From the IMG/VR virus record IMGVR_UViG_3300017963_000791, positions 1-22,141 of that record: DNA of 22,141 nt. The stretch is one strand, 5' to 3'. Below are positions 1-22,141 of this stretch, piece by piece. The position numbers were made by a program, and so were the translations under genes. Within the stretch, counting starts at the first letter, position 1. The number at the start of each line of letters is the position of its first letter. The notes beneath the pieces are model-generated. The model made no database searches. It was not told where the DNA came from and saw only the letters and a program-made list of their open reading frames with translations. The DNA is from a virus.

Positions 1-7
1 GGGATGG

Positions 8-3000
8 GTGGAAAACGCGGCGCGATCGCTGAACCCGATGCGTCTCGACCCGACCCGGACCACGACGCTTCGGCGGCGATTCGAGCAAGAGCTAGGGCGG
101 CGGTTCGATCGGCTCAAGCGGCTGGTGATCGCGCTGGTGGTCGAGGAGGATGCGTTCGGGCTCAAGCGGAAACCGCCGATCGTTCACGCGGCGGGCGGCG
201 ATGGCGCGTCGCTCGCGGCAAATGAACGGTTTGTCTTTCCCACGTCGGCGGAGCAACTGGCGGCTTTCGAGTCGTGGCTCAAGCAACAGTCGCAGGCGGA
301 GGTGCTGACGGTTCCGACTGGCGCTGGCGATCAAGCGTACTGGCACGCTTATATACAGGACGGATACCAGAAGGGGGCGGGGCGAGCATTCGATGACGTG
401 AAAAAGCCTTACGCGAAAGGATACGCGGCGGAAGGCGGCGACGTGTCGGATTTCTACCAGGGTTCGCGGTATCAGTTCTTGCAATCATCGTTCGCGAATC
501 CGATCGCGGTCGCAAAGCTGCGGCTGCTGTCTGGGCGGGTGCTGTCGGACCTCAATGGCGTAACGGCGGCGATGGGCGCGCAAATGCAACGCTCCCTCGC
601 TGATGGGCTCGTGCGCGGCGAGTCGCCTTGGACGGTAGCGCGAAAGCTCAACAAAGCGGTCGAGGTTGGGAAGAAACGCGCGAAGGTGATTGCACGCACC
701 GAGATCATACGGGCGCACGGGGAGGGGCAACTCGACGCGCTCGAAACGCTCAAGGTCGACAAGATCGGCGTTATGGTCGAATGGTCGGTTTCGGGCGTGG
801 GGACCACAATGCGAGGGAATCCCAGCCCGTGCGATCTGTGTGCGGCGCTGGCGGGCGTCGTGATGACGGTAAAGGAGGCGAGGGGGCTGTTGCCTCGGCA
901 TCCGAATTGCATGTGCTCTTATATCCCGGCGAACGTGGGGGAGTCGAAAAAGGGGCAGGTGCGGACGCGGCGGGATCTGCGGCGTGCGGTGCGGGAGTCG
1001 GTTCGGCGGGAAATGCCGAAGCTGAAAAAGCGGACGCTGGCGGAGCAGCTCAAGCGGACGACGTGGCCGGGGCCGGATACGGTGTTCAAGCGGGTTCGAC
1101 CTCGGGGCGTGCTTGACAAGGCGGCTGCGCTCCGTCCCCGCCCGGTGTTTGGTGCGAGGGTGCCGACGCGATTGCCCCGGCGGCAAGCGGCACGAGCTGG
1201 CGTGGCGGTCGACGAGGGGGCGTCGCCGTTCACGGGGCTACTGCCTGACGCGGAGGTCGCGGCGCTGCCCAGGTCGGGCCCGCTGGGCGAGGCGACGGCG
1301 CAGGCGGAGCGACGGCTCGCGAAGCTGATCGCGGATCGGCGGGCCAGCACGGGGCTCTATAAGTCGATGGCGTCGGATGAGCTGTTGGAGGTGCAAAAGA
1401 ATTTCCAGACGGGGTGGATGAGGTCGCTTGCGCAAACGGAGCGAACGGGGGGCAAGCTGACGGCGACGGAAGCGGCGAGGCTTGCGGAAGGGCGAGCGCG
1501 GCTCAAGGCGATCAATGCGGAGATCAAGCGGCGGCGGGAAATCTACGATTTGATGCGTCAAGCACGGTCGGCGGCTGAGTCGGCACGCACGGGGAAGATT
1601 GCGCTATTCGAGGGCGACGTTGCGAAGCTGTTGGCGAAACCGAAGGATCGCTATTGGGATGCGGGCTGGCGTCCGAAGATGGGCAAGCCGCCGTATCGGC
1701 CGGAGCTGTTTATCAAGAGCGATATCAGCGGGAAGCCGATGCGGCATTACGTGAAGCTTCCGGACGGTCGGCTGGCCCACCCGGACGAGTTGAAGCTTGC
1801 GAGGCAACGCGGCAACGTGGTTGTGTTCGGGAAGGCGAAAGCACCGAAGGCGATCAATTGGAAAACGTGGCTGGTCGATGAGCCGAAAGCGGCGGCGGAG
1901 GTGGCACCGAAGGCGGCGGCTGCGAAACCGGCGGCTGCGAAACAGCCGCTCAAGCGGAAGGCGCGGCCGCTGCGGCGGCGGGCGATCGTCGAGCGGCGGG
2001 CACCTGTGAAGCTGCCGAAGGTGAAGCGGAAGCCGAAGGCGGTCGAGCCCCAGGCGGCGCAGCCTGCGAAAACACCGAAACGGCCCTACCCGAAGACGGA
2101 ACCGCTGACGCCGCAGGACTTCACGGCAACGCGATTCGAGATCAACCAGACGCTCGCGACGGGGCGGCTCGACGTGGAGGCGGAGCAAGCGGTCGCGAAG
2201 CTCGTAAAGGCTGATGGGCCGATGGCGGCGGCGGCTAAAATCAAGGACACGAAAAACCGGCAACTGCTCGTGCGGGTCCAGCGTATAATAGGGCCACGTC
2301 GGGGGAATGGTGCGAAGGTCGAGAACCCGGCAGACTGGCGGCTCGTGCGTGGCGTGTGGCAAGAGAAGCCCGCGAAGCCGGTGAAGGTGAAAGCACCGAA
2401 GGCGAAGGCGGACACGCTTGGGAAGCCACGGAAGCGCAAGCCTGACTTGCGGGTACGGCGTGAGACGGGCGCGGAAATCCAAGCGGCAGTAAAGGAGGTC
2501 GCGGCGGATTATGAGGTCGATCAAAAGCTATTGCGTGATGTGCTCGACCAGCGGCACGCGGACGAAGTGGCGGAGGTGCGGCGCAGGCAGGGCGAGATTG
2601 ACGCGCTGCGGAAGCAAGTGGGGCTGACAACGAAGCAAGTCCAGGCGGTCGAGGATGCTGGGTTTGATTGGACCCCGAACCCGGCTAGGCTGCGGGCGCA
2701 ATTGGGCGGCACGAAAAAGGGCGAGCAGCTCGCAAAGGATCTACTGGCGGCATCGAAGCGAATGGATGAGTTCGGGAGTGCGTGGGCTCGGGAGTATCCG
2801 GGCCTGATCGGCGACCCGGACGATCCGAAGGCGGAGCTGATGGAGGGGATCTGGGAACTGATGCGCGTTGAGAAACAGCCGCTTCCGCTCAAGACGGATT
2901 CGCGGATTCTGCACGCGGCGGCGGAAGAGGCGGCGGAGCTGCAAAAGTACAAGGCGGCGGCGACGGAGGCGGCGGAGGAAATGCGCGATTACGGGTTCGG

Positions 3001-3046
3001 GCCGGCGGCTGGCGGTCCGGACGATATGAGCGATATCCCGTTCTGA
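8..3046 (+). CDS. MuF / SPP1 gp7-like minor head protein with very long C-terminal extension
   Basis: This is a minor capsid (head morphogenesis) protein of the MuF/SPP1-gp7 family; relatives bind the portal inside the head and affect DNA packaging or ejection. The family signature lies at about residues 225-305: an ARTEIIRAH helix, then C275-D-L-C278 and H298-P-N-C-M-C303. The rest is extension, so at 1012 residues it is much longer than a minimal MuF protein. About residues 620-800 are Lys/Ala/Pro-rich (KAAAAKPAAAKQ, KVKAPKAKA) and very basic. The last 200 residues look helical. The C-terminus is D-D-M-S-D-I-P-F, like the tail of single-stranded DNA-binding protein. The start is uncertain: GTG at 8 is used here, ATG at 38 is equally plausible, and the frame is open to the window edge. 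Another frame has a TGA at 30-32 that may end an upstream gene, possibly the portal. No known toxin domain was recognised in the extension. Confidence 0.85.
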   Translation: MENAARSLNPMRLDPTRTTTLRRRFEQELGRRFDRLKRLVIALVVEEDAFGLKRKPPIVHAAGGDGASLAANERFVFPTSAEQLAAFESWLKQQSQAEVLTVPTGAGDQAYWHAYIQDGYQKGAGRAFDDVKKPYAKGYAAEGGDVSDFYQGSRYQFLQSSFANPIAVAKLRLLSGRVLSDLNGVTAAMGAQMQRSLADGLVRGESPWTVARKLNKAVEVGKKRAKVIARTEIIRAHGEGQLDALETLKVDKIGVMVEWSVSGVGTTMRGNPSPCDLCAALAGVVMTVKEARGLLPRHPNCMCSYIPANVGESKKGQVRTRRDLRRAVRESVRREMPKLKKRTLAEQLKRTTWPGPDTVFKRVRPRGVLDKAAALRPRPVFGARVPTRLPRRQAARAGVAVDEGASPFTGLLPDAEVAALPRSGPLGEATAQAERRLAKLIADRRASTGLYKSMASDELLEVQKNFQTGWMRSLAQTERTGGKLTATEAARLAEGRARLKAINAEIKRRREIYDLMRQARSAAESARTGKIALFEGDVAKLLAKPKDRYWDAGWRPKMGKPPYRPELFIKSDISGKPMRHYVKLPDGRLAHPDELKLARQRGNVVVFGKAKAPKAINWKTWLVDEPKAAAEVAPKAAAAKPAAAKQPLKRKARPLRRRAIVERRAPVKLPKVKRKPKAVEPQAAQPAKTPKRPYPKTEPLTPQDFTATRFEINQTLATGRLDVEAEQAVAKLVKADGPMAAAAKIKDTKNRQLLVRVQRIIGPRRGNGAKVENPADWRLVRGVWQEKPAKPVKVKAPKAKADTLGKPRKRKPDLRVRRETGAEIQAAVKEVAADYEVDQKLLRDVLDQRHADEVAEVRRRQGEIDALRKQVGLTTKQVQAVEDAGFDWTPNPARLRAQLGGTKKGEQLAKDLLAASKRMDEFGSAWAREYPGLIGDPDDPKAELMEGIWELMRVEKQPLPLKTDSRILHAAAEEAAELQKYKAAATEAAEEMRDYGFGPAAGGPDDMSDIPF

Positions 3047-3059
3047 GCGAGGCGGAACA

Positions 3060-3392
3060 ATGGCAAAGCCACGGGAGCCGGAGCTGGTCGTGGAATATGA
3101 GCGGAACGGGCACCGGTTCCGCATCTACAGGACGCGGGAGGGCGATCGCGGCTGGCGGTATCATTTCGGGCTGCCGAAGGCGGCGCTGCTGCCGATTCGG
3201 GGGGCGGTTGAGGGATCGCTCGGGCTGGGCGAGCCTCACTGGGCGGTCGATGGGGAGTTCTGGGTTTTCACAACGCCGATCGTGGCGAAAGGCCCCCGGC
3301 CACGGGCGGAGCTGCGGGAGCGGTTCTTGTGGATTCTTGGGCGGCTTGGGCGGGTGATCGACGCGATCAAGCGGACGGGGGCGGAGCGTTAA
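3060..3392 (+). CDS. Hypothetical 110-aa protein
   Basis: I do not recognise this protein. It starts 13 bases after the minor head gene, with AGGCGG before the ATG, and is probably cotranscribed with it. It looks soluble. The first half alternates in a beta-like pattern (HRFRIYRTREG, GWRYHFGLPK). The last 30 residues are a basic helix (RAELRERFLWILGRLGRVIDAIKR). There is no signal peptide, membrane span or Cys motif. Its place between minor head protein and capsid protease suggests a virion-assembly or regulatory accessory. Codon use is the same G-rich style as its neighbours, which supports it being a real gene. Confidence 0.6.
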   Translation: MAKPREPELVVEYERNGHRFRIYRTREGDRGWRYHFGLPKAALLPIRGAVEGSLGLGEPHWAVDGEFWVFTTPIVAKGPRPRAELRERFLWILGRLGRVIDAIKRTGAER

Positions 3393-3411
3393 CCTTCTCA
3401 ATGAGAAGGTT
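3391..3411. promoter_or_regulatory. 21-bp perfect palindrome, candidate operator
   Basis: Two 10-base arms, AACCTTCTCA and TGAGAAGGTT, are separated by a single A. The palindrome begins inside the stop codon of the 110-aa gene and ends 19 bases before the next start codon. It is AT-rich compared with its surroundings and has no T-run after it, so it does not look like an intrinsic terminator. The size and symmetry fit a binding site for a dimeric DNA-binding protein, and the next gene encodes a winged-helix protein. The link between the two is inference. Confidence 0.5.
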
Positions 3412-3429
3412 GCGCGGGGAGGGGCGGCG

Positions 3430-3693
3430 ATGGCGACGGAAAACGGTTACACACCGACCCAGCGGGCTATTCTGGCGGTACTCGCGGACGGGATGGCGCA
3501 CACTCGGGCGGAGCTGGTTGCGGCGCTGCCTGATGAGCTGGCGGAGCCGTCGGCGGTCCACGATCACCTGTATCATTTGCGGCGGCGGCTTTGGCCTCGG
3601 GGCGAAACGATTCTGTGCGAGTGGGTCAACCATCGGCCGCGGTACCGCCACGTCCGGCTTTTGCAATCTGGGAGGGGGGGGCGTGATATCTGA
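3430..3693 (+). CDS. Small winged-helix DNA-binding protein
   Basis: This 87-residue protein looks like a single winged-helix domain. The pattern runs helix 1 (TPTQRAILAVLADG), helix 2 (RAELVAALP), a likely recognition helix (PSAVHDHLYHLRRRL) and a strand-turn-strand wing (ILCEWVNHRPRYRHVRLL). It probably binds DNA as a regulator. A GGGGAGGGG ribosome site precedes the ATG. A 21-bp palindrome lies directly upstream and a hairpin-rich leader directly downstream, so it may control itself or the capsid operon. It could instead be a structural adaptor that uses a winged-helix fold, as some phage packaging and connector proteins do. Confidence 0.6.
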   Translation: MATENGYTPTQRAILAVLADGMAHTRAELVAALPDELAEPSAVHDHLYHLRRRLWPRGETILCEWVNHRPRYRHVRLLQSGRGGRDI

Positions 3694-3738
3694 AACGGCT
3701 TTCGTCGTGCGTCGCGGCGCCGGTCGCCTGACCCCTCG

Positions 3739-3775
3739 CGAGCGCTATGGCTGTTGTCGGCTGCTATAGCGCTCG
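3739..3775 (+). promoter_or_regulatory. Long stem-loop in the leader of the capsid operon
   Basis: CGAGCGCTATGGC pairs with GCTATAGCGCTCG over 13 base pairs with one G-U pair, leaving an 11-base loop at 3752-3762. It lies in the noncoding stretch between the winged-helix gene and the protease gene. It has no T-run directly after it and is followed at once by a second hairpin. Confidence 0.5.
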
Positions 3776-3780
3776 AAAAC

Positions 3781-3797
3781 GGGCAAAATGCCCTTTT
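3781..3797 (+). terminator. Weak terminator- or attenuator-like hairpin
   Basis: GGGCA-AAA-TGCCC is followed by TTTT. A run AAAA just upstream (3776-3779) could pair with the T-run around a bulged C. The stem is short and the T-run is only four bases, so this is better read as a weak attenuator than as a full stop. An in-frame ATG at 3788 lies inside it, which argues against using that codon as the protease start. Confidence 0.4.
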
Positions 3798-3810
3798 CTG
3801 TTGCGCGTGT

Positions 3811-3829
3811 GCCCGCTAGGCTTGCGGGC
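3811..3829 (+). promoter_or_regulatory. Hairpin ending directly at the protease start codon
   Basis: GCCCGC and GCGGGC form a 6-bp stem with the loop TAGGCTT, and the stem's last base touches the ATG at 3830. The only Shine-Dalgarno-like bases for that start (TAGG) lie in the loop. Folding could therefore limit or time translation of the capsid protease. Confidence 0.4.
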
Positions 3830-5266
3830 ATGGAATTCCTCGCGGTCAATCTGGCGGGCGGCCTGCGGCGTGAGAAATTGCACGGGCGGGAGTATCTTGT
3901 CGCCCCGATGACGCTGATCCGGCCGGGCGTTCTGAACGGCTCGAAAGGCCCGCTCTACTATCCACCTGACGAGATCGCTCGCGATCCGCTGATCTGGAAC
4001 CATACGCCGCTCGTGGTCGAGCACCCGAAGACGGCGCAGGGTTTCGCGACGGCACGAGATCCGGGCGTGCTCAACACGGCGGGAGTAGGGCTCGTGCTGG
4101 GGGCGAGGGTCGAGCCTAACGGCGACCTCAAGGCCGACGGCTGGTTCGACGTGGCGGCGTTGCGGCGGGTTGACAACGGGCTCCTTGGCGAGCTGGAGGC
4201 GGGGAAATCGGTCGAGCTGTCTACGGGGCTCTTCACTGACAACGAAGCGGCGGAGGGGGAGGTCGACGGCGTGACCTACACTGGGATTGCTCGGCGGTAC
4301 AGGGCTGACCATGTGGCGCTGCTGCGAAGCGGTCCGGGGGCGTGCTCGGTGGCTGACGGGTGCGGGGTCAACAATGAGTTAAGCGATTCGGACTTACATA
4401 AAGCTCTGCAAGCGGAGATCGCGAAGCGGTACGGGGTCGAGGCGTTCCTGATCGACGTGTTCGCGAAAACGGCGGTTTATACGCTGGGCGAAGAGCTCTA
4501 CCAGATCGGCTACGCGGCAAAGCGGAAAACGGGGGAAGTCAAGCTAAGCGACGGCGGGGCCGTCGAGGTGCGGCGCGAAACGAATTACAAGCCGGTAACC
4601 AACGCCGCGACGGCGGCTAACTCCAAACGCGGAGGTAAAGCGATGGATGAAAAAGAAAAGGCGGCGCTGGTCGAGTTTATTCTCACGAACTGCGAGTTCT
4701 GCGGCGACGGCGATCGCGAGATGGTGGCAAACCTGAGCGACGAAAAGCTTTCGGCGTGGAAAGCGGACCTTGAGAAGGCGCAGCAACGCGAAGCGGTCGC
4801 GAACGCGGCGCGCAAGGGGTTCACCGATCCGGGCGGCAATTCCCACGCCTGGAACGAAGAGAAGGGCGAGTGGGAAACGAAGCAGGCGAAGCCCGCCGAG
4901 AAGAAAAAGCCGGTGACGAATGCGGCGAAGCCGCAGACGGCGGAGGAGTGGCTCGCGGCGGCTCCCCCGGAGATTCGGAGCGCGGTGCAGAACGCGCAGG
5001 GGATCGAGCTGGAGGAAAAGCGCAAGCTGGTCGAGCGGCTCACGGCGAACGTGGCCGAAGGCGATCGCGAGGCGCACGCAACGCGGCTGATGGGGCGAAC
5101 GCTCGATGAGCTGCGGGCGGACGTGGCGCTGTTGCCCCCGGAGCGGGAAGAGCCGGAGCTGACGGCGCACTACGCGGGACAAGCGGGCGCAACGCACAAC
5201 TCGGCGGGCGCGAAAGATCGCCCGGCGTTCGGGCTGCCGTCGGAATATCTTCCGGCGGACGACTGA
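3830..5266 (+). CDS. DUF2213 prohead-protease-like protein with C-terminal scaffold region
   Basis: This 478-residue protein has a DUF2213 domain in about residues 1-175 (GREYLVAPMTLIRPGVLNG, PLVVEHP). The family lies where phages keep the capsid maturation protease and is thought to be related to it. Candidate catalytic residues, by analogy with HK97-type proteases, are H65 in VVEHP and S127 or S131 in KSVELSTGLF; D160-H161 in RADHVALL is also conserved-looking. Residues 270 onward are charged and helical and are likely the scaffold, which also has its own internal start at 4643. ATG 3830 is chosen because the domain begins there; an upstream in-frame ATG at 3788 lies in a terminator-like hairpin. 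The job would be to cut scaffold and delta domains inside the procapsid. Catalysis is inferred. Confidence 0.75.
   Translation: MEFLAVNLAGGLRREKLHGREYLVAPMTLIRPGVLNGSKGPLYYPPDEIARDPLIWNHTPLVVEHPKTAQGFATARDPGVLNTAGVGLVLGARVEPNGDLKADGWFDVAALRRVDNGLLGELEAGKSVELSTGLFTDNEAAEGEVDGVTYTGIARRYRADHVALLRSGPGACSVADGCGVNNELSDSDLHKALQAEIAKRYGVEAFLIDVFAKTAVYTLGEELYQIGYAAKRKTGEVKLSDGGAVEVRRETNYKPVTNAATAANSKRGGKAMDEKEKAALVEFILTNCEFCGDGDREMVANLSDEKLSAWKADLEKAQQREAVANAARKGFTDPGGNSHAWNEEKGEWETKQAKPAEKKKPVTNAAKPQTAEEWLAAAPPEIRSAVQNAQGIELEEKRKLVERLTANVAEGDREAHATRLMGRTLDELRADVALLPPEREEPELTAHYAGQAGATHNSAGAKDRPAFGLPSEYLPADD
4643..5266 (+). CDS. Nested in-frame capsid scaffold protein
   Basis: An ATG at 4643, in frame with the protease, is preceded by GGAGG at 4631-4635 with 7 bases between. 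This is the same signal used by the decoration, major capsid and tail tube genes. The product would be the C-terminal 207 residues of the protease frame, starting MDEKEKAALVEF. It is charged, Ala/Glu/Lys-rich and mostly helical, with low-complexity Lys/Pro segments, as expected for a scaffold. Lambda uses the same design: the scaffold Nu3 is translated from inside protease gene C. Made in excess, this product would shape the procapsid and then be cleaved. It includes a CEFC pair near its start, whose role is unclear. Confidence 0.65.
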   Translation: MDEKEKAALVEFILTNCEFCGDGDREMVANLSDEKLSAWKADLEKAQQREAVANAARKGFTDPGGNSHAWNEEKGEWETKQAKPAEKKKPVTNAAKPQTAEEWLAAAPPEIRSAVQNAQGIELEEKRKLVERLTANVAEGDREAHATRLMGRTLDELRADVALLPPEREEPELTAHYAGQAGATHNSAGAKDRPAFGLPSEYLPADD

Positions 5267-5335
5267 CACGGCAACGGCACCGCGAGCGGATATGCGCGCG
5301 GGCGCAACCAACTATCTCCATCTGGAGGCGATCAA

Positions 5336-5848
5336 ATGAAGGGTACAAGGGTTGTAATCGCCAGTCCCATGCGGGGCGTGGTCGAGCATTGCTACATTAC
5401 GGGCACGCCGAAGCCGGGCACCTGCATGGAGATCAAGCCTGCGACCGAGCCGGTCGGCGGTGTGTTCAACTATCAGGCATACGGCACGCAAGCGGCGAGC
5501 GGCGGCAAGTTCGTCGGCGCGGACGGAAACCGCAAGGCGGTCGCCGTGCTGCTCGAAAAGGACCAGGAGGCGGGGATCTATTCGGACGCTTACGCGGCGG
5601 GGGATCTTGGCCGGGTGTATTACCCCGTGATGGGCGAGTGGCTCAACGTGCTATTCGCCAACGTCGCGGGCACAAGCGACACGCTCGCGATCGGCGATGA
5701 GTTCATGATCGACGATGGCACGGGCAAGCTCATGGCGGTCGACAGTGACGCCGAAGCCCACCCGTTCACTTGCCTCGAGACGGTCGCGACGGCGTTGACC
5801 GCCGACACGATGATCTGGTGTCGGTTCAACGGTGCGGGCGGCGCGTGA
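5336..5848 (+). CDS. Putative capsid decoration (cement) protein
   Basis: This 170-residue, beta-rich protein is rich in Gly, Ala and Val, with no membrane span or signal peptide. It lies directly between scaffold and major capsid protein, where many siphoviruses carry the decoration protein that binds the outside of the expanded head. A strong GGAGG lies before the ATG. The sequence has alternating hydrophobic stretches (RVVIASPMRGVVEHCYITG, KAVAVLLEKDQEAG, DRYY-like GRVYYPVMGEW). Codon use is more balanced than in nearby genes, as expected for an abundant virion protein. Assignment rests on position and composition; a DUF2190-like relationship is possible but not certain. Confidence 0.55.
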   Translation: MKGTRVVIASPMRGVVEHCYITGTPKPGTCMEIKPATEPVGGVFNYQAYGTQAASGGKFVGADGNRKAVAVLLEKDQEAGIYSDAYAAGDLGRVYYPVMGEWLNVLFANVAGTSDTLAIGDEFMIDDGTGKLMAVDSDAEAHPFTCLETVATALTADTMIWCRFNGAGGA

Positions 5849-5882
5849 GCGACGCGGACTAGGGGCACGATACGACTACGCG

Positions 5883-5901
5883 GGCGGCTCGATCCGCCTT
5901 T
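5883..5901 (+). promoter_or_regulatory. Small hairpin in the major capsid leader
   Basis: GGCGG and CCGCC form a 5-bp stem around CTCGAT and are followed by TTT. It is too weak to be a convincing terminator. It could protect the 5' end of processed capsid mRNA or lower read-through. Confidence 0.25.
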
Positions 5902-5933
5902 GACAACCGAACCCTTAAACGGGAGGCGGAACC

Positions 5934-7154
5934 ATGATTTTCGGCTTTATCGACAACGCGGAGATTGAGTTCCTCACGGCGAACGCCGGGGGACTTCGCA
6001 CCGACGGCCCGACGGGCGAGCGGCTCGCACAGGTGGGTTTCGATCCGGGCATCCTGCGCCCGGTGGTCGACGGCGACGGCAAGAAGTATTGCCTCGTTGC
6101 GAATGGGCGCACGAAGAAAGGCCCGAACGGCAAAGACGTGGCGGATCGCGACTGGATTCCGCTCGGGCGGCTGATCGCGAATGGAATGGTTCCGGCAGTC
6201 TACAACGCTTCGGCGTTGCCGTACCAGGCCTGGCAGATGATCGACCGGGCTGTGATCAAGGCGTCGCGCGATCGGCTCAACGCCTGGAACGACCTCGCAG
6301 CGGTGAGCACCTATTCGGGGTTCAACGGCATGGCGATTACGGGGATCGTCAAGGACACGATCACCGACATGGGCGACGCAAAGGTGGACATGGACACGTT
6401 GAGCGATGACCTCAACGATGCCCCGTTGGTGACGCCCGACATTCTGCCGTTGCCCATCATCCATGCTGGGTTCAACCTGTCCCAGCGGCGGCTGGCGGTT
6501 TCGCGGAATAGCGGAATGCCGCTCGACACGACGGGCGCGGAGCAGTGCGCGAGGCGGTGCGCCGAGACGCTGGAAAAGATCACCATCGGGATGACGGACC
6601 TGTCAAGCACGGTGATCGGCAGCTCGACGGAGTTTACCCGCCGGGGTATTTACGGGTTCCAGACCCAGCCCGATCGGATCACGAAAACGGACGTGACGGC
6701 TAGCAGCTCGTTCGACGCCGAGACGTTCGTGCAAGAAGTGATCGCCATGAAGGAACTGGCGCGGGCCCAGAAGTTCTACGGCCCGTTCGTTCTCTACTAC
6801 TCGACGACGTGGGACCAGTACCTCGCCCGCGACTACTACGTGATGACGACAAGCGGGGCGGCGGCACCGACGAAAACGGTCCTGCAACGGGTCGAGGAGA
6901 TCAAGGGGATCAGCCGGGTGCAAATGCTCGACTTCTTCACCGACACGGACGAGCTGTTGCTGGTGCAAATGAACAGCGACACGGTGCGGGCGGTCGACGG
7001 CATGGATTGGACCACGGTCCAGTGGGAAGAGCAGGGCGGCGCGCGGATCAACTTCCGCGTTATGGGGATCAAGGTGCCCGACTTGCGTGCCCAGTACGTC
7101 GGCACGAGCACGAGCACGCGGAAATGCGGAATCGTTCACGGCACGACTTCGTGA
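5934..7154 (+). CDS. Major capsid protein, HK97 fold
   Basis: This 406-residue protein is the shell subunit. It follows protease/scaffold and decoration genes, has the right size, and carries a very strong GGGAGG ribosome site. The body fits the HK97/encapsulin-type capsid class: an N-terminal region ending near residue 30, an extended E-loop-like section, a long spine-helix region (TTGAEQCARRCAETLEKITIG), then a P/A-domain pattern (YYSTTWDQYLARDYYV, FFTDTDELLLVQM, ARINFRVMGIKVPDLRAQ). The ending VMGIKVPDLRAQYVG resembles the last strand of this fold. Codon use is balanced and C-richer than in most neighbours, fitting high expression. A strong terminator follows, closing the capsid operon. 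Confidence 0.85.
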   Translation: MIFGFIDNAEIEFLTANAGGLRTDGPTGERLAQVGFDPGILRPVVDGDGKKYCLVANGRTKKGPNGKDVADRDWIPLGRLIANGMVPAVYNASALPYQAWQMIDRAVIKASRDRLNAWNDLAAVSTYSGFNGMAITGIVKDTITDMGDAKVDMDTLSDDLNDAPLVTPDILPLPIIHAGFNLSQRRLAVSRNSGMPLDTTGAEQCARRCAETLEKITIGMTDLSSTVIGSSTEFTRRGIYGFQTQPDRITKTDVTASSSFDAETFVQEVIAMKELARAQKFYGPFVLYYSTTWDQYLARDYYVMTTSGAAAPTKTVLQRVEEIKGISRVQMLDFFTDTDELLLVQMNSDTVRAVDGMDWTTVQWEEQGGARINFRVMGIKVPDLRAQYVGTSTSTRKCGIVHGTTS

Positions 7155-7210
7155 GCTAACTGGGGCGGCGTGCGGGGGCGCTGCCTGACGAAGCTAACCT
7201 CCCCCGAGGT

Positions 7211-7256
7211 GGCCCTGCTGTGGTGTCCTTGCCCCGCGCCCGGCAGGGCCTTTTTT
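7211..7256 (+). terminator. Intrinsic terminator after the major capsid gene
   Basis: GGCCCTGC (7211-7218) pairs perfectly with GCAGGGCC (7243-7250) and is followed by TTTTTT. The loop is long at 24 bases. A small hairpin (ACCTC/GAGGT, 7197-7210) abuts it upstream. Loop bases TTGCCCC at 7229-7235 are complementary to GGGGCAA just after the T-run at 7262-7268, so a competing or pseudoknot fold is possible. Confidence 0.8.
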
Positions 7257-7284
7257 GGCAAGGGGCAAACGGGGAGCAACGATT

Positions 7285-7641
7285 ATGCGTTTTGAGATTT
7301 TGCGGGGCTTGCACGCCGAGACGGTCACCCACGGCGAGGGGGAAGAGCAAGCGAAAGAGGTGGTCTGGTATGGGCCGCTGGACAAGGACGGCAACAAGAC
7401 CGAGGGGACGGTCGGGAATGTCGTGGAGTCGACGCTTGACCTCGAAAAGAAGTGGCCGGAGAAATTCCGGCGGGTCCGCGACGCGGAGGCGGTCGATCAG
7501 TTCTCGCGAATGACGGTTGCGCAGCTCCGGGCGTTTGCGGAATCGAACGGAATCGACCTGGGCTCGGCGCGCAAGAAAGCGACGATTGCGGCGATCGTGC
7601 GAGAATCGGAAGCGGCTGGCGAGGCGGTCGCCGCTGATTGA
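7285..7641 (+). CDS. Small head protein with HeH/LEM-like C-terminal helix pair
   Basis: This 118-residue protein begins at ATG 7285, preceded by GGGGAG. Residues 1-70 are mixed and charged. About residues 75-107 (MTVAQLRAFAESNGIDLG, then a KKATIAAIV helix) match the helix-extended-loop-helix pattern of HeH/LEM or Rho-N-like domains. Small phage proteins with this motif are common right after the major capsid gene, near the head-tail connector genes. The motif often binds nucleic acid or other proteins. A role at the connector or in DNA ends is inference. It is the first gene after the capsid terminator, so it is probably made at a lower level than the capsid protein. Confidence 0.6.
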   Translation: MRFEILRGLHAETVTHGEGEEQAKEVVWYGPLDKDGNKTEGTVGNVVESTLDLEKKWPEKFRRVRDAEAVDQFSRMTVAQLRAFAESNGIDLGSARKKATIAAIVRESEAAGEAVAAD

Positions 7642-7658
7642 AAAGGGGAGCGGCTGGC

Positions 7659-8075
7659 ATGGCGATCCGCACGAGCGATCAAGCTGTGAGGGCGACGATC
7701 GAGACGGATTCCTCGATACCGCTGAATCAGTTTATCCGCAGGGCGAACGCGCTAACGGATCGCGTTGCGGCGAAAGACTCCAACGGCGTTCTGTCGGCGG
7801 CGCTGCTGGCGGAGATCGAAACGTGTCTTGCAGCGCATTTCTACGCGGCACGCGATCAGCTCTATCGGCGACGCTCGACGGGCGACGCAAGCGCGGAGTT
7901 CCAGGCGTCGCCGGGCAAGGGGGTCTTGGGTTACACCGACCCTGGGGCGCAGGCGATTCTCCTCGACGAAACGGGGTATCTGGCTGAGCTGGACAGGGGC
8001 GGCAAGCGGCAAGCGGAGGTCGGCTGGCTCGGGAAGCCGGTCAGTGAGCAAACGGACTACGTCGACCGGGACTAG
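7659..8075 (+). CDS. Putative head-tail adaptor (connector) protein
   Basis: This 138-residue protein is mostly helical in its first 85 residues, with a start of PLNQFIRRANALTDRV, a long helix LLAEIETCLAAHFYAARDQ and a looser C-terminal arm. The pattern and place, two genes after major capsid and just before a beta-rich stopper-like protein, fit the ring adaptor class (gp6/gp15-like). That ring binds under the portal and receives the stopper. ATG 7659 has AAGGGGAG upstream; an earlier TTG in the same frame at 7638 overlaps the previous gene and is less likely. The family match is by pattern only. Confidence 0.55.
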   Translation: MAIRTSDQAVRATIETDSSIPLNQFIRRANALTDRVAAKDSNGVLSAALLAEIETCLAAHFYAARDQLYRRRSTGDASAEFQASPGKGVLGYTDPGAQAILLDETGYLAELDRGGKRQAEVGWLGKPVSEQTDYVDRD

Positions 8076-8080
8076 GTGCG

Positions 8081-8443
8081 ATGCCCCTGGAAACGCACGG
8101 GCGGAAACAGAAGGCGGTCTTATGGGCTGCTGACGGGTTCGACGATTACGGGGAACCGAAGGTTGACGCGGCGGAACAGATTGATTGCCGCTGGGAAAAC
8201 GTCAACCGGGAGGTCGCGGGGCCGAACGGAACGCCGATTGCGATTGAAGCGGAGGTGGTTGTCGACAAGGCCGTAGCGGTCGGTTCGCGAATGTGGTTGG
8301 GTGAGCTGAAAGACTACACGGCGGCGGATACAAAGCTGGTCGTTGTGGCTCAACGGGAAATCCCAGACGTAAAGGCTCGGCATTTTCGGCGAGTGTGTTT
8401 GCTGGCGAGGGCGAGCGACACGTTGCCGACACTCAACAGCTAG
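8081..8443 (+). CDS. Putative head-closure (stopper) protein
   Basis: This 120-residue protein is beta-rich: KAVLWAADGFDDYGEPKV, QIDCRWENVNREV, then IAIEAEVVVDKAVAVGSRMWLGEL and KLVVVAQREIPDVKARHFRRVCLLA. This pattern of a small barrel with a long mobile loop is typical of phage stopper or head-completion proteins that seal the connector after packaging. It starts 5 bases after the adaptor-like gene. The ribosome site (AGG) is modest. The next expected gene in a siphovirus would be the neck or tail-completion protein, but here a 9-kb accessory island comes first. Confidence 0.55.
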   Translation: MPLETHGRKQKAVLWAADGFDDYGEPKVDAAEQIDCRWENVNREVAGPNGTPIAIEAEVVVDKAVAVGSRMWLGELKDYTAADTKLVVVAQREIPDVKARHFRRVCLLARASDTLPTLNS

Positions 8444-8455
8444 GGGGGCGGGGCG

Positions 8456-9007
8456 ATGCGACGATTTGCGGTGGGGCTTGACGCGGCGGCTTGCATGGTT
8501 GGGATCGCGGCACTTGCTGGCGTTGTCGGCGTGGTGCTGGCGAACGCACAAGAGAAGGCGCGGGGCGGGGCGCAGACGGTGCCCGGCGAGGGCCGCACCG
8601 ATCCGCGGGCGTTCCAGTGGAGCGAAGAGGCGGGGCTGACTGACGCGGAGTATGGCCTGAAAAGGGCGATCGAGGCGCACGAGCTGACGCCTGATTTTTA
8701 CGTGTCGTTTTTCACGGGGGGCGGGGCTTGGGAGCCCCGGATGGTTGTTCGCGACCCGGAAACGCTGTTGCGAGTCGAGCCGGCCAGGGTGAATTACGAC
8801 TATCGGGGGAAGCTGTGGTCGAGCGATTGGGCATTGGTCGAGCGACCGCCACCGGGGGTCAAGCTGACGGAACGTGGCGAGGCGGTATACCGCACGCTCA
8901 CAACGAAGCTCAAGGGGTACCACGAGGCGGCGAGGCGGGAGGCTCGGGCGAGGCGGGAAGCGGAGGCGCACAAGCTGCGGGCTCAAGCGAGGGGGCTTTT
9001 TCAGTGA
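8456..9007 (+). CDS. Membrane-anchored protein of unknown function
   Basis: I do not recognise the family. The 183-residue protein has one hydrophobic helix at about residues 10-30 (ACMVGIAALAGVVGVVLANA), read as an N-terminal membrane anchor. A soluble domain follows with aromatic patches (FYVSFFTGGGAWEPRMVV, NYDYRGKLWSSDWALV). The end, about residues 150-183, is a highly charged Arg/Glu/Ala helix. It opens the accessory island with a GGGGGGCGG ribosome site, and its stop overlaps the start of the secreted thioredoxin-like gene (GTGA), so the two are likely translated together. No enzyme motif is seen. Confidence 0.6.
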   Translation: MRRFAVGLDAAACMVGIAALAGVVGVVLANAQEKARGGAQTVPGEGRTDPRAFQWSEEAGLTDAEYGLKRAIEAHELTPDFYVSFFTGGGAWEPRMVVRDPETLLRVEPARVNYDYRGKLWSSDWALVERPPPGVKLTERGEAVYRTLTTKLKGYHEAARREARARREAEAHKLRAQARGLFQ

Positions 9008-9855
9008 GCAAGCACGGGGCCCTGATTCTGGCGATCGTGGCGGCGCTTGCGGGCACGCGAGCTGACGCGGGCACGCGGGATCGCTGGTTGGAGGTGTGGA
9101 CCTCGGCGGGCTGCGGGGCGTGCGTGGAAATGGCGCCGACGGTCGATGCGTTGCGGGCGGAGGGCTACAGAATTGGCACGGCGAGCGCGGATCAATATGG
9201 GGAAATTGCGGACGCTCGGGAGGTCAAGGCGTTGCCGACAACGCTCCTTCTCGTGCCGGGCGGCCGCGGCTGGCGGGAAGCGGGGCGGATCGAGGGGGTA
9301 GCGACGCGAGCGGAACTGCTCGGCTTGCTGCTGCGGGGCGAGGTCGGGCCGGACGTGCCGCCAGCTCCGGCTTCGGCTCAAGCGTACAAGCTGGTGGTGA
9401 TCGTCCACCCGGAGAAGCAAGCGGATTTCGGCGACCTCAAGCGGGCGTCGACGAAGGCGATCGAGGCTGGCTACAAAGTCGTTTTCGCGGACTGGGAAAC
9501 GAACTGGAATAACGCGAGGCACCAGCCGTGGATTCGGCAATTCGACATTCGGGAAATGCCGTTTTATGTGCTCCATCGCGGCCACGAGATCGTCGAGGTG
9601 ACAAGTGGGCGGGTGCTGAGCCCTCGCGAGGTCGGGAGCTGGATTGCGGGGGTCGAGTCGGGCCAGCAGGTGTATCGCAAGAGCAAAGCGCAGGCGCACT
9701 TGGCGGCGGCCGATCGAGTCTACTATCGGCGGCGGCTCGCTCCTGGCTCGTGTGGGATGCTTGGGTGCGTTGCTCACGGCGGCGGGCTCGTGCTTGACAG
9801 GGTGACGTTGCCGGCGGCTCCGAGTGGCGTGGAGGTTCCTGCGGGGCGGCAGTGA
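9004..9855 (+). CDS. Secreted two-domain thioredoxin-like protein with CGAC motif
   Basis: The 283-residue protein starts at GTG 9004, overlapping the previous stop. Residues 1-22 form a Sec signal peptide (hydrophobic LILAIVAALAG, then a likely cut after ADA). The first thioredoxin-like domain has the active-site pattern W-T-S-A-G-C37-G-A-C40 and a later cis-proline pattern (VKALPTTLLLV). A second region, about residues 125-220, repeats the fold pattern without CxxC (AYKLVVIVHPEK, EMPFYVLHRGHEIV). It would act outside the cytoplasm on disulfides. Cysteines and a conserved-looking CGMLGC pair lie near the C-terminus. A secreted thiol protein inside a phage structural cluster is unusual. Redox activity is inferred from CxxC. 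Confidence 0.7.
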   Translation: MSKHGALILAIVAALAGTRADAGTRDRWLEVWTSAGCGACVEMAPTVDALRAEGYRIGTASADQYGEIADAREVKALPTTLLLVPGGRGWREAGRIEGVATRAELLGLLLRGEVGPDVPPAPASAQAYKLVVIVHPEKQADFGDLKRASTKAIEAGYKVVFADWETNWNNARHQPWIRQFDIREMPFYVLHRGHEIVEVTSGRVLSPREVGSWIAGVESGQQVYRKSKAQAHLAAADRVYYRRRLAPGSCGMLGCVAHGGGLVLDRVTLPAAPSGVEVPAGRQ

Positions 9856-9898
9856 GGGCGATAGCGTGCGCCCCGTGGCGGGGCGATGGGAGATCGCG

Positions 9899-10162
9899 AT
9901 GGTTGGGCGACTGTGGCACGATGAGGGCGGCGCGGTGCTGTCGGCGGAGCTGGTGCTCTTGCTGGTGCTGGTGCTCGCTGGCGTGCTTTCTGGCGCGGCG
10001 ACGATCAAGCGGGGCTTGCTGGGCGATGCGGAGGCGGTGTCGGCGACGTTGTCGCGGGAGGTGCAGGCGTTCTGCGGGGAGGAAAGCGGCAAGGCTGAAA
10101 GCCCGGAAGTGCCGGGAATCCATGTTTTCGGGAGGGGTGAGCGATGGGAATTCGACGATTGA
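9899..10162 (+). CDS. Flp/TadE-like prepilin-type small membrane protein
   Basis: The 87-residue product reads MVGRLWHDEGGAVLSAELV followed by a strongly hydrophobic helix to about residue 38. This is the layout of Flp or TadE prepilins: a short charged leader, a cut site after Gly/Ala, Glu at +5, and a long hydrophobic stretch. Cutting between A12 and V13 would place E17 at +5. The remaining 45 residues are polar and end in charged residues. ATG 9899 follows GGGAG by 6 bases; earlier non-ATG starts in the frame lack support. The next gene overlaps it by 19 bases. Prepilin processing is inferred from the motif; it could simply be a single-span membrane protein. Confidence 0.55.
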   Translation: MVGRLWHDEGGAVLSAELVLLLVLVLAGVLSGAATIKRGLLGDAEAVSATLSREVQAFCGEESGKAESPEVPGIHVFGRGERWEFDD

Positions 10163-10494
10163 GGGGCCGACTCGATTCGGTGCAGAGTTCGCTTGAGGGC
10201 ATGGCGGGCCAGGTGAGCGGCACGGCGGAGGTCTATCGTCAAGCGGGGCTGCTCGTGCTCGACTTGCTGCGTGAGGTGACGGACGAAAACGGCTTGCTGG
10301 TCGACCTCAACACCAACCAAGAGCTGACGATCACGGTTTCCGAATTGTTCGGCCTGGATCTGTCGGCGGTTGTGGCGAAGCTGGCGGGCTTGCTGGGGCT
10401 CGGCAAGCCGTCGGGCGACGTGGCGGAATTCGTGCTGAGCCTGAGCGGCGGGCAGTTTCGGGTAAAGCTTCACAGTGACGATCCGGCGGAGTAG
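10144..10494 (+). CDS. Hypothetical 116-aa helical protein
   Basis: I do not recognise the family. ATG 10144 has a strong GGGAGG site and overlaps the end of the prepilin-like gene, so the two are coupled. The first half looks like amphipathic helices (RLDSVQSSLEGMAGQVSG, QAGLLVLDLLREV). The middle has a Leu/Val/Gly-rich stretch (LSAVVAKLAGLLGLG) that may be membrane-associated or a core helix. There are no cysteines. Its tight coupling to a prepilin-like gene suggests a partner or membrane-peripheral role. Confidence 0.5.
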   Translation: MGIRRLRGRLDSVQSSLEGMAGQVSGTAEVYRQAGLLVLDLLREVTDENGLLVDLNTNQELTITVSELFGLDLSAVVAKLAGLLGLGKPSGDVAEFVLSLSGGQFRVKLHSDDPAE

Positions 10495-10537
10495 CTAAGC
10501 CGCTGGGGCAAACCTCTGGACGTGGGAGATCGAGATC

Positions 10538-10846
10538 ATGGCGCGACTGAGTAAGGAAATGCGGCCGCTGTACAGGGCGGTCCTGAAGGTGGTGGATCAA
10601 GCCGCGCGTGCGGGCGATGCGCCGAGGCGAGCAGGGTGGAAGCTCCGCACGGCGAGGGTGTTCGCACCCGGCTCTCTTGCGGAGATGCTGGAAGATATCG
10701 CACCGGCTGTGGTAGACGAGGCAATCGCTGCGGGTGCCCTCCCGCCGCAGGCCGCTGACGATGGGTGGAACATCGACTGGGATAAGCTGCTGGAGTTTAT
10801 CCAGAAGCTGTTGGACATCATCCTCGCCTTCATCCTGGCCCTGTAA
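10538..10846 (+). CDS. Hypothetical 102-aa protein with amphipathic C-terminal helix
   Basis: I do not recognise the family. Residues 1-80 are charged and helical (RPLYRAVLKVVDQAARAG, LAEMLEDIAPAVVDEAIAAG). The last 22 residues form an amphipathic to hydrophobic helix, WDKLLEFIQKLLDIILAFIL, ending at the stop. Such a tail could insert into or lie on a membrane. GGGAG lies 11 bases before the ATG. Possible roles include a holin-like or membrane-disturbing peptide, or a membrane tether. Its place between other exported or membrane proteins supports an envelope role. Confidence 0.5.
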   Translation: MARLSKEMRPLYRAVLKVVDQAARAGDAPRRAGWKLRTARVFAPGSLAEMLEDIAPAVVDEAIAAGALPPQAADDGWNIDWDKLLEFIQKLLDIILAFILAL

Positions 10847-10858
10847 GGAGCCGCAAGG

Positions 10859-11815
10859 GTGAGAACGCTAACGACAATCGCGGCGCTCCTTCTGGCCGCT
10901 TCGGAGGTCTGTGGGCAACTGCGGCTCGACGGACCCGCCGAAGCGGAGAAGGGGCGCAGTTTTGAGGTGACCGTCGAGGGCGCGAACCTTGAATTGGACG
11001 ATTTTAGCCGTCGCGATCCCCCGCAGATGCAATGGTTGGTGGTACCAGAACAAGAGGAGCGGCCCCGCAGCCGATATGAGCTGATTTTTCACGACGGGAA
11101 ATGGACGGTTAGCCCCTACTGCACGGTGACGTGCGATCGTCCAGGCACGGCGGGGGTGGTGTTTTTGCTCGTGCGGGACGGGCTGGGAGAACTGCTGTCG
11201 CATGAAGTGGACGTGAAGGGGGCGGACGACGGCGACGATGACGACGACGACCCGGACCCGCCGCCGCCAGTCGAGGAATTATGGGGGGCGATTCTGGTTT
11301 ATGAATCTGCCTTAGAAGAGGAACCGACGGAGGAGGATCTGCGGATCGCGAGGCTGCTCTCCGACGTGGAGCTGCTCAAGTGGTTTAGCGGTTTGGGGCT
11401 CAAGTTTCACCGGAACGACCAGCACAACAAAGATCCATTCGGGGCGCAGATCAAGCCGGAGTATATTGCGAGGGCACGAGCGCACGGGCTCCCGGCCCTG
11501 ATGGTTGTCACTGAGGGGGGGCGGGTGCCGTACACGGGCGACGTGCCGGGAGCGGAGGGAATCAAGGCGCTGATAACTGATCTGGTTAAGGGGGGGAAAG
11601 CACTATGGCCGGAAGATCGACCACAACCAAGGCGGGCGCCAGCGAGGGAAGTGCTGCCGCTTCCAGCTCCACTTCCGTTGCCAACGGATGGCTCAAAACG
11701 GTCGGCGACTGGACCGGCAAATACGGGATCGCTTCGGCGCTTCTACTCGCTATGGCGTGGGGAGTTTGGCAGGCTTACGTCCTCCCCCAGCAACAGCGAA
11801 CGGATTCCCTACTAG
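10859..11815 (+). CDS. Secreted protein with acidic linker and thioredoxin-like C-terminal domain
   Basis: GTG 10859 has AAGGAG 8 bases upstream. Residues 1-20 are a signal peptide (TIAALLLAASEVCGQ). About residues 20-120 look like a beta-sandwich (RLDGPAEAEKGRSFEVTVEG). A DDGDDDDDDPDPPPP linker leads to a domain at about 140-245 with thioredoxin-like layout: LWGAILVYE at the start and LPALMVVTEGGRVPYTG as a cis-proline region, but no CxxC. The final 73 codons overlap the next gene in another frame and are Pro/Arg/Ser-rich, so natural termination may differ from the literal 318 residues (see the G7 run at 11590). It is likely an extracytoplasmic partner of the thioredoxin-like protein upstream. 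Function is unknown. Confidence 0.55.
   Translation: MRTLTTIAALLLAASEVCGQLRLDGPAEAEKGRSFEVTVEGANLELDDFSRRDPPQMQWLVVPEQEERPRSRYELIFHDGKWTVSPYCTVTCDRPGTAGVVFLLVRDGLGELLSHEVDVKGADDGDDDDDDPDPPPPVEELWGAILVYESALEEEPTEEDLRIARLLSDVELLKWFSGLGLKFHRNDQHNKDPFGAQIKPEYIARARAHGLPALMVVTEGGRVPYTGDVPGAEGIKALITDLVKGGKALWPEDRPQPRRAPAREVLPLPAPLPLPTDGSKRSATGPANTGSLRRFYSLWRGEFGRLTSSPSNSERIPY
11590..11596 (+). other. G7 run: strong ribosome site, or possible -1 slippery heptamer
   Basis: Seven G's are read as AAG GGG GGG AAA in the upstream gene, so they form the heptamer G GGG GGG in the correct phase for a -1 shift. A shift would enter the frame of the next gene and join the secreted protein to the membrane coiled-coil protein. 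The simpler reading is that AAGGGGGGG is the Shine-Dalgarno sequence for ATG 11605, eight bases later. Confidence 0.3.
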
Positions 11816-11919
11816 ACGGGGTTCTCGAAAGGCTGGAGGCTGACGGCAAGACGCTGGAGTCAATCGACGAACGGATGGGGCGAATGGAGCAGAAGTGGGC
11901 GGAGGAGTTTCGACGGTGA
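11605..11919 (+). CDS. Single-span membrane protein with C-terminal coiled coil (holin/spanin-like)
   Basis: The 104-residue protein starts with a Ser/Ala/Thr-rich segment, then a membrane helix at about residues 40-60 (GIASALLLAMAWGVWQAYVL), then a coiled coil with heptad leucines (DSLLDGVLERLEADGKTLESIDERMGRMEQK). The layout matches the protein encoded on the far side of the peptidase gene (12892-13269), so the two may be a pair. Such small membrane/coiled-coil proteins beside a lytic enzyme are often holins, XhlA-like proteins or inner-membrane spanins. Its first 211 bases overlap the end of the previous gene. A strong G-rich ribosome site supports the start. Confidence 0.6.
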   Translation: MAGRSTTTKAGASEGSAAASSSTSVANGWLKTVGDWTGKYGIASALLLAMAWGVWQAYVLPQQQRTDSLLDGVLERLEADGKTLESIDERMGRMEQKWAEEFRR

Positions 11920-12122
11920 GCGGACACGGCGAAAGCTGGGAGAGCGATTGCGGCAAGTGGGCGATCAGTGGATTTTGCTCGCTCGCGGACTTTGAGCAGC
12001 TCAAGGCGGCGGTTCTTCGGGGCTTTGTGGTCTATGTTTCCCGAGACGTTCCGGCCGTTGAAGAGCGGCCACGATGCCGAGGCGATCGACAGACTTGCAG
12101 GGAGGGGGCCAGGTGCAGATAA
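11916..12122 (+). CDS. Small Cys-containing hypothetical protein
   Basis: The possible 68-residue product starts at GTG 11916, overlapping the previous stop (GTGA). It has five cysteines (DCGKW, GFCSL, PRCRG, TCREG, ARCR) and a helix FEQLKAAVLRGFVVYV. The last 10 bases overlap the start of the peptidase gene. No family is recognised. Coupled translation suggests it is real, but the short length and overlaps on both sides keep confidence low. If real it could be a regulator or propeptide-like partner of the peptidase. Confidence 0.35.
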   Translation: MSGHGESWESDCGKWAISGFCSLADFEQLKAAVLRGFVVYVSRDVPAVEERPRCRGDRQTCREGARCR

Positions 12123-12895
12123 CTCCGCTCATTCCACCGGAGGGCGTGGCGAAGGGGTGCCTGCCCCGCACGAGTCGGATCGGGCAGGACTGCCCGCTTG
12201 CGGCTGAGCGGCTGCCCTACGTGATCCCCCAGGAAGAGTGGGCGGGCATTATACCGAACGCGGACCTGCGCCCGTTGGTGCCGTTCGGGTTATATCAGGA
12301 TGGTGTGGGGAGCTGCGCGTCTGAATCCTGCGGGCAGGCGATCCAGATCAAGATCGTGCAAGCTGGATTCGCCCCGGTCAAGCTCAACCCGTGGACCCAG
12401 TATAGGACGGTTTCTGGCGGGGTAGATCGCGGCTCGACGCTGGGCGACAACCTCAAGCACGCTCGCGACGTGGGGATCTGTAGCTATGACTTTTGGCCCA
12501 GGTATGACGACACTACTTGGGACGACCCGGACGGGCCGCGAATCATCCATCCGTGGTACAGCACACCGGAGGGGGACTGGGAGGGGAACGCCCGCAATTT
12601 CAGGATCGACGAGTTCTGGGAATGCACTACTGTTGCGGAGGTTGGAACGTGCCTGATCTTGGGCCACCCGGTTTCGTTCGGGTGGCAAGGGCATTCCTGC
12701 GTTCTGACCAAACTTGTTTCAACGACTTCGGCAGAATATCGGAACAGTTGGGGCGATGGCTGGGGTGATATGGGATTCGGAATCGTGTCGTTGAGCGCGA
12801 TCGACATTCGCTATGGGGCTTATGCGGTGCGGTCGGTGATCGTGCCCTCGCAGGAAGTTCTACCACCTGACCCGCAGAAGAGGCAGGCAGCATGA
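12113..12895 (+). CDS. Papain-like (C1 family) cysteine peptidase
   Basis: The 260-residue protein has the full C1 catalytic set: Q62-D-G-V-G-S-C68 (oxyanion-hole Gln six residues before the nucleophile, as in papain), H194 in QGHSCVL, and N211 in NSWGDGWGDMGFGI, the typical NSWG block. C72 follows near the nucleophile and may form a disulfide. There is no signal peptide, so it acts inside, leaves with a holin, or is part of the virion. GTG 12113 is chosen because GGAGG ends 7 bases before it; an ATG at 12074 is also in frame. It lies between two single-span membrane coiled-coil genes, so it may be an envelope-cleaving lysis enzyme, an entry enzyme, or a maturation protease. The substrate is unknown. 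Confidence 0.8.
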   Translation: MQITPLIPPEGVAKGCLPRTSRIGQDCPLAAERLPYVIPQEEWAGIIPNADLRPLVPFGLYQDGVGSCASESCGQAIQIKIVQAGFAPVKLNPWTQYRTVSGGVDRGSTLGDNLKHARDVGICSYDFWPRYDDTTWDDPDGPRIIHPWYSTPEGDWEGNARNFRIDEFWECTTVAEVGTCLILGHPVSFGWQGHSCVLTKLVSTTSAEYRNSWGDGWGDMGFGIVSLSAIDIRYGAYAVRSVIVPSQEVLPPDPQKRQAA

Positions 12896-13269
12896 CGCCA
12901 GCACCTAAGACGGAAAGCAAGTTTGAGGGGCCTGTCTGGAGAACCTTTTTCCAGGCGATCCAGCAATTCGGAATCTCTACTGTCTTGCTGGTGCTTGTTT
13001 TGGGGTGGTTGGCGTGCTTCGTGGCGAATCCGATTATTGATTCGATGGTCACGTTCTTGAATCAGCAGGTGGTCATTACAAAGGCCCAACTGGAGATCAT
13101 GGGGAAGCTGGAAGCGTCGCTAGAGGATCTGAAACAAGAGCACGTCTGCGTGGGCCAGCAACACTCCGCGTTTCTGGAGGCGCAGAGTCGGCAGACTGAG
13201 GCTTTGGATTCGATCCAGCGGACGCTGTTGGCGATCGAGGGGCGAATGAACGGACATAAAGGAGAATAA
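12892..13269 (+). CDS. Single-span membrane protein with C-terminal coiled coil (holin/spanin-like)
   Basis: The 125-residue protein overlaps the peptidase stop (ATGA). A membrane helix lies at about residues 27-48 (ISTVLLVLVLGWLACFVANP), followed by a long coiled coil (KAQLEIMGKLEASLEDLKQEH, QTEALDSIQRTLLAIEGRM). It shares layout with the 11605-11919 product but not obvious sequence. Overlap with the peptidase gene suggests coupled production, as in lysis cassettes. It could be a holin, a spanin-like protein, or a membrane anchor. There is no lipobox, so it is not an outer-membrane spanin. Confidence 0.6.
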   Translation: MTPAPKTESKFEGPVWRTFFQAIQQFGISTVLLVLVLGWLACFVANPIIDSMVTFLNQQVVITKAQLEIMGKLEASLEDLKQEHVCVGQQHSAFLEAQSRQTEALDSIQRTLLAIEGRMNGHKGE

Positions 13270-13281
13270 GGGGAATACACT

Positions 13282-13578
13282 ATGGCTACAACCTACGCCA
13301 CAATCAAGGCCGCGCTGGACGAGATTGCGCAGCGCATCAACAGCAACCAAAAGCGGCTCGATGCGGCGGAAAGCAACATTGCCACCGCCGAAGCGGACCT
13401 TGACGGCATGACTGCCCAATACGCAACCATCGTGTCTGATCTCGACGCTGCCCTGGCCGCCGACCCGACTAATGTGGCCCTGCAAGCGGCAGCCGCCGAG
13501 AAGGACTTGCTGGTTGCCGAGTACCAGGCTCTCAAGGCCACGGCGACGGCGATGAAGAACGCCCTGGAGGACGTGTGA
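13282..13578 (+). CDS. Small coiled-coil protein
   Basis: This 98-residue protein is almost entirely heptad-patterned (TIKAALDEIAQRINSNQKRL, then LVAEYQALKATATAMKNAL) with a short PTN break. It starts after AAGGGGAA. From here to about 16.1 kb the base usage is more balanced and C-rich than in the rest of the window. It looks like a virion trimer or fibre stalk, or a chaperone, but no family is recognised. The next two genes follow by one base each, so it belongs to a compact operon with them. Confidence 0.5.
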   Translation: MATTYATIKAALDEIAQRINSNQKRLDAAESNIATAEADLDGMTAQYATIVSDLDAALAADPTNVALQAAAAEKDLLVAEYQALKATATAMKNALEDV

Positions 13579-13579
13579 G

Positions 13580-13864
13580 ATGGCTGTTACTTGGAACGTA
13601 GACCTCGCGGTTACAGACCTCGCACAGCGACGGATCAGCGTAACGGCGACCCGCACGGACGACACGCCGGAGCCCGACGACGTGCGGACGTACACGGCGC
13701 AGGTGCAAATACCCGAAACGGGAGCACTGGCGGCGCTACAAGCCGCGATGGATTTCATCTTCGCCAAGTACGAAGCGGAGGTGGCCATCGAGGCGCAACA
13801 CGCGGCCTTGCTCTCAAATTGGGAATCGCAAGCTGAGAGCTATCTCGGCGGACTGGAGGCGTAA
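13580..13864 (+). CDS. Hypothetical 94-aa protein
   Basis: I do not recognise the family. The first half is beta-like (VTWNVDLAVTDLAQRRISVTATR, RTYTAQVQI) and resembles small phage proteins that pair with fibre genes. The second half is one long helix (LAALQAAMDFIFAKYEAEV to ESYLGGLEA). The ATG lies one base after the previous stop. Position beside LamG genes suggests a tail-fibre accessory or assembly factor. Confidence 0.5.
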   Translation: MAVTWNVDLAVTDLAQRRISVTATRTDDTPEPDDVRTYTAQVQIPETGALAALQAAMDFIFAKYEAEVAIEAQHAALLSNWESQAESYLGGLEA

Positions 13865-13865
13865 C

Positions 13866-14288
13866 ATGGCAAACACAGGCTATGACTGGGGCTCCTGGAC
13901 GTTCGCCAAGGACGACGGCGGCGACGACTGGGACGCAGACGCCCTAGCCGACAATGGCACAGAGACATCTAACACCGCGATCAGCCTCGATACTATTGCA
14001 GCCTGCGAGGTGGGGATCGCTCTGTACGAAGACAACACCGGAGCCATTGACGGCGTGGTGACGGTGTTCATTCTCGGCAGTGGCGGCGGGATTGCCGACG
14101 AAGAGACGACAATCGGCAGCCCCTGGAGCTTTACCATCACGCCCGTGCAGAATGACACGGTTTACAAGCGGTTCTCGGTGGACCCCGCAGCCTATGGCGA
14201 CTTCAAGATTGCGATTCTCAACGAGGGCGGGCAGGAGTTGGCAGTTAGTGTGAAATACCGCACGGCAACTATCCCGGTAGCGAGCTAA
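13866..14288 (+). CDS. Hypothetical beta-rich 140-aa virion-type protein
   Basis: This acidic 140-residue protein is beta-rich (EVGIALYEDNTGAIDGVVTVFIL, PWSFTITPVQNDTVYKRFSV, FKIAILNEGGQELAVSVKY). It looks like a single jelly-roll or immunoglobulin-like domain, a type common in phage surface proteins. It has no signal peptide. Its stop overlaps the start of the LamG gene (TAATG). It is probably displayed with or assembled onto the adhesin-like proteins. No specific family is assigned. Confidence 0.5.
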   Translation: MANTGYDWGSWTFAKDDGGDDWDADALADNGTETSNTAISLDTIAACEVGIALYEDNTGAIDGVVTVFILGSGGGIADEETTIGSPWSFTITPVQNDTVYKRFSVDPAAYGDFKIAILNEGGQELAVSVKYRTATIPVAS

Positions 14289-15022
14289 TGACCGCAACCT
14301 TGCAACCTCCGATGTGGTGCCCTGGTGTGCACCTCTCGCACCCGCTGGCTCAGGGTCTTGTCGCCTACTGGCCGATGTGGGAGGGGAGCGGCGACACGGT
14401 ACACGACCTCTCGGGCAACGGCAACCATGGCGCGTTGACGAACGGGCCGACGTGGGTGGCTACCGAGATGGGCGGGGCACTGGAGTTCGACGGCGATGAT
14501 GACTTTATCGAGTTAGGCAGCATTGGGCCGGACCACCCGTTGTCGTTCACCGGAAACGAGTTTTCGCTGGCGTTCTGGTTGTACCAGGAAAGCGGTGGAG
14601 ACCAGTTTCAGCGAATTATCGACAAAAGCGACGGGGGCGGTGGTGCGAATGGGTTTGCTTTTGTTACGCAATATACTGGCAACGAAGGGCATGTGCAATT
14701 TTACGTTGATGGAAATGCCATCGGTCTCTATTTTTCCGGCGTATACTCGTACCAGACATGGGTACACCTCACATTAACGTGGGATGGCTCAGCGTTTAAG
14801 CTGTATACCGATGGTACATATTTCGCGACCAGAGACGAAGCCGACACCATCCCTTCCACCACCAAGAACTGCCGCATCGGCTCCTGGAATCACAGCACAG
14901 GGCGGGAGTTCGAGGGCAAGCTGAGCAACTTTCTGGCGTGGGACCGTGCCCTCACCGCAGGCGAGATCGCCCAGTTCTACGCCGACCCCTGGATTCTCTC
15001 CCGCCCACCGAGGTTGATGTGA
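14288..15022 (+). CDS. LamG / concanavalin-like lectin-fold protein
   Basis: The 244-residue protein is essentially one LamG-type domain. The hallmark strands are present: GLVAYWPMWEGSGDTVHDLSG, ALEFDGDDDFIELG, FSLAFWLYQ, WVHLTLTWDGSAFKLYTDG and SNFLAWDRALTAGEIAQFY. This fold binds sugars or proteins on surfaces. There is no signal peptide, fitting a virion protein assembled in the cytoplasm. Part of the gene (about 14640-14830) is clearly richer in A and T than the rest. It probably helps the particle bind the host surface. Binding partner unknown. Confidence 0.75.
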   Translation: MTATLQPPMWCPGVHLSHPLAQGLVAYWPMWEGSGDTVHDLSGNGNHGALTNGPTWVATEMGGALEFDGDDDFIELGSIGPDHPLSFTGNEFSLAFWLYQESGGDQFQRIIDKSDGGGGANGFAFVTQYTGNEGHVQFYVDGNAIGLYFSGVYSYQTWVHLTLTWDGSAFKLYTDGTYFATRDEADTIPSTTKNCRIGSWNHSTGREFEGKLSNFLAWDRALTAGEIAQFYADPWILSRPPRLM

Positions 15023-16680
15023 TGCGTGGGTTAGTACTAACAGCAGGAGCGGCAGCAAGCGGGGTTCCGTGGTTGAGCGGGTATACGTACCGCAAGAAGA
15101 TCACGACGCAATTCACGAACGTGGACAGTGCGCTTACCGACTTCCCGCTCTACGTCCCGTTCTCTAACGACGCCGACCTGGCCGCTGCACTGGCGACTGG
15201 CTACGACATCAGGTTTACCCAGAGCGACGGAGAAACACTACTCAAGTACGAGCGGGAGAGTTGGTCCGGTGGGGGTGGCTCCAACGTGACCGCCGACTTC
15301 TGGGTCAAGGTGCCGAGCATCTCGGCGGTGGCTGGGACGGACATCTACATCTACTACGGCAAGACGGGCGATTCGGACGGCGAGGACGCGAGCAACGTGT
15401 GGGACAGCAACTTCGCAGCCGTCTACCACCTGAAGGAAGACGGGGGCACTTACTACGATAGCACGTCTAACAACTGCGACGATGACGGCTCGGGCACGGA
15501 TCCAACGCGCGGTACCGGTAAAGTGGGCTATGGCCAGGACTTCGAGGACGGTAGCAGTGAGTATATTGACTGCGGGAATCCGTCTGCCCTTCAGATTACC
15601 GGAAAAGCGATAACCGTCGAAGCGTGGCTAAAGGGCGAGAGCTACACTAACTGGCAGGCATTGTTGGGCAAGTCTGATGTCGGGAACAACGACTGGAACG
15701 AGGGATGGGGGTTTTACTGGTACAGCAACGAGTTGGAATTTTACTGCAACGATTACGCTGCCGGAAACGCCCACATCGGTCTGACGGACACGGCAAGCTG
15801 GCACTACGCTGTAGGCTATTACGATGGGTCCTCGGTGGAGATCGACCTCGATAACACGACGGGGACTGGCCAGTTATTGTCGGCCAACATCACGGATGGC
15901 GACACGTTCGCTATCGGCAGGCTCGGTGGTCACACTGACTACTGGGATGGGCTCGTTGATGAAGTGCGGATTAGCGAATACACCAGGCCCGCCGAGTGGC
16001 GGAAATTCACCTACCACAACATCGCCGAGGCCGATAACGAGCTGACGATCGGCAGCGAAGAGGAGGGGCTGGTCGATTATGACCTCGTTTGTGCGCAGGG
16101 CTCATTTACACTAACTGGGCAGGCGGTTGGACTTGAGGCGGCGAGGTCGTTGGCGTGCTCGCAAGGTTCGTTCACGTTGACCGGCCAGGCGATGACGCCG
16201 AAGGCGGCGCGGTCGCTGACGTGCGGCGCGGGTTCGTTCGTGTTGACGGGGCAAGCGGTGGGCGTCGAGGCGGCGCGGTCGCTGACGTGCGGGCAAGGGT
16301 CGTTCGCGCTCACGGGTCAAGCTGCGGGGCTGGTGATCGCGAGAACGCTCACGGCATCGTATGGCGGCTTTGTGCTGAGTGGGCAGGCGGTCGCGCTGCT
16401 GCGGGCTGCGACGCTGACGGCGGCGGCGGGCACGTTCACGCTGACGGGGCAAGCGGTGACGTTGCGGCGAGGGCGGGTGCTGGAGGTCGGCTTCGGAGCG
16501 TTCACGCTGAGCGGGCAAGCGGTGACGCTAAGCTACACGTTCACGCCGGAAACGTCATGGGAGATTGTGGCGGGGGAGGTGTTCGCGGCGGGAGGCGTCG
16601 CGGGCGAGGTGTACCTTGCGGGGGCGGCGACATCGGAGGTGTTTTGCGCTGGGGGCGTGGCTGGAGAAATCGGAGGTTAA
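15022..16680 (+). CDS. DUF2341 + LamG protein with seven 22-residue repeats
   Basis: The 552-residue protein starts at ATG 15022, overlapping the previous stop. Residues about 15-115 match DUF2341 (YRKKITTQFTN, FPLYVPFSN, YDIRFTQSDG, DIYIYYGK). About 120-340 is a LamG domain (AVYHLKED, ITVEAWLKG, WHYAVGYYDGSSVEI, GLVDEVRISEYTR). Residues 354-507 are seven 22-residue repeats with core GSFTLTGQAV. The end has 10-residue repeats of the type GEVFAAGGVA. It is likely an adhesin or tail-associated binding protein. Codon style changes at about 16.1 kb, from balanced to G-rich, near the start of the repeats, so the gene looks like a fusion of two sources. Confidence 0.75.
   Translation: MRGLVLTAGAAASGVPWLSGYTYRKKITTQFTNVDSALTDFPLYVPFSNDADLAAALATGYDIRFTQSDGETLLKYERESWSGGGGSNVTADFWVKVPSISAVAGTDIYIYYGKTGDSDGEDASNVWDSNFAAVYHLKEDGGTYYDSTSNNCDDDGSGTDPTRGTGKVGYGQDFEDGSSEYIDCGNPSALQITGKAITVEAWLKGESYTNWQALLGKSDVGNNDWNEGWGFYWYSNELEFYCNDYAAGNAHIGLTDTASWHYAVGYYDGSSVEIDLDNTTGTGQLLSANITDGDTFAIGRLGGHTDYWDGLVDEVRISEYTRPAEWRKFTYHNIAEADNELTIGSEEEGLVDYDLVCAQGSFTLTGQAVGLEAARSLACSQGSFTLTGQAMTPKAARSLTCGAGSFVLTGQAVGVEAARSLTCGQGSFALTGQAAGLVIARTLTASYGGFVLSGQAVALLRAATLTAAAGTFTLTGQAVTLRRGRVLEVGFGAFTLSGQAVTLSYTFTPETSWEIVAGEVFAAGGVAGEVYLAGAATSEVFCAGGVAGEIGG
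16081..16542 (+). repeat. Seven in-frame 66-bp repeats coding 22-residue units
   Basis: Each unit carries the core G-S/T-F-x-L-T/S-G-Q-A and starts at about 16081, 16147, 16213, 16279, 16345, 16411 and 16477. The first unit uses balanced codons. Units 2-4 keep a Cys before the core (LACSQG, LTCGAG, LTCGQG), while units 5-7 lose it. The copies are diverged, so this is an old protein repeat and not a recent slippage product. Confidence 0.85.
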
Positions 16681-16685
16681 GCGAC

Positions 16686-17096
16686 ATGGCATCGTTCAAT
16701 AAGTTCCAGCCGTTCGTCGAGGATCTGGCCGAGAAGGTCCACAACCTCGGCTCGGACCAGCTCGCAGCGGCGCTGACGAATTCGGCCCCGAATGCGACCG
16801 ACGATCAGCTCTCGGACATCACCGAGATTTCGTACACGAATTGCTCAAGCCGTGCGATCACGACTACGTCGAGCGAGCAGACGGGCGGCACGTACAAGCT
16901 GGTCCTCACCGACCTGGTTCTCACGGCGAGCGGTGGCACGGTTGGCCCGTTGCGATACGTCGTGCTGTATAACGACACGGCGACGAATGACGAACTGATC
17001 GGCTATTGGGATTACGGCAGCTCGATCACGCTCGCGGACGGGGAAACGCTCACGCTGGATTTCGACGCCTCGAACGGCGTTTTGCAGGTCACATGA
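16686..17096 (+). CDS. Conserved phage structural-region protein
   Basis: The 136-residue protein reads as a beta-rich unit typical of a widespread but uncharacterised phage family: FNKFQPFVEDLAEKVHNLG, LAAALTNSAPNATD, LSDITEISY, YKLVLTDLVLTASGGTVG, LRYVVLYNDTATNDELIG and SSITLADGETLTLDFD. Members lie among tail or virion genes. It starts 5 bases after the repeat protein. It is probably a virion component. Its codon use is balanced. Confidence 0.65.
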   Translation: MASFNKFQPFVEDLAEKVHNLGSDQLAAALTNSAPNATDDQLSDITEISYTNCSSRAITTTSSEQTGGTYKLVLTDLVLTASGGTVGPLRYVVLYNDTATNDELIGYWDYGSSITLADGETLTLDFDASNGVLQVT

Positions 17097-17112
17097 CCGG
17101 GAGGGTTCGGAA

Positions 17113-17379
17113 ATGTTCAGGCTTTCGAGTGAAGCTGAAATGCGGGCGAGGTTCCGCGAGCTGACGGCGGCGAAAGAGGCGCTGACGGCACGAGCGGCCC
17201 CGTTTCGGGCGGAGTACGACAAGCACGCAAAGGCGATCGACGCTTTGCGGGCAAAGCAACGCGAGCTGGCGGCTAAGTTCAAGCCGATCGAGCAAAAGAC
17301 GATCCCCATTGACCGCGAGCGCGCGATGATCGCGCGGGGGCTCAACGGGAAAACAGGCGAGCCGAAGCCGGAGGGTTAA
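17113..17379 (+). CDS. Small charged coiled-coil protein
   Basis: This 88-residue protein is Lys/Arg/Glu/Ala-rich and nearly all helix (EAEMRARFRELTAAKEAL, KHAKAIDALRAKQRELAAKF). GGGAGG lies before the ATG. Similar small helical proteins occur between virion genes in phages and may act as assembly factors. No family is assigned. It lacks Cys and membrane segments. Confidence 0.55.
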   Translation: MFRLSSEAEMRARFRELTAAKEALTARAAPFRAEYDKHAKAIDALRAKQRELAAKFKPIEQKTIPIDRERAMIARGLNGKTGEPKPEG

Positions 17380-17382
17380 GCC

Positions 17383-17766
17383 GTGGCGATTCCGACGGCA
17401 AGCGGGCAGGTATGGGAGGATGGCGGCGCTACGCTCATGGCGCGCATTCTCGACAATGACGGCAGCGCGGCGCAGCAAGGGGATATTTCGTCAATCAGCC
17501 GCGACGTGTGGGATCTGGATACGTCGACCACGTCGGCGGTTGACACGTCGGCGGTAGCGGTCGCAACTTCGATTTACGATACGCTCCAGACTGATTCGCG
17601 GTGGACCGAAGACAGTACGGGCTACAACTTCCTCGACACGGTCGCGGCGGCGTTGCTGGCGAACGGGAACCATCGTTATCGGGTCGAGTACAAGTTCACG
17701 CCTGCAAGCGGGCAGGTTTACTGGGCGGTGTTCTCGCTGTGGGTCGAGGGCGTGTTCAAGAGTTAG
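17383..17766 (+). CDS. Conserved phage virion-region protein
   Basis: The 127-residue protein starts at GTG 17383, three bases after the previous stop. It contains beta strands with a motif seen in phage neck or tail-region proteins: WTEDSTGYNFLDTVAAALL and YRVEYKFTPASGQVYWAVFSLWV. The fold may be a small beta-sandwich. It lies directly before the neck genes, so a virion role is likely. Function is unknown. Confidence 0.55.
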   Translation: MAIPTASGQVWEDGGATLMARILDNDGSAAQQGDISSISRDVWDLDTSTTSAVDTSAVAVATSIYDTLQTDSRWTEDSTGYNFLDTVAAALLANGNHRYRVEYKFTPASGQVYWAVFSLWVEGVFKS

Positions 17767-17770
17767 AGCG

Positions 17771-18217
17771 ATGAAGATCGAGGGCTTGCACAAGCTGGAA
17801 GCGAAGCTAAAGGAGATGGCGACGGCTTACGGCCCCACGAAAGTCGGCGTGCAGGTGGGCTATACGCAAACCTACGCCATTCACGTTCACGAGAAACAAG
17901 CGAGCCACAAGGTGGGCCAGGCGAAGTATCTGGAGCAACCGGCGCGGGAGTATCAGGGGACGATTGCGGCGATTATCGCGAAGGCGATAAAGAAAGGGAA
18001 AACACTAGAACAGGCGATGCTCTTGGGCGGGCTTCGCCTGCAACGTGAAAGCCAGAAGCTCGTGCCGGTCGACACGTCTGCACTAAAGGCGTCGGCATTT
18101 ACGGCGCTCGACCGCGAGGCGGAGCGAAAGGCCACGGAAGCTTATCAGCGGTCGGAAGCGATACGGTTCAAGGCGGGAATGCGGCGGCAAGTGAAGCGGG
18201 AAAGAGCGAGGGCATGA
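17771..18217 (+). CDS. HK97 gp10-like neck / tail-completion protein
   Basis: The 148-residue protein fits the HK97-gp10 class: an N-terminal helix with LEAKLKEM, the core YAIHVHEKQASHKVGQAKYLEQPARE, a long helix IAAIIAKAIKKGKTLEQAM, and LVPVDTSALKAS near the end, as in many members (the 'VPVDTGxLRxS' pattern). It has a long basic C-terminal helix. These proteins help join tail to head. It resumes the standard siphovirus order after the accessory island. Confidence 0.75.
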   Translation: MKIEGLHKLEAKLKEMATAYGPTKVGVQVGYTQTYAIHVHEKQASHKVGQAKYLEQPAREYQGTIAAIIAKAIKKGKTLEQAMLLGGLRLQRESQKLVPVDTSALKASAFTALDREAERKATEAYQRSEAIRFKAGMRRQVKRERARA

Positions 18218-18218
18218 A

Positions 18219-18677
18219 GTGAGCGGAACGCTTAGCCATACCCCGGCGGATATCGTGCGGCGGGTGCTGATCGCGCTGAGCGGCGGTACGTTGCCGAGCG
18301 CGTCTGGGGCGTGGCCGATCTATTGCGGCACGCTGCCGGATGAACCGGACGCGGCGGCAGTGGTGACGGACACGGCGGGGACGATTGACGGGCACTTGCA
18401 ACCGGGCGGGGAAGCGCAAGAGCATTATGGGGTCCAGGTGACGGTGCGAAACGCGGTGTACGATACGGGGCACGACAAGGCGAACGCGCTCGCGATCTTA
18501 CTCGACCAATCGGTGCGGCTTACGGCGATCACGATAGGGTCGAGCGATTACGTCGTTTATGCGATCACGCGAAGCTCGGGGGTGTTGCACGCGGGGAGGG
18601 ACGCGGGGAGGGACGCGGGAAGCAAAAGGCATTTATTCACCCTCAACGCCGTAGTGTCTCTGCGGCAAACCGCTTGA
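18219..18677 (+). CDS. Putative tail terminator protein
   Basis: The 152-residue protein follows the gp10-like gene and precedes the tail tube, where the terminator that caps the tube is encoded. The pattern fits: an N-terminal helix (PADIVRRVLIAL), strands (PIYCGTLPDEPD, AAVVTDTAGT), a core Y-GVQVTVRNAVYDTGHDKANALAIL, and C-terminal strands (SDYVVYAITRS, HLFTLNAVVSL). GTG 18219 is used, one base after the previous stop. Near the C-terminus a 12-bp tandem repeat encodes GRDAGRDAG. Confidence 0.6.
   Translation: MSGTLSHTPADIVRRVLIALSGGTLPSASGAWPIYCGTLPDEPDAAAVVTDTAGTIDGHLQPGGEAQEHYGVQVTVRNAVYDTGHDKANALAILLDQSVRLTAITIGSSDYVVYAITRSSGVLHAGRDAGRDAGSKRHLFTLNAVVSLRQTA
18589..18619 (+). repeat. 12-bp in-frame tandem repeat
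   Basis: The unit ACGCGGGGAGGG occurs twice, followed by a partial ACGCGGG, inside the tail terminator gene. It encodes repeated Ala-Gly-Arg-Asp. It looks like a slippage expansion in a surface loop. Confidence 0.7.
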
Positions 18678-18693
18678 CTGGAGGTAGCGAACT

Positions 18694-19170
18694 ATGGCAG
18701 CTCCCACACCGACTGCACGGGCGACGCCGTCTGGTATCCCGCTCAAGGACGGATACCAGACTTTGATCACGATCGCGAGCGATACCGATATCTCCTTCTG
18801 GGAGAAAACGGTCACGCCGCCGGGGATCGAAGGCGGCGAGCGGGTCGAACAAACGACCATGCACAACACAACGTGGCTCACGTTCCGTCCGCAAGAGCTG
18901 GCGGATCTGACGGAATGCACGATCGTTGCGGCATACGACCCGGACGCCTACGACGAGATCCTAGCGGTCTTGAACGTGGAAACCACGATCACGGTCACGT
19001 TTCCGGACGGCTCGACGTTGGCGTTTTTCGGCTACCTTCGGACGTTCACGCCTTCGGAGAATGCGCGGGGCTCGCAGCCGGAGGCAACGATTGTGATCGG
19101 CCCGACGAACTGGGATTCCTCGAATAACGTCGAGGCTGGCCCGGCGATGGCGGAGGTTGAGGGCACCTGA
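18694..19170 (+). CDS. Major tail (tube) protein
   Basis: The 158-residue protein lies between tail terminator and the G/GT genes, the fixed place of the tail tube subunit. A strong GGAGG precedes the ATG. It is beta-rich with ISFWEKTVTPPGIEGGE, TTWLTFRPQELADLTECTIVAAYDPD, TTITVTFPDGSTLAFFGYLRTF and PEATIVIGPTNWD, the last resembling the ending typical of tube proteins. Codon use is balanced, fitting a protein needed in many copies. It should polymerise around the tape measure. Confidence 0.7.
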   Translation: MAAPTPTARATPSGIPLKDGYQTLITIASDTDISFWEKTVTPPGIEGGERVEQTTMHNTTWLTFRPQELADLTECTIVAAYDPDAYDEILAVLNVETTITVTFPDGSTLAFFGYLRTFTPSENARGSQPEATIVIGPTNWDSSNNVEAGPAMAEVEGT

Positions 19171-19210
19171 TCAACGCGGGTGCTTGACGATAGGGTGGGC
19201 ACGCCGCGAA

Positions 19211-19244
19211 CCGGCGCAGGCGTTGGTGGGCAGCGCCTGGCCGG
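19211..19244 (+). promoter_or_regulatory. GC-rich stem-loop between tail tube and G genes
   Basis: CCGG plus CAGGCG pair with CGCCTG plus CCGG, with small bulges and an 11-base loop. There is no T-run. It may reduce read-through or shape mRNA decay so that the tube protein is made in excess of the chaperones. Confidence 0.35.
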
Positions 19245-19274
19245 TCGCGGCCATATTGCGGGGAGCGATGCGTT

Positions 19275-19760
19275 ATGGCGAGGCACGAGAGCGACGGGGC
19301 GATGGTGTTTGACCTTGAGCCGATCGAGATCCCGGTAACGATTGGCGGGGTCGAGTACGTTCTATGCGAGGCGTCGGCGGACGCGGCGCGGAAGTTCAAT
19401 AACAAGCGGGCGGAGGCGGGGCGGTTCTCTGACGGCAAGCTGTCGGGCGTCTCGGGCCTGGGCGATCTTGAGCCACTGCTGGTTTCGTCGTGCTTGTTTC
19501 GCGTGACTAGCCGCCAGGTCGATGGAGGGGTGAAGCGGGCTTTGAGCCCGGTCGCGTACAATACGGTTTTGACGTGGCCGGCGAGGGTGGTCACGCCGCT
19601 TTTCGAGCGGGCCAAGAAGATCTCGGAGCTGGAAGAAACGGAAACGCTGGAGGCGTTGCGGGAGCAGCTCAAGGACACGCAAGAGAAGATCGCGGAATTG
19701 GAGGCGGGGGAGAACCCGGCAAAAAACGAGCTGGCCGCCTCGACGATTGGCTCCGACTAG
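19275..19760 (+). CDS. Tail assembly chaperone G
   Basis: The 161-residue protein is the short product of a G/GT pair. It lies between tail tube and tape measure. The N-terminal half has beta strands with PVTIGGVEYVLCEASAD; the C-terminal part is a helix (KKISELEETETLEALREQLKDTQEKIAELE). A GGGGAG site lies upstream. Its last codons carry the slippery heptamer A AAA AAC at 19721-19727, where a fraction of ribosomes shift back by one to make GT. It coats the tape measure during tail assembly. Confidence 0.75.
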   Translation: MARHESDGAMVFDLEPIEIPVTIGGVEYVLCEASADAARKFNNKRAEAGRFSDGKLSGVSGLGDLEPLLVSSCLFRVTSRQVDGGVKRALSPVAYNTVLTWPARVVTPLFERAKKISELEETETLEALREQLKDTQEKIAELEAGENPAKNELAASTIGSD

Positions 19761-20095
19761 CGGAGGCGTTCGGGGTGGCGGAACCGCTTTTGGAGTCGCC
19801 GATCGCAAGGTGGACACACCGGGAGTTTCTGACGCGGCTGGCGTGGCTCGATGAACAGTGGAACAGACCGGCGCGGAGCGATTACTACCTGATGAGGGTG
19901 GCGCAACGGGTCCAGCAAGTGCTGTCGCGATCGCCGAATTCGGTCGGGATTGACGATCAGCGGGTGAGATTCGAGAGCGAGGCGGCGATGCGGCGGGCGT
20001 CTGAGGACACGGCGGCGGCGACGCGGCGGGCCAAAGCTGGCTGGGCGGGCTTGATTCGAGCGGTAAAGCGAGGGCGCGGGAATGGCGGCTGGTAA
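19275..20095 (+). CDS. Tail assembly chaperone GT, made by programmed -1 frameshift
   Basis: Shift at 19727 joins residues 1-151 of G to 122 further residues, giving 273 in all. The T part begins RAGRLDDWLRLAEAF and contains WLDEQWNRPARSDYYLMRVAQRV, followed by a charged C-terminal helix. The T frame has no convincing start of its own after the slippery site, which supports frameshift expression. It ends 14 bases inside the tape measure gene. By lambda analogy GT links tape measure to tube subunits. The site's phase, position and downstream stem all fit. Confidence 0.75.
19721..19768 (+). promoter_or_regulatory. Programmed -1 frameshift signal: slippery heptamer and stem-loop
   Basis: A AAA AAC lies at 19721-19727 in the correct phase of gene G (GCA AAA AAC). 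Eight bases later, CGCCTC (19736-19741) can pair with GAGGCG (19763-19768) around a 21-base loop that contains the G stop codon. Spacing of 5-9 bases to a stem is typical of such sites. Confidence 0.8.
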
Positions 20096-22141
20096 AGAAA
20101 TAGAGCGGCTGATCGTTCGGCTTGTCGGCGATTCGACGCAATATACCCGCATGTGGCAGAAAGCGTTGGTGCAGACAAACCGGGCGGTCAAGCAGATCCA
20201 GCGGCTGGGTGCGCGGCTCGACGCGGTCGGGAAGAAAATGGGGCAACTCGGGCGGTCGCTGTCGCTGCGGCTGACGGCTCCGCTCGTGGCTATGGGCATG
20301 GCGGCAACTGTTGCCTTCGGTCAATTCGACAAGGCGATGGTTGAATCTACGTCGATCATGAAGGTGACGGCGGCGCAGACGGAGGAAATGCGCGATCTTG
20401 CGATCTCCCTTTCTGGGGAGGCTGCGCAGGGGCCGGCGGAGCTGGCGAAGTCTTACTATTATCTAGCGTCGGCGGGGATGGGTGCCGAGGCGTCGATGGC
20501 GGCGCTGCCGCAGATGGCGAAGTTTGCGACGGCGGGCGCGTTCGACATGGCGAGGGCGACGGACCTCGCAACGGATGCGCAAAGCGCGCTAGGGCTGGCG
20601 GTCAAAGGCGACGCGACGGCGAATCTCAAGAACCTAACTCGCGTAACCGACGTTTTGGTCAAGGCAAACACGCTGGCAAACGCGAGCGTCGAGCAATTCT
20701 CTACGGCCCTCACGAGCAAAGCGGGGGCGTCGCTGCGCAGCTATAACAAGGATATCGAAGAGGGCGTGGCGGTTCTGGCGGCATTCGCCGATCAGGGCAT
20801 CAAGGAAAGCCTGGCGGGTGAGTCGCTGTCGCGGATCATGCTGCTCTTGAGCAAGTCGAGCCGCGACGCGGCGAAAGAGCACGAGCGGCTGGGGTTCAAG
20901 GTGTTCGACGCAACGGGCAAGATGAGAAATTTTGCCGACATCGTCGAGAACCTTGAAACGATAACGGCGGGGATGAGCGACGAGGTGAAAAGCGCGACGC
21001 TGGAGGCGCTCGGATTCGAGGCGAGGGTTCAGGCGGCTGTGCTGCCGTTGCTGGGCACGAGCGAGGCGATCCGGGAATATGAGAAGGAACTGCGGAAGGC
21101 GGGCGGCACGACGGACGAAGTGGCGCGGAAGCAAATGCAAAGCTTCGCCAACAAGATGAAGCTTCTGAAAAACCAAATGACCGCGATGGCGGTCGAATTC
21201 GGGGCGGCGATGGTGCCCGCGATCGAGGGGGTTGCGGAGGCAATCAAGGGGGCGGTGGTCTGGTTCCGCTCGCTTAGCCCGGAGCTGAAGGCGCTCATAG
21301 GCTACACGGGGGCGTTTGCTGCGGCGTTAGGTCCGGTGCTGGTTGTCCTTGGCCTGCTGACGAGCGTTGCTGGGCAGGCGGCAATAGGCGTGAAAGCGCT
21401 CTATACGGCGTTCGTGTGGTTGAGTGCCCATCCGATCGTGGCGGTATTGGTGGCGATCGGCGCGGCGGTTGCGTATATCGCAACGGAAATGATGGCGGCG
21501 AATCGGATCGCGCGTGAGGGGTTGGAGCTGGGGGCGAAGGTCGGCGAGCAACAAAAAAAGATGTTCGCGGAAATGGATCAGAACATGGAAGCGCTGGGCG
21601 ACCTTGCAGCGCGGGAGAAGCTGAGCAACGAAGAAAAGGAGCGGGCGCGAAATCTGATCGCGGACCTGGAGGCATACTACGGGCCGTTGTCGGTGCGGAT
21701 TGACGAAGCGACGGGCGCGATTGAGGGCTTTACGAAAGCATCAAAGGAGGCACGCGAGGCAAAGCTCCGATTGCGGGAGGTGCAGATCGCCGCGGAAATG
21801 GCGGAGGTGAAAGCCCAGTTCGCGGGCGCTGTAGAAATGATGGATGACTATTTCCGTAGTCATGAGTATTGGGGTGGAATGGCCGAGGCGGCATCAACAA
21901 AGCTGATGGGACTGCGGCAGGAAATGGAGAAGGTGCAAGCGGCGATGAGGGGCGAGCCGGTCGCCCAGGGCAAGCCGGGAGCGAAGGGCGGCACGGGCGG
22001 GACGGGTGCGGCGGGACTGGGCGGCGCGAAGAAAGCGACGGACGATCTCCAGCAAAGCGTCGATTCACTGACGGCGTCGCTGCGGGGCGAGGTGGATGTG
22101 CTGCTAGTCGGCGCGGACAGGGCGAAGCTGCTCGCGCTGGA
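20082..22141 (+). CDS. Tail tape measure protein, TP901 family (partial, continues past window)
   Basis: The first 686 codons are present and run off the end. Start ATG 20082 overlaps the T stop. About residues 85-300 match the TP901 phage-minor-tail core: FGQFDKAMVESTSIMKVT, AKSYYYLASAGMGAEASMAALPQM, ASVEQFSTALTSKAG, VAVLAAFADQGIKESLAGESLSRIMLLL. Two hydrophobic segments lie at about 408-430 (AAALGPVLVVLGLLTSVAG) and 450-472 (IVAVLVAIGAAVAYIA), usual for proteins that enter the host membrane at ejection. Coiled-coil stretches and a Gly-rich linker follow. It sets tail length and passes DNA into the cell. Confidence 0.9.
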   Translation, partial: MAAGKEIERLIVRLVGDSTQYTRMWQKALVQTNRAVKQIQRLGARLDAVGKKMGQLGRSLSLRLTAPLVAMGMAATVAFGQFDKAMVESTSIMKVTAAQTEEMRDLAISLSGEAAQGPAELAKSYYYLASAGMGAEASMAALPQMAKFATAGAFDMARATDLATDAQSALGLAVKGDATANLKNLTRVTDVLVKANTLANASVEQFSTALTSKAGASLRSYNKDIEEGVAVLAAFADQGIKESLAGESLSRIMLLLSKSSRDAAKEHERLGFKVFDATGKMRNFADIVENLETITAGMSDEVKSATLEALGFEARVQAAVLPLLGTSEAIREYEKELRKAGGTTDEVARKQMQSFANKMKLLKNQMTAMAVEFGAAMVPAIEGVAEAIKGAVVWFRSLSPELKALIGYTGAFAAALGPVLVVLGLLTSVAGQAAIGVKALYTAFVWLSAHPIVAVLVAIGAAVAYIATEMMAANRIAREGLELGAKVGEQQKKMFAEMDQNMEALGDLAAREKLSNEEKERARNLIADLEAYYGPLSVRIDEATGAIEGFTKASKEAREAKLRLREVQIAAEMAEVKAQFAGAVEMMDDYFRSHEYWGGMAEAASTKLMGLRQEMEKVQAAMRGEPVAQGKPGAKGGTGGTGAAGLGGAKKATDDLQQSVDSLTASLRGEVDVLLVGADRAKLLAL

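Follow-up and report, generated by a model that had tools for sequence, protein, structure and literature searches.

The window, a 22,141-nt stretch of viral DNA (IMG/VR record IMGVR_UViG_3300017963_000791), carries 17 ORFs, all on the plus strand, between positions 8456 and 17766. They fill the interval between a stopper-like gene ending at 8443 and a gp10-like neck gene starting at 17771, a gap of 9,327 bases (Table 1). Most are spaced -32 to +43 bases apart, with overlaps of the GTGA/ATGA type; the exceptions are i06 and i07, which overlap by 211 bases, and a 154-base gap upstream of i08, the papain-like gene. ORF calling thus bears out the initial description of some 9.3 kb inserted between these two genes, on one strand and with overlapping starts. 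Third-codon GC in the island (0.69–0.82) resembles that of the flanks, so foreign origin by composition was rejected. A self-mobile element was rejected as well, since the island ORFs include no integrase or transposase and there are no flanking repeats (the longest word shared by the flanks is 12 bases).

Table 1. Genes of the island and its flanks, with predicted assignments.
Feature	Position	Strand	Assignment	Evidence
Adaptor-like	7659..8075	+	Conserved gene of the left flank, resembling head-tail adaptors	Iterated profile; most relatives have it in the same place
Stopper-like	8081..8443	+	Left border of slot	Profile matches to L013, L015 and about 60 IMG/VR loci; gap table
i01	8456..9007	+	Protein with N-terminal hydrophobic segment, exported or anchored in the membrane	Hydropathy 2.56 at residue 13
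i02	9004..9855	+	Thioredoxin-like, signal-like N-terminus, CGAC motif	Pfam Thioredoxin 22.3 bits (cut-off 23.5)
i03	9824..10162	+	Small protein, one strong hydrophobic segment	Hydropathy 2.78
i04	10144..10494	+		ORF call
i05	10538..10846	+	Hydrophobic helix at end	ORF call, hydropathy
i06	10859..11815	+	Ig-like domain after a signal-like N-terminus, followed by an alpha/beta domain with thioredoxin-like topology	Alignment, model
i07	11605..11919	+	Membrane segment and coiled coil; holin/spanin-like by shape only	Sequence; hydropathy modest (1.46)
i08	12074..12895	+	Putative C1-type cysteine protease with papain fold; signal peptide absent	Catalytic residues, model, PDB match
i09	12892..13269	+	Membrane segment and coiled coil; ATGA couples its start to i08	Hydropathy 2.62
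i10	13282..13578	+	Small coiled-coil protein	Weak XhlA/hemolysin match, PHROG E 0.002
i11	13580..13864	+	Putative fibre-module partner	Homologues between gp10 and terminator in L005–L007 and L010; also in L027 island
i12	13866..14288	+	Putative fibre-module partner	Homologues between gp10 and terminator in L010 and in L027 island
i13	14288..15022	+	LamG lectin-like protein	Laminin_G_3 76.6 bits
i14	15022..16680	+	DUF2341, LamG and repeat stalk (about 20-residue units)	DUF2341 46.0, Laminin_G_3 50.3 bits
i15	16686..17096	+	PHROG 644 protein, probably fibre or tail associated	PHROG 644 E 3.5e-11
i16 and i17	17113..17766	+		L061 has an i17 homologue in its gp10–terminator slot
gp10-like	17771..18217	+	Neck gene, right border of slot	Profile matches to Hardycor1 nep1 position and about 50 ORFs
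Terminator	18219..18677	+	Tail terminator	PF12691 37.6 bits; homologues in relatives carry fused lectin domains

No PHROG family matches the window's stopper-like gene directly; its identity comes from its location and from profiles that match the equivalently placed genes of two cultured phages, Brevundimonas phage MaInes and Mannheimia phage 587AP2. For the gp10 profile, the match is to a protein annotated as a neck protein, nep1, in Halorubrum phage Hardycor1.

The stopper–gp10 interval was compared across about 90 relatives (L numbers), whose records are fragments. The 47 loci containing both genes have a median gap of 3 bases, in line with the earlier note's premise that this order is normally tight, and in more than 30 relatives the two genes are joined directly. 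Eleven of the 47, the window included, reach a gap of at least 1.5 kb (range 1.8–9.3 kb). The flanking genes retain 38–68% identity while the cargo between them is replaced: none of the seven island genes of L025 (capsid identity 68%) matches the window, nor do any in the islands of L002, L034, L037, L059, L033, and L091, and matches elsewhere are partial (4 of 13 island genes in L027, 2 of 11 in L044). L027 has an independent 9.6-kb island in the same slot, sharing the papain gene, i11, i12, and LamG with the window in the same order; because of this the window is not an assembly chimera. In this phage family the junction serves as an insertion hotspot with swappable cargo, as had been proposed, with conserved flanks and varying contents in many relatives; the same island in every relative, which would have spoken for a core block, was looked for and did not occur. 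An ordinary gap, whether a block of core genes in the genus or an assembly join, would be consistent with the 17 same-strand genes, their coupled starts, and their flank-like composition, but it is very improbable, being refuted by the many direct junctions, the unrelated cargo in the closest relatives, and the independent L027 island.

Cargo akin to that of the island is also found at neighbouring junctions. Prophages of the Zixibacteria phylum have glycosyltransferase and radical-SAM genes in the adjoining rho–adaptor slot, so slot cargo is not always lysis genes or fibres. Family-level capsid hits were found in 3 of 133 genomes from this phylum, too little to assign a host to the window's phage.

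Judged by sequence, most products of the first half (8456–13269, module A) look exported or membrane-like, and one is a predicted C1 papain-fold protease. Hydrophobic segments are in excess among island proteins (35 of 86, compared with 53 of 408 non-core upstream proteins; p = 3e-8), and the suggested action of the cargo at the host envelope is supported for this half. Individual assignments are more tentative. The call of i02 as a secreted thioredoxin is favored by its CGAC motif, but its Pfam score falls just under the cut-off; i03, described as prepilin-like, has the hydrophobic stretch but no match to a Pfam or PHROG family. Family searches likewise gave no match for i01 and nothing convincing in Pfam or PHROGs for i07, while the PHROG hits of i09 are weak (E 0.02–0.06). 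A holin call for i07 or i09 is unprovable by Pfam or PHROGs, and Pfam searches with the relatives' membrane coiled-coil proteins returned nothing beyond coiled-coil noise. Genes resembling i05, by eye only, sit before Ig/papain genes in L044, L029, and L027. In the i06 model the Ig part is good and the second domain is of low confidence; a thioredoxin fold for the latter was rejected because the model is too weak and the Foldseek hits fall on the Ig part.

The model of i08 (AlphaFold, pLDDT 78.7) has a papain fold, which makes i08 a predicted C1 protease. Its best PDB match is xylellain (3ois; E 2.2e-11), and many cathepsins were also matched; with C1 proteases as the top fold matches, a CHAP/NlpC-type amidase was rejected. 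The catalytic Q, C, and H and the NSW motif are present, with the Cys found in 13 of 13 relatives and the His and Asn in nearly all. Fold and residues uphold the papain-like call despite the lack of a Pfam hit of its own (PF00112, no match at E 0.1); the L027 homologue does exceed the PF00112 cut-off (E 7e-8). The likeness to xylellain and the C1 papain-like proteases lies in the fold and the Cys-His-Asn arrangement; unlike xylellain, i08 is phage-borne in a structural operon, is only about 22% identical over the structural alignment, and has 25 disordered N-terminal residues in its model.

The papain family occurs at 13 other loci, in four kinds of slot. Its partner in relatives is an exported Ig-domain protein akin to i06: papain and Ig/Trx-like genes occur together at nine loci, either one alone at two each, and neither at 47 (p = 2e-7). 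In other islands the place of the protease is held by a trypsin, C92 amidase, lipase, or metallopeptidase (astacin/reprolysin), and in L059 the trypsin is fused to a thioredoxin. No locus has both papain and trypsin (11 and 11 of 60 loci), but mutual exclusion is not significant (p = 0.19); nor is papain associated with LamG (p = 0.34). A search of 50,697 phage records with the papain, one island trypsin, and gp10 gave no match.

The second half (13282–17766, module B) is of a different character. Both LamG proteins noted at the outset are solid by score. Homologues of i13 occur at nine other loci, in two of which (L007, L010) they are fused to the tail terminator; across L007, L010, and L008 the fusions are of LamG-stalk-terminator or CBM96-terminator form. 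The i15 protein is 53–58% identical to the products of genes that adjoin, in Pam1, the needle head gene and, in EBPR siphovirus 2, a tail-protein gene. The position of i17 is that of BppU_N proteins in other islands (present in L034, L027, and L037), although Pfam did not detect BppU_N in i17 itself. Because relatives fuse LamG or CBM96 to the terminator, the module B products are probably virion neck fibres, with the window's own LamG proteins placed at the neck by inference, and the earlier note's view that the island takes no part in morphogenesis is probably wrong for this half.

Lysis genes were also sought. Pfam and PHROGs gave no match to a peptidoglycan-degrading endolysin in the window's island, and 20 long relatives have no Amidase_2, M15_3, M23, Phage_lysozyme, or SLT domain by family search, which may miss divergent lysins. 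The Pfam families of the near-complete, 51-kb L027 record include Peptidase_C1 and polysaccharide deacetylase but no peptidoglycan hydrolase. Classical lysins are not missing from island carriers alone: islandless relatives likewise have neither Phage_lysozyme nor Amidase_2, the two families tested there, so their absence was rejected as island-specific proof. Holin families were hit at the same slot in L068 (E 1e-5) and L078 (E 6.5e-5); a weak Rz-like match was found in L027, and i09 and i10 of the window have weak hits only.

Taken together, we give roughly even chances to a reading in which the hotspot carries late, host-facing cargo of two kinds, protease-based exit genes, located where phage P2 has its lysis genes, and neck adhesins. 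Module A would be an envelope-attack cassette: the i08 protease would be made in the cytoplasm, translationally coupled to the membrane coiled-coil protein i09, a possible holin or spanin, and joined by i02 and i06 as exported thioredoxin/Ig proteins, the set helping to take apart a protein-rich host envelope at exit. Module B would supply lectin fibres assembled on the head-tail neck and aiding adsorption. Expression of both would be tied to that of the morphogenesis operon, and phages would trade them through recombination within the conserved genes on either side. The holin, spanin, and thioredoxin assignments within the window are weak.

Module A might instead remodel the surface of the living host, with exported proteases, lipases, and thioredoxins trimming or modifying receptors and the slot serving as a moron hotspot. 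Signal-like N-termini on many slot proteases (L033, L043, L052, L059) would allow secretion before lysis, related slots hold glycosyltransferases and nucleases, and islandless relatives presumably lyse their hosts by other means. However, the papain of the window lacks a signal peptide, the same slot has holin-like genes, and the cargo lies on the late structural strand, which is untypical of genes acting early or in lysogeny; we consider this unlikely, though a serious contender, and hold the same opinion of its suggested purpose, to keep progeny from sticking to debris or to exclude superinfecting phages. Packaging of the products in the virion, where protease and thioredoxins would digest host surface proteins at adsorption together with the LamG fibres, is distinctly improbable. 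It would suit genes lying amid virion genes and next to fibre genes, and the surface-directed nature of proteases, lipase, and LamG alike, but the signal-like N-termini of several products favor Sec export over packaging, and among the relatives examined lectins occur as fusions to a virion protein but proteases do not. A broader form of the exit reading is also rather unlikely: that a widespread group of uncultured phages exits mainly by proteolysis, with interchangeable proteases (papain, trypsin, metallopeptidase), thioredoxin-family partners, and holin-like proteins replacing peptidoglycan endolysins, while the head-neck slot also swaps lectin fibres mounted on the terminator ring.

The head-to-neck gene order of tailed phages is usually regarded as fixed. 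Here several adjoining head-neck junctions act as exchange slots for host-facing genes, and searching the intervals that separate adaptor, stopper, gp10, and terminator is a simple means of finding the adsorption and exit genes of uncultured phages. Neck adhesins become genetically approachable through the lectin-terminator fusions; if the protease module is a lysis system, tailed phages would have an enzymatic exit besides endolysin-based lysis.

In P2, holin, endolysin, and spanin genes lie between L and R/S (PMC3091744). The island resembles this cassette in its late-operon place between capsid/head completion and tail completion genes and in having small membrane proteins next to a hydrolase. 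It differs in that the enzyme is a predicted papain-fold protease and not a peptidoglycan hydrolase, in its extra exported thioredoxin/Ig proteins, in the wholesale exchange of contents and the presence of fibres in the same slot, and in that holin and spanin are only putative. The neck passage structure or collar-whiskers of lactococcal 936/P335 phages consists of optional neck adhesins, with a BppU_N-like collar part and variable carbohydrate-binding or beta-helix tips (PMC6669499, PMC4493119). BppU_N, LamG, and CBM96 all occur in the window's phage family, and the candidate lectin tips of the window are i13 and i14. Unlike those of TP901-1, which lie downstream of the baseplate genes, these genes are between stopper and gp10 or beside the terminator, and some relatives carry lectin and terminator as a single fused protein. 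The slot is also like the moron or cargo insertion sites of phage late operons, with unrelated accessory genes inside conserved flanks, but its cargo genes run in one direction with translational coupling and fall into a few recurring kinds, and one phage family uses several neighbouring junctions.

In the relatives compared here, the stopper and gp10-like neck genes are usually contiguous, with a median gap of 3 bases in the 47 loci with both genes; in 11 of these, the window included, the gap is 1.8–9.3 kb; in the window it is 9,327 bases, filled by 17 ORFs (i01–i17). The earlier note had proposed that this interval may be a hotspot and suggested comparing it among relatives, and that comparison bears it out: the flanks are kept and the cargo differs. 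Searches with the capsid protein and an alignment of capsids supplied the relatives, the close ones all being metagenomic fragments, and iterated profiles placed the core genes in them. In the cultured relatives Brevundimonas phage MaInes, Mannheimia phage 587AP2 and Halorubrum phage Hardycor1, adaptor, stopper and/or neck genes are adjacent. Cargo is present at further junctions too: rho|adaptor in 12/67 loci (2.1–7.6 kb), capsid|rho in 5/81, gp10|terminator in 4/33 and adaptor|stopper in 1/61 (“rho” is a working label for the small protein encoded after the major capsid).

The hotspot is real because cargo unlike the window's lies between kept flanks in several loci and the median gap is so short. 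In locus L025, most flanking proteins are 38–68% identical to those of the window (rho gene, 26%), and none of seven island genes matches; the L002 and L034 islands likewise have no gene matching the window. This replacement, with the two genes close together in most loci, rules out a fixed core block. Nor is the island a chimera, since that of L027 shares the papain, i11, i12 and LamG genes in the same order and closes at ~9.6 kb within its own record. The L044 island shares i06 and the papain gene.

The window is a virus fragment of 22,141 bases. MuF, protease, decoration, major capsid (PHROG 771), rho, adaptor and stopper genes precede the island, and the gp10-like neck gene, tail terminator (PF12691), tail tube, assembly chaperone and tape measure follow it. 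ORFs were called with a simple codon-based caller. Those of the island are on a single strand and tightly packed, several with coupled starts, the two exceptions being a 211-base overlap of i06 and i07 and a 154-base gap 5' of the papain gene. The overlap may stem from a frameshift, either biological or introduced in sequencing, since i06 relatives terminate near it and it directly follows a G run. Strong hydrophobic segments (17-residue mean hydropathy ≥ 1.7) are found in i01–i05 and i09 and weaker ones in i06 and i07; the same scan found none in i10–i17, so the island splits at ~13,270 into Modules A and B. Over all complete stopper|gp10 islands, 35/86 proteins bear such segments, against 53/408 non-core proteins encoded 5' of the head protease (p = 3e-8) and 33/553 core proteins (p = 4e-16), both uncorrected for ancestry.

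In Module A, i08 is predicted to be a papain-fold protease. Its structure model (pLDDT 78.7) matches xylellain best in the PDB and cathepsins next, and among 13 relatives (18–42% identity) the catalytic Cys is kept in all and the His and NSW motif in nearly all. The family occurs in 13 further loci and four kinds of slot, including L012, where no other gene has a BLAST match to the window. It accompanies the i06 family (exported, Ig-plus-Trx-like) in 9 loci, with each alone in 2 and neither in 47 (p = 2e-7, uncorrected for phylogeny). Elsewhere its place is taken by trypsin (14 loci), a C92 amidase, a lipase or an astacin/reprolysin. Exported thioredoxins recur in islands, and L059 has trypsin and thioredoxin joined in one protein (table). 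L033 and L056 carry two small genes beside those for a membrane coiled-coil protein and a trypsin whose N-terminus is signal-like; the smallest cargo, in L078, is one holin-like membrane coiled-coil protein alone (PHROG holin, E 6.5e-5), and L068 has a further holin-like gene (E 1e-5).

Host exit would be the most likely role of Module A, and P2 lysis genes occupy the corresponding junction (PMC3091744). No Amidase_2, M15_3, M23, Phage_lysozyme or SLT was found in 20 long relatives by a search that did recover a control, the lysozyme annotated in phage K1M. Peptidoglycan hydrolases are absent from the Pfam families found in the L027 record (51 kb), where Peptidase_C1 and a polysaccharide deacetylase are all that comes near, and of the 25 families listed (out of 38) for the L056 record (61 kb), Trypsin_2 alone is an envelope-directed hydrolase. 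However, islandless relatives also lack Amidase_2 and Phage_lysozyme, so the absence of these families is not specific to island carriers; the window has no provable holin; and prophages of the Zixibacteria phylum fill the neighbouring rho|adaptor slot with glycosyltransferases. For these reasons exit is favored, as a putative role. Separately, the L056 record (G030) appears to be that of a hypermodified-DNA phage, given its 5-hydroxymethyl-dU DNA kinase, amino acid:DNA transferase and thymidylate synthase families.

Positions of features in the window and in relative loci (L-numbers)
Locus	Positions	Feature
Window	8-3046	MuF protein; 600-residue C-terminal extension, basic, proline/lysine-rich
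Window	7255-7641	Small post-capsid protein; its C-terminal PHROG matches, 3281 (endonuclease VII) and 10541, probably reflect a shared SAP/Rho-N-like domain
Window	8456-13269	Module A (i01–i09)
Window	11590-11815	i06/i07 overlap and the seven-G run just before it
Window	13282-17766	Module B (i10–i17)
L004	7104-9386	Layout as L007 and L010, head divergent
L007	7624-10230	LamG, repeat stalk and tail-terminator domain fused
L010	14573-16900	LamG, repeat stalk and tail-terminator domain fused
L008	12839-13813	Single ORF, CBM96 extension (53.5 bits) and Phage_tail_terminator_6 (44.1 bits)
L059	13241-15037	Trypsin_2 and Thioredoxin_2 on one protein, signal-like N-terminus
L073	16533-17876	Papain relative; LAGLIDADG-like and Hint C-terminal-like (VHNC) sequence immediately precedes the catalytic Cys and resembles an intein insertion into the active site
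L116	5929-13368	Zixibacteria-phylum prophage-like region, rho|adaptor cargo: glycosyltransferase-, methyltransferase- and radical-SAM-like genes, judged from sequence
L020	11376-14225	As L116
L010	11563-12216	Example of a lone DUF115-like protein (~217 residues, family by eye) recurrent in the rho|adaptor slot (13 loci)
L087	7128-7988	Two tandem tail-tube-like genes 3' of the terminator (iterated profiles)
L088	13491-14415	As L087
L090	5465-6389	As L087

Module B includes LamG lectin domains in i13 (76.6 bits) and i14 (50.3 bits). In L005–L007 and L010 the i11/LamG genes lie 3' rather than 5' of gp10, as does i12 in L010, and BppU_N proteins in other islands are close to or immediately 5' of gp10. 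Relatives of i15 (53–58% identical) adjoin a needle head gene in phage Pam1 and a tail-protein gene in EBPR siphovirus 2. L008 and L009 have terminator ORFs with long N-terminal extensions, and L004, L007 and L010 have a second terminator-like domain 3' of the tail tube gene. The lectin-terminator fusions are strong indirect evidence that LamG/CBM96-type lectins would be part of the virion neck. Such neck-borne lectins would resemble those of the lactococcal neck passage structure (PMC6669499, PMC4493119).
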